Of a stretch of DNA of 35,566 nucleotides, positions 1 through 35,566 are shown one piece after another. Numbering within the stretch: position 1 is the stretch's first letter; each line of letters begins with the position of its first letter. Position numbers and translations under genes: made by a program. The stretch lies in IMG/VR virus record IMGVR_UViG_3300001851_000258, positions 1 through 35,566 of that record; one strand, given 5' to 3'. Below the pieces are notes generated by a model. The model saw nothing but the letters and a program-made list of their open reading frames with translations. It made no database searches and was not told the DNA's origin. This stretch comes from a virus.

Positions 1-620
1 GTATAGTAAAGCACCTGACCAACCGTAAATCCATGCGCGTTCTGATTGATCAACTTCACGGCAGAATCAACTTTTACAGGTTCCGATTCGCCTACAAAAA
101 CAGAATCAACTTTCATCACAGTGGACGTTGCGGCGGAACCCGCAATTTTCAAAGTCGTTGCGCTTGAAAGGTTACCACAAGGAAAGATGATCGAAGCCGG
201 AACGGGAGTAGTTGAGTTTTTAAGCGCCACACTCGAAATAAGGCTGGCCCCCTGATAAACTTGAAACTTCACATTAGTAGCATTTGCATCGGCAGTGTAT
301 CGCAGCTTTGCCTCGCACGTTTGACCAGACAATTTCTTATCAAACGTATTAGACGCCCAAGTTACTACGTCAGTAGCAGAGTCGATGGTGAAACTAAAGT
401 CTCCAATGCCTTCAATTGGAGCTGTAGTGTTTCTTGTAACTGTTACGTTCGTACCCGTCACATAGTTGACATTTTGTTCTGCACCGTAGTTTTGAATGAA
501 ATTCCGAACCGTTCTAATTCCAGTTAGATAATCCGCCTGTAACTCTCTTGCACCAAACGGCAAAGCAAGGGCTTGGTTAGTTATTAGGCTAAAAATTAGA
601 ATGAATAAAGAGTTTTTCAT
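1..620 (-). CDS. Signal-peptide-bearing fibre-like protein, 3' end cut by window edge
   Basis: This gene is partial: 206 codons are visible and the frame is still open at base 1. It starts at ATG 620 behind a GAGGT ribosome site. Residues 1-19 (MKNSLFILIFSLITNQALA) look like a Sec signal peptide with an Ala-Leu-Ala cleavage site. The next 150 or so residues read as a beta-sandwich, and the segment containing IIFPCGN and MKVDSVFVGE matches the equivalent segment (NYPCGS, IYIDNAYMG) of the protein at 32733-34628, so the two are paralogues with a jelly-roll, carbohydrate-binding-like module. The last residues (NAHGFTVGQVLYY) resemble a module common in phage tail fibres. I infer a fibre or surface-displayed glycan-binding protein. 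The signal peptide is odd for a virion protein. The fold assignment is by pattern only. Confidence 0.75.
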   Translation of the reverse strand, partial: MKNSLFILIFSLITNQALALPFGARELQADYLTGIRTVRNFIQNYGAEQNVNYVTGTNVTVTRNTTAPIEGIGDFSFTIDSATDVVTWASNTFDKKLSGQTCEAKLRYTADANATNVKFQVYQGASLISSVALKNSTTPVPASIIFPCGNLSSATTLKIAGSAATSTVMKVDSVFVGESEPVKVDSAVKLINQNAHGFTVGQVLYY

Positions 621-627
621 AATTACC

Positions 628-1188
628 TCAAAAGTTTCTGCTAACTTCAACCCAGTTAATCCCATCCCAAGAAACAGTCAAAATTCTATCGTCTGTTATT
701 TCCGCATTTCCATTTAATGATAAACCGTCACCATCTTCAAATAAAACAGAGTTATCATCACTACAACCAACAAATTGAATTTGTTGCCCGTCAACTGCAC
801 CAGCCTCTACCTGTGGGTTAGCGGTAATATCAACAGAACCACCAGAGCCTTGAATGTAAATTTTTTGAAGTGGCGCAGTAGACGAGGATAAATTTCCCAA
901 AGCTACGCTAAATCCGGCAGACGTAATGCTTTTAGGTGCGGCTTTAGTTCCAACTATAGTCAATTGAGCCGCACCAACAGCTAACTCAGCCCAGTTTGTC
1001 GAAAGACCAGAATCAAGTTTCTTGTAAATTGCGCCTGTTGACTCGTTTAACAACAAAGAACCAATAGGCGCACTAACCGCAACACTTGTAGGGTTTGTGG
1101 AACTAGAATGAATCTCAGCCCCATCAAACAGATTTAGTATCTTTTTAAGAGACTTAACTTTAATTCCACTAAAAATGACTGCTGCCAT
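628..1188 (-). CDS. Small tail-fibre or appendage protein (186 aa)
   Basis: I do not recognise a named family. The protein is rich in Ser, Thr, Gly and Ala with few charged residues, as in beta-structured phage appendages. Residues 40-70 contain the fibre-type pattern PIGSLLLNESTGAIYKK followed by WAEL, a short beta module often seen near fibre N-termini. The C-terminus (DDRILTVSWDGINWVEVSR) is a beta hairpin pattern. It lies 3 bases after the 613-residue protein and 7 bases before the signal-peptide fibre gene, inside the fibre cluster on one strand, so a structural tail-tip or fibre role is likely. No enzyme motif is visible. Confidence 0.6.
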   Translation of the reverse strand: MAAVIFSGIKVKSLKKILNLFDGAEIHSSSTNPTSVAVSAPIGSLLLNESTGAIYKKLDSGLSTNWAELAVGAAQLTIVGTKAAPKSITSAGFSVALGNLSSSTAPLQKIYIQGSGGSVDITANPQVEAGAVDGQQIQFVGCSDDNSVLFEDGDGLSLNGNAEITDDRILTVSWDGINWVEVSRNF

Positions 1189-1191
1189 TTA

Positions 1192-3033
1192 TTAACCCAT
1201 CAAATTCATAGAGAAGTTACCTGAAGTAATCGCACTAGTAGTCATGCTACGAATGCTAATTAGTGTACCAGCCGGAATGCTATGCTCAATCGTCTGGTCA
1301 GATCCAGGCCCAACTACAAAAAGGAGAGTCGGAGTTGCTACAGGTCCAGAATATACGCCGATGAAAAAGCCAGTGGTATCAAGAACCTGAATTTTTTTAA
1401 CCGCCGCAGCTGTTGAGGCAATTACCTGCAAAGAATTAGAGGAACTAGCAGGTATGTTAGACGCAGAGGCATCTAACAAAGGAGTATCCATTAGGTCAAC
1501 GACACTAAGGTATCCAGTTGTGGCAGAAATAGAACCAGTTACATAAACCTGTCCGGTATTATCCGTTTTAACTGCTCTTACGTTCGTTCCATCCCATCCG
1601 GCAATCACCGCCTCGTTAGATGGAAGTGCAGCGGCTCCATTTGCAGCCGTAAAGTTTACAGCACATCGTACAGAGCCTGTATTAGTAACAGCGATAGGAG
1701 AATAATCCCCATCATTAGAGGTAAACGTAGTTGCGCCGTTATCATTACGAACGCCAAGGATAAACATACCCTTGTCAGCAGACGCATGAGCGTCATCCTC
1801 TAAATAAGTGGCTGGCATTGCAGAAACAGAGACACTCCCGCTTACTGGTTGAGTTACTCCAGATCCATCAACCTTAACAGCCGTAGCGTTTGCTCCAGTG
1901 TTAGCCAGAGACACCTGAAGCGGAGCTGCCGGACCAACCGCAACGCCACTCTGATAAATTTCTGCCTGTGTTTTTAGGTTTGTGGCGGTTCCCTGTTGAA
2001 CAGTAACGGTTCCACTTACAGGCTGAGTTACTCCAGAGCCATCAATCAAGAGGCGAGTTGCTGTAACAGTAAGGTTAGAGGGAATTTTTCCATCAATGCT
2101 AGTAAGTTTTGTGGTTTGCGTCTGTTGTTCGGCTAATGTAGCGGCACCAGTAGGAAGTGCGGAGTCTCCAACCTCAACAGCCAATGCTCCACTTGGATTA
2201 ACCTTAACGTCGACAAACCCACCACCCATTCCAGTGGTTTTTCCGGTAATAACTGACTTGGTGAGAATTACCTGAGATTCGTCTGTAAAACTTGTAGAAA
2301 GTCTGTAGCTAGAAGGAAACAGTGCAGTTTTTTTGAGTACAGAAATTAGCTTAAACGAGGTTTGGGCTACGGCACCGTTGGTGTACTTAACCCTGAAATA
2401 ACGAAACTCAGAAGTAAAGTTATATCCAATTCCTTGAACCGCTGAATAACTATAAGTATGAGTATGATGAACCGTGATACCGTCATAGGAATACTCGATC
2501 TTTAACCCATCGGTAGCACTAGGAACATTGGAGTAAACCCCAACACCTACAGCATTGTAGTTCGTTAGGTCTGTCCAGCCTCCGGTAAACACACCACTAA
2601 TACCAAGAATAACGGCTGTGGTGTTGTTAGCATCAATCTCGCCAGCAACTTGTGCGGTATTGATAGAACCGTCTGCATTGATTGCAAGCTGGTCAGTGCC
2701 ATCGCCAATTCTAACAACGTCTGGATCAGTTCCACCGTCACTGAGGTGTACGTTAATGTCTCCAGCCGTGATGTTGATCGGGCCAGTGGTTCCCATGAGT
2801 TTCACAGGAAGCGGAATGCTATTGCCAGGAACCGCCGTGTCTTCCTCAACCTCTACAGCCGCACCATCCTTTAAGAATTGAACAGGGCCAGTTTGAACAG
2901 GAGCAAGAGCGGTGTTTTGAATAAATACATCTAAACACGCCTTGTCTTCACCGCCTACGGTTACCTTTGTTCCTGTAGCAATAGGACGGTCACCGTCTTT
3001 TTTGAGGTTCGGAAAGTACATAGGATTCGACAT
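1192..3033 (-). CDS. Large repetitive tail or fibre protein (613 aa)
   Basis: A large Gly/Thr/Val-rich virion protein. The start at 3033 has a strong TTTGGAGG ribosome site. The N-terminus (MSNPMYFPNLKKDGDRPI) is followed by beta-rich sequence. The unit DGSGVTQPVSGTVTV occurs twice around the middle of the chain (DGSGVTQPVSG followed by TVTV and then SVSV), with a related VSLSDGGT-like segment earlier, so the centre looks like tandem beta repeats. Residues around 130-250 (GGWTDLTNYNAVGVGVYSN and following) resemble a compact beta domain found in phage tail proteins. The C-terminal third is another predicted beta-sandwich. It is the first large gene after a terminator-like hairpin and precedes two fibre genes, so tail or fibre function is inferred. 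The exact role is unknown. Confidence 0.65.
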   Translation of the reverse strand: MSNPMYFPNLKKDGDRPIATGTKVTVGGEDKACLDVFIQNTALAPVQTGPVQFLKDGAAVEVEEDTAVPGNSIPLPVKLMGTTGPINITAGDINVHLSDGGTDPDVVRIGDGTDQLAINADGSINTAQVAGEIDANNTTAVILGISGVFTGGWTDLTNYNAVGVGVYSNVPSATDGLKIEYSYDGITVHHTHTYSYSAVQGIGYNFTSEFRYFRVKYTNGAVAQTSFKLISVLKKTALFPSSYRLSTSFTDESQVILTKSVITGKTTGMGGGFVDVKVNPSGALAVEVGDSALPTGAATLAEQQTQTTKLTSIDGKIPSNLTVTATRLLIDGSGVTQPVSGTVTVQQGTATNLKTQAEIYQSGVAVGPAAPLQVSLANTGANATAVKVDGSGVTQPVSGSVSVSAMPATYLEDDAHASADKGMFILGVRNDNGATTFTSNDGDYSPIAVTNTGSVRCAVNFTAANGAAALPSNEAVIAGWDGTNVRAVKTDNTGQVYVTGSISATTGYLSVVDLMDTPLLDASASNIPASSSNSLQVIASTAAAVKKIQVLDTTGFFIGVYSGPVATPTLLFVVGPGSDQTIEHSIPAGTLISIRSMTTSAITSGNFSMNLMG

Positions 3034-3099
3034 TTAAATTTCCTCCAAAGCTAGGCGTTCCCGCACCAGCAGCCGTTTGGCTATGTCATTAATAAAGAA

Positions 3100-3165
3100 T
3101 CAAACTTCTGGTAGCAGTTCCACTGATTCCGGTTTTTCTTCTTCTTTTTTAGGCTTAAAAAGCAC
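3100..3165 (-). CDS. Possible 21-residue charged peptide
   Basis: In the 193-base gap between two large fibre genes the minus strand has a short frame with a GTG start and TGA stop. It encodes a Lys/Glu-rich peptide (FKPKKEEEKPESVELLPEV after the start). An AAAGG lies about 7 bases upstream of the GTG. Small charged peptides of this kind occur between phage structural genes, but nothing else supports translation. The rest of the gap holds the terminator-like hairpin at 3183-3212 and the TTTGGAGG ribosome site of the next gene. Confidence 0.25.
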   Translation of the reverse strand: MLFKPKKEEEKPESVELLPEV

Positions 3166-3182
3166 TGGAAAACCTTTCAAGT

Positions 3183-3212
3183 AAAAGGGAAGGAGAATTT
3201 CTCCCCCTCCCC
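3183..3212 (-). terminator. Terminator-like hairpin after the 533-residue coiled-coil fibre gene
   Basis: On the minus strand a G-rich left arm and a CTCC..TTCCC right arm pair in a stem of about nine base pairs (including G-U pairs) around a short AT-rich loop. The stem is followed directly by TTTTACTT. It begins 14 bases after the stop codon at 3227, and the next gene has its own strong ribosome site. Partial termination between the two fibre genes is likely. Confidence 0.55.
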
Positions 3213-3226
3213 AAATTATCTATTTA

Positions 3227-4828
3227 TTAATAGGAATAGTTAACTCTGATTATGTCGCCAACCTCTAGGGCAGACGATCCACCGGAAGCAACTTCCCCGC
3301 CGAACGTGATTCTGGTTTTTCCACCCACCACACTCACCGTGAAATCCTCATCTCCATGCAATGCAAGGCGATTTGCAAAAACCTGCATTGTGTTTTCGAT
3401 GGCGAGATAAGACAAATCAACAAATCCGGCACTTATGTGGCCACTGTTTAGAATGATTTTGTCCTTAAACGGATGAGTCAGGCCCGAGATGTAGCTTTTA
3501 ATTGCAGCAACAGAAGGCGCTTGATCGGTCTGACTGCCTCCCATCGAGTTAACTACAGCAGCAGTCTTGGCGCGAGCTTCAGTAAAATACTTATTGCTCG
3601 AACCTTCTACCAATCCATCTGTATTATCTGGAATCTGCGCGTCAACATAAGACTTCGTGACCGGATCAGCTTCAAGAATATCAAGACGGGCATCGAGAGC
3701 CGAATCAGCAGCAATGCGAGCAGCTTCTTCTGCATCAAGATCAGCAGCGGCAGAAGCAGCAAGGCTCGAAATTGCACCATTGATCGTGCTATCCGCCGAT
3801 TGAAACGCGGAAACAATCTCAGTCAAGGAATCGAGTGCTGCACCGTCTACGTTAGAGGTAATGAACTCGATTTTGTCTTCAATTTTCTTCAGCGTATCAT
3901 AGGCAGACGAAACACCGCCCTTCAGATCAACTATTTTCTGATCCGAATATGCCTGTGCATCTTCCAAAACCTGAACGTCACCAGCTTCACGGGCAGATTG
4001 TTCTCCCGAGATTGCGCTTTGGCGATCAAGGATTTCTTGGTCAATATCGCTTTGAAGTCCTTGGTCGGCAGCAATACGAGCGGATTGTTCAGCCGATACA
4101 GCAGCAACGCGAGCGGATTGTTCAGCCGATACAGCGGAAGCGCGTAGGGCGGCTTCAGCGGCAACAGCAGCATCGAGATCGTTCTTGTTTACTGCATCGG
4201 TTCCAACAGAAGCAGATCCAAGGTTTTTAATCTTAGAATTGCTAACGTCTACGTTATAGCCAGTGTTCGGCTGAAGTTTAATGTCTTGACCGGAGCTAAC
4301 AGTTTGCAAGAGCAAATTGCCAGCGGTTCCGCGTTTAATCGTCGCTCCAAAAAGTGTGCTTACATACCCTTCGAGAAACAACGCAGATGAGGAACCCAAT
4401 TTGTGTACGCCGTTCGCAACTGGCGTAATGTCTTTAGATTGCAAACCGCCAGTCATTGGGCGAGAGCCATCTAGACGAAGATCAAGCGCCTCTTGATTGT
4501 TAACATAAGTTTTTGTAACAGGATCAGCCTCTAGAACATCAAGGCGAGCGTCAAGGGCTTGATCGGCAGCAACGCGAGCCGATTCCTCTGCATCTATTTG
4601 TCCTTGAAGGTCAGAAACTTCACCATCAACATAAGTCTTGGTTACAGGATCAGCTTCGAGAACATCAAGGCGATCAGACAGGGCTTCGTCGGCAGCTTGT
4701 CGCGTTGCTGGTTCATTGTTTACCGCAGCAGGAAGCTGCTGCTGTGGAATAACACCATCTTGATCTAGTTCTGCAAGGCCATCGGCTTGTCCGACGCCTT
4801 CAAGCCACTTTTTGTTAATTTGAGACAT
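3227..4828 (-). CDS. Coiled-coil tail fibre protein with repeated modules (533 aa)
   Basis: A fibre-type protein. The N-terminus (MSQINKKWLEGVGQADGLAEL) leads into alpha-helical modules. The unit RLDVLEADPVTKTYV occurs at about residues 50-65 and 95-110, with a variant RLDILEADPVTKSYV at about 375-390, each preceded by a helix of the type AEESARVAADQALDA. The centre has three closely spaced SAEQSAR repeats, typical of trimeric coiled-coil phage fibre shafts. A beta segment at about 120-200 (SRPMTGGLQSKDI and following) is the common 'MTG-L' fibre module. The C-terminal 75 residues resemble the end of the neighbouring 124-residue protein. It is followed by a terminator-like hairpin. Fibre or fibre-shaft function is well supported; the receptor is unknown. 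Confidence 0.8.
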   Translation of the reverse strand: MSQINKKWLEGVGQADGLAELDQDGVIPQQQLPAAVNNEPATRQAADEALSDRLDVLEADPVTKTYVDGEVSDLQGQIDAEESARVAADQALDARLDVLEADPVTKTYVNNQEALDLRLDGSRPMTGGLQSKDITPVANGVHKLGSSSALFLEGYVSTLFGATIKRGTAGNLLLQTVSSGQDIKLQPNTGYNVDVSNSKIKNLGSASVGTDAVNKNDLDAAVAAEAALRASAVSAEQSARVAAVSAEQSARIAADQGLQSDIDQEILDRQSAISGEQSAREAGDVQVLEDAQAYSDQKIVDLKGGVSSAYDTLKKIEDKIEFITSNVDGAALDSLTEIVSAFQSADSTINGAISSLAASAAADLDAEEAARIAADSALDARLDILEADPVTKSYVDAQIPDNTDGLVEGSSNKYFTEARAKTAAVVNSMGGSQTDQAPSVAAIKSYISGLTHPFKDKIILNSGHISAGFVDLSYLAIENTMQVFANRLALHGDEDFTVSVVGGKTRITFGGEVASGGSSALEVGDIIRVNYSY

Positions 4829-4850
4829 TAAGTATCCTCCGTGTGATTAC

Positions 4851-5225
4851 TCAGTAAAAAATAGTCAGTCTATCATTCTCTTCCAATATCCCATCAAGGC
4901 CCATACCGTCCCAGGTAAGAATATTGTCGTTAAGAGTAAAGTCTAACCCAAACGTCTGTGGTGGGCCACCTGCTGGAATTAATAAAATTGCTCCATCCCT
5001 TTTGGGAGTGTCTAACAGTGTAATTTGCTTACTCTCAATCATTTCAGCAGTAAGAACTACAGGCTGTGCATAGAAGAAATTAGGGTAACCCTTTAGATAG
5101 GTTATGTTTCCGTTCGGTGCTTTAATTCCAAGCTGATTAGCATCTACAGAAAACAGAGCGGCGTAATTACCTGGTGGCCTAGCAATCTCTGAAGGCTCTG
5201 AAAAGCCAAGGTTAATTTGGCTCAT
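4851..5225 (-). CDS. Small fibre-associated protein (124 aa)
   Basis: It starts MSQIN like the downstream 533-residue fibre. The first half has a fibre-tip-like pattern (NYAALFSVDANQLGIKAPNGN, a short beta module). The second half, from VVLTAEMIESKQITL to the C-terminus LEENDRLTIFY, matches the pattern of the C-terminal domain of the 533-residue fibre (KIILNSGHISAGFVDL to LEVGDIIRVNYSY), so the two genes share a paralogous beta module. It overlaps the upstream 84-residue gene by ATGA and sits in the fibre cluster. I infer a small structural or fibre-attachment protein. No named family was recognised. Confidence 0.65.
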   Translation of the reverse strand: MSQINLGFSEPSEIARPPGNYAALFSVDANQLGIKAPNGNITYLKGYPNFFYAQPVVLTAEMIESKQITLLDTPKRDGAILLIPAGGPPQTFGLDFTLNDNILTWDGMGLDGILEENDRLTIFY

Positions 5226-5476
5226 AGTATTGTGTTCCTTCCATTAACAACAAAAATACCGTCTACACGTTGCATAGACGTTACAATGTTTTCCATGTGT
5301 TCCTCTACTACTACTGTAGTGTTGGCTCTAATCCACCAAATCGAACCTACCACCTGAGCAACTACGGTAACTGCAAGTTGGTCGATTGCCTGTTGTAGTG
5401 TATTAGCTGGTAATCCCGTTTGCGCGTTGTCGTAGACAATTCCAGAGGCAGATATATTTTTTCTAACAAAACTCAT
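5222..5476 (-). CDS. Small structural protein of the tail cluster (84 aa)
   Basis: An unrecognised short protein. Its N-terminus contains a helix-forming segment NTLQQAIDQLAVTVVAQV, a pattern common at the start of phage fibre or tail-tip proteins (a 'YDNAQTGLPANTLQQAIDQL' type linker). The C-terminal half is beta-rich (TTVVVEEHMENIVTSMQRV, then GIFVVNGRNTIL). It starts with ATG overlapping the previous stop (TAATG) and ends in ATGA overlap with the next gene, so it is translated in series with its neighbours. A minor virion or appendage role is inferred. Confidence 0.6.
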   Translation of the reverse strand: MSFVRKNISASGIVYDNAQTGLPANTLQQAIDQLAVTVVAQVVGSIWWIRANTTVVVEEHMENIVTSMQRVDGIFVVNGRNTIL

Positions 5477-5823
5477 TAGTTACTGCCTCTGTATACGCAG
5501 ACACTTCCTGAGCCTGACTCTTTCACGATGTAAACGCTATTATCTATCGTTATCTCAATAGGCGCAGCCTTGCTGAACACCTCTGAGTTAGAAAAAGAAA
5601 TGGTAGCATCAGGCCCATAATAGAAATTGCCATCGGAGAGGGGAACAATGCGAATGTATATCTGATTAGGGTCTGGCAATAGTACAACAGGAGTCGTGCC
5701 GATGATTACAACTTCTCTAGTCCAGCTTTTAATAATTGTACTGTCTTGAATGGCCTCAATTATCGCATCTTGTTTTTCTTCTGTGGCTAGGTTTGAGCCA
5801 GGACCGCCTCCTAGTTTGCTCAT
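5476..5823 (-). CDS. Small beta-rich virion protein (115 aa), distant member of a local paralogue family
   Basis: After a Gly-rich start (MSKLGGGPGSNLATEEKQDA, a common phage linker containing the ATEEKQDAI pattern) the remaining 80 residues read as one beta-sandwich: a strand-rich core TTPVVLLPDP, then YYGPDATISFSNSEVF, AAPIEITIDN and a C-terminal strand. The order of strands follows that of the proteins at 5942-6235 and 6591-6872, so I regard it as a diverged paralogue. It is linked to the preceding 40-residue gene by an ATGA overlap and to the next by TAATG. A decoration, connector or tail-surface role is inferred from context only. Confidence 0.6.
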   Translation of the reverse strand: MSKLGGGPGSNLATEEKQDAIIEAIQDSTIIKSWTREVVIIGTTPVVLLPDPNQIYIRIVPLSDGNFYYGPDATISFSNSEVFSKAAPIEITIDNSVYIVKESGSGSVCVYRGSN

Positions 5824-5942
5824 CGCTTACTCCACAACAAAAAACTCTCTACCGCTGTTACTATGAACAGAACAAAGCTGATGCGCTTCCACAGCTTGAG
5901 TCGTTTTAGGAATAAGTATTGAGGCACTTTAATTCCACCCAT
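5820..5942 (-). CDS. 40-residue single-span membrane protein
   Basis: A short gene that fills the gap between two structural genes exactly. Its ATG overlaps the stop of the 97-residue gene as TAATG, and its TGA overlaps the next ATG as ATGA. It encodes a basic N-terminus (MGGIKVPQYLFLKRLKLWKR) followed by one hydrophobic span (ISFVLFIVTAVESFLLW) and a short basic end. The double overlap makes it very likely to be translated. Membrane placement is predicted from hydrophobicity. The function is unknown; a small holin-like or inner-membrane factor is possible, but nothing proves it. Confidence 0.65.
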   Translation of the reverse strand: MGGIKVPQYLFLKRLKLWKRISFVLFIVTAVESFLLWSKR

Positions 5943-6235
5943 TATTGCATCTCCTGAATGAGTAGGCGCTTGGTTCCAGTGCCGGAATGAATTGCATGAA
6001 TCTCACCAACCCATAGGTTAGTGTTGTCTATTTCAAAGGAGAAGCCGCCAGCCGATATTCTTATACCATTGTTAATTGAGGCTGGTGAGCCAAAGGAAAT
6101 ATAAATATTTGCATTTGAATCATTAACCAATACACAGAATTTTCTGTGTTCATTAGCTGGCAGGATAACCGAGCTAGTAGTCCCTACGTCTACCGCTTGC
6201 TGATTAACCTTGCGAAGAGGGTAAAAAGTGGCCAA
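5942..6235 (-). CDS. Small beta-sandwich virion protein (97 aa), paralogue of 6591-6872
   Basis: The start is a TTG at 6235, chosen because TAGGAG lies about 8 bases upstream and no in-frame ATG is near. This puts the first 46 bases inside the end of the preceding gene in another frame. The sequence has the pattern of a small phage head or tail surface protein: SSVILPANEHRKFCVLVND, then NIYISFGSPA, then GIRISAGGFSFEID and a C-terminal strand. The same order (QVLAANEARKRAIIVN, VWLSFGEAA, GVYLAPAGGSFEID) occurs in the protein at 6591-6872, so the two arose by duplication. The function is probably structural, for example capsid decoration or tail surface. Confidence 0.7.
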   Translation of the reverse strand: MATFYPLRKVNQQAVDVGTTSSVILPANEHRKFCVLVNDSNANIYISFGSPASINNGIRISAGGFSFEIDNTNLWVGEIHAIHSGTGTKRLLIQEMQ

Positions 6236-6591
6236 AGCGAAACTCCTAAAGCAAATGCGGCAGCTAACACTTTTTTATTAACTACCATTACCTTCACTAT
6301 TCTAGTGACCTCAACAATTTGAGGGTCTGCCTTTTCAGGCTTAGACTGCTTTAAAAAACCCAGTTCTCTCATCGCCTGATTGTATCTATTCAATAAATCA
6401 GGGTCATCTCTCAATACTTCTTTTTCTACCGTAACATGATTAGTTTTAACTATAGCTGGTTTTGCTTTTTCTATTGTGAGTTGTGTTTCTAGCTCCGCAA
6501 TCCTAGCAAGTACGTCAGGCGAGGTTACATAAACTTCCCGTGGAGGAGAGCCATCGTGTACAGCCGGATTGCGAAGCATTTTTTTTCCCAT
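6190..6591 (-). CDS. Helical protein with C-terminal membrane segment (133 aa)
   Basis: An unrecognised protein starting with ATG that overlaps the previous stop (TAATG at 6591). Residues 25-45 form a helix (VLARIAELETQLTIEKAK) likely to be coiled-coil. Residues 50-100 are charged and helical. Residues 108-128 form a hydrophobic span (VLAAAFALGVSLWPLFTLFA) followed by a basic end (RLISKR). A C-terminal membrane anchor in a virion-gene cluster could mark a lysis or DNA-entry protein, but this is inference. The last 46 bases are shared with the start of the downstream 97-residue gene. Confidence 0.6.
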   Translation of the reverse strand: MGKKMLRNPAVHDGSPPREVYVTSPDVLARIAELETQLTIEKAKPAIVKTNHVTVEKEVLRDDPDLLNRYNQAMRELGFLKQSKPEKADPQIVEVTRIVKVMVVNKKVLAAAFALGVSLWPLFTLFARLISKR

Positions 6592-6872
6592 TAGAAAAAC
6601 TCTGCCGTTCCTACAGTATTCGGTCCAGCCGCAGCTATTCCATTAATTACACCAGTGTATAGTTCGTCTGGATCAATTTCAAATGAGCCACCAGCCGGAG
6701 CAAGGTATACACCTTTTCCGATTACAGCAGCCTCACCAAAACTCAACCAAACACCATTTACGCCAGCGTTTACTATAATGGCACGTTTTCTTGCTTCGTT
6801 AGCCGCCAATACTTGCGTACTAGCCGCACCAACTGATGCAGTAGCGTTGTTTACGTTACGGTATTTAATCAT
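6591..6872 (-). CDS. Small beta-sandwich virion protein (93 aa), paralogue of 5942-6235
   Basis: This is the best-preserved member of a local family of three small proteins. The strands are visible as STQVLAANEARKRAIIVN, GVWLSFGEAAVIG, KGVYLAPAGGSFEIDPDE and a C-terminal strand. Proteins with this layout occur next to the coat gene in many tailed phages and are thought to be minor head or tail surface proteins; that role is inferred here from position. It follows a GC-rich hairpin at 6889-6904 and is coupled to the next gene by TAATG. Confidence 0.65.
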   Translation of the reverse strand: MIKYRNVNNATASVGAASTQVLAANEARKRAIIVNAGVNGVWLSFGEAAVIGKGVYLAPAGGSFEIDPDELYTGVINGIAAAGPNTVGTAEFF

Positions 6873-6888
6873 AAAGCCTCAAAAGTAA

Positions 6889-6904
6889 GGGGAGTTTCCT
6901 CCCC
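6889..6904 (-). terminator. Perfect GC-rich hairpin with GAAA tetraloop
   Basis: On the minus strand the sequence reads GGGGAG-GAAA-CTCCCC, a perfect six-base-pair stem with a GNRA-type tetraloop, then TTACTTTT. It lies 7 bases beyond the stop of the 121-residue gene at 6912. It may act as a weak terminator or as a 3' stabilising or processing hairpin that sets the level of downstream transcripts. A similar element follows the coat gene. Confidence 0.5.
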
Positions 6905-6911
6905 CATGAAT

Positions 6912-7277
6912 TTAGGCTACTACGAATTTTCCGATAAGCAAGTCAACTGCTACAGGGTCAGTTTCAGTAGTTCCGTCACCAGCGGCATTGAAAACAAGTT
7001 TCATTACCGTAGCAGAAGCCGCACCATCAATGTTACCAACTAGGCCAGCAACATTAGCGTCAGCAACTTCAATTCCCATTCCGAGCAGCTTCAGGGGAAC
7101 AAGTCCACCAGAGGCAAACGTCAGGGTTACATCACCAGCGCCGTTGTCGGTCAAGGCAATGGCTTCGTTTTCCGGGTTCCACTGAATGCTAGGAACACCA
7201 GCGGTCCAGATAATGCGAAGGGGAATCATTTTCAGCACTTTGTGCTGGAGAGTATCAAGTTGGAGTTTATTTCCCAT
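6912..7277 (-). CDS. Putative capsid-associated protein after the coat gene (121 aa)
   Basis: This gene lies directly downstream of the coat gene and is flanked by a GC-rich hairpin on each side, an arrangement that suggests a protein made in high but separately tuned amounts. The sequence is beta-rich and acidic (IQWNPENEAIALTDNGAGDV, then LTFASGGLVPLKLLGMGIEV, and a long Ala/Gly-rich C-terminal part ending in LLIGKFVVA). It resembles small capsid decoration or head-completion proteins in composition, but I do not recognise a named family. A structural role is inferred from position and composition. Confidence 0.6.
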   Translation of the reverse strand: MGNKLQLDTLQHKVLKMIPLRIIWTAGVPSIQWNPENEAIALTDNGAGDVTLTFASGGLVPLKLLGMGIEVADANVAGLVGNIDGAASATVMKLVFNAAGDGTTETDPVAVDLLIGKFVVA

Positions 7278-7309
7278 GATTTAAGTCCTTTTCAAAAAGT
7301 AATGATAAT

Positions 7310-7325
7310 GGGGGGATTCCCCCCC
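7310..7325 (-). terminator. GC-rich hairpin after the coat gene
   Basis: Six Gs and seven Cs separated by ATT form a strong stem of six pairs immediately after the coat stop codon at 7333. On the minus strand it is followed by ATTATCATTACTTTTTG. The U-run is displaced from the stem by about 11 bases, so it may be a leaky terminator or a 3' mRNA stabiliser rather than a full stop. Confidence 0.5.
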
Positions 7326-7332
7326 ATCAAGG

Positions 7333-8583
7333 TTATACTGCGAAGTTACGCAGACGGGCTACGCTGTTCGGCTTGGAGCAGAACAATTCAAAGTAACCGC
7401 CGTAACGTGCATTGTAGAGGTCTTTGTTCGGGTCGCGCAGAAGGATCGTTCCATCATCGTCGAACCAGCCAAAGTCTTGACGCATTACGAGTTGCATATA
7501 CTTGGTGTTGAGGAAGTAAATCTCATCGTCATCGCACATTTGCGAAGAGATGAGAGGGAACGGTCCATCGTCACCCATCAGTTCAATTCCTTTGAAACCG
7601 ATTTTGGTGTCAGAGGATTTAACTTCGAGTACGTTGTAACGCTTGTGGTCTTCTGCTTGGCTCTTAAGTGCAGCCTTGGTGTTGTGCGAGCAGATAGCCA
7701 GGTTAGGGCTAACTCCAAGCTCATCTTCCAAGCTGGACACGATGTCATTAATATCACCGTAAGCAAGCGTAGCAGCAGCCAGGTCGGAAACGATACCCTT
7801 AAACTCAGGGTTAGAGGCTTGGCTGATACCATAAAGAGTGCCAGCAGAGATTGGAGCGATTTTTTTGAGTCCTACACACTCAGCATTGCGGTTTCCTTCC
7901 CAGTACAGGATATCAGCAGCAGCAGGAGCAGCAGCCGAGCCAGTGCTTACGAGTACGAGGGAGAGGGTCGTAGCGTCGAAACCAACAACCTCAACCGTCA
8001 ACTGGTAAACGCCAGCAGCGGTATAAAGGTCCATTTTTGCACCACGAGGGAAAAACTTCTTTTTATACTTAGGAGCAAGTACGCCAGCCACCGACATGGT
8101 AACAACCCAGGGAGAGGCGCTGGTTCCTGCACCACTGTCAAGGGAAGCAACTGCACCAAGCTTGCCCGACTCATCGCCGAACAGTGCGCGTTCTACCATG
8201 TGAAGGTTAAAGCCTTCGAGTACAGCTTCTACTTCGTCAACGGTTACTCGGGCGAAAGCACCACGGTCGTTGCGGGAAGCTACGATAGCTTCACGCTCGT
8301 ACTCAGCGGTAGCATAAGCGCGTTTAGCAGGAAACACAGCCTGTTCACGGGGAGCAGACTTAGGAGCAGGAAGGTTTTGACCACTTGCGCGGTAACCGAG
8401 TCCTACAGCCGAGCCGAACCGCACAGGTTGTACAAATTGCTTACCAACAAACTCTACGCTTTTGTTCTTCATCAGAATCGAGGCGAGAGGAGTCTTAGCA
8501 TTTACAAGAGATTGATCCGCGCCAGAGCCGTAAAACTCTTTAAATAGCGCATTTTCCATTCCGACACTTCGAGGTTGAGCCAT
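7333..8583 (-). CDS. Major capsid (coat) protein
   Basis: A 416-residue protein placed right after the scaffold gene and the terminase, the standard position for the coat gene. The length fits HK97-fold coat proteins of podoviruses. The N-terminal part (residues 1-60, MAQPRSVGMENALFKEFYGS) is helical. It is followed by an E-loop-like stretch (PAPKSAPREQAVFPAKRAYA) and a long helix (VDEVEAVLEGFNLHMVERALFG) like the spine helix. The segment from about residue 150 to 235, rich in Val, Thr and Ala, looks like an inserted beta domain, as in P22 coat. The C-terminal part (IYFLNTKYMQLVMRQDFGWF and RDPNKDLYNARYGGYFELF) matches the P-domain style of many phage coats. The call rests on context and layout; fold prediction would confirm it. 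Confidence 0.85.
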   Translation of the reverse strand: MAQPRSVGMENALFKEFYGSGADQSLVNAKTPLASILMKNKSVEFVGKQFVQPVRFGSAVGLGYRASGQNLPAPKSAPREQAVFPAKRAYATAEYEREAIVASRNDRGAFARVTVDEVEAVLEGFNLHMVERALFGDESGKLGAVASLDSGAGTSASPWVVTMSVAGVLAPKYKKKFFPRGAKMDLYTAAGVYQLTVEVVGFDATTLSLVLVSTGSAAAPAAADILYWEGNRNAECVGLKKIAPISAGTLYGISQASNPEFKGIVSDLAAATLAYGDINDIVSSLEDELGVSPNLAICSHNTKAALKSQAEDHKRYNVLEVKSSDTKIGFKGIELMGDDGPFPLISSQMCDDDEIYFLNTKYMQLVMRQDFGWFDDDGTILLRDPNKDLYNARYGGYFELFCSKPNSVARLRNFAV

Positions 8584-8597
8584 TTTCTATTCCCTTC

Positions 8598-9395
8598 TTA
8601 GAGGCGACCAGCTAGGCGCTTTACGTCTTCTAGACTCATAGCTTTTTTGTCTTCTGAGCCAGTTCCACGAGGAGCGTCTACTACCGCCTTCTTTTTATTT
8701 GTTTCCACTTTGTTAATCAAAGCAGTTTGTTTTTCGGCGTTCTGCTTTTTGACCTCTTCGGAGACCAGAAAGGAAACATCCTCAATGGACATATCGAAAA
8801 TGCCTTGTTGTAGAAGGGCTTTATATTGCTGTTTAACGTAAGACTTTAACCATGGCGTACTAATCTCAGGAAACTTCTGACTAGCGTCATTTAGTTCCTG
8901 CTCAATAGCTGCCTTTTCCTGCTCAATCGCAGCGGCTTCTTGTTGCTGCTGAAATTGGGCAAGACGTTCCTCAGTCTGCCGCAAACGCAATTCTAGGGGA
9001 TTTAACTCACTTCCTTGTTCTGCGGTGGCGGCTTCTGCTGCCATACGTTGAACGGAAAACGGAGCCTTTTTCCCTGTTAGCGCCTCATACGTTGCCGCTG
9101 GGTCTGCTTCTAAGCCTTGGAGCAAGCGACTAAAAAAGTCTTTTTGCTTCCGTTCAGATTCCGCCTTCTGCTGCATTGCGAGTTGTCCCGCTTTGCCGAG
9201 TTGGGCGTAACGCTTAGTAGTTTCCCAGTCCCACTCTTCCTCTTGGCCATTGATTTTAAATTTCTCTTTGCCAGAGGAAAACGGGTTGTACGTTGCAGTT
9301 TCCTGAGCCGTTTCAGTCTCAGCCGCTTCAGGAGTTGCTGGTGCAATGTCCTGTTGTTGAGGTTCTACGGTGTCAGCTACTTGTACGTCTTCCAT
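8598..9395 (-). CDS. Scaffold protein
   Basis: A 265-residue, highly charged, almost entirely helical protein between the large terminase and coat genes. The N-terminus is acidic and Pro/Gln-rich (residues 1-35). A small ordered segment follows (KFKINGQEEEWDWETTKRYAQLG, about residues 46-68), a pattern often seen at the start of podovirus scaffolds. A long coiled-coil of Glu, Gln and Ala spans about residues 130-175. The C-terminus is basic and helical (ending LEDVKRLAGRL), as expected for a coat-binding helix. It assembles with coat protein into the procapsid and is then lost. The start follows AAAGGAG. Confidence 0.85.
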   Translation of the reverse strand: MEDVQVADTVEPQQQDIAPATPEAAETETAQETATYNPFSSGKEKFKINGQEEEWDWETTKRYAQLGKAGQLAMQQKAESERKQKDFFSRLLQGLEADPAATYEALTGKKAPFSVQRMAAEAATAEQGSELNPLELRLRQTEERLAQFQQQQEAAAIEQEKAAIEQELNDASQKFPEISTPWLKSYVKQQYKALLQQGIFDMSIEDVSFLVSEEVKKQNAEKQTALINKVETNKKKAVVDAPRGTGSEDKKAMSLEDVKRLAGRL

Positions 9396-9481
9396 TTTTT
9401 AACTCCTTTAGTTGCGTGTCAATTCTATTTTTGGGAAACTTTAACTATCTAACTCCTGGCGCTTCATGGAGGAGGCGCTTG

Positions 9482-10741
9482 TCAATCATCAAAATCCTGC
9501 CCTATATACCCACCCCCTCTATCGCTTAGGCGGTAGTCTTTTGGCAGTTCTTTGACAATTTCTTGAGGTATTACAGCGTTAGTAAAGCCATAAATCAGTG
9601 CGTCAATCAGATGGTCATTACCGTCCTGGTCCCATTCGTAGGAGGCCATCTCTTTAAGTAATTGAGTGCAGTTCTTGGCTATCTTGAGCGTTCCCATGCG
9701 TAGGGCATTAACGATGCGGAGGAGTCGGGCTTGTTTATCGTACTTACCCGCTGGCGACATTTTAAGACCAATAGCGGCATATTCCGCGATGATTTGCGGG
9801 TCAATGTCTGAGCTAGTTCCAACGTATTCAAAAGGTTCCTGGCGTTGGATTACGTGGGAGTGTTGGGAGATGAGTAGCTGAGACTGTTTGTACTCGGAAT
9901 AAACGATCCAATGGCCTTTACGCTTGTTATAGGCAATCCAGACGCAAGCTGTGGGGTCGGGGGAGAAGCCATGGTCTACGCCGCGCCAGTGGAAGGAATG
10001 TTCAAGGTCGCCATGGTCCCAACGGTTACAGGTGTAGGATTCTTCTGGAAGGGCGAACACCATTCCCTGAAACGTGACGTACTCGTTAAGAATCTCCTGC
10101 CGGAATAACGGGTCATCTTTTCCAGAATACTGGTCTAAGACTATTTGCTTACCTTTAGGGTCTAGGAAGGAGTTGTCATCAATGGTGGCTTCCTCTACGT
10201 AATACTTTTCTGGATTTCCTTTGGCGGTTTGGTGCAGGTCATAAAAGAAGTTTTTTCCCCGCTTAGTAGAGCCGAACATGATTTGACCGCCGTAGTCAGC
10301 AAGCATGGGAGCTAGTTGCAGCTTTACAATCTCGGGCTTCTTCCACAGGGCAAACTCAGAGCAGATAATTAGGCCATATCCAGAGCCTACAAGGTTATCC
10401 TCAGATAGATCGGCACCGCCTACAATAATCTCCTCCTTAGTTGGGAGATAAATTGCACTCATCCGAGATTCTTGGAGCTTCCAATCGGGTTGGTTAAGTA
10501 GGATTTTGTGTAGCTTTGGCCAAATGATTCTACGCGCCTGTCTCTGAGTTTTAGCAATGTAGAGGACTGGCTGGGATTTGTCTTCAACGTGTTCCACGGC
10601 TACTTCGCAGAAGAAATTGTCTTTTCCAGTTCTTCTTCCCCAAGGTAGGACAATGTCCAGTCCAGCTTTATAGGCTAACCATGCGTTAGTTTGCTTGTAA
10701 TGAAAGCGGTTAGCGAAGTATTCAAGGCTACGCTTAAACAC
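9482..10741 (-). CDS. Terminase large subunit
   Basis: The ATP-driven DNA packaging motor and nuclease (419 residues). The Walker A-like motif GRRTGKD is at residues 35-41. The Walker B motif GLIICSE, with its catalytic Glu at 129, is at 123-129, followed by the coupling motif region IMFGSTKRGK. The nuclease half shows WRGVDHGFSPDPTA with the first acidic residue, SSDIDPQIIAEYA in the middle, and a late acidic motif NDHLIDALIYG. The start is a GTG at 10741 within the end of the small subunit gene, with AAAGGA upstream, so the two subunits are translationally coupled. The 86 bases after the stop hold nothing more than the scaffold ribosome site and a direct GGCGCTT repeat. Confidence 0.93.
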   Translation of the reverse strand: MFKRSLEYFANRFHYKQTNAWLAYKAGLDIVLPWGRRTGKDNFFCEVAVEHVEDKSQPVLYIAKTQRQARRIIWPKLHKILLNQPDWKLQESRMSAIYLPTKEEIIVGGADLSEDNLVGSGYGLIICSEFALWKKPEIVKLQLAPMLADYGGQIMFGSTKRGKNFFYDLHQTAKGNPEKYYVEEATIDDNSFLDPKGKQIVLDQYSGKDDPLFRQEILNEYVTFQGMVFALPEESYTCNRWDHGDLEHSFHWRGVDHGFSPDPTACVWIAYNKRKGHWIVYSEYKQSQLLISQHSHVIQRQEPFEYVGTSSDIDPQIIAEYAAIGLKMSPAGKYDKQARLLRIVNALRMGTLKIAKNCTQLLKEMASYEWDQDGNDHLIDALIYGFTNAVIPQEIVKELPKDYRLSDRGGGYIGQDFDD

Positions 10742-11114
10742 TCTTTTTCCTTTGCTCTAGTAGTGCTTTGGCTTGGTCAGGAGTCATGGCAGGAACCAAC
10801 TCTTCCCGCTTTTCCTCTACCGGAACCTCATAGTTCTTTAGTTTTGCTTTAGAGAGATGGATTAGAAGCTGGCGGTCTTTCTTCTCGATGGCTACTTCTA
10901 GACAGGTTTGGCGGATATTCTCTAATACTTCTTTTTCCTCGTTCTTGACTATTTCGGTGCGAATGTGAGGGTTTCTATCGAAGTATTCGTAGACGGTTCT
11001 ATAGCTGATGCCTTCTGCCACGGCTATTTTTCGCCATGTCCAGCCTTTGCCGCGTCTTTCAACGGTTCTGTCTATGAAGGCTTGTTCGCCTCCCTTTGGT
11101 TCCCACGGTAGCAT
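10734..11114 (-). CDS. Terminase small subunit (DNA-recognition)
   Basis: A 126-residue basic helical protein just before the large terminase gene, which it overlaps. Residues about 22-48 (KGWTWRKIAVAEGISYRTVYEY) form a helix-turn-helix expected to bind the packaging site. The rest is helical, with a coiled-coil-like segment (EEKEVLENIRQTCLEVAIEK) that would build the ring, and a Lys/Glu-rich tail that would contact the large subunit. The ribosome site GGAGG is about 9 bases before the ATG. The call rests on position and the HTH. Confidence 0.85.
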   Translation of the reverse strand: MLPWEPKGGEQAFIDRTVERRGKGWTWRKIAVAEGISYRTVYEYFDRNPHIRTEIVKNEEKEVLENIRQTCLEVAIEKKDRQLLIHLSKAKLKNYEVPVEEKREELVPAMTPDQAKALLEQRKKSV

Positions 11115-11141
11115 CTATCTGCGCCTCCAAACGGTAGCAGA

Positions 11142-11191
11142 GGATAGTGTTACAACCATGCTACAACTGTTTAGAAAAGGCAACACTATTC
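11142..11191. repeat. Inverted repeat upstream of the small terminase
   Basis: The arms ATAGTGTT (11144-11151) and AACACTAT (11182-11189) are perfect reverse complements, and a G-C and a G-T pair extend them outward. They enclose 30 bases that contain TACAAC twice, 11 bases apart. The right arm covers the stop codon of the 62-residue gene. Placement between the small basic gene and the small terminase suggests an operator or a packaging-recognition element. Confidence 0.4.
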
Positions 11192-11374
11192 AGGCTTAGT
11201 CTGACGTTCCATGTATTCCTGTTCGGTCATTACGACTAGGAACAGAGGTTCTTTGCGTAGTTGAGCTAGGCTGGCCACGTCCTCAGAGGCATATTCTGGA
11301 AGGTCAAAGGTTAGTCTCCAGGCGGCATCTACCGTTGTTTGGGCTTTTACGAATACCGCTTGGAGTGTAACCAT
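11186..11374 (-). CDS. Conserved small phage protein (62 aa)
   Basis: A 62-residue alpha/beta protein (MVTLQAVFVKAQTTVDAAWR, then LTFDLPEYASEDVASLAQL, then KEPLFLVVMTEQEYMERQ). The layout of strand, strand, helix, strand (AVFVKAQTTVD..WRLTFDLP...PLFLVVMT) is one I associate with small conserved proteins in phage terminase clusters, but no function is known to me. The start overlaps the stop of the previous gene (TAATG at 11374). It lies directly upstream of the small terminase and may act in packaging or DNA handling. Confidence 0.65.
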   Translation of the reverse strand: MVTLQAVFVKAQTTVDAAWRLTFDLPEYASEDVASLAQLRKEPLFLVVMTEQEYMERQTKPE

Positions 11375-11598
11375 TACATTGCCTTGATGCGGGTTTTAGC
11401 TTTTGAAGCGGACATTTTAGCGGACATTGGTTTGCCGCCGCGAGCTGTGGAGAGGGCAATGGCTACTGCTTGCTTCTGAGCTTTTGCTTTGCTCTTAGGC
11501 TTAGATGTGCCGATTTTCTTTGTCTTGGTGTAGGCACTCATAATTTCAGAGATGTTTGCACTAACTGTTTTTTGGCTTTTGCCTTTCTTAAGTGGCAT
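11374..11598 (-). CDS. Basic Lys/Ala/Ser-rich phage protein (74 aa)
   Basis: I place the start at the internal ATG (MPLKKGKSQKTVSANISEIM) because this N-terminus is typical of a small phage family with a conserved 'PLKKGKSQKTVSANI' beginning and a 'QKQAVAIALSTA' motif, here near residue 47. An upstream in-frame ATG would add 18 residues unlike the family. The protein is strongly basic with a long Lys/Ser/Ala helix and is likely to bind DNA or RNA or to serve as a histone-like factor. That role is inferred. It overlaps the upstream regulator by 11 bases and the downstream gene by TAATG. Confidence 0.7.
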   Translation of the reverse strand: MPLKKGKSQKTVSANISEIMSAYTKTKKIGTSKPKSKAKAQKQAVAIALSTARGGKPMSAKMSASKAKTRIKAM

Positions 11599-11785
11599 CT
11601 TTTTTTCCCTTTTGTGAGTATAGTTTGTCCAGATCAGAAAAAATCTTTTCACCGCTTTTTATGTAGCGCAAGAGAAACTGCTCTGCGAGCCAGTTCCATT
11701 TCCTGTCTTCAAGTTTACGCCGCTTGTTAGCGGCATCTAGCAGCTCATAGCTAATTCGTGCTGGGAATGTCGGTTTGTAGCTCAT
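11588..11785 (-). CDS. Ribbon-helix-helix-like putative regulator (65 aa)
   Basis: A small basic protein transcribed first in the minus-strand operon and adjacent to the divergent control region. The order is a short strand (PTFPARIS), a helix (YELLDAANKRRKL), a turn and a second helix (WNWLAEQFLLRYI), which fits the ribbon-helix-helix fold of Arc, MetJ and CopG-type DNA binders. The basic tail (KLYSQKGKKDAT) is unusual but compatible. Such dimers bind short repeats, and a GTAGTA/TACTAC inverted repeat lies 45-62 bases upstream of its start. I infer an autoregulator or early/late switch; another small DNA-associated protein cannot be excluded. Confidence 0.55.
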   Translation of the reverse strand: MSYKPTFPARISYELLDAANKRRKLEDRKWNWLAEQFLLRYIKSGEKIFSDLDKLYSQKGKKDAT

Positions 11786-11858
11786 AGTCTTTTAGTAAAA
11801 CAAAATAAAAATAAACACAAGTTGACTTTGTAGTATTGTTGTACTACTACATTTCTTC
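11786..11858. promoter_or_regulatory. Divergent promoter/operator region
   Basis: Seventy-three bases separate the two operons. Plus strand: TTGACT (11822-11827) and TACTAC (11845-11850) with a 17-base spacer, placing the start site at about 11857-11858, next to ATG 11859. Minus strand: TTGTGT (11820-11815) and TACTAA (11797-11792), also 17 bases apart, placing the start site at about 11785, the A of the ATG. Both transcripts may therefore be leaderless, since neither gene has a ribosome site. The -10 boxes are weak matches, so this is a candidate. The inverted repeat GTAGTA-N6-TACTAC (11830-11847) overlaps the plus promoter and could be the operator. Confidence 0.5.
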
Positions 11859-12023
11859 ATGAAATACATAATTAGCAAAGAGGATTACGAAACATTAACT
11901 GATGCGCTTGAAGAGCTGAGAATGCTTTGTAAAGACGGTTCTGGAGATGACCAGACGCGAACCATAACAATTAGATTTTTAGAAGCAATAACCCGTTTTG
12001 AACCAGGAGTTACAATTCAATGA
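11859..12023 (+). CDS. Small leading protein of the early operon (54 aa)
   Basis: The first gene of the plus-strand operon. It encodes an acidic helical protein (MKYIISKEDYETLTDALEEL, then a loop GSGDDQTRTI, then FLEAITRFEPGV). The stop overlaps the next ATG as ATGA, so it is coupled to the annealing protein. No ribosome site precedes the ATG, which fits a leaderless message from the promoter just upstream. The family is unknown to me. The position suggests an early regulatory or recombination-accessory role, which is inference. Confidence 0.6.
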   Translation: MKYIISKEDYETLTDALEELRMLCKDGSGDDQTRTITIRFLEAITRFEPGVTIQ

Positions 12024-12574
12024 AAACAGTAAAGACACCAGCCGGAACAGAGCTTCCTTTGATGGACATTAAGGGAAAGCAGTACCTTCAAGTAGCCCAC
12101 AGAATTGTGTGGTTTAGAGAGATTCGCCCAGACTGGTCGATTGAGACAGATTGTATATCTACCTCTCCAGAAGCCTCTTTATTTAAAGCAACAGTAAAAG
12201 ATGAGAAGGGAAGAGTTATTGCTACTGCTCATAAATCAGAAACAGTTAAAGGATTTCCCGATCATTTAGAAAAATCTGAAACTGGTGCTATTGGGCGTTG
12301 CCTTAGTCTGTGTGGTTTCGGAACACAGTTTACTCCTGAGCTAGACGAGGGAGATAGACTTGCAGACTCTCCTCAAGAGGTTAAACCGCAAAGAACGCCT
12401 GGAGGATTGTCCAATGCTCAATTAGTAAGACTTGACACTATTGCGGCAAAGAAAGGGATTTCTAATCATAACATTAAACATATGGCTGAAGTGTTAGGGA
12501 TTAAGTCTAGGTTAGAAATGAATAAAAACGAATATGACCAATTAATTACATTAATAGAAAATTATACTAAATAA
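12020..12574 (+). CDS. Single-strand annealing protein (Rad52/ERF-like recombinase)
   Basis: A 184-residue protein of a type common in phages next to lambda-type exonucleases. The beta-sheet core reads KGKQYLQVAHRIVWFREIRP, then SIETDCI, then a turn and KATVKDEKGRVIATAHK. It is followed by the typical helix-loop signature PDHLEKSETGAIGRCLSLCGFGTQ at about residues 84-107, which I recall from phage Rad52/ERF-like annealing proteins. The C-terminal 70 residues form a Lys-rich helical domain (LSNAQLVRLDTIAAKKGISN and following) resembling the DNA-binding tails of such proteins. It would anneal complementary strands made by the exonuclease at 13887, for recombination and concatemer formation. A terminator follows immediately. 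Confidence 0.75.
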   Translation: MKTVKTPAGTELPLMDIKGKQYLQVAHRIVWFREIRPDWSIETDCISTSPEASLFKATVKDEKGRVIATAHKSETVKGFPDHLEKSETGAIGRCLSLCGFGTQFTPELDEGDRLADSPQEVKPQRTPGGLSNAQLVRLDTIAAKKGISNHNIKHMAEVLGIKSRLEMNKNEYDQLITLIENYTK

Positions 12575-12576
12575 AA

Positions 12577-12612
12577 AAACCCGCTTTAGGTCTTTACTCC
12601 TATCGCGGGTTT
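12577..12612 (+). terminator. Intrinsic terminator after the annealing protein
   Basis: The arms AAACCCGC (12577-12584) and GCGGGTTT (12605-12612) form a perfect eight-pair stem with a 20-base loop, followed by ATATATTCTTTATTT. The left arm begins 3 bases after the stop codon. The symmetric A- and T-tracts would allow termination in either direction. It separates the annealing-protein transcript from the non-coding RNA region. Confidence 0.65.
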
Positions 12613-12626
12613 ATATATTCTTTATT

Positions 12627-13077
12627 TGCAGAAAAAAGAATGTAACGTCAGGTTAGTCAATTCTGCATTAACCGTCAATACATTCTTTAAAATTGCCGAG
12701 GATCGTTAGCGGGATAACTCGTAAACCCAGGCTATAAGACCTTTTAGGCAAATCCTAAGAGGCAAGTTACTAAAGATCATCCTACCGTGGCTACACCACG
12801 GAATAGAGAACCGCGCATGGTAGTTATTAGCAGCAAGGTGGGCGGTCAAGGGCTTTAGGGACTGATAATTGTGTTTGAAAGATTCTAGCAATACAGCAAG
12901 TACCGGAGCCTTAAGTAAGCTAAATCGGTGCGACCCTTTTCGGACTACCCTTTCGGAAACACTCCCAGGAGTAAAGGGCTGAGAAGCTAGAAGAGATAAA
13001 GACACTACACTGGCACACACAATGCTAACTCCTGGAGTGGAGAGAATAGCTTGGGCGGTCTTTTGTCTTTTTTTTTT
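12627..13077 (+). ncRNA. Candidate large structured non-coding RNA
   Basis: About 450 bases with no credible plus-strand gene, lying between a terminator and a T-tract of ten (13068-13077). Pairings seen directly: AAAGAATGTA 12635-12644 with TACATTCTTT 12679-12688, enclosing GGTTA/TAACC. TGCAGAA 12627-12633 pairs with TTCTGCA 12661-12667 in that loop and would make a pseudoknot. Hairpins: CCTTTTAGG/CCTAAGAGG (12740-12762), CCGTGG/CCACGG (12785-12801), ACCGC/GCGGT (12810-12846), ACCG/CGGT (12902-12929), CCCTTT/AAAGGG (12948-12978), and the closing AAGCTA/TAGCTT (12984-12989 with 13047-13052). A tandem ACCCTTTTCGGA/ACCCTTTCGGA is at 12933-12957. None of it matches tmRNA, RNase P or tRNA as I know them. 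The transcript strand and exact ends are inferred. It could instead be a packaging or replication site. Confidence 0.6.
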
Positions 13078-13176
13078 AAGTTTATGAAATTAACAGTCGC
13101 CTATAAGCAATGTTTTGAAATGAATCATTAATTAAAGGATTGAAAGTTGATCAAAAGCAACTAAGGAGAATGAAAA

Positions 13177-13359
13177 ATGAGTGATTATGAATTGATTAAA
13201 AGTGAGAGATTAAATCTAGCTTTAAAGGTTATTGACCTAGCATTTGCCAAGTATGACTTAGATTGTGTGATTGCTCTAGCCTCTGGAGAATCAACTAAGG
13301 CAGCTCTTGAGGCTTTAAAGGAGGAAATAACTATCGCCATTAAAACATTAATTCGTTAA
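13177..13359 (+). CDS. Small helical protein (60 aa)
   Basis: The gene follows an AAGGAG ribosome site in the leader GGAGAATGAAAAATG, a sequence used again in variant form before two later genes. The product is all-helical (SERLNLALKVIDLAFAKYDL, then VIALASGESTKAALEALKEE, ending AIKTLIR) and acidic, and looks like a helix bundle. I do not recognise the family. The 97 bases between the T-tract and its start contain a possible TATAAG -10 box near 13100 and a TTGATCAA palindrome, but no convincing promoter. Confidence 0.6.
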   Translation: MSDYELIKSERLNLALKVIDLAFAKYDLDCVIALASGESTKAALEALKEEITIAIKTLIR

Positions 13360-13376
13360 CATTTTCTTGGGCGGGA

Positions 13377-13658
13377 ATGAAGTCTATAAAAATTCGTAGT
13401 GGTGGAACAGCATATCTTTTAGGACCAGGTGAAACTTGTAAAGCTGGAGAAATATGTTTCACGTTCGAAGAGTTTGACTGGGTTAAAACTAAATCTAAAG
13501 ACTTTGCTTATGATCCAGAACTATCCTCAGAGTTTTGGAAAACTCTTTTAGAGAAGAAAAAAACAAATTCGAGTTACTCATTCTTTGAGGACTTTCCCAA
13601 AAACAACGGGTTAGCCATCTGTAACGAAATTATCAAAATGTTACAAAAAAAGATTTGA
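13377..13658 (+). CDS. Hypothetical early protein (93 aa)
   Basis: An unrecognised protein. The N-terminal half is beta-like (KSIKIRSGGTAYLLGPGETC). The C-terminal half is charged and helical (SEFWKTLLEKKKTNSSYSFF, ending EIIKMLQKKI). It has a weak G-rich ribosome site directly before the ATG. It lies between the small helical protein and the zinc-binding protein in the early operon. No motif points to a function; an accessory anti-host or regulatory protein is possible but unsupported. Confidence 0.55.
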   Translation: MKSIKIRSGGTAYLLGPGETCKAGEICFTFEEFDWVKTKSKDFAYDPELSSEFWKTLLEKKKTNSSYSFFEDFPKNNGLAICNEIIKMLQKKI

Positions 13659-13711
13659 TTGTTACGAGTCCCGCTGATACTACAGTTGTACTACAGCAAT
13701 ATTGGGGGAAT

Positions 13712-13921
13712 ATGGAACGCTTTAACCGCTGTGACCGTTGTAAATCTCCTCTATCTAGAGACAAAGGGATCTACAAACTAGTCATGAAAGGCAACTTAGA
13801 AGTATCGCTATGTGGGAACAAATGCTTTGACCACTTCACAAACGACATAAAACTAAAAGAAGTTAAGAAAGTAGAGGTTTTAAAATATGAAAGTAATCGC
13901 AATAGACCAAGGTACAGATAG
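13712..13921 (+). CDS. Small zinc-binding protein (69 aa)
   Basis: I chose the ATG at 13712 (MERFNRCDRCKSPLSRDKG) over an upstream TTG at 13655 because GGGGGA lies just before it and the cysteine motif starts right away. Cys7 and Cys10 (C-x2-C) and Cys34 and Cys38 (C-x3-C, in LCGNKCFDHF) form a plausible zinc finger or ribbon. The Lys-rich C-terminus suggests nucleic-acid contact. The last 35 bases overlap the start of the exonuclease gene in another frame, so both are probably co-translated. A DNA- or RNA-binding accessory function is inferred. Confidence 0.6.
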   Translation: MERFNRCDRCKSPLSRDKGIYKLVMKGNLEVSLCGNKCFDHFTNDIKLKEVKKVEVLKYESNRNRPRYR

Positions 13922-14738
13922 CTGGCACGAACTACGCTCTAAACACATCGGAGCCAGTGAAGTACCTGCAATTATGGGAACCTCTGACTTTGGAAACGCT
14001 TATGAGGTATGGGCCGTTAAAACAGGAAAAAAACCACCATTCAAAGGAAACTGGGCTACTCAAAGAGGCACAGAAGCAGAGCCAAAGATTAAAAAACTTT
14101 ATGAAGAACTCCATAACACTCCCCTTCTCCAACCCGTAGTAGAGTTTGAGGAATGGCCAATACTCATGGCCTCCCTAGATGGATACAACGAAGAAATAGG
14201 CTTAGTTGTTGAGTTTAAATATCCCTCGGCTGAAAAACACTATCTAGCAAAAAATAATCAAGTGCCAGCAACTTATGTAGATCAAATCCAAGCACAATTG
14301 ATGGTTACAGGATGCAATACCGCTCATTACGTTTCTTATGATGGGTTTGAAATAGAGGTGGTAGTCGTTCGAGAGGATAAAGTACGCCAGAAAGAGATTT
14401 TAGAGCGTTTAAAAGCATTTTGGAGTTTGGTAGAGACTGACACCCCACCAGAAGGCGCACCAAAAATTTTAGTATCAGAAAACTTAGAGGTTCTTGCTTC
14501 GCGCTATAAAACACTAAGCCAAATATTAGAATATTCTAAAGAAGAACTAGAAATGATCCGCGAACGGATTTGCGAATTGGTTAAAGACAAAAAGGCTGAG
14601 TTTTACGGCCTCTCACTCACTCGCTCCGAGCGGATCGGAAACGTAGACTACAAAGCTATCCCAGAATTGAACGGTGTAGACTTGAACAAATACAGAAAAC
14701 CCTCATCCGAGGTAGTAACCATAAAGGAACTGAAATGA
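13887..14738 (+). CDS. YqaJ-type (lambda exonuclease-like) 5'-3' exonuclease
   Basis: A 283-residue protein with the YqaJ/lambda-exonuclease core: RGTEAEP at 60-66 (Glu63/Glu65), the metal-binding Asp98 in ASLDGY, the E-x-K pair Glu109/Lys111 in VVEFKYP, and the QIQAQLMVTG helix at about 133-142. These are the residues that bind metal and cut one strand from double-strand ends. Beyond about residue 175 there is a helical extension (ENLEVLASRYKTLSQILEYS) like that of phage YqaJ proteins. With the annealing protein at 12020 it forms a Red-type recombination pair. The GAGG before the ATG, inside the previous gene, sets the start. The stop overlaps the next ATG (ATGA). Confidence 0.88.
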   Translation: MKVIAIDQGTDSWHELRSKHIGASEVPAIMGTSDFGNAYEVWAVKTGKKPPFKGNWATQRGTEAEPKIKKLYEELHNTPLLQPVVEFEEWPILMASLDGYNEEIGLVVEFKYPSAEKHYLAKNNQVPATYVDQIQAQLMVTGCNTAHYVSYDGFEIEVVVVREDKVRQKEILERLKAFWSLVETDTPPEGAPKILVSENLEVLASRYKTLSQILEYSKEELEMIRERICELVKDKKAEFYGLSLTRSERIGNVDYKAIPELNGVDLNKYRKPSSEVVTIKELK

Positions 14739-14935
14739 GAATCAAAGCTGGAGACAAAGTAAGGGTAGTTTGTGAAGTGATAGGAGAAGTAATCGAAGAT
14801 CCAACCAAATCTGAGTTTTCTGTTCTAGTTCAGTTTGGAAAAGAAATTGCCAGACTTCCAAACGATGGAACGCTCTTAGGAATGACATGCTTAAAATTGG
14901 TCAAAGTAGAGGAGGAAACCTATGAACACCCTTGA
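14735..14935 (+). CDS. Small beta-rich protein (66 aa)
   Basis: A short beta-rich protein whose layout (MRIKAGDKVRVVCEVIGEVI, then FSVLVQFGKEIARLPNDGTL, then LGMTCLKLVKVEEE) fits an SH3-like small barrel of the kind found in early phage regulators or adaptors. It begins by ATGA overlap with the exonuclease stop, so it is translated in the same pass. Its end overlaps the start of the first 27-residue membrane peptide by 14 bases. The function is unknown. Confidence 0.6.
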   Translation: MRIKAGDKVRVVCEVIGEVIEDPTKSEFSVLVQFGKEIARLPNDGTLLGMTCLKLVKVEEETYEHP

Positions 14936-15005
14936 ATTTAAGAATATCATCTGTTGGTTGGCTCTGCTGCTGTTCGTAACCGCTTATTTCACTGGCTTAA
15001 TATGA
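14922..15005 (+). CDS. 27-residue membrane peptide (possible holin or antiholin component)
   Basis: The peptide has a short hydrophilic head (MNTLEFKN) and one long hydrophobic span (IICWLALLLFVTAYFTGLI). A GGAGG ribosome site 6-7 bases upstream supports translation. Its TGA overlaps the next ATG (ATGA), and that next peptide runs directly into the lysozyme gene, so all three are likely to be made together. Small single-span membrane peptides next to an endolysin are typical of pinholins or holin regulators, but at 27 residues this is shorter than known holins. The role is inferred. Confidence 0.6.
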   Translation: MNTLEFKNIICWLALLLFVTAYFTGLI

Positions 15006-15085
15006 AAATACTTTTAATTTCTTTTGGCTATTTGTTCTTTGTTTTACTCGTAATTGCTGTTCTTAAACTCGTAAGGAAAGACTAA
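15002..15085 (+). CDS. 27-residue membrane peptide directly before the lysozyme
   Basis: The peptide consists of a hydrophobic span (MKILLISFGYLFFVLLVIAV) and a short basic tail (LKLVRKD). The gene overlaps the upstream peptide by ATGA and the lysozyme start by TAATG (stop at 15083-15085, ATG at 15085). The positive tail after the span predicts an N-out, C-in orientation, whereas the upstream peptide has its charges at the N-terminus. The pair could act as holin and antiholin or form a hetero-oligomer. Both are far shorter than usual holins. Confidence 0.6.
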   Translation: MKILLISFGYLFFVLLVIAVLKLVRKD

Positions 15086-15681
15086 TGGGAAGCGGAATTA
15101 ACGGCGACAGCCAATATCAACCACCAGATTTAGATAAGAAATTTATTATTAACGAGGCTGGACTAGAACTGGTTAAACACTTTGAATCATTATTTCTAAA
15201 CAGCTACATAGATCCAATTGGTGTGCCAACCATAGGCTACGGAAAAATTAGGTTTAGAGATGGATCAAAAGTTGAGCTAGGGCAAACCTGCACCAAAGAA
15301 CAAGCTGAAAAATGGCTCATCGAAGACCTAGAGGACGAGGGTGCAAAATACGTTCGTTACTATCTAAACGATAAACAAGAGTACGAACTGAATCAGAACC
15401 AATTCTCATCTTTAGTGTCTTTTACGTTTAATCGAGGAGCAGGACGGTTTAGAGACTACATCGCTCCATTCATTAATAAGAATGACATAAGTGGAGCCAT
15501 GACCGCCTTATGCTCTTTAAACTGGGCCGTAGAGAATGGTCAAAAGAAATACTTTCTAGGACTAGACCGCCGCCGCTGGGCTGAAAGATACCTCTTTGAA
15601 GGAAAAGACTGGCGGGCATTTGATACCGTTGCAAAGTTTAAGGCGTTTAAGGACAACAACTATGAATTACTGGGAAAATGA
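15085..15681 (+). CDS. Endolysin, T4/P22-type lysozyme (glycoside hydrolase family 24)
   Basis: A 198-residue muramidase. The catalytic set of the family is present with the usual spacing: Glu34 (KHFESL), Asp43 (Y-I-D) and Thr49 in the signature VPTIGYG, that is Glu+9 and Asp+6 as in T4 lysozyme. The C-terminal half (QNQFSSLVSFTFNRGAGRF and the GLDRRRWAERYLFEG motif) is also typical of the family. There is no signal peptide, so release would need a holin. It is coupled by TAATG to a 27-residue membrane peptide and has AAGGAAAG before the ATG. It is unusual that this lysis gene lies in the early operon. Confidence 0.9.
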   Translation: MGSGINGDSQYQPPDLDKKFIINEAGLELVKHFESLFLNSYIDPIGVPTIGYGKIRFRDGSKVELGQTCTKEQAEKWLIEDLEDEGAKYVRYYLNDKQEYELNQNQFSSLVSFTFNRGAGRFRDYIAPFINKNDISGAMTALCSLNWAVENGQKKYFLGLDRRRWAERYLFEGKDWRAFDTVAKFKAFKDNNYELLGK

Positions 15682-15832
15682 ATTGAAAAAGGCAGAAACA
15701 AAACCAGAAATAGCATTAAAGGCTCTTATGAGTATCTCTATTCCAGATCCAGTTCAATACGATGGAATGCTGGCATGGACGCTTAAAAACATTGCCAAAG
15801 ACGCTTTAAAGGAAATTAACGGCAAACCATAG
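15662..15832 (+). CDS. Small helical protein (56 aa)
   Basis: I set the start at ATG 15662 (MNYWENELKKAETKPEIALK), inside the end of the lysozyme gene, with AAGGA about 8 bases upstream. The protein is helical throughout (IALKALMSISIPD, DGMLAWTLKNIAKDALKEI). A longer in-frame start would run through lysozyme sequence. No family or motif is recognised; it may be a lysis or accessory factor. The 96 bases after its stop hold no clear gene, only an AT-rich stretch and the ribosome site of the next gene. Confidence 0.5.
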   Translation: MNYWENELKKAETKPEIALKALMSISIPDPVQYDGMLAWTLKNIAKDALKEINGKP

Positions 15833-15928
15833 ACGTATAAATTATGCAGAAATGTATAAAACTCTTTATAGCCTGTTTATTTTTTCTCAATTGAATGTTG
15901 CTTAAAAACAACAAAATGGAGAATGAAA

Positions 15929-16294
15929 ATGAAAAAAGTAATTCAAGTGATTGATGAAGACGCGGCAGAAAAATATGCAAATGTTCATTATCGTGAAGAT
16001 TCGCGAGAACTTTATGGAAACATAACCCGTGACTTCCTTGCGGGATGCGCTTACGGGCGTGAGCAAGAGAAGAAGAAGCTGGAAATTGCTTTAGATACTT
16101 TAGGCAAGATAGCACTGAGGGTCGATAAGTGTTTGCTCGGTCCACCTATTGATACAGCAAATGATTTTATTGAACGGGCCAGTAGTTCAGATGATTTAAT
16201 TTGTTGGTCTTTTGAATTGGGAAGTCATAGAGCCTATTCAGAATGTGCAATCGAAGCAAAAGAAGTCTTAAAACAAATCGAAGGAAAGGAATGA
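15929..16294 (+). CDS. Hypothetical protein with an MKKVIQV start (121 aa)
   Basis: The ATG at 15929 is preferred over 15923 because the GGAG is 7 bases away from the former and only 1 from the latter. The first seven residues (MKKVIQV) and the upstream leader are nearly identical to those of the next gene, although the rest differs. The body is helical and has an ITRDFLAGCAYGREQEKKK segment like that in many small phage proteins. The C-terminal part contains two cysteines in helical surroundings (DDLICWSFELGSHRAYSECA). The function is unknown. It is likely co-transcribed with the Sm-like gene that follows 3 bases later. Confidence 0.6.
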   Translation: MKKVIQVIDEDAAEKYANVHYREDSRELYGNITRDFLAGCAYGREQEKKKLEIALDTLGKIALRVDKCLLGPPIDTANDFIERASSSDDLICWSFELGSHRAYSECAIEAKEVLKQIEGKE

Positions 16295-16297
16295 AAA

Positions 16298-16567
16298 ATG
16301 AAAAAAGTAATTCAAGTGACCGAAGTTGATGGCGAGGGATTAGAGGCTTTTATTTATGAAAGAATTTTTATTGTGTGCAGATCGTATTTCTATGCCGGAA
16401 CGCTAACGAGAATTTATGACGATTGCGTTTTGTTAGAGGATGCTCGCTTTGTATTGGAAAGCGGAAGCTTTGAAGGAAAAGGAATTGCTAACTCCGAAAA
16501 AGTAAACGGCGGAAAGATTTACGTTACAAAAAACTCAATCGAATCCTTTTTTCAAAGCCACGAATAA
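16298..16567 (+). CDS. Small Sm-like (LSm-type) beta-barrel protein (89 aa)
   Basis: The pattern after the MKKVIQV start ([43 protein letters not shown]) follows the Sm1-style layout: a helix, a strand, a tight Gly turn with Leu, then Asp-x3 and a strand ending in an Asp/Ala. I recall proteins of this type as conserved hypotheticals in many phages and bacteria, but this is memory, not a database result. The AAGGA is 7 bases before the ATG. Its stop lies in the first copy of a 13-base tandem repeat and is followed by the G-rich hexamer gene. An RNA- or DNA-binding role is inferred from the fold pattern. Confidence 0.55.
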
Positions 16568-16597
16568 TGGACACGAATAATGGACACGAATAATGGA
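16559..16597 (+). repeat. Triple 13-base tandem repeat with stop-start overlaps
   Basis: Three perfect copies of CACGAATAATGGA occupy 16559-16571, 16572-16584 and 16585-16597. Each contains TAATG, so each offers a stop overlapping a start. Since 13 is not a multiple of three, the ATGs at 16567, 16580 and 16593 lie in different frames, and only the last opens the long hexamer gene. The first TAA is the stop of the Sm-like gene. Change in copy number would alter which frame is reached by coupling. Confidence 0.85.
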
Positions 16598-16772
16598 AAA
16601 GAAAAAATACTATCGGTTTTGGGATAAATCTAGGGCTAGGGCTAGGGCTGGGGCTGGGGCTGGGGCTTGGGCTAGGGCTGGGGCTGGGGCTTGGGCTAGG
16701 GCTTGGGGTTGGGATGGGGCTGGGTCTAGGGCTGGGTCTAGGGCTTGGGCTTGGGATGGGGCTAAAAAATAA
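16593..16772 (+). CDS. Dipeptide-repeat protein (Arg/Gly/Trp-Ala), 59 aa
   Basis: A frame running exactly from the third TAATG to TAA at 16770-16772. After a short start ([13 protein letters not shown]) it is almost pure X-Ala, with X being Arg, Gly or Trp, plus a few Gly-Trp-Asp and Gly-Ser units, and it ends in Lys-Lys. The underlying DNA is the GGGCTN hexamer array. The next gene starts right after the stop, which supports real coding. All six frames of such repeats tend to be open, so coding is not proven by openness alone. Aromatic, basic, low-complexity chains of this sort could bind nucleic acid or condense. A G-rich site placed between two genes is the alternative. Confidence 0.55.
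16633..16763 (+). repeat. Degenerate GGGCTN hexamer array (G-quadruplex candidate)
   Basis: About 131 bases of imperfect hexamers GGGCTA, GGGCTG and GGGCTT, with small variations (GGTTGGGATGG, GGGTCTAGG). Runs of three or four Gs are separated by two to four bases, which is classic for intramolecular G-quadruplexes on the plus strand DNA or RNA. The array coincides with the dipeptide-repeat gene. The local composition is unlike the rest of the window, which suggests expansion by slippage. Confidence 0.9.
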
Positions 16773-17027
16773 ATGAAGCAAGCACTAATCGTTTCTGTCG
16801 TTTTCCTTTTTGGCCTGATCTTTGGCGCTGTCATGGGCATCAAGATTTATTCCGGCCTTATTCGAAACCACGATCTTGAATCCCTTGCAAACGCTTCCGT
16901 GGAAAATACAAAACAAGCCATAGAAAACCTGAATCATTCGCAAGAATTAAACGATAAATTCCGAATTAAATTTGAAAAATGCCTTAAAGCAAATGAGGAG
17001 TTAAACAAACGCCTCTGGAAAAGATAA
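16773..17027 (+). CDS. Single-span membrane protein with helical stalk (84 aa), possible inner-membrane spanin
   Basis: The N-terminus is one membrane span ([19 protein letters not shown]) with two charges at most before it. It is followed by 55 residues of charged helix ([38 protein letters not shown]), which fits a type II protein with a periplasmic coiled coil as in Rz-like i-spanins. The ATG directly follows the stop of the dipeptide-repeat gene. A lipobox protein (17065) is the next gene, so a two-gene spanin is possible. A similar candidate pair lies on the minus strand in the late region, so either or both may serve. Confidence 0.45.
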
Positions 17028-17064
17028 TTGATAAAACCAAAAGACTGACGCACCATGATAATTA

Positions 17065-17337
17065 GTGAAGCATTACGCCCTTATTGCTGCTCTGATATCC
17101 TGTGCTGAAGTTTGCCGCTTGGCTTATTACGAGTCTGCTTGTGGCTCTGGAGATAAAACAACCTGCCAATGCGTTGAAACCATAGAACGTAGACTCGATA
17201 ACGTAATCCCCTTTTCACTCACATGGAAACAAGAGAAAAAAACGTACAACCCTGATGAGAATGATTATTATTTTGACCGAGGAGAGCGGATTAAGTACGA
17301 GTCCGATAAAAACTCATGGGAAGACATGGACCGCTAA
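17065..17337 (+). CDS. Putative lipoprotein (90 aa), possible outer-membrane spanin partner
   Basis: I place the start at GTG 17065 (MKHYALIAALISC...). Residues 1-13 have a hydrophobic core and the lipobox LISC, with Cys13 as the lipidated residue. The mature part has several more cysteines (about residues 17-37), which suggests disulfides and a periplasmic location. The next 45 residues are hydrophilic and acidic with Tyr (YNPDENDYYFDRGER). It follows the membrane-helix protein by 37 bases. Ribosome-site evidence is weak. Spanin partnership is inferred only from order and topology; another periplasmic lipoprotein is equally possible. Confidence 0.4.
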   Translation: MKHYALIAALISCAEVCRLAYYESACGSGDKTTCQCVETIERRLDNVIPFSLTWKQEKKTYNPDENDYYFDRGERIKYESDKNSWEDMDR

Positions 17338-17354
17338 AAACAGATAGAAAAACC

Positions 17355-17468
17355 ATGTACACGCCAGAAGAACGGCGCAAAAAACATCTAGAAAAAGCCA
17401 AACGTAATTTTATGAAACAACAGTTGGCGATTCGTGCTGCTCTGAAAAAAGAGACATTAACTCAATAG
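17355..17468 (+). CDS. Possible 37-residue basic peptide
   Basis: A short frame encoding a strongly basic helix (MYTPEERRKKHLEKAKRNFM and further Lys residues). It overlaps the 3' end of the minus-strand RusA gene by 59 bases in antisense, and there is no good ribosome site. Such peptides do occur in early phage operons, but the evidence is thin. Confidence 0.25.
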   Translation: MYTPEERRKKHLEKAKRNFMKQQLAIRAALKKETLTQ

Positions 17469-17892
17469 CATTAATTGGCGTATGGGCTGATAGCACGATA
17501 TGACAACACTCATTTTCACCGTCCATTTTTTCAATATTTGATGCCCAGACGTGCTTATCATCAATTCCTAATTGAGCGAAAAAACAATCCTGAACAGCTT
17601 TGATCCGATTAGCTACATCTAGCTTTTTAATCCCACCCTGCTTGTTGTAGAGCCTCGAACGGTTAAAAACGAAAAAGTAATCAACCTTGAAGTGTTCAAC
17701 ACCACCCCAATTTTTAGCCATTAAGTCTTTAATTGAATGAAAATAGGCTTTATGGATAACGGCATACGCCTCACACGATTTTCTGTACTCTTTTAACTCT
17801 CTTGTGGCTACTCTACCAACACCAGGCACATTTCTATAAAGTGCATTTTCAGAAGGGGGAAGGGGAAACCCTGAGATAAAAATAGCGTCCAT
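17410..17892 (-). CDS. rusA: RusA-like Holliday junction resolvase
   Basis: A 160-residue protein with the RusA layout. The N-terminus FISGFPLPPSENALYRN is the 'PPSxN' start of this family. The central KKLDVANRIKAVQDCFFAQL stretch, followed by GIDDKHVWASNIEK, carries the conserved acidic residues (Asp in KLD, in AVQD and in GIDD) that bind metal. RusA dimers cut Holliday junctions, here probably those created by the annealing protein and exonuclease. It is the only minus-strand gene inside the early operon. Its ATG at 17892 shares two bases with the HNH ATG at 17891 (CATG), so it must be expressed from its own transcript or antisense to the operon. Confidence 0.82.
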   Translation of the reverse strand: MDAIFISGFPLPPSENALYRNVPGVGRVATRELKEYRKSCEAYAVIHKAYFHSIKDLMAKNWGGVEHFKVDYFFVFNRSRLYNKQGGIKKLDVANRIKAVQDCFFAQLGIDDKHVWASNIEKMDGENECCHIVLSAHTPINAIELMSLFSEQHESPTVVS

Positions 17893-18181
17893 GAGAAAGA
17901 GAATAGTTAATAAAGAGCTGTTAAAGAACTATAAAACACAGATTTGCGTTATTTGTGGCGTTTTTGGCGTAGATCCAGACCACATTAAACACAGAGGCGC
18001 TGGAGGAGATGATACAGAGGACAATCTAATGCCACTTTGTAGACTACACCACTCTGAAAGGCATCATAAAGGCTGGCACCGTTTTTCTATAAAATACCCT
18101 GTAATTACACAAGAACTGGAAAAGCGTGGATTTGGTTTTGTAAATGAATTTGGTACTTGGAAGTTACGCAAATTAAACTAA
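17891..18181 (+). CDS. HNH nuclease (96 aa)
   Basis: The zinc and catalytic motifs are visible. Cys19-x2-Cys22 is followed by DPDHIKHRGAGGDD (Asp30-His31 pair), the HNH asparagine Asn45 in EDNLMPLC with Cys50, and the H-H-x3-H cluster at 53-58. Small HNH proteins of this kind act in phages in DNA cleavage or packaging-linked cutting, and often sit next to recombination genes. Here the start codon overlaps that of the divergent RusA. There is no clear ribosome site. Homing endonuclease or packaging nickase are alternatives. Confidence 0.8.
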   Translation: MRKRIVNKELLKNYKTQICVICGVFGVDPDHIKHRGAGGDDTEDNLMPLCRLHHSERHHKGWHRFSIKYPVITQELEKRGFGFVNEFGTWKLRKLN

Positions 18182-18185
18182 AGGA

Positions 18186-18401
18186 ATGAGTTTCCTTATA
18201 GGTAAACGTATTCTTTTAAAAGAAATGAGCTGCGAAGAATCTTATGAGGTTAAGGTCTTGGCAATAGTCAAAGACGCTGGACAAATCTATTACAAAGTTA
18301 AAATTGACGGGAAAACTGAATACATCAATGCAAACGGTGTAGAACGATTTTCTATGAAACTTCCACCAAAGAAGGGAAAGAAGTTGAGACTTATTGAGTA
18401 G
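18186..18401 (+). CDS. Small beta-barrel-like protein (71 aa)
   Basis: An unrecognised small protein with alternating strands (SFLIGKRILLKEM, YEVKVLAIVKDAGQIYYKVK, GKTEYINANGVERF) and a basic C-terminus (LPPKKGKKLRLIE). The layout recalls Tudor or SH3-like barrels that bind nucleic acid or protein. The AAGGA lies directly against the ATG, so initiation may depend on read-through from the HNH gene, which ends 4 bases upstream. It sits between two nucleases. Confidence 0.55.
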   Translation: MSFLIGKRILLKEMSCEESYEVKVLAIVKDAGQIYYKVKIDGKTEYINANGVERFSMKLPPKKGKKLRLIE

Positions 18402-18419
18402 CGTTAGAAAATTGACGTA

Positions 18420-19208
18420 ATGAGCAAGGACGCTCCGAAAATTCTCATATTCGACATTGAAACCGCCCCAATACTGGGTTGGTTCTGGAATTTGTTTCAG
18501 CAAGACATTGCTCTAAATCAAATAGCATCAGACTGGCATATAATGAGTTGGGCCGCAAAATGGCTACGTTCTTCAGAAGTGTTTTACATGGATCAACGAA
18601 ACGCCAAAAAAATAGACGATGACAAAACAATTTTAAAAGCACTTTGGAAGCTATTAGACGAGGCTGATATTGTAGTCACCCAGAACGGAAAAGCCTTTGA
18701 CTCTAAGAAGGTAAACGCTAGGTTTCTGATTAACGGCCTTCCCCCTCCCTCCCCTTACAAGCACATAGACACTAAGCAGTTAGCTAAGAAAAACTTTGCC
18801 TTTACATCTAATAAACTCGAATACCTCTCCCACAAGATTAATAAGAAATATAAGAAGCTGAAACATTCCAAATTCTCAGGCTTTGAACTGTGGAAAGAGT
18901 GTCTAGCGGGAAATATAGAAGCCTGGGAGGAGATGGAAAAATATAATAAGCACGATGTACTAGCCACAGAGGAACTATATTTATCCCTAGCACCATGGGG
19001 AACAGGAGTAGACCTCAACCCATACATGAGTGGCGGGTTTAGATGTAAGGACTGTGGATCAGACAATCTTACCAAGCAAGGATTTAAGATAACAAAAAGC
19101 GGAAAGTATCAGCAATGGAAGTGCCGTGATTGTGGGTCTTGGACAAATTCCATCGGAGAAAAAAACAATCTATTCAGCAAAGAGCGTAGAAAAGAATTAA
19201 AGGGCTAA
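18420..19208 (+). CDS. DEDDy 3'-5' exonuclease with C-terminal zinc ribbon
   Basis: A 262-residue protein. The first exonuclease motif is DIET (Asp12, Glu14). The second is NGKAFD with Asp94. The third is YNKHD (Tyr175, Asp179), making it DEDDy type. The fold is RNase H-like, as in the proofreading subunits and RNase-H-like nucleases of phages. Residues 205-245 add a zinc ribbon (Cys209, Cys212, Cys235, Cys238 in RCKDC..KCRDCG), which probably binds DNA or RNA ends. No polymerase is present in the window, so it may act in recombination, degradation or repair rather than proofreading. Its stop overlaps that of the convergent minus-strand gene by two bases (19206-19207). Confidence 0.8.
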   Translation: MSKDAPKILIFDIETAPILGWFWNLFQQDIALNQIASDWHIMSWAAKWLRSSEVFYMDQRNAKKIDDDKTILKALWKLLDEADIVVTQNGKAFDSKKVNARFLINGLPPPSPYKHIDTKQLAKKNFAFTSNKLEYLSHKINKKYKKLKHSKFSGFELWKECLAGNIEAWEEMEKYNKHDVLATEELYLSLAPWGTGVDLNPYMSGGFRCKDCGSDNLTKQGFKITKSGKYQQWKCRDCGSWTNSIGEKNNLFSKERRKELKG

Positions 19209-21079
19209 TCATTATCCATTGCCTTAAGCCTCATAGCCGCTGGTGCAGCAAACAATGGCAATCCTTTTTTTAATATCTCTTCTTTCATTTTTGGTGTGAT
19301 TTGTAAGTAGTGTACTGACTCATCATTAATTGTAGTTTTACCTACATTTGCACCGTATTTTTTCCCAAACTTTTTAGCGTAATCAACTAGGATTTTATCG
19401 TAAAATCCTTTCATTCCCTCTCCACCTATTTGTAGGTCAATTCCATTATATTTTTTGAAATTTGACCCACTTTCTGGATTTATTTCTTTTTCTGCTCTGT
19501 CAGCTAATTCTTTTCCTATTGTTTCTGATAATTCTGATTTTGATAAATGAGTTATTTCTATCAGTGGATTGCGACCACGGCCCATCGCCGCTTGGTCTTT
19601 AAACGCAGCAACACCGAACGTCCCATCATGATTTTTTGTAATTGTAATTGCGTCTATGTGTTTACTTAAATCATATCGTTTTGCCTGTTGTTCACCAGTA
19701 GTCCAGGCCACCTTGTCATAGCCACCCTCTACAGCATCTTTAATAAGATTTTTCATGATATATTCATGCCATGTCTTTTTTAGAGGAGCATTTGGAACAC
19801 CATGACCAATAACGCGATTTTGTTCGTTATATTTAATTTCTACGACTCCACGTTCTGCCAGCTTTAACCAACCCTGATCGGCGTTTATTAATGCCTCTTC
19901 TTGAGTTTTTCCATATCCTATAGGCATCCCATTAACTTCTGCTGTGACTTGTTTTTCTATTTTTGGACCATATCCTTCTTTTCTTCCAGCCTGGTGCCAG
20001 TCACTTTGAATCTCTTCAGCAAAAAGAACCTTGCTTCCATCGGGAGCTACGCGGTCATTAACGCGAGCATGGGCCAACACGTTAGGTTCATCAAAGTGCC
20101 TAGATTTGAATGATCCTTGAATGGCCTTTGAACCAACAGCAGCATTAAACTGCTTATATGCATCTTCCTTCATCAATTCTAAATAGTTTAATTTTTCGGC
20201 TAAATCACCAGTGGGGTTTTCTCTAATGTCGCGCATTATTCCAGCGTTTGTTTTATATGAGCTGATTTTAAAATCAAGGTCTTGTATTTTTTTCTCTAAA
20301 ACACTTGCCTTAGACTCTGGAACAGTAAACAAAATTTCCTTGTATTTATCTCCACCAGGAATTGTGTATTCTTCGTATTTTGTTTTATTTAGTATATTTT
20401 TTTCAATGTCTGGAACCTTTTCTGAAAGATAACTAAGAAACTCCGGCTTTGAGACTTTCACTGGTGCATTACCAACATTAATGTCTTCAAGTAATGCAGA
20501 TGCGTCGAATATAGACCTATCACCTCTAATTAAATCACCTTGAGTCTCGTTTGCTTTTCTTTGCAAACCGCTTAAATAGTCCTCAACTCCTAACCAGCTA
20601 TACTCTTCTGGTTTAACTTCTTTAAGCATCCCTCTAATTTGCTCAGGAGTTGCGCTTCCGCCCATCTTTTCTTTTACTGTTTCTAATAACTTTGAATAAA
20701 AACCAGGGCTTTTTTGAATAGAAGAAATGTCTTTTCCAACTGCTCCTAATTCACTTAAAGCAGCCATCCTAGTTCCCATCTTTGTAGGAGAAATAACTAA
20801 AGATGGATCTAAAACAATGTCCTCAACAGTCCCAAAGCTAGGTGCTACATCAGGGTTAGCACCAAACTGCTGAGATGCCGCCGTTAATGGATTTTCTCCA
20901 GTGATTGCAGCTCCGATTGCTGCCCGAGTAGGCGCACCTGTAAAAGCATCTACAGTTCGTCCTGTTGCACTAATAACATCGAGTGGAGTTAGGCCAGCCT
21001 TGATTTGCTCAGGCTCAATGCCAAAAACATCATTCATTGCCTGAATGCGTCTTTTCATTAACTCCTGAATGTTAGCCAC
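19205..21079 (-). CDS. Large protein with a polyvalent-protein-type domain, probable ejected or virion protein (624 aa)
   Basis: I chose GTG 21079 as the start because AGGAGG precedes it by 5 bases; the next ATG (residue 8) has no such site. The N-terminal 110 residues (PTRAAIGAAITGENPLTAAS, then FGTVEDIVLDPSLVI) share a layout with the 457-residue protein. The C-terminal part shows the motifs FAEEIQSDWHQAGRKEGYG, KTWHEYIMKNLIKDAVEGGY, VAWTTGEQQAKRYDLSK and LQIGGEGMKGFYDKIL, which I know from large phage 'polyvalent' proteins with an associated LPD-type domain. It is the last gene of the late operon, after the portal. A protein ejected with DNA into the host is a sound inference; a catalytic role is unknown. 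Confidence 0.6.
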   Translation of the reverse strand: MANIQELMKRRIQAMNDVFGIEPEQIKAGLTPLDVISATGRTVDAFTGAPTRAAIGAAITGENPLTAASQQFGANPDVAPSFGTVEDIVLDPSLVISPTKMGTRMAALSELGAVGKDISSIQKSPGFYSKLLETVKEKMGGSATPEQIRGMLKEVKPEEYSWLGVEDYLSGLQRKANETQGDLIRGDRSIFDASALLEDINVGNAPVKVSKPEFLSYLSEKVPDIEKNILNKTKYEEYTIPGGDKYKEILFTVPESKASVLEKKIQDLDFKISSYKTNAGIMRDIRENPTGDLAEKLNYLELMKEDAYKQFNAAVGSKAIQGSFKSRHFDEPNVLAHARVNDRVAPDGSKVLFAEEIQSDWHQAGRKEGYGPKIEKQVTAEVNGMPIGYGKTQEEALINADQGWLKLAERGVVEIKYNEQNRVIGHGVPNAPLKKTWHEYIMKNLIKDAVEGGYDKVAWTTGEQQAKRYDLSKHIDAITITKNHDGTFGVAAFKDQAAMGRGRNPLIEITHLSKSELSETIGKELADRAEKEINPESGSNFKKYNGIDLQIGGEGMKGFYDKILVDYAKKFGKKYGANVGKTTINDESVHYLQITPKMKEEILKKGLPLFAAPAAMRLKAMDND

Positions 21080-23009
21080 CAGCGCCTCCTAATAACTGCT
21101 CCATATTCCCACCAGGAGGAACGGGAGCAACAGTTCTAGCTACCTCTTGAATCCCTTTAGCAGCCGCCTCACCACTTCCAACCTGTGGCCCACCCTGCGG
21201 AGGCGGTGCCATTCTTTGCTTGTGTTGTTCAATATGGTCAAGAATCAACTGCTGCACAATCTTAGGACGTTTACGAAACTCGAAGGAACAAACCTCTTTT
21301 AGATGTTCGTCCAAGTGAATCGGGTCAATATCCTCCGGCATTACGTCCAAAGCTTCACCCTTAAGCATCAACTCATTCTCTTTTTGAGCGGCTTCTCTAG
21401 AAATGGAGTTAAGGCGATATGCGGGAGAGTCGTTAGAAATTTCTAGCATCTCCAATGCCTTGTTTTCGTCCTTAATCAATCCCACCTGTACGAGAGACTG
21501 AATAGCTTCAATACGTCCGGCAGCAGTCCATCCGAGTTTGTTCGTATCCTCTAGCCAAATGTCTAGGGGAGAGGGAACCATACCGCCGTGGAAAGTCACA
21601 GTCCCAGTAGAGTTGTTCTGGTTAATTTTAACTATTCTAGGGTCTTCTTCTGGAAAGAATTGCGCGGCAATTCCCAAAATACCTACCACGGTATCTTGGA
21701 TACAGTCGTAGAACTGTCTAACAAATGGACTCCACTGCGAGCGGTCTTGTTCTAGTACAAGTTGCAAGGCAAGTGCTGTGCGAGTCGCTGCTGGAATCTC
21801 ACCACGAGAAGCAGAGGTCATACCGCTAACAAGTTGCAGAGCGTTTCTTACGTCTGCCTTGTGGTTCGCTAACTCTGTAAAATTAAATTGAGGAACCTCA
21901 AACTTAGGCGGTCCACCACTCAACTTAAAGCGGATAATGTCACCAGGACGGTCAGTAATAGATTGCCCAGGAACCTCTGCCTCCTGAGACACCAATACTC
22001 TAGGACGCGCCACAAGATTTCTAGCTTCAACAATCTGCGAAGCTGCTCTGTTTAGTTGCTCTTGAAGGTCAATTATTTGGTCGATAGTAGAGGACGCCCA
22101 AAACTTCATAGGCGGCTTATCAAACGGCAAATGATTAATAGGCAGCTTTCCGTCTCGATAAGGATACGTCTGAGCCTTTAGGATTTTCTTTCCTGCATAG
22201 CAAACGTACATCCCCTCTGGGAACCAGTGCGTTGGCTTGTGGTAGTAGTGATTGACCATGGTAAGGTCATCATCGGTGCGTAACAATCCAGAATAGGCAT
22301 TAAGAGAAGTTACAGGAATAGACTCAATCTCACCGTATTGAGACTCTAACTCCGCTTTATTCGAGGGAACGCAGCGGTAAATATCGTACATATCATCTAG
22401 TTCCTCAATTCCAGGCCGAGGAACAATGCGGAAAGGGTCATCAACGTCTAACTTAATATCCCCTCGATACTTCTTTATCTCACCATTTCCACTCTTTGAC
22501 TCTGTTGGGTCAAGATACAACTCGCCACCAGCATAAGGGTCAAAGGATCGGAACATAAATCCATTACCGAAAATACAAGAGTAACGGAGCTGTTTAATAA
22601 TCTTTTGCTCCATCTTGTGCATACGCCAGGCGTATTTCACATACGACTCACACGCTTGTGCATCGTTCTTGTCTTGAAGCGAGCTAGAGGCAGGAAATAC
22701 CCGCACAATAGGCATATTCTGTACGAATAAACTCACCATACGCTGGATTACGTTGTTGGTGTGGTTTTCACGTAGCTTTACTCGATACTGGTTCGCGTTT
22801 CTTCCAGTGTCTCGAATGTAATGATTACCAGCATAAAAGGAGGCGTTTTGTCTCCATCTCATGTCATGATCAGACTGACGGTATTGTAGCCACTGTTGCC
22901 GTTGCTTCTCTAACATGGCTAGAAAATCATCTCGATTACCATGAGGGTCTTCCAAATACTTGTAGAATAAATCTCTGATTTTATCCTTTTTAACTACATC
23001 AGTATTCAT
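21072..23009 (-). CDS. Portal protein (P22-type)
   Basis: The 645-residue protein is the dodecameric portal vertex through which DNA enters and leaves. The N-terminus (FLAMLEKQRQQWLQYRQSD) leads into the typical segment RQNASFYAGNHYI. The stem-core motif with Arg-rich strands follows (RENHTNNVIQRMVSLFVQNM). A long wing and crown region lies at about 200-500. Typical signatures of this family, such as LPINHLPFDKPP and the DLQEQLNRAASQIVEA helix (tunnel and crown helix) near residues 295-325, are present. The C-terminal 60 residues are Pro/Gly/Ala-rich. It follows the 113-residue gene by TAAATG. The location at the late end of the operon, far from coat and terminase, is unusual. Confidence 0.88.
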   Translation of the reverse strand: MNTDVVKKDKIRDLFYKYLEDPHGNRDDFLAMLEKQRQQWLQYRQSDHDMRWRQNASFYAGNHYIRDTGRNANQYRVKLRENHTNNVIQRMVSLFVQNMPIVRVFPASSSLQDKNDAQACESYVKYAWRMHKMEQKIIKQLRYSCIFGNGFMFRSFDPYAGGELYLDPTESKSGNGEIKKYRGDIKLDVDDPFRIVPRPGIEELDDMYDIYRCVPSNKAELESQYGEIESIPVTSLNAYSGLLRTDDDLTMVNHYYHKPTHWFPEGMYVCYAGKKILKAQTYPYRDGKLPINHLPFDKPPMKFWASSTIDQIIDLQEQLNRAASQIVEARNLVARPRVLVSQEAEVPGQSITDRPGDIIRFKLSGGPPKFEVPQFNFTELANHKADVRNALQLVSGMTSASRGEIPAATRTALALQLVLEQDRSQWSPFVRQFYDCIQDTVVGILGIAAQFFPEEDPRIVKINQNNSTGTVTFHGGMVPSPLDIWLEDTNKLGWTAAGRIEAIQSLVQVGLIKDENKALEMLEISNDSPAYRLNSISREAAQKENELMLKGEALDVMPEDIDPIHLDEHLKEVCSFEFRKRPKIVQQLILDHIEQHKQRMAPPPQGGPQVGSGEAAAKGIQEVARTVAPVPPGGNMEQLLGGAGG

Positions 23010-23351
23010 TTATCCCTCGTAAGCGTCTATGCCAGCTTTTCTGTCTTTGCCTAGCCAAATACCGTTAATTTCATATTCCTGAACAATAGTGGCTAGATCA
23101 ACACCAGCGTCAGTGATTTTATTCAGAGTTTCTTTTGAGCGTTCTTCAGAGGAAATAAGCAAAGACTCTAAATCAGTGAGTTTTTCTTTAATTTCTAAAA
23201 TTGCACCTTCTAATGCTTCAACTCGTTCAAAAGAAATTTCAGAGTACTTTTTAACTTCCTCAGACACTTTTCCCATCTCAGCGCGAAGTTTAAACTCACG
23301 CCACTCTGAGAAGAAAACCACTAGAATGATTGCCAGAACTGCTATTTCCAT
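23010..23351 (-). CDS. Membrane-anchored coiled-coil protein (113 aa)
   Basis: A single span at the N-terminus (EIAVLAIILVVFFSEW) is followed by a long coiled coil (residues 25-85, LRAEMGKVSEEVKKYSEISF and on). The C-terminus ends in a short hydrophilic tail. It lies between the 457-residue ejection-type protein and the portal, in tight series. It could be a channel or scaffold part of the DNA ejection apparatus, or a lysis factor. Neither can be decided from the sequence. Confidence 0.5.
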   Translation of the reverse strand: MEIAVLAIILVVFFSEWREFKLRAEMGKVSEEVKKYSEISFERVEALEGAILEIKEKLTDLESLLISSEERSKETLNKITDAGVDLATIVQEYEINGIWLGKDRKAGIDAYEG

Positions 23352-23352
23352 T

Positions 23353-24726
23353 TTACTCCTCTAAGGCTTTTTTTCTTCTTTTTATCGCTGCCTCTGCTTG
23401 TCCAGCCTTTAGAGTACCAATACCAACCACTCCTGGCCTTTGCCTAATCAAACCTGTTAGTGGGTCAATAACTTTTAATGGTCCAGAAATAGCTTCTAAT
23501 CCCGTTGCCAAACCACCAGGACCAATCTTTCTAGCCATTCTGTTAATTCCAGCAGCACCTAAACCAATCATTGCAGCGGTGGCAGCATTTTCTGGGTTAG
23601 CAGCAAAATATGGCCCTGCTGTTCCTAGTCCTGCCATGTAATCGGTTAAGCTAAACATTCTATTGGTTCTATTTGCAGCCACCCTATCGGCGGCAATATC
23701 AGAAACCCTAGATGTCATAGAGTATTCTTTGTTAAGTTTTTTTAACTGGTCTGTGGGGGCAACCTTGTTAGCCATCTGATTAAGCATATCGTTAATCGAG
23801 TTTCTGGCATTTAATAACGCTTGTTGCTTCTCTGGCATTTCTTGAGCTGTTTTAGACCATTTAATTTTTTTATCTAAATCACGCCTAACATTGTGTAATT
23901 GTTTTGCGTTTAAGTCTGTTCCCAAAATAGGCTCTAGTTCTTTTTGAATAATCTCCTGAGCCTGTTTTTCAAACATTGGGTTATCGGCAATTTGTGCGCC
24001 TCTTCCAAAGTTTTCACCAAAGTTTATATGCAAGTCAGACAAAATTTTAGCAACTACATCGTTTCCAAGAGTCTTATCTTTAATTTTTTTGTAAATGTCG
24101 CTTAATGACGCTTCAGTTTTTTCTAAAGCAGCATCGGATTTTTGAAGGACATTTTCAACAGTGTCGCCAGCCTTAACGAAACCCATGTCTTTGGCATACT
24201 TGCCTAATTCTTGAATTAGGTTCTTTTTCCCCAACTCTTTGAACTGGCCTTTCATTGCTCCCATTCCCTTAACGGCTAACTCATTCGATAACTCCATGGC
24301 CGCTTTAGAAAGTGGAACAATTTTTGGGGCTTGTTGAGCTAATGATTTAATAACACCAAGATTTGCCGGATCCAATGCTAGCTCTGTAGCTATACCAGCA
24401 GCTTTTTTCCCTGGCCCCTGATAGCCTAGCAACTCTTCTCCAGTTGGAGCCTGTTCTGGTGGTTGTAAAAACTGTTCCGCAAAAGCCTTTCCTGCTTCTT
24501 TAACAGTTCCACCAGCCTTTAATTTTCCAACAGCAGAACGAGTTGGGGCTGGAAGTGCAGATTCATAAATTTTACCAATCTCACCAAGAAGTGATAGCCC
24601 ACCAGTTGTTCCCAAGCCTGGAATTGTTGTTTCCTGTAACCCAGGCTCTTGATATTCTTCCCAAGGACCGCCCTGCTGAGCAGCGTCTTGCTGATATTCT
24701 TCCCAGGGTAGTTTTTCTTTAGCCAT
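23353..24726 (-). CDS. Probable ejection protein (457 aa)
   Basis: The N-terminus has two copies of a WEEY element (LPWEEYQQ near residue 6 and GPWEEYQE near residue 20), a motif I have seen at the start of phage-injected proteins. The following PTRSAVGKLKAGGTVKEAGK and ELALDPANLGV stretches match the layout of the N-terminus of the 624-residue protein (PTRAAIGAAITGE.., DIVLDPSLVI), so both share a module. The rest is a long helical, charged chain (residues 150-370) with hydrophobic Gly/Ala-rich helices toward the end (AAMIGLGAAGI). Such proteins are packaged within the capsid and ejected into the host. This is inferred from features and position. Confidence 0.6.
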   Translation of the reverse strand: MAKEKLPWEEYQQDAAQQGGPWEEYQEPGLQETTIPGLGTTGGLSLLGEIGKIYESALPAPTRSAVGKLKAGGTVKEAGKAFAEQFLQPPEQAPTGEELLGYQGPGKKAAGIATELALDPANLGVIKSLAQQAPKIVPLSKAAMELSNELAVKGMGAMKGQFKELGKKNLIQELGKYAKDMGFVKAGDTVENVLQKSDAALEKTEASLSDIYKKIKDKTLGNDVVAKILSDLHINFGENFGRGAQIADNPMFEKQAQEIIQKELEPILGTDLNAKQLHNVRRDLDKKIKWSKTAQEMPEKQQALLNARNSINDMLNQMANKVAPTDQLKKLNKEYSMTSRVSDIAADRVAANRTNRMFSLTDYMAGLGTAGPYFAANPENAATAAMIGLGAAGINRMARKIGPGGLATGLEAISGPLKVIDPLTGLIRQRPGVVGIGTLKAGQAEAAIKRRKKALEE

Positions 24727-25889
24727 TATTTTACCTTTTCCCAGGATTTAGGATTGCCAGGTTCTCCACCCTTATAGCGGTATCCACCTTTAACTGTTCC
24801 TATTGAAATAGCTGCTTTAGTCTTTGGAGCTACAGTACCAATTTTAAAACCAGCACCGCCCAGCATCTGTTCGTCAATTCCAAAAATAGAAAGTTTATTT
24901 CTAAATTCAGTTCTCAGGTTTTCTATCTTCCTCATCGCTGTTGCGTCATTATCAGCGGCAGTAGGGAGCATTTTCTGAAAACGCTTTTCTTCATCTGTAT
25001 TGATTGCACCACCAGAACGCAGCCTTCCAATATCATCAGAAAGTTTTGTGGTTAGTTCATCAATCGGAGTTGCGCTTACAAGGCCACCAATAATAGGAGT
25101 TTCTGGAGTAATTCTGCTGCGTCTAGCGCCTTGATTAAATGCAGTTTCATATTGATTTAATGACCGCAAAGAATCACCAATCATGCCAACTTTCATTTTT
25201 TGCTCGCCGCTAAGTTTTTCTAGTGGAGACTTTTCTGGTTTTCCAACACCTACGCCACCAACCTTTGCTGGTCTTAGACTTGCTCGAAGTTTCTCTAGCT
25301 CTTGAGCAGACACAGCACGTTGCTTTTCTAGTTCTTTTTGTCCACCCAGGCGAGCCTCCTGCATACTCATTGCTTCCTCGGCTTTGAGTCTATTTTGCTC
25401 GTTTTGAAACTGCTGCTGAAGCATTAAGCGTCTGTCTTGCGCTTGTCTATAAGACTCTTTGTCTCCCATTATTGCAGCGTATTGTTCTTCTTTAATTGCT
25501 CGGTCTAGTTCATTAGCTCGAAACCGTAGCATTTCATTTCTTTTCTTTGCCGCAAGGTCTTCAAGCCCCTTAAACATTTGTACATCTTGAAGTGCAGCAG
25601 CTCGTCTTGCCGCCTGTCCTTTTTCAATAGCAGCAGTTGCAGAAGGCACACCTGGCGCAATTACCTGCTTTCCAGAGGCAATAGAAGCAGCCTGAGCCAT
25701 ACCTTGCCGATATGGTGCAAAAGCGTCCATAACGCCACCCAAGAGACTTAAACCTATGTTGGGCTTCTCTTGTCCTTCAACTCCAGCCATTCGCGCCATT
25801 CTTTGACGATAAAGCGAGCGAAGTTGATCTAACTCTGGGTCTTCTGCAAGTAGTGCTTGTGGATCAACTCCAGTGTAATCAAGTGCCAT
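24726..25889 (-). CDS. Probable internal virion/ejection protein, helical (387 aa)
   Basis: The protein is almost wholly helical and rich in Gln, Arg, Glu and Ala. The N-terminal part has a hydrophobic Gly-rich segment (NIGLSLLGGVMDAFAPYRQG). Residues 95-200 form a very long charged coil (AAKKRNEMLRFRANELDRAI). A more compact helical segment follows (EQKMKVGMIGDSLRSLNQYE). The C-terminus is basic with Gly and Lys (GGYRYKGGEPGNPKSWEKVK), a pattern also common at the ends of phage ejection proteins. ATG overlaps the previous stop (TAATG). It lies between two other helical virion proteins, so assignment to the ejection set is likely. Confidence 0.6.
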   Translation of the reverse strand: MALDYTGVDPQALLAEDPELDQLRSLYRQRMARMAGVEGQEKPNIGLSLLGGVMDAFAPYRQGMAQAASIASGKQVIAPGVPSATAAIEKGQAARRAAALQDVQMFKGLEDLAAKKRNEMLRFRANELDRAIKEEQYAAIMGDKESYRQAQDRRLMLQQQFQNEQNRLKAEEAMSMQEARLGGQKELEKQRAVSAQELEKLRASLRPAKVGGVGVGKPEKSPLEKLSGEQKMKVGMIGDSLRSLNQYETAFNQGARRSRITPETPIIGGLVSATPIDELTTKLSDDIGRLRSGGAINTDEEKRFQKMLPTAADNDATAMRKIENLRTEFRNKLSIFGIDEQMLGGAGFKIGTVAPKTKAAISIGTVKGGYRYKGGEPGNPKSWEKVK

Positions 25890-26788
25890 TAATAACCTCT
25901 ACGCATCTGATAAACGGGAATACTTTTAACTGTTGGTTTATATGCACCAGGAGCCTCAAACAAATCCTGAGCATAAGTAGGACTCGTAATTGAAGGTCCA
26001 CCCCAACCACCTCCAGCAGAACCATAATAGTTAGGCTGTTGAGCAATTTGCCCTGCTTGTTGCTGTTGCTGTGAACCTTTTGAAAGTTGTTGAACACCAG
26101 CAAGACCAACAGCAGGATTAGCAGTAGCCGCACCAAGAACAGCAGTTCCAAGTCCTAAAATCATAGACTGCTTGGCCTGGTCTGCTTGCTGTTGAGCTGC
26201 AAACATTCTAGCATAAGCATCGCTCAAAGCAGCAGCGTCCCCTGCTTCAATAGCCATTTGAGCATCTAGCATTGCATTTTCATGCGCCACTTGTGCATTA
26301 GCAAAGTCTTGCCGAGATTGAGCAGCAACATCTCTCTTCTGTTCTTTTCTCATTGTTTGCTGCTGACCAAGTTGAGCTAGTTGAGTGCCAAGACGGTCAT
26401 AAATGTTTTGCAATGATCCGATATTAGAAAATCCACCGCTAACATCAGCAGCCTTTTGTCTAGCCTGTACACCAGCTAGAGCCTGTCTGCCACCAGTGGT
26501 CATTGCTGCGCGTTGGGCCTGAAACTCTGGATCGGTCACTAATGGCTGAGGCTTGCTTTCTTCCTCAAGTGCCTTTAGACGGGCTTCCATTTGGCTACTC
26601 ATTACAGGAGCTTTTTTGCGTCCCAACAGCTCTAATTGTTTTTGTTTCGCAGCGGCTTGTCTTCCAATTTGACCTTGTAGATACTCTTGAGCGTCATCCT
26701 TACCACCCCAAAGTCCCAGGGCTTTACCGCCCCAATATGGTCCGGCGGTCATAGGATTAAACGCTATTAAATCTTCCCAGAATGCCAT
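25889..26788 (-). CDS. Probable internal virion/ejection protein (299 aa)
   Basis: Helical and rich in Gln and Ala. It starts MAFWEDLIAFNPMTAGPYWG. Long coils of Gln/Ala/Arg lie at about 45-110 and 140-205. A hydrophobic segment follows (MILGLGTAVLGAATANPAVG, residues 210-230) that could cross a membrane, then a poly-Gln tract (KGSQQQQQAGQIAQQ) and a Gly/Tyr-rich end (YYGSAGGGWGGPS). This composition is that of P22-type or T7-type internal virion proteins which build the DNA conduit across the cell envelope. The assignment rests on composition, membrane segment and neighbours. Confidence 0.6.
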   Translation of the reverse strand: MAFWEDLIAFNPMTAGPYWGGKALGLWGGKDDAQEYLQGQIGRQAAAKQKQLELLGRKKAPVMSSQMEARLKALEEESKPQPLVTDPEFQAQRAAMTTGGRQALAGVQARQKAADVSGGFSNIGSLQNIYDRLGTQLAQLGQQQTMRKEQKRDVAAQSRQDFANAQVAHENAMLDAQMAIEAGDAAALSDAYARMFAAQQQADQAKQSMILGLGTAVLGAATANPAVGLAGVQQLSKGSQQQQQAGQIAQQPNYYGSAGGGWGGPSITSPTYAQDLFEAPGAYKPTVKSIPVYQMRRGY

Positions 26789-26795
26789 TCTTACC

Positions 26796-27092
26796 TCACA
26801 TCAATAATAACGTAGTTTGACCAGCCGTGGTGCGTTTTAGAAACACTTTCTCACTGGTTGGTGCTTTAGTTAATTCAATACCTTTTGCGCTATTAGGCCA
26901 TGATGCTACTTCTAAAATGTATTGTGGAATGCGTCCTAGCTGATGACCTACAGTGGTTTCTGCGGTGCTAATGGTAGCCGTGATAAAAATGCAGTCCACA
27001 TTATCCTGAAACGTGATTTTTTTCCTAGACCATTCAAGAATCTGCTGAAACCAATCAAAAGCTGCATCTTTGCCAAAATCTCTTAATCTCAT
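26796..27092 (-). CDS. Small beta-rich tail protein (98 aa)
   Basis: The N-terminal helix (FGKDAAFDWFQQILEW) is followed by a strand-rich body with the motif TTVGHQLGRIPQYILEVASW. The pattern 'V-x-H-x-LGR-x-P' with a following strand is a common element of phage tail or fibre-attachment proteins. The ATG overlaps the hub-gene stop by ATGA, so it is made together with the tail hub. A structural role at the tail or fibre base is inferred. Confidence 0.6.
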   Translation of the reverse strand: MRLRDFGKDAAFDWFQQILEWSRKKITFQDNVDCIFITATISTAETTVGHQLGRIPQYILEVASWPNSAKGIELTKAPTSEKVFLKRTTAGQTTLLLM

Positions 27093-29251
27093 GACAGGTT
27101 TCCTCTGTTCCGAATAAAGTCAAACTCCTGCTCTATTCCTAAAAGATCAAAACCCTGACTAATCTCATTATTGGCAAATTTATACCGCACAGAGCGAAAC
27201 TTACGCCGAGCTATGGCTATATTTTTGGTTACAGCAATAGAACCTTGCCCCCAAATGAAAGAACCCCAAATGGCCGAACCCCATAAATTTGTGCTTTGCA
27301 CAGTAATTTGGTGCGCATCTGAAAAGGAGTTAACCCAGTCATAGGCCACAGTCATGGTTAGATTAATTGACGTTGCACCAGCATTTAAAAGAATAGATGG
27401 CTTTAGAACCTTCTTAACCAAAGAGGAGTCGCCAAACTTAATCCAGTTTGTAGTGTAATAGGCAGAAATGGCTTTATTTGTAGCCAAGACAAAGGAACCA
27501 ACACCAGCGGTTGTTAGATCAATTCCAATACCTAAAGCGGCGTTAGCGGCTGAAGTAGCTAAAATTATCTCTGTATCAGAAACCCGAATAACATAATAAG
27601 TGGTTCCAGAAACCAACGGGTTTGGTGCAGTTCCAGCGGTGCGAAACAACACAGTCTGTTCATTACTGTAGACGTTTGCAACAGTAATTACGTTATTAAC
27701 CGTATTAACAGCGGCAGGAGCCACATACTCAGTCTGTATATCAATATAATCAGACGAATTATTATTCGTTCTTTCAAAGCCGCAAATTCCCCCTGCGGTT
27801 CCGAAAATATACTTTTCATCGTCCCAAGCTACACAGGTAGCGTTTAACCCACTTAATTTAAACCAGCCTACTCTCGTTCCTTCGTCTTTCTTAGAATCGA
27901 ATATGTAGCACTTCTTAGAAGTATCAGTGCCAACAAAGCACCAATAGAAACCGTCCCTTTTATGATAAAACGAAGTGCTGAGTCTGAGAATACTATCCGA
28001 TAGTCCGATAATTTCTGTTTCAATCAATTCCCCGATACGAATAGGATTCTGGCCAGTGGTGGCATAGAAACCTTCACGAGATAGAAAAATCAAATTGGTG
28101 TTGTTCGATTCATCGCCTTGAACGTGTGCAGATTTTGGAGCAATACACCCAATTCCGTTAGTCTGTAGTCTTCTAAAGGCAAAGGCGTTGTTTCCAGTGT
28201 CATCAGGACCAACACCAGCAAAAACCGCAATCTTTGTCGCCTTCATTACATATAGAGAATCTAGATATGAGATACAGCGGGTAATTGGTTCCCCATCCCC
28301 CTCGCCGTAGGTATAAACGAATGCTTCATTTACCGCGTCCTCTGGTGGGAAAGAGTTAGGATTGCTAATTTTAGCTACATAAACCTTTTCGTCTTTCCAG
28401 CCGATAATTCTACCGTAATGCTCGGTAATTCCAGTTAATCCAACAGGAGCAGCTTGGTTAATGGCCTCACCCTGCTCTGTATAAAGCTGCGGCAAAGCGT
28501 CTGTAATAGCCACTGTTGCAATGTTTTTAGTCCCTGCAATTACATCTGCGCCAGTCCAGACATAAGTGGCCACAAGCACAAAACCACTCGCCACAGTAGT
28601 AGCTCTAGAATAAATCCGAACAGTATCACCTGCTGCTAAAGTCTGGGGACCAGTGTTTCCTGCAATAGTAACTGTTGCAGCAGATCCCTTATTAACTAGG
28701 TTTGTAGCGCAAGCTGGTGACTCTCCAGTAAACGCACTACCAACAGCTTTATCTACTGTGTAAGTGTAATCATAACCAGTTCCGGCACCACCACCAGTTA
28801 AGGCAACAGTAGGACGCGCATAAATATCAGCGTTAAAAATGGCATTAGCTACAGGATCGAAAAAACGCAGCTTATTAACACCGTCTACAAAGTAAAGGCG
28901 GTCATTAAGAACAACCCACCATATTTGTTTTCCAGCCGAATAATTTAATGTAATGGCAGGTTCTACTGCCGCACCAGTTTCGTTGGTCGAATACCAAAAC
29001 TTTCCACCAGAAAACTTAAAGTAATACTTTGTATCACCAATAAAAGCCGCGCCAATTTCATCTATCCGAGTGGCACTAGCCTCATCCTTAGAAAACATGA
29101 GCCTAAAGCCTGTTCGTTTGGTAATAACACCGTCAGAGCGTTGAAAAGTATTTTCACAGTCAATTGACAGAGAATCTTTAACATCAGAAGGGTTAGTTTT
29201 CTTATTTAACCCGTAAAATCTAGGGATGCTAAGTCTTCTCCATCTAAACAT
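27089..29251 (-). CDS. Tail hub / stabilisation protein (gp10-like, 720 aa)
   Basis: A large beta-rich protein placed directly after the adaptor gene, as gp10 of P22-like phages is. The N-terminus RWRRLSIPRFYGLNKKTNPS gives way to propeller-like blades. Typical blade motifs are GDTKYYFKFSGGKFWYSTN, GIGCIAPKSAHVQGDE, and FYATTGQNPIRIGELIE, followed by WDDEKYIFGTAGG. A segment around residues 340-360 (ISYLDSLYVMKATKIAVFAG) is a frequent signature of this family. The C-terminal part has aromatic motifs (STNLWGSAIWGSFIWGQG). The protein closes the portal channel and carries tail or fibre parts. Start at ATG 29251 overlaps the adaptor stop (TAATG). Confidence 0.75.
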   Translation of the reverse strand: MFRWRRLSIPRFYGLNKKTNPSDVKDSLSIDCENTFQRSDGVITKRTGFRLMFSKDEASATRIDEIGAAFIGDTKYYFKFSGGKFWYSTNETGAAVEPAITLNYSAGKQIWWVVLNDRLYFVDGVNKLRFFDPVANAIFNADIYARPTVALTGGGAGTGYDYTYTVDKAVGSAFTGESPACATNLVNKGSAATVTIAGNTGPQTLAAGDTVRIYSRATTVASGFVLVATYVWTGADVIAGTKNIATVAITDALPQLYTEQGEAINQAAPVGLTGITEHYGRIIGWKDEKVYVAKISNPNSFPPEDAVNEAFVYTYGEGDGEPITRCISYLDSLYVMKATKIAVFAGVGPDDTGNNAFAFRRLQTNGIGCIAPKSAHVQGDESNNTNLIFLSREGFYATTGQNPIRIGELIETEIIGLSDSILRLSTSFYHKRDGFYWCFVGTDTSKKCYIFDSKKDEGTRVGWFKLSGLNATCVAWDDEKYIFGTAGGICGFERTNNNSSDYIDIQTEYVAPAAVNTVNNVITVANVYSNEQTVLFRTAGTAPNPLVSGTTYYVIRVSDTEIILATSAANAALGIGIDLTTAGVGSFVLATNKAISAYYTTNWIKFGDSSLVKKVLKPSILLNAGATSINLTMTVAYDWVNSFSDAHQITVQSTNLWGSAIWGSFIWGQGSIAVTKNIAIARRKFRSVRYKFANNEISQGFDLLGIEQEFDFIRNRGNLS

Positions 29252-29943
29252 TAGTACACCCAGCGATCAAAATCAGAGTCGTCAGAAACAATCATCTGTT
29301 CCGGCTCGAAGTTACGATGAATAGACGTATCAACCATGCTTTTCATTTCTAATTGAAACTGCTCAATAGATTCACGGTAAATTCCTTCACCGCTTTTTCT
29401 TAGCATTTGAATAGCAGCAAATTCAGCCACCAATTCATGGTACTCTTCTGGAAGCACAGGCACATCAGTTGCTAGTGTTAGTGTGTTAGTTCGTGGAATA
29501 AACCATAAACGAATGTCAAAAGGACCACTAGGAAGAGGACGCAGATAAATCTTGTCGCCAGCGATATAAAAACCAAAACCCTGGTCCCTTCCCTCACGAA
29601 TTGGATAAAAGTCATTGATCTGGTCGTTCCCTAAATTAAGACGCGGCAGCTTTCTCCAGTTGTTTTCGTTTGAGTCATTTAAGTTTCTTCGCTCAACCCG
29701 AACCAACTTATACATATTAGTAGGCAAGCTGTACTCATTCTGCCCACCTAAAACAGAAATGAGTCCACCGTTTCCAGTAGTCCCCTTGACTATAAAAAAG
29801 TCCTGATATTGCTGTACTAGGTAACCATAGACATACCGATAACCTTGGTTAATAAACCTATCCAGTTCAGTGTTGTCTATAAAGCCAGTGGCCTGTTCGT
29901 CAGCCTTAGACCTGGCGCTTGCCCGTAATGTAGAGAGGTCCAT
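29251..29943 (-). CDS. Head-to-tail adaptor protein (gp4-like, 230 aa)
   Basis: A protein with the features of podovirus head-tail connectors that dock under the portal. A helical N-terminus (LSTLRASARSKADEQATGFI, followed by NTELDRFINQGYRYVYGYLV) is typical: 'ATGFIDNTELDRFINQGYR' is the well-known start of this family. The middle has a compact beta domain (LGGQNEYSLPTNMYKLVRVE, with YLRPLPSGPFDIRLWF-like strands). The C-terminal helix contains the PEEYHELVAEFAAIQML motif, also typical. It stands before the hub gene and is co-translated with it (TAATG). Confidence 0.78.
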   Translation of the reverse strand: MDLSTLRASARSKADEQATGFIDNTELDRFINQGYRYVYGYLVQQYQDFFIVKGTTGNGGLISVLGGQNEYSLPTNMYKLVRVERRNLNDSNENNWRKLPRLNLGNDQINDFYPIREGRDQGFGFYIAGDKIYLRPLPSGPFDIRLWFIPRTNTLTLATDVPVLPEEYHELVAEFAAIQMLRKSGEGIYRESIEQFQLEMKSMVDTSIHRNFEPEQMIVSDDSDFDRWVY

Positions 29944-30234
29944 TTAAGCCCCGACTTTCCCCATCTTTTTCCTATAAGCCATCACTAATTTAATTTCATC
30001 AGGAGACAGCGCACCAATGTCTTCCTGCACAACTTCACCAGACTCTTCTTCCATTCCCTGTTCTGGTTCTCCCATTTCTTCTTTTCCATGGCTTCCCATA
30101 ATTTGCGAAAGCATAGAATCCATTCCAGCGCCTTCTTTTTTGGCTTTAAGTTTCATCATAGCTTCAGGAGAGAAGGGCATCTCTTTGCCTTTTTGTCCCA
30201 TAGCCATCATTCGCATTTTCATTTTGTTCATCAT
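29944..30234 (-). CDS. Methionine-rich small protein (96 aa)
   Basis: Seventeen of 96 residues are Met, mostly in the first half (MMNKMKMRMMAMGQKGKEM and on), with a Lys-rich N-terminus, an acidic middle (EEMGEPEQGMEEESGEVVQE) and a short helix at the end (LSPDEIKLVMAYRKKMG). Such composition is unusual for a phage head/tail gene. The ribosome site AAAGGA precedes the ATG. It lies between a fibre gene and the adaptor. The flexible chain could be a small capsid or chaperone-like protein; a charged C-terminal helix could bind a partner. No family is recognised. Confidence 0.6.
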   Translation of the reverse strand: MMNKMKMRMMAMGQKGKEMPFSPEAMMKLKAKKEGAGMDSMLSQIMGSHGKEEMGEPEQGMEEESGEVVQEDIGALSPDEIKLVMAYRKKMGKVGA

Positions 30235-30249
30235 TGTTTATTCCTTTTT

Positions 30250-31029
30250 TTAAAGTTCAAATGCAGTAAGCCTAGCGTATGCAAGACTAATGGTTGATAA
30301 AGGTCCAGAAAGTGGCTGTTGGCACAACAAAGAAAATGTATATGTATATGTTCCAGCCGCTTGAATATCTATTCCAACAAAGTTTGCTGGAATTAACGTA
30401 TAAACTGTATTTGAAACCGTTGTGCTAGTTGTTGTTGTGGTTGTATATGCTGGAGCTGGTGGACTTACAGGAGTTGTAGTTGAAGAAGAACTAGAACTAG
30501 CAGCAGACGTAATAGTACAATTTATTGGAAAAACACCAACTTCAACAACACCGCGTCTAAATGCTCCATAACCAAAACTTTGATTACCAGAATAATTAGT
30601 AAAAGAAATAGATGCCCCTTGAAAACTAGCACTATCAAGAACCAACATAACTGGTCTTCCTGTGGTCGTAATAGTCACAGATAACCCAGGAACATTTACA
30701 TAAAGGCCACTTTGAGTAGCAAAACCCAACCCTGTTTGGTTTGCAGACTGTTGACCAAGTGCTGCCAATTTAGGTTTTGTTACTGCGTTATCAGCTAGTT
30801 TTCCAGTAGTTACATTAAGGTCTAAAATCTTAGCTGTGGTAACTGCGTCATTAGCAATCTTTCCAGTGGTAATAGCTAAATCAATAATCCCGCCAGAGGG
30901 AATTTGTACACCAGCACCAGCAGTATGGTCATGCGCGTCTATATTATCAAATGAGGCAGAAACAGAGTTAGGATAGTCAGCGTCCCCAACCTCGGGAACC
31001 TGAAGCGACATATTTGGCTTAATAATCAT
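30250..31029 (-). CDS. Fibre-like protein with Thr/Ser tract (259 aa)
   Basis: I use the ATG at 31029, which overlaps the stop of the lipoprotein gene (ATGA), rather than an in-frame ATG 27 bases earlier inside that gene. The N-terminus (MIIKPNMSLQVPEVGDADYP) and the segment with DNIDAHDHTAGAGVQIPSGG are typical of phage tail-fibre attachment domains (the 'HDH' and IPSGG signature). Repeats of the type ITTGKIANDAVTTAKI and VTTGKLADNAVTKPKL at about residues 55-90 form a short shaft. The middle is a beta-sandwich, and a Ser/Thr/Pro tract (SSSSSTTTPVSPPAPA then TTTTTTSTTV) separates it from a C-terminal beta domain. A fibre or spike role is likely. Confidence 0.7.
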   Translation of the reverse strand: MIIKPNMSLQVPEVGDADYPNSVSASFDNIDAHDHTAGAGVQIPSGGIIDLAITTGKIANDAVTTAKILDLNVTTGKLADNAVTKPKLAALGQQSANQTGLGFATQSGLYVNVPGLSVTITTTGRPVMLVLDSASFQGASISFTNYSGNQSFGYGAFRRGVVEVGVFPINCTITSAASSSSSSTTTPVSPPAPAYTTTTTTSTTVSNTVYTLIPANFVGIDIQAAGTYTYTFSLLCQQPLSGPLSTISLAYARLTAFEL

Positions 31030-31346
31030 TTCTGCACCATTTGACCTTTCTGGCAATCTATCAAGGCTTGCTTAGTCTGCTTATAGTCAGCTATTAGCTT
31101 GTTTAATTCTGGATATAAAACAACTACGCATTTTTGTATCAGTCTGCCCTGCTCATCTCGCTCGGTTGGTTTGCATTCTAACAGCTCTTTGTCTGTTCCT
31201 GGCCTTGCACCGAGTAGTTTTCCAGCAGGAAACTCCCAAACGCCGATAGGGCTGGCATGAAAGAACTGATAGGGAAAGTTAATTTGCGCCACCCCGCAGG
31301 AGACAAAAAACACAGCTCCCAAGCAAAACCAGCCAATTCTTTTCAC
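31026..31346 (-). CDS. Putative lipoprotein with C-terminal coiled coil (106 aa), spanin candidate
   Basis: I place the start at GTG 31346, which overlaps the previous stop (GTGA); an upstream ATG would add four residues. The N-terminus (VKRIGWFCLGAVFFVSC) is a signal peptide with a near-lipobox FVSC. Cys would be lipidated after cleavage. The mature part contains two more cysteines (about 57 and 72) and a C-terminal helix (LNKLIADYKQTKQALIDCQK). Located at the end of the lysis-like cassette (membrane-helix protein, 72-residue holin-type protein, 60-residue protein, lipoprotein), it could be an outer-membrane spanin with the protein at 32428-32703 as partner. The assignment is an inference. 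Confidence 0.5.
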   Translation of the reverse strand: MKRIGWFCLGAVFFVSCGVAQINFPYQFFHASPIGVWEFPAGKLLGARPGTDKELLECKPTERDEQGRLIQKCVVVLYPELNKLIADYKQTKQALIDCQKGQMVQK

Positions 31347-31525
31347 TGATCCTCCCACTTCGGACGGTCAGAGGCGGCAGAATCAGCCAACCACTTATCA
31401 ACCTGCAATACAATTTCTTGCCGCTTCTCTTCTGGAGTCTTTGAAAGCAATTTAACTAATGCCCCTAATTCAGCGGGAAACTTTAGTAAAGCGACCAAAA
31501 CTTCGAGAATTAGGGTAATGCTCAT
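31343..31525 (-). CDS. Small amphipathic protein of the lysis-like cassette (60 aa)
   Basis: The first half (SITLILEVLVALLKFPAELG) is hydrophobic and helical. The second half is charged (LLSKTPEEKRQEIVLQVDKW) and ends in RPKWEDQ. Proteins of this shape are frequent beside the holin-type gene in phages, but I know no function for them. It is joined to its neighbours by TAATG at the start and GTGA at the end. A holin partner or regulator is inferred from position only. Confidence 0.55.
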   Translation of the reverse strand: MSITLILEVLVALLKFPAELGALVKLLSKTPEEKRQEIVLQVDKWLADSAASDRPKWEDQ

Positions 31526-31722
31526 TAGCTAATCGAAACCCTATCTTTAGTAATTAAGCGAAGAACAATGTTAAGAATTGCCCAAAGAGCAGAGGACTCA
31601 GCAGAATACTCTTTAATCACAGCGGCAACTTCAGGCTTAAATACTGCAATAACACCAGCAATAGCCATTAAAAGATTGACCAAAATGATTTTAGACTGCC
31701 ACCATGGTTTAACTGTTTCCAT
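31525..31722 (-). CDS. Putative holin-type membrane protein (65 aa)
   Basis: The start is set at ATG 31722 (METVKPWWQSKIILVNLL), since AAGGAG lies 7 bases upstream and the ATG overlaps the previous stop (TAATG); a longer version would begin inside the upstream gene. The WWQSK start, a span (IILVNLLMAIAGVIAVF), a loop with PEVAAVIKE and a second span (ALWAILNIVLRLI) ending in charged TKDRVSIS follow a pattern I associate with phage holin-like proteins of the 'WWQSKTIW...NIVLRLIT' type. Two spans and a charged C-terminus fit a class II-like holin. The lysozyme it would help lies on the opposite strand, more than 16 kb away. Confidence 0.55.
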   Translation of the reverse strand: METVKPWWQSKIILVNLLMAIAGVIAVFKPEVAAVIKEYSAESSALWAILNIVLRLITKDRVSIS

Positions 31723-32438
31723 TAGATTACTCCTTGCGACCATTTAACAAATGGATGCGTTTGTTCGTAATAGGTTCGGAAAATGCCGCCCATAGAATCA
31801 GGGTAGGCTTCAATTATACTGCGCTTCCATTTTCGCACAGCCCAATCACATAGAAAATACTTTTTCCCGCTCATTTCATAGACAGATACATAATGCCAAG
31901 TTAACAGCTTTCCAGATGCATCTTTTGAATACGCATCAGCCGCAACACCTATTGCCCACCATAATCTATCAAATAAATTGAGATTTTCACTAGCGCACAG
32001 TTTTAAGTGTTGAACTAATCCAGGTAATCTCCAGAATTGAGCATTAAACCAGTCCTGAATCTTTCCGCCCCTAAAGAAAGACCAATGATTAGACTTTCCA
32101 TGAGAGTAAATAACCCATGCCGCAGCACCGCCCCCAAGGAAGGAAAGGGTAGCTAATCCTACATAATCATCATGGGTTTGTGGGTCATTCCACTTGTGTG
32201 GACCGCGAGTAATTACGCCAGGACGCTCTTTAAGGTGAGATTTTGCATATAACTCAGCAGAATGCTCTTTAGCTTTATCGTAAGAACCAAATAGTTTTGC
32301 GGTTAAAAGACCATAATGTCCGGCATATAAAATAGCATTTCCATCTAACCCACCGTCCATATAACGAGACATAAAAGGATAGTGTTGGAAATATGGATTA
32401 AAGTCATATTGCATGGCTTGGATTAAATCAGCGGCCAT
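31722..32438 (-). CDS. Hypothetical protein of 238 aa in the lysis-like cassette
   Basis: A soluble-looking protein rich in aromatic and His residues. Segments such as FNPYFQHYPFMSRYMDGGLD, HDDYVGLATLSFLGGGAAAW, NLFDRLWWAIGVAADAYS and YFLCDWAVRKWKRSI resemble a family of phage proteins I have seen in related clusters; the alternation of helices and short loops could be an alpha/alpha toroid-type fold. No active-site motif is certain, though clustered Asp/His residues in HDDY are conserved-looking. It begins inside the previous gene's end (11-base overlap) and is coupled to the holin-type gene. Possible enzymatic role on the cell wall or host envelope is speculation. Confidence 0.5.
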   Translation of the reverse strand: MAADLIQAMQYDFNPYFQHYPFMSRYMDGGLDGNAILYAGHYGLLTAKLFGSYDKAKEHSAELYAKSHLKERPGVITRGPHKWNDPQTHDDYVGLATLSFLGGGAAAWVIYSHGKSNHWSFFRGGKIQDWFNAQFWRLPGLVQHLKLCASENLNLFDRLWWAIGVAADAYSKDASGKLLTWHYVSVYEMSGKKYFLCDWAVRKWKRSIIEAYPDSMGGIFRTYYEQTHPFVKWSQGVI

Positions 32439-32703
32439 CGGGCTTGGTCCTCATTAAAAAGCCTTCGATTTGAGCCAATTTTATATTTATTTCTTTTAAT
32501 TCTATAGCTAGTCGTTCGTCTATTGCCTCTTGCTTTAGTCTTAGAGCATCTACGTCTTTTTGAGTTTCTGCGTTTAATTCTTTAGAAAGAGACAATTCTT
32601 TAGACAGTCCAAGAACCTTCCCCTCCAATCGAATGAGCCAAATCACAACGGCTAGGGCAGAAATTATTATCTCAAAAAGTAACTCAGGGTTTGCCCAATC
32701 CAT
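32428..32703 (-). CDS. Membrane-anchored coiled-coil protein (91 aa), inner-spanin candidate
   Basis: An N-terminal hydrophobic segment (LLFEIIISALAVVIWLIRL) is followed by a long helix (EGKVLGLSKELSLSKELNAE, then AIDERLAIELKEINIKLAQI). This topology and length match inner-membrane spanins and also some holin-associated coiled-coil proteins. It opens the run of small lysis-like genes 32703-31026. The heptad-like repeats GLSKELSLSKEL suggest oligomerisation. Another possibility is a membrane-bound assembly chaperone. Confidence 0.5.
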   Translation of the reverse strand: MDWANPELLFEIIISALAVVIWLIRLEGKVLGLSKELSLSKELNAETQKDVDALRLKQEAIDERLAIELKEINIKLAQIEGFLMRTKPDGR

Positions 32704-32732
32704 TAGGCACCTCCAGTTAATTTATTTGTCCA

Positions 32733-34628
32733 TTAGTTTTTTGGTCCTTGGCAGATTATGTAGAACGCATTATCTACCGACGAAAAAGCATTATTAAATG
32801 TCCGTCCAGTTACCCCGGAAATTGTTGGCACTGTATTAAGTGCAGCAAAATACGCGGTTCCAGTCACATCCGTTGAAATTATACAAGTTGGCGCCGATGA
32901 GAAAGCTCCGCTTGCAAAATTTAACGTGCATTGACCAGTTGCGGGATGACTAACTGAACTAATCCATGATCCAGATTGCGAGCTAACGCTGCATGTTCCA
33001 TTGTTTGCAATAGTTGCCCGCTCAATTCTCTCCTGCCCGCTTGTGTTGCTAGTAACGCTTCCCTGCAATACAGGAACCGCCATCCCTTGATCGAGAGCTG
33101 TGATAGTCCACATCACGCCAGGGATTCCGCTTCCATAACTTTGAATATAAGCAGTTCCAGCTTGTAGCGTAGACCCTTGCAGACGGATAGTTTTGCTGCT
33201 CGTATCAGTAGCGTTATACGCTCCGCAAACCGTAACAGCAGTATTGTAGTTATTTGCCTGCGAGCCAAACGCAAAGGCATTTGTTCCATCGCTCAGTTGG
33301 TATTTAGTAACAACACCTAAAGCATTTCCATAAGCATTTACAACGGCGCAGATATTATAGTATCCGATTTTTGGAAAACTTAGCACAAGCCCTGGCTGAG
33401 TCGTTGCACCGCCTTGGGAGGTTACGGTGCCGAAATTTCGGTTAGTTACTTGCGTTAATGTGATGCTGGCGTTTCCAGGAAAGTCGATCGGCGTTCCCGT
33501 AGATGTGACCTGCCAAAGCTGCGAGCCGGATGCGTTTCCATGGTACCCACTCCAGCTTGCAGGGGTTTGGTCGATCTTTACCGCCTGCTGCGTGCTGCTT
33601 GGGAAGTACCAGAGTTTGAATGTTCCGGGCGTTGTGTTTGTACCTTCTAACAATCCTCCAGAACTTGCTGCTTCTGACTTAGCATAAACCTGCCACGTTA
33701 CGTTTGTCTGAGGAGCAGAATAACTAAACGACTGATTAAGTGTTGCTGCGTAAACAGAAGAACCTGCATTCAAAAATGCAGATGATTCTTTTGCATTGGT
33801 AGTCCCATCAGTAAATTGAAACCAAGAAGTTTTCCCACTTGTCGTAGCTCCTACTCGGCCCTCATATTGAATCATATATTCGCCGGGAGGAAGGGAGGCG
33901 AATTTAATCCCTGGGACGTTAGTTGCAGGAGCTTGAGCTAACCCAAATGTCGCATAGGAACACCCCGTTTGCGTTCCCATTGTTGCATAGCCAGCAGTCG
34001 AAGTACCAAGCCAGTAAGTAGAGCATCCAGTTACAACAGCACCACCAACTAGCTGCGCTTGAGCCACGGTTCCCACGTTCTTTGGCGATCCCATGTACGC
34101 ATTGTCGATGTAAATGGTTGATGGGCTTGCTACGTTTGATGTGATTTTCAGACGGTTATTAGTAGATCCGCAAGGGTAGTTAATCTCTACATAACGAGCC
34201 GTGGTAGCAGTAGGAAGAGAAACGGCAGAGGCGAGCGTATCAGTCGCGTTATCGACGCTTACCGAATAGTCTCCAGTAGCTCCTGCATATTTGTAATAAA
34301 GCCCTAGGTAACAGGCACCGCCTTGAAGGCCAGTCGGTACGGGTGCAGATTGCGACACAAGGAATTTTCCAGAGGCGCTTGCGGTGTATGCTCCGGATGT
34401 AGTTCCAAAAAGCAGGTTAGCCCCGCCTGTTACAGTCGTAAACGTATCACCGCTTGAAGCTGTCCAGTAGCTAGTATTCCCTAGTTCAAAATCTGGATTG
34501 TATCCCGTTAGCTCGTTAATGCCCGTTAGGTTTAAAATGCTTTGACCAATTACAGGCGTTTGAATTGCGGAGGTAGCTCCGAAAGCTGTTGAAGTGATAA
34601 ATGCCAATAGAAGAAATAGCTTTTTCAT
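32733..34628 (-). CDS. Signal-peptide-bearing multi-domain fibre-like protein (631 aa)
   Basis: Residues 1-18 (MKKLFLLLAFITSTAFGA) form a clear Sec signal peptide. A jelly-roll module follows (GYNPDFELGNTSYWTASSGD at about 41-60, then YPCGSTNNRLKITSN and IYIDNAYMGS at about 150-180), matching the protein at the left edge. Further beta domains lie at about 205-290 and 300-540, several with paired cysteines. The C-terminal domain (TIANNGTCSVSSQSGSWISS, then FASGAFSSAPTCIIST, ending FYIICQGPKN) has Cys residues suited to disulfides in the periplasm or outside. The start overlaps the previous stop by TAATG. A surface-exposed adhesin or fibre with secretion is inferred; the signal peptide is unusual for a virion protein. 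Confidence 0.75.
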   Translation of the reverse strand: MKKLFLLLAFITSTAFGATSAIQTPVIGQSILNLTGINELTGYNPDFELGNTSYWTASSGDTFTTVTGGANLLFGTTSGAYTASASGKFLVSQSAPVPTGLQGGACYLGLYYKYAGATGDYSVSVDNATDTLASAVSLPTATTARYVEINYPCGSTNNRLKITSNVASPSTIYIDNAYMGSPKNVGTVAQAQLVGGAVVTGCSTYWLGTSTAGYATMGTQTGCSYATFGLAQAPATNVPGIKFASLPPGEYMIQYEGRVGATTSGKTSWFQFTDGTTNAKESSAFLNAGSSVYAATLNQSFSYSAPQTNVTWQVYAKSEAASSGGLLEGTNTTPGTFKLWYFPSSTQQAVKIDQTPASWSGYHGNASGSQLWQVTSTGTPIDFPGNASITLTQVTNRNFGTVTSQGGATTQPGLVLSFPKIGYYNICAVVNAYGNALGVVTKYQLSDGTNAFAFGSQANNYNTAVTVCGAYNATDTSSKTIRLQGSTLQAGTAYIQSYGSGIPGVMWTITALDQGMAVPVLQGSVTSNTSGQERIERATIANNGTCSVSSQSGSWISSVSHPATGQCTLNFASGAFSSAPTCIISTDVTGTAYFAALNTVPTISGVTGRTFNNAFSSVDNAFYIICQGPKN

Positions 34629-35566
34629 TAGTTGCTCACTTTTACGATGGAAAAATTGGTTGTTGCTGTAGAAGACAAGCTGTTTCCGTTATCATGCGGC
34701 CTTACAACATCCCCTGCATTTAAAAATCCAGACCAACCAACAAAACACCTTCGGCCCGCAGTATTTTGTTCATTCATTGCCCGAAAACCTTGAGCATAAG
34801 TAATTGAGTAAATAGTAATTGATGTGGTTCCAGTGGTAGCTAAATTTTCGTTTACAGTAATGCCTATGCCAGCACCCGCACCGCCTCCATTTGTATAAGA
34901 AATGGCATAAACTCCATCCTCGTTTATAGTGAAAGACGCTCCATTTGTTGAGCTGTCGGCATAGGTAATTGCTGAACCCAAATTTTTTCGTATATTATTA
35001 AATCTTGGAATCATTGTTGCCGTTGATCCGTATACGTTCCCAGTGTCAACGGTAACCTCAGACCTCGGTGCCGATACCTGCCCGCTGCTCGTTGCAGTCC
35101 AGCCAGCAATGGGAACAATTGCATTGATGGTTAATTGAAAAGCGCCTGTGATACCGCCGTTTGAAGAAGTCATAAAGTTAGTCGCATCTGAATTGCTTCC
35201 CGCAATGATGGCTAAATTTGTGGAATTGTATGCAACCGCATATCCGGCAATCCCTCGAATCCCATACCAAGATGCAATACCAACACCGCCTTTTGATTGA
35301 ACTCCGGCGCTTAGGGATATTTTATTTGTGTCCATTGTAAAAGAGCCAGGAAGTGGAAAAAGATAGGTTCCACTTCCTACTGAACCACCACCCGTTTGTG
35401 TGTATGTAATTGCAATCTGCATCGAATCCCCTATCCTTCGATATGCCGCTTGCATTGATGCGCCAGTTCCCAAAGTTGGTGGCGTTGTTGTTGCTCCAAT
35501 TGTTGGCGTATAACTAATCCAGTCGCTCATTACTAGCTGCGGAATAGAGGCGGGGCCAATTACATA
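34628..35566 (-). CDS. C-terminal part of a fibre-like protein, 5' end beyond the window
   Basis: The frame is open to the right edge: 12 codons precede the ATG at 35530 (YVIGPASIPQLV), and no ribosome site precedes that ATG, so the true start is probably outside. The visible domains are a segment with SDWISYTPTIGATTTPPTLG, a tail-fibre signature linker; a beta-domain (RRIGDSMQIAITYTQTGGGS) of the kind common in fibre tips; and a C-terminal module (residues 170-300 from the ATG, VYGSTATMIPRFNNIRKNLG and so on) with a TNF-like/C1q-like beta pattern. It is coupled to the 631-residue gene by TAATG. It may be the continuation of the gene cut at base 1. Confidence 0.7.
   Translation of the reverse strand, partial: YVIGPASIPQLVMSDWISYTPTIGATTTPPTLGTGASMQAAYRRIGDSMQIAITYTQTGGGSVGSGTYLFPLPGSFTMDTNKISLSAGVQSKGGVGIASWYGIRGIAGYAVAYNSTNLAIIAGSNSDATNFMTSSNGGITGAFQLTINAIVPIAGWTATSSGQVSAPRSEVTVDTGNVYGSTATMIPRFNNIRKNLGSAITYADSSTNGASFTINEDGVYAISYTNGGGAGAGIGITVNENLATTGTTSITIYSITYAQGFRAMNEQNTAGRRCFVGWSGFLNAGDVVRPHDNGNSLSSTATTNFSIVKVSN

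Follow-up and report, generated by a model that had tools for sequence, protein, structure and literature searches.

A candidate structured non-coding RNA in the early operon of a metagenomic phage

Analysis of the window (the whole stretch of DNA analysed, 35,566 bases of an IMG/VR record) identified an element on the plus strand, at approximately 12626-13077, which is slightly more likely than not a real structured RNA gene. The region can credibly be read as an orphan structured RNA belonging to the early operon of a phage. Selection at the RNA level is the most economical account of the data, given the strand-specific folding, the G-U pairs, the raised GC content, the absent coding signal and the pairing of the two ends beside a T-tract. 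A preliminary description had proposed a structured plus-strand RNA here; strand-specific stability, lack of coding, end pairing and GC content uphold that proposal, while two of its stems differ from the fold predicted in this study. The RNA that the element would yield is phage-encoded, structured and non-coding, about 440-450 nt long and made along with the early genes. It would comprise a 5' hairpin, a 366-nt core whose ends are zipped by a long-range helix of 18 bp, and a U-tract.

Genomic setting, boundaries and coding potential

The window is derived from a phage whose capsid protein and portal are SU10-like and whose large terminase subunit is of the Terminase_6 type. A mostly rightward block (12020-19208) lies between two leftward gene blocks (628-11785 and 19205-35530). 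It includes a YqaJ/RecE-like exonuclease (13887-14738) and a DNA-polymerase-type exonuclease (18420-19208), and its gene content suggests that it is the early region. The terminase genes are present in a separate operon, transcribed in the direction opposite to the element's block. A non-coding stretch of ~440 nt lies between the gene end at 12574 and the gene start at 13177, with a run of ten T at its 3' end, and the element lies 100 nt ahead of the next start codon. The product of the upstream ORF (12020-12574) is similar to proteins of Thermus phages that carry an ssDNA-binding annotation. As this ORF has its own stop at 12574, and the downstream ORF its own start and a Shine-Dalgarno-like site at 13177, a self-splicing intron was rejected. 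No tRNA was found in the 35.6-kb window by ARAGORN, and a portal-alignment scan of genome contigs found no host.

The features of the element and its boundaries are as follows. The architecture is that of the predicted base-pair ensemble, and p denotes a pairing probability.

12577-12612, no assigned strand: terminator-like hairpin after the upstream gene
12593-12619, plus: promoter-like pair TTTACT-15-TATATT (9/12, short spacer), with a predicted RNA start near 12626
12635-12688, plus: 5' hairpin with a 10-bp outer and a 7-bp inner stem, its loop complementary to 12627-12633
12698-12705, plus: outer closing helix, 5' strand, pairing with 13056-13063 (GAGGATCG/CGGTCTTT, p = 0.95)
12709-12722, plus: small hairpin bulged from the 5' side of the closing helix (p = 0.97)
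12726-12735, plus: inner closing helix, 5' strand, pairing with 13046-13055 (CCCAGGCTAT/ATAGCTTGGG, p = 0.98)
12740-12762, plus: 9-bp hairpin (p = 1.00)
12765-12863, plus: branched arm with hairpins at 12785-12801 and 12810-12846 (ensemble fold)
12871-13005, plus: second branched arm, less certain, including hairpin 12900-12931 (main helices p = 0.66-0.92)
12960-12972/13028-13039, plus: 12-bp helix CACTCCCAGGAGT/ACTCCTGGAGTG, alternative or pseudoknot, crossing the second arm (constrained fold)
13046-13063, plus: closing helices, 3' strands (ensemble fold)
13068-13077, plus: tract of ten T, probable 3' end by intrinsic termination (T-run scan)

The hairpin following the upstream gene (arms 12570-12590/12599-12619) had been described as a clear terminator. 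The hairpin exists; its T-run is weak on the plus strand (TTTATATATT) and strong on the minus strand (T7), and it thus looks like a bidirectional or mainly minus-strand stop. Ten bases in its loop (12592-12601) are perfectly complementary to 12967-12976 in the element core, where approximately 0.2 such pairs would be expected by chance in 621 bases on a rough estimate. A standard scan for sigma-70 consensus promoters found none, and TTTACT-15-TATATT is the best candidate, a weak one, near the 5' end of the element. As its spacing is poor, possible alternatives are read-through from the early promoter and the use of other promoter types by the host. The 3' tract of ten T was present as described and is the longest A or T run of the window, in which the only other run of at least eight is at 6579-6586; transcription of the element would probably stop here. 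Three copies of TAYATTCTTT surround the 5' hairpin within 12613-12689 (12613 direct, 12635 inverted, 12679 direct), and could be a protein-binding site or a source of alternative hairpins.

In agreement with the preliminary description, there was no believable gene in 12620-13080. All plus frames are broken by stops, and the minus-strand frame at 12706-13020, in which a coding signal had been named as the evidence to look for against an RNA, showed none. This 104-aa frame has a codon log-odds of -0.107 compared with +0.16 to +0.36 for 21 phage ORFs, and a PHROG search with it returned no match. A protein-coding gene was rejected, since codon usage and family match both fail.

Predicted fold and folding statistics

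The outer stem of the 5' hairpin (12635-12644/12679-12688) is predicted as first proposed, with p = 0.96, and the inner stem (12651-12657/12667-12673, p = 1.00) is predicted too, although with seven pairs rather than five. When folded alone, the 72-nt 5' hairpin has a z-score of -4.8. The letters of the suggested pseudoknot, TGCAGAA (12627-12633) and TTCTGCA (12661-12667), are present and this candidate pairing is plausible. The core (12698-13063, 366 nt) has a branched interior, and its ends are closed by a long-range helix of 8 + 10 bp abutting the T-tract. As this helix almost touches the tract, folding of the domain could itself supply the terminator stem.

Within the core, hairpin 12785-12801 was again predicted (p = 1.00); two other elements of the preliminary description were not favoured. 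One is a hairpin at 12948-12978. The other is a domain closed by AAGCTA/TAGCTT, since the TAGCTT bases are taken up by the inner closing helix and 12883-12889 is the predicted partner of GCTAGAA (12986-12992; p = 0.83). Two small hairpins come after the second arm. The 12-bp helix that crosses this arm could form as a pseudoknot or as an alternative state. A nested fold containing it is predicted to be 3.5 kcal/mol less stable (-114.9 versus -118.4 kcal/mol), and its strength is not rare, being matched by the best stem of many shuffles.

The plus strand of the whole element folds with a z-score of -3.5, and none of 100 shuffles was as stable, whereas the minus strand was average (z = 0.01). 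For the core, no shuffle among 300 reached its minimum free energy. Pairs with p > 0.9 numbered 59, against a shuffle mean of 27 (59 was reached in 15/300 shuffles), and 18 paired positions join the two ends with a probability reached in 4/300. Ten of the 75 high-confidence pairs are G-U. Together with the poor folding of the minus strand, these pairs fit selection on an RNA rather than on a DNA palindrome. The GC content of the element is 47%, compared with 39% in the flanking genes. A scan with 370-nt windows (190 windows, both strands) placed nine lower in z-score, all elsewhere in the genome and mostly coding, with several coding segments at -5 to -7; in a 200-nt scan, the 5' part of the element ranked second of 354. 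Since comparable z-scores are reached within coding regions of this genome, the folding statistic cannot decide the matter by itself.

Homologue searches and related phages

No homologue was found across Rfam, phages, plasmids, viral contigs and species genomes. Rfam gave no family at the gathering threshold or at E values up to 10, with sub-threshold matches only, many of them to the upstream terminator. Known families including tmRNA and RNase P were rejected, and the Rfam covariance models and ARAGORN agreed with the earlier observation that GOLLD, ROOL, tmRNA and RNase P are not matched. A blastn search of the region against phages and plasmids returned nothing or chance matches at E = 5, and DNA patterns of the element likewise gave nothing or chance matches in viral contigs and genome contigs. 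A covariance model of one arm, run over 378 kb of fetched loci, recovered the window itself and one chance match (E = 3.8). A AGCAAGGTGGGCGGTCAA structure seemingly shared by locus L017 was rejected, its surroundings being ordinary genes and a terminator-like hairpin. With no homologue found, a new RNA class is not established, although possible.

Scans of viral contigs with neighbouring or phage proteins identified a relative, represented by contigs G001 and G002 (99.9% identical to each other over 25 kb), together with L022, a nearly identical partial contig, and more distant ones. The relative has most structural genes in common with the window (TerL 59% and capsid 78% identical), and is the only one with a readable early region. 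This region differs from that of the window, with a long ORF on one strand, followed on the opposite strand by genes for an ATP-binding protein, a small protein and YqaJ. The element was absent from G001/G002 by blastn, nhmmer, genome search and the one-arm covariance model. Comparison of the element with the relative in all frames gave no convincing trace of protein homology; the best match covered 14 residues (E = 0.002), in a minus frame that stop codons interrupt. L022 matches window positions 16689-33009 (16.3 kb) with 99.97% identity and parts from the window's sequence near 16,690, at an array of G-rich hexamers. Nothing corresponding to 11786-14738 was found on this contig, which ends too early for the presence of the element to be judged. 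The different early genes of G001/G002 and the switch in L022 show that early regions in this lineage are mosaic. The array where L022 switches to a different early region, composed of GGGCTN hexamers (16631-16763), is a possible recombination or assembly junction.

Separately, the major capsid gene of G001/G002 carries a structured insertion of ~237 nt (L005:10296-10540; fold z-score -5.5), positioned between the codons equivalent to residues 100 and 101 of the window capsid protein, whose gene has no insertion. This is probably a small self-splicing intron. An Rfam search of the insertion found no match.

Structured RNAs known from phages were compared with the element. The packaging RNA (pRNA) of phi29 is one of these, and packaging was among the roles first suggested for the region. 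The element has no Rfam match, and the terminase of its phage comprises a conventional TerL and possibly a small subunit, encoded in another operon that is transcribed in the opposite direction. GOLLD and ROOL are phage RNAs of unknown function, often located near tRNA islands, that form RNA cages, and many GOLLD members exceed 800 nt (PMC12286853). These are nearest in kind, and the resemblance is of kind only: they are likewise phage-encoded, large and highly branched, with predicted pseudoknots and no known function, whereas the element is ~440 nt, has no covariance-model match even at an E value of 10, and lies in a window without a tRNA island (their typical, although not obligatory, location). 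The HK022 put RNA is a cis-acting RNA of ~70 nt with two stem-loops in an early phage operon (PMC9378689). The element is similarly a structured RNA in a phage early operon beside terminators, but its core is a closed multi-branch fold of 366 nt rather than two stem-loops in ~70 nt.

Competing explanations and implications

Of a discrete transcript acting in trans and an effect in cis, the former is favoured with low confidence, in view of the sealed ends and the size of the fold; the closed core would give a stable RNA that serves as a decoy or scaffold for a factor of the host or the phage. We regard this as a tentative proposal. A cis-acting leader is unlikely by comparison. Such a leader would control termination at the T-tract or make the polymerase terminator-resistant, thereby switching the recombination genes from 13177 on or off. 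The location of the element within the early operon, with a terminator-like site on either side and a start codon shortly after it, is consistent with this, as is the competition of the 12-bp helix near the 3' end with the second arm, and the put RNAs of HK022 provide a phage precedent for RNA antitermination in cis (PMC9378689). However, the element is approximately six times larger than those RNAs, no Rfam leader was found above threshold, and the would-be terminator stem, the closing helix, is predicted at p ≥ 0.95 without a clear anti-terminator partner.

The region could alternatively be non-functional or recently acquired filler, such as an insertion that has decayed within a mosaic early region, with coincidental folding. 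The lack of homologues, the highly mosaic early regions of these phages and the z-scores reached by coding windows of the same genome are compatible with filler, which we consider slightly less likely than a leader; the strand asymmetry and the long end-to-end helix beside the T-tract would be unexpected in decayed DNA, and a convincing protein trace relative to G001/G002 was lacking. Improbable, and the least likely of these, is a site acting as DNA (a replication origin, an operator array or a packaging site) with inverted repeats recognised in that form, even though TAYATTCTTT occurs three times around the 5' hairpin and a possible single-strand-DNA-binding gene adjoins. The core helices are rich in G-U pairs and their folding is confined to one strand, no skew change was found at the site, and the terminase genes are in another operon. 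The packaging or replication site offered in the preliminary description is therefore less likely than an RNA.

The structured RNA reading could extend to a class of mid-sized, ornate phage RNAs that a lineage of metagenomic phages makes early in infection. Their ends would be zipped, and they might contain a pseudoknot or dimerise through the palindrome-like ACTCC/GGAGT segments; we consider such a new class possible, although doubtful. A demonstration of covariation would establish a new RNA family; otherwise, the case would be a warning that folding statistics on their own can mislead. Few large structured RNAs are known from phages, most of them without a known function. A compact one encoded in an early operon would be a small, testable system, as early expression points to host takeover or to control of the phage recombination genes.

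Follow-up and report, generated by a model that had tools for sequence, protein, structure and literature searches.

An Sm-fold protein and a hypervariable dipeptide-repeat protein are encoded by a mobile phage gene pair

Background

A gene predicted to encode a small Sm-like protein and, joined to it by a short stop-start repeat, a gene for a protein made largely of dipeptides raise the question of whether the two form one unit and, if so, what such a unit does. Both lie in IMG/VR virus record IMGVR_UViG_3300001851_000258, of which positions 1-35,566 were analysed; this whole stretch of 35,566 nt is referred to here as the window. The initial annotation took the two genes for a possible RNA-handling module built around G-rich sequence, and mentioned similar arrangements in other phages.

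Results

The locus and the junction between the two genes

The two genes are joined by a 13-bp repeat, CACGAATAATGGA, present in three perfect copies that span the stop codon of the Sm gene (Table 1). The stop-start repeat and the dipeptide-repeat gene originally described behind the Sm gene are indeed found there. The ATGs of the three TAATG junctions lie at 16567, 16580 and 16593, and the ORF opened by the first of them runs for 8 codons and stops exactly on the last. The chain of overlaps thus extends to the repeat gene, and a re-initiating ribosome could be passed to that gene through the 8-codon ORF. The near relative L002 has a single TAATGG joining the Sm and repeat genes, and an array of about 75 bp. 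No terminator-like site was found between the two genes in the window, and the single promoter-like match there is below the number given by shuffled sequence; known RNA families were not found in the window.

Table 1. Features of the gene pair and its surroundings, in window positions
Feature	Position	Strand	Evidence or remark
YqaJ exonuclease	13887-14738		neighbour
Lysozyme	15085-15681		neighbour
25-bp perfect repeat over the Sm gene start	16295-16319	+	second copy at 15926-15950
Sm-fold protein, 89 aa, family A	16298-16567	+	ORF; AlphaFold pLDDT 90; PDB neighbours Sm/LSm; more than 100 relatives
13-bp tandem repeat, three copies	16559-16597	+	three TAATG stop/start junctions; joins both genes
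8-codon ORF, MDTNNGHE and stop	16567-16593	+	stop overlaps the repeat-gene start; putative re-initiation relay
Dipeptide-repeat protein, 59 aa	16593-16772	+	ORF; basic leader, then (R/G/W-A/S) dipeptides; relatives have equivalents after their Sm-like gene
Hexamer array GGGCTN, about 22 copies	16631-16763	+	within the repeat gene; 22 GGG runs; G-quadruplex motif
RusA resolvase	17410-17892	-	neighbour
HNH	17891-18181		neighbour
DNA polymerase exonuclease-like gene	18420-19208		neighbour

The body of the window's repeat protein is the 6-bp array read as dipeptides, with Ala replacing the Ser of the (X-S)n pattern, and the protein ends in GAKK. The neighbouring genes show that the surroundings are a phage recombination and replication region. 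As a separate observation, the 25-bp direct repeat covers the start codons of both the Sm gene and a 123-aa gene (15923-16294); the two products both start with KKVIQV, which suggests an exchange at the translation start.

The 89-residue protein and its relatives

The Sm-like proteins fall into two families, A (which includes the window protein) and B. With an alignment of 45 relatives as input, AlphaFold gave a family A model with a mean pLDDT of 90 and the element order helix-b1-b2-b3-b4-b5 (H14-18, E22-27, E31-39, E43-54, E73-77, E81-86), that is, the N-terminal helix and five-stranded barrel that characterize the Sm/LSm superfamily. The 50 PDB matches that Foldseek listed for this model are all Sm/LSm chains or LSm-type domains, the best structural Z being 11.0 (rmsd 2.0 over 70 residues) against SmAP 1jri. 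The 89-aa protein is therefore confidently modelled as an Sm fold, and the strand layout first read from its sequence agrees with both the modelled order and the PDB neighbours. Hfq is absent among the matches listed, which are archaeal and eukaryotic Sm proteins.

Although the predicted fold, a helix and five strands, is that of archaeal SmAP and of the eukaryotic Sm/LSm rings, family A differs from this superfamily in that its sequences stay below the family thresholds, its RNA-contact residues are not conserved and its ring is presumed. Pfam LSM (PF01423) matches weakly and below threshold in 2 of the 45 members (best E 0.065), the NCBIfam MM0924 family protein (NF041655) gives a weak profile match in 18 of the 45 (best E 2e-4), and searches of Pfam and PHROGs found no family for A. 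The alignment has an Sm1-like spacing, G-x-L-x-G-V-N-x-x-C, in beta2/beta3. Canonical Sm proteins contact RNA through the Asn of Sm1 in loop 3 and the R/K-G of Sm2 in loop 5. Placing these positions by means of the modelled strands, we found no conservation of the residues expected for uridine contacts across the 45 aligned members: the loop 3 consensus is G-V-N-x-x-C-V-L and that of loop 5 is Y-V-Q-x-x-x-I-E-S-F, with the R/K-G positions variable. A canonical uridine pocket should consequently not be assumed. The best viral structure matches listed include the 'RNA binding protein' of Gordonia phage Reyja and DUF6948 proteins, Sm-like proteins that share about 10-20% sequence identity with the 89-aa protein.

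Scans of viral contigs found 119 family A relatives, of which 80 were kept, and 388 relatives of family B (consensus GKxYFIRTVT...AAWIADTGRF...NEVEP), for which no Pfam family was found. Family B yields a confident model but weak direct PDB matches (best E 0.46, Z 4.2), so it is assigned to the Sm fold through the homology of its profile with that of family A (probability 97.4%, E 1.4e-11). The fold of the Sm part of the pair is a known one, of which this part forms a new subfamily.

The two genes occur together

To count as an array gene under our strict test, a gene had to contain at least 5 uninterrupted dipeptides, mostly R/G/W. Family A has 77 loci with enough downstream sequence for this test, the window and phage record L001 among them, and 70 of these have an array gene within about 120 nt downstream of the Sm gene. 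For family B the array directly follows the Sm-like gene in 57 of the 71 kept loci with room, and in 73/78 by a looser test, whereas the control ORFs of the same loci are followed by an array in only 17 of 1993 cases (0.9%). Searching in the opposite direction, with DNA arrays defined as GGTCNN x6, we found 52 of 69 first arrays directly preceded by an Sm-like gene (26 of family A and 26 of family B), and no A or B gene directly upstream of the other 17. An unrelated spring-water phage, MW202825, carries an Sm-like gene of 46% identity and then two tandem (X-S)n genes. The expectation that similar small proteins precede repeat genes elsewhere is thereby confirmed, on a larger scale than the initial annotation supposed, and treating the Sm and repeat genes as a module is well supported by their recurring pairing in relatives. 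Chance or pure low complexity is ruled out by these counts against the control ORFs together with the dN/dS values given below. The Sm and array genes overlap by exactly 4 nt in 27 family A and 43 family B cases, which is only about half of the pairs.

The order of the genes is not invariant: at L148, L189 and L099 the array gene precedes the Sm-like gene, or flanks it on both sides. Array genes with the leader MIKKSIYKRNI, which also occurs in some family A pairs, are found at L160, L188 and L191 with no Sm-like gene recognised directly upstream. No fusion of the Sm and repeat genes was seen in the fetched loci. An apparent one in L231 and L241 proved to be an upstream G-Y/D/N repeat in another frame; this G-Y/D/N/C dipeptide repeat (GGC NAC units) starts at about position 880 of L231, and likewise in L241, just upstream of the family B Sm gene.

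The second gene encodes a protein

The leader that precedes the dipeptides differs between the families, M-x-R-x-x-K-Q-K-Y/W in family A and M-N-x-A-x-L-R-T-G-F-D in family B. The basic Lys motif is present in 39/67 leaders of A and 0/71 of B, and the R-T/A-G-F-D type in 59/71 of B. This correlation of leader with Sm family could be explained by co-inheritance in one cassette alone. One dipeptide pattern is written with varied hexamers (NGGTCT, NGGTCG, NGGTCA, NGGAGC and NGGGCT), the serine codon changing between arrays (TCT, TCG, TCA, TCC or AGC) while the pattern is retained. Within arrays, variation is confined to the first base of the X codon (1.51 bits), the other five positions of the hexamer being nearly fixed (0.03-0.38 bits). 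A diversity-generating retroelement was rejected as the source of this variation, which is not A-specific: NGGAGC arrays keep the A of AGC, with an entropy of 0.08 bits at the first Ser base. Alanine-rich repeat proteins of the same phages (in L005, L018, L056, L078, L152, L283 and others) also vary mostly at one codon, NGG giving R/W/G in some and NAC/NAT giving D/Y/H/N in others, and variation at the first base may be more general among the repeat genes of phages.

The same pair is present among bacterial genes in six Nitrospinota genomes (6/77 searched), one copy lying within a 1.6 Mb contig. A divergent HTH_3 (XRE-type) gene lies upstream and a Mrp-type ATPase gene downstream in at least five of the six genomes, with gyrA- and gyrB-type genes nearby where enough sequence is available. 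Here the second gene overlaps the Sm gene by 4 nt and is non-repetitive (for example, VNRRNRFRLRILVKSASGSKSWANSWSGPFTMKFWRFSWSGKLSRSSSWAG), and the small residues of its product still alternate (SASGSKSWANSWSGPFT) despite the loss of the DNA repeat. Comparison of the three most closely related genomes gives it a dN/dS of 0.11-0.13, and comparison with a more distant fourth genome gives 0.3-0.5; by these values, the non-repetitive version is under purifying selection. Three observations thus show that the second gene encodes a real protein and is not mere repeat DNA: its leader goes with the Sm family, arrays use different serine codons, and the Nitrospinota copies show purifying selection.

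These observations bear on the suggestion that the array is a meaningless slippage product, a functionless low-complexity artefact with no link to the Sm gene. The arrays of near-identical phages do differ by multi-unit indels, as slippage would produce, although the assembly of repeats from short reads can give rise to them as well. This explanation is already contradicted by the recurrence of arrays beside two divergent Sm-like families, by their family-specific leaders and by purifying selection in the chromosomal copies, and we regard it as hardly credible.

The strict period of two invites a structural reading, in which the second protein would be an extended beta or fibre former with S/A on one face and R/W/G on the other, and the Sm ring its nucleator or chaperone. 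Silk-like GA and GS repeats are the model for such alternation of small residues. The alternation kept in the non-repetitive Nitrospinota protein and the Ala-for-Ser replacement in the window, as in GA repeats, would fit this, but a dipeptide pattern follows from any 6-bp repeat in the DNA, and we consider a fibre former very doubtful.

Codon bias and the G-rich sequence

The nucleic acid itself could alternatively be the working part, with the G-rich array DNA or mRNA bound by the Sm-fold protein and acting as a G-quadruplex, a recombination hotspot or a ribosome-slowing run of NGG codons. The array Gly codons of family A are GGG in 94% of cases, compared to 18% in flanking genes; the GGG runs and G4 motif of the window array point the same way, and the mosaic boundary described below shows that an array can lie at such a junction. 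However, the hexamer changes between arrays while the dipeptide pattern stays constant, many Gly codons in family B arrays are GGA (129/581), and the Nitrospinota copies keep the protein at low dN/dS with no repeat at all. An NGG bias is moreover what we would expect of arrays homogenised by concerted evolution in which Gly and Arg units (GGG, AGG, CGG) have to interconvert with Trp, whose only codon is TGG. We therefore judge a nucleic-acid-level element to be decidedly unlikely: the richness in G looks like a by-product of the codons and not the basis of function, and the proposal of a module built around G-rich sequence was not borne out, given the differing hexamers and a chromosomal version that keeps the protein pattern without the DNA repeat. 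The same GGA codons and the requirement of Trp for TGG weaken ribosome drop-off at NGG codons, known from the literature, as the main cause of the bias.

The composition of family A arrays is R 0.29, W 0.28 and G 0.38, with a variance equal to the binomial, so that it is controlled no more tightly than random draws from one pool, and the neighbour frequencies of the three residues are near random; composition rather than sequence therefore seems to matter. Family B arrays vary in composition more than random draws from one pool. The array proteins carry a charge of about +10 and 7-8 Trp in 60-73 residues, while their Sm partners are at about -3; half of the repeat peptide is Ser and about a fifth is Gly.

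The pair moves as a cassette

The Sm gene and its array are transferred between unrelated viruses as a cassette of about 0.45 kb. In several phage pairs (L036/L039, L039/L061, L001/L016, L006/L008, L067/L069 and L012/L018) they are the sole similarity in about 3 kb, the shared segment starting 2 to 35 nt before the Sm start and ending at or near the end of the array. The window and L002 have Sm genes that are 72% identical and unrelated upstream sequences, and are identical from inside the array onward. The mosaic boundary thus falls in the array (window 16593-16772, L002 1903-2010). Recurrent neighbours of the cassette are exonucleases, single-strand annealing proteins and replication genes; they are mixed, and no fixed partner gene was found. 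Copy number varies, with several array genes at L092, L138 and L109 and two Sm and array units at L206. The tandem array genes of L092, L138, L109 and L202 each have a near-identical leader, with up to about eight in L092.

Two small overlapping genes that are mobile as a unit and can occur in multiple copies per locus could also be a membrane-active or toxin and neutraliser-like cassette, in which the R/W-rich peptide would do harm in the manner of short Arg/Trp antimicrobial peptides and would be bound and restrained by the acidic Sm-fold protein translated just ahead of it; such a pair would persist as an addictive or competition module. The charge contrast between the partners and the divergent XRE-type regulator adjoining the chromosomal copies are in keeping with this. 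Yet a peptide so rich in Ser and Gly is unlike compact antimicrobial peptides, extra array genes without extra Sm genes would be odd for a neutralised toxin, and the cassettes are located in early DNA-metabolism regions, which together make a toxin pair unlikely.

Discussion

Our preferred reading, which we hold tentatively, is that the cassette provides an Sm ring with cationic, Trp-rich tails that bind nucleic acid. A laterally mobile pair of genes would yield two products, the Sm-fold protein and a short low-complexity protein that is cationic and rich in tryptophan and whose translation is coupled to that of the Sm gene. The Sm-fold protein would assemble as a ring of 6-7 subunits and, by holding the repeat protein at its family-specific leader, would display several R/W/G-S tails together. 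In these tails Arg would contact the phosphates of single-stranded nucleic acid and Trp would stack on it, Gly and Ser serving as flexible spacers, and the tails might coat, condense or sequester phage or host RNA or ssDNA early in infection. Slippage of the 6-bp array would be tolerated, and the array free to vary, because composition rather than order matters. The modelled fold, the recurrence beside families A and B, the 4-nt overlap, the selection, the near-random order of residues in family A arrays, the charge contrast, the family-specific leaders and the location among recombination and replication genes count in favour of the Sm ring with tails. The unconserved RNA-contact residues, the lack of a fusion, the 17 of 69 arrays without an Sm-like gene, the exact overlap in only half of the pairs and the spread in composition count against it.

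The nearest analogy is to the eukaryotic Sm/LSm proteins with RG-rich tails. SmD1, SmD3 and LSm4 have C-terminal tails rich in RG, and like the phage pair they combine an Sm domain with an Arg-rich dipeptide low-complexity chain; in the phages, by contrast, a gene of its own encodes the chain, which is translationally coupled and has a conserved leader, and the dipeptides are RS, GS and WS and not RG. The open-access literature yielded no papers on such repeats or on a phage Sm pair, and the two-gene system of Sm and dipeptide-repeat proteins looks new, with no known counterpart found. A set of 50,697 phage genomes contains one record for each family, the two records sharing a spring-water source, and neither family occurs among 72,556 plasmids. 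The two families are found in hundreds of IMG/VR contigs from uncultured viruses, and this is a widespread phage gene pair that has been hidden from standard collections.

We suggest, with some reserve, that the pair may represent an undescribed class of phage module, in which a mobile, coupled Sm-fold protein and a hypervariable (R/W/G-S)n partner form a multivalent nucleoprotein assembly. If so, it would be a two-protein counterpart of the Sm proteins with Arg-rich tails. Low-complexity chains of Arg, Trp or Gly with Ser resemble, by analogy, those in eukaryotic RNP condensates, and the pair would place an Sm fold joined to a condensate-type chain in bacteria and phages. The chromosomal, non-repetitive version offers a small and tractable pair for asking what such chains do.

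Follow-up and report, generated by a model that had tools for sequence, protein, structure and literature searches.

The genes that we call A and B, which lie side by side in the genome of an uncultured phage, appear from their sequences to belong to an undescribed family of fibre proteins with an export signal. Export of the family members is a well-supported prediction. Our overall reading, which is tentative and falls a little short of even chances, is that they are Sec-exported modular fibre proteins that join the virions at lysis, in a host likely to belong to the Bdellovibrionota. The accepted view places the assembly of tail fibres in the cytoplasm. Conserved signals on them would mean either that fibres can also be assembled by a route not recognised so far, or that phages make a class of exported adhesins that has gone unrecognised. 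The window, by which we mean the whole stretch of 35,566 nucleotides analysed (IMG/VR record IMGVR_UViG_3300001851_000258), holds A in full and B split by its two ends, with the following features:

32733..34628, minus strand: gene A, 631-aa fibre-like protein predicted to be exported (ORF call, ATG start, family alignment A4)
34575..34628, minus strand: predicted signal peptide of A, residues 1 to ~18 (sequence and rule)
34080..34526, minus strand: N-terminal CBM-like base domain of A, residues 35-183, with cysteine pair C106/C153 (profile, CBM16 match, fold)
33612..34028, minus strand: TNF/C1q-like module at residues 201-339 of A, a homologue of the tip of MAT fibre Bd2734 (8OKW match, Foldseek)
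32736..33071, minus strand: C-terminal tip module of A, ~residues 520-631, common to L013 and, less closely, to L059 and L060 (alignments)
34628..35566, minus strand: 3' part of gene B, 610-aa fibre-like protein predicted to be exported, split by the window end (contig L001)
L001:4654-4927: 274 nt of B absent between window positions 35566 and 1 (contig L001)
1..620, minus strand: 5' part of gene B, start codon at 620 (contig L001)
564-620, minus strand: predicted signal peptide of B, MKNSLFILIFSLITNQALA
~81-536, minus strand: CBM-like domain of B
628..1188, minus strand: 186-aa fibre-like gene, 7 nt upstream of B, without signal peptide
30250..31056, minus strand: tail-fibre gene with the PNMSL...IDAHDHT N-domain, without signal peptide (PHROG tail fibre)

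The missing part of B is supplied by contig L001, which matches the window at 99.8-99.9%, spans both of its ends and adds the 274 nt. Because L001 bridges both ends, the phage genome should be circularly permuted or closed, at ~35.8 kb. B lies directly upstream of A, the last base of its stop codon being the first base of the A start, and has its own signal peptide followed by the same N-terminal domain as A. Both are encoded among virion genes of a phage record, not in a predator genome, and the presence of an SU10-type capsid protein, portal and adaptor makes this phage podovirus-like. Some fibre genes of this phage lack a signal peptide, among them 628..1188; in phages G004 and G005 the C-terminal module of this gene occurs in proteins that start with a signal peptide. 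An S74 domain was looked for in the window phage and not found.

A preliminary description of this DNA had proposed a Sec signal peptide on A, and the N-terminus, the rule call and the conservation across the family all bear this out. More specifically, the N-terminus of A (MKKLFLLLAFITSTAFGATSA) shows Lys-Lys, then a hydrophobic core, then an AFG/A-type cleavage context, with predicted cleavage between residues 15 and 18 (exact site ambiguous). Signal peptides were called by a rule that scores n-region charge, h-region and cleavage context, in place of the SignalP prediction that had been suggested. The rule is positive in 14/14 family members, compared with 23/2263 internal Met-led segments and 16/479 first-start N-termini of non-member proteins of at least 150 aa, the latter 16 possibly including other exported-looking fibre-region proteins from the same phages. 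When the first 30 residues were shuffled, the rule stayed positive in 2.7% of shuffles for B and in 22% for A, so that much of the score of A, taken by itself, comes from composition. Family-wide conservation is thus the stronger evidence for a signal than A's own score; a chance N-terminus was rejected on this conservation against the background rates, an accident being very unlikely for a signal kept across 13 phages. An ordinary tail-fibre annotation for A was likewise considered and set aside, since Pfam assigns it no family and PHROGs give a sub-threshold match only (E 0.047).

Behind the signal peptide, A and B carry base domains of ~150 aa that match each other pairwise at E 1e-6. The base-domain profile matches CBM16 (2ZEW) weakly (E 2e-4) and over nearly its full length. 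Searched against known families, the 14 base domains gave one match to CBM_4_9 (E 0.01), one to RRM_8 (E 0.0053) and one to phrog_11445 'minor tail protein' (4e-4). Modelled as a monomer with AlphaFold, A reaches a mean pLDDT of 63, and the model is usable for the base domain (pLDDT mostly 72-94 by 10-residue block) and the first module only. Its best PDB match by Foldseek is 8OKW, with a TM of 0.82 by target length, and the next fold matches include CBM22, CBM4 and CBM16 structures. The base domain thus resembles these carbohydrate-binding modules in fold but, unlike them, is not attached to an enzyme, and sugar binding is putative. Residues 201-339 of A match 8OKW in sequence as well (E 6.5e-8), as does the L008 protein (E 2.8e-11). 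According to the available text of PMC10769870, 8OKW is residues 691-843 of Bd2734, the TNF-like tip of a MAT fibre, and MAT fibres are exported fibres with which Bdellovibrio handles prey. The jelly-roll domains of the preliminary description are therefore confirmed both by this sequence match and by the fold, and its disulfide-capable beta domains agree with the 10 cysteines of A, two of them within the N-terminal domain, where a disulfide is predicted. The protein is also fibre-like as described, in that A is modular and beta-rich, has modules in common with other phage fibres and is encoded in a tail-fibre gene cluster; what sets it apart from a phage tail fibre is the export signal found throughout the family. 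The signal peptide on B, the family itself, the homology to a MAT tip and phage phi1422 go beyond the preliminary description, which offered envelope display, release with the lysate or superinfection exclusion as possible fates of the protein.

Profile searches place 14 proteins from 13 uncultured phages of different tail types in this family: A and B, together with L008, L011, L012, L013, L015, L057, L059-L063 and L065, all from viral contigs scanned with A plus relatives. The last scan returned 16 loci, of which three repeat L011, L012 and L015, seven are new members and six were left uncounted (L064, L066-L070; E 5e-7 or worse), in which an NPGFE/W-type domain sits in other proteins that do not start with a signal peptide; one of them, L067, has a single rule-positive internal Met, far from the start. 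L004 was also left uncounted, with only an internal module of B in common and no family match. Its ORF at 7620-9149, a fibre without signal peptide, matches B residues 188-305 at 42%, and this common module suggests that modules pass between exported and non-exported fibres. Every base domain contains exactly two cysteines (14/14), which change position as a pair: in alignment A8 they occupy columns 99/153 in seven members, 103/183 in six and 88/153 in one. C-terminal modules are exchanged among members, the last module of A being that of L013 and the last module of B that of L011.

The family crosses tail types. Phages G003 and G005 look podovirus-like, with capsid and portal-size proteins common to both, and the window portal is 20% identical to that of G005. 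G004 has baseplate proteins in common with the myovirus phi1422, and G001, G002, L057 and L061 are siphovirus-like, as judged by eye from a tape-measure-like ORF. At both ends of the G002 contig (L018/L019; 28-726 and 37853-38551) lies a 232-aa ORF with the same start, which suggests that this phage genome is complete and terminally redundant. Searched by tblastn, the A, B, L008, L011 and L015 proteins had no match among 50,697 named-phage records, and the L015 protein had none in plasmids. L063, searched with E up to 10, matched 74 records, none of them Bdellovibrio, the best being a Manatee Spring contig (7e-4). Because these tblastn searches also miss phi1422, other hosts stay compatible with the negatives.

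Family genes are tightly coupled to the gene before them. The distance from upstream stop to member start is -17 to +24 nt in 15/15 cases, phi1422 gp68 included, and a purine-rich Shine-Dalgarno-like sequence precedes many of the starts. The upstream neighbour is usually a fibre gene, and in 9/13 phages an upstream gene (10 proteins in all) ends in a C-terminal domain of ~155 aa. Genes with this C-domain are mostly adjacent to the member, with another small ORF between in L062; their N-termini differ, and those of L062 and L065 also have signal peptides. In L062, positions 38-7830 hold five signal-peptide genes, with a small ORF between the second and third, and then an ORF that by eye looks patatin-like. 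The C-domain occurs in none of the remaining proteins among the 896 searched, controls included. Its predicted structure (pLDDT 87) gives weak CBM-like matches only (TM ~0.5 or less). We read the C-domain gene and the family gene as a putative adaptor/distal-fibre cassette, in which the two domains would dock. Searches for the C-domain gave no match in the window phage, in G001, G004 or G005, or in phi1422, and it therefore cannot be the only dock. The arrangement recalls two-part fibres such as T4 gp36/gp37, in which proximal and distal fibre proteins are encoded side by side and the distal one has a constant base and variable tips; the difference is that the distal candidate here has an export signal, while T4 fibres, to our knowledge, carry none.

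Signals also occur on fibre genes outside the family. The IDAHDHT fibre has one at 2 of the 22 loci examined (G005 and L038), in a set of 23 loci that contains several near-duplicates and from which L028, the same phage as L027, was omitted. In the G005 homologue MKRLFLLLLSCNVFA precedes the same domain as in window 30250-31056, the two proteins being 48% identical in alignment A5 and 36-38% by blastp. G003 encodes a further exported-looking fibre-like protein of 637 aa, and G004 two further exported-looking fibre-like genes ahead of its family member. All four of the longest fibre-like proteins in this region of G005 look exported, counting a 525-aa protein that was judged so by eye and that fails the rule, having no Lys/Arg. 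The G005 pattern makes most sense if a fibre that has been exported is still able to function in the virion.

A cultured phage offers a link to the host. Phage phi1422 (NC_019525) was isolated on B. bacteriovorus, and its gene gp68 follows the tail fibre gene gp67 at a distance of 1 nt. The gp68 protein begins with a signal peptide, and its base domain, which is related to that of the family, contains a cysteine pair. The similarity is remote and the C-terminal modules are mostly other: gp68 reaches 27 bits against the base-domain profile with filters off, is not reported among 896 proteins with default filters, and is given a probability of 37-56% by hhalign (E 1e-4 at 56%). L063 matches it at E 2.7e-8 within a 19-protein set, and we regard gp68 as a probable remote relative of the family. 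A second phi1422 protein, gp75 (L026 44298-44810), also has a signal peptide and has a short stretch in common with the window IDAHDHT fibre (E 2e-4). The available text of PMC3391216 places phi1422 in the phiPLPE group, in which it is joined by phages of other bacteria. In the five relatives of other hosts used as controls (PY100 and phage 138 left out), 8/186 ORFs of at least 150 aa pass the signal rule, and by coordinates none of these overlaps an annotated tail-fibre gene. Scans of genome contigs for a host confirmed nothing, so the assignment rests on phi1422 and the Bd2734 tip. Bdellovibrionota are the probable host group of the window phage, given gp68, the position of the signal-bearing ORFs of the five relatives off fibre genes, and the Bd2734 homology.

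The likeness to MAT fibres of Bdellovibrio bacteriovorus goes beyond this one tip. In the available text of PMC10769870, MAT proteins consist of a signal peptide, a conserved beta-rich domain of ~130 aa that forms a constant N-terminal base, and mosaic, exchangeable C-terminal adhesive tips, and the phage family has the same overall plan. It differs in being encoded in phage fibre gene clusters, whereas MAT fibres are encoded by the predator genome, and probably in its base, which is CBM-like, the MAT base being described there as having no structural homologue in the PDB. The family offers a concrete connection, on the phage side, to how the MAT fibres used by Bdellovibrio in prey recognition arose and swap their tips. 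The literature searched for export signals on tail fibres and for Bdellovibrio phage fibres, in which subscription papers are thinly covered, holds no report of exported tail fibres of this kind; as far as their available text goes, PMC7504290 and PMC3338817 mention signal sequences for spanins and lysis genes only.

Under the reading we prefer, each member would consist of a cleavable signal peptide, a CBM-like base containing a single disulfide, and adhesive modules, TNF/C1q-like ones among them, that can be exchanged. Members would be produced late, be exported via Sec, and then fold and oxidise in the periplasm; once the inner membrane is breached at lysis they would join the virions and form distal fibres or tips there, with the base domain docked on a fibre or adaptor built in the cytoplasm. 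Export and cleavage need not keep a fibre off the virion. Since Bdellovibrio grows within closed prey, exported fibres and released virions would stay in one small space. A bolder version, which we hold to be doubtful, is that tailed phages of predatory bacteria build adaptors on the virion in the cytoplasm, load Sec-exported, periplasm-oxidised distal fibres only at lysis of the cell or of the closed prey ghost around the predator, and exchange tips with the MAT fibres of their hosts, so that phage adsorption and bacterial predation would draw on one pool of modules. The route can be tested with cultured phage phi1422.

It is highly improbable that the hydrophobic N-terminus is retained without being a working export signal, in an ordinary fibre assembled in the cytoplasm with, for example, the helix packing into the tail. 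Well-studied tail fibres do assemble in the cytoplasm, but all members retain the n-region charge, the core and a cleavage context of small residues while the signal sequences themselves vary, as expected of Sec signals, and the disulfide-type cysteine pattern fits export. Cysteine pairs alone do not prove periplasmic folding, since virions of phage Milano have disulfides (PMC10811340, available text). If the proteins are exported, they might never join the virion and might instead mask the receptor or surface glycans late in infection, from the periplasm or the outer surface, so that superinfection is prevented or progeny are kept from sticking to the dying cell or debris. The adhesive modules, a CBM-like base that could hold the protein on an envelope glycan, and the non-exported fibre-like protein encoded just upstream in most phages would all suit such a function. 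We consider it unlikely, as the exported modules in the window phage are not copies of the non-exported fibre tips and as nearly all fibre-like genes of G005 have signal peptides, which would leave few for its virion. A superinfection exclusion protein would be expected to be expressed early or from a prophage, whereas the family genes lie on the structural strand in close coupling with fibre genes; this tight coupling, mostly to fibre genes, argues for a late virion-related role and not for a classical lysogenic exclusion gene, and receptor masking is still compatible with it.

A less probable account again is that the proteins are phage-encoded MAT-like adhesins displayed on the infected predator, altering which prey or surfaces it binds. 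The shared plan speaks for it, as does the module that is directly homologous to the Bd2734 tip, and a dock on the host surface would explain one base domain across different tail types equally well. Against this, fibre-gene coupling suggests late expression, with little time for changed behaviour, none of the window proteins scanned (a subset of its ORFs) could be recognised as a lysogeny product, and the bases probably differ, as described above.

Several further features of the window were noted beside the predicted export of fibres. Directly after A, positions 31026-32703 hold small membrane/coiled-coil ORFs and a lipobox-like N-terminus (FVSC), which by eye resemble a lysis cassette. The 624-aa protein at 19205-21079 matches part of a PHROG that bears the label endolysin (E 5.5e-13) and is possibly an ejected virion protein. 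Between two small genes, positions 16618-16767 of the plus strand form a G-rich array of six-base units (CTAGGG/CTGGGG/CTTGGG) with a telomere-like or G-quadruplex-like look, and a near-identical repeat of ~30 nt (15921-15950 and 16289-16319) covers the start regions of two adjacent genes.
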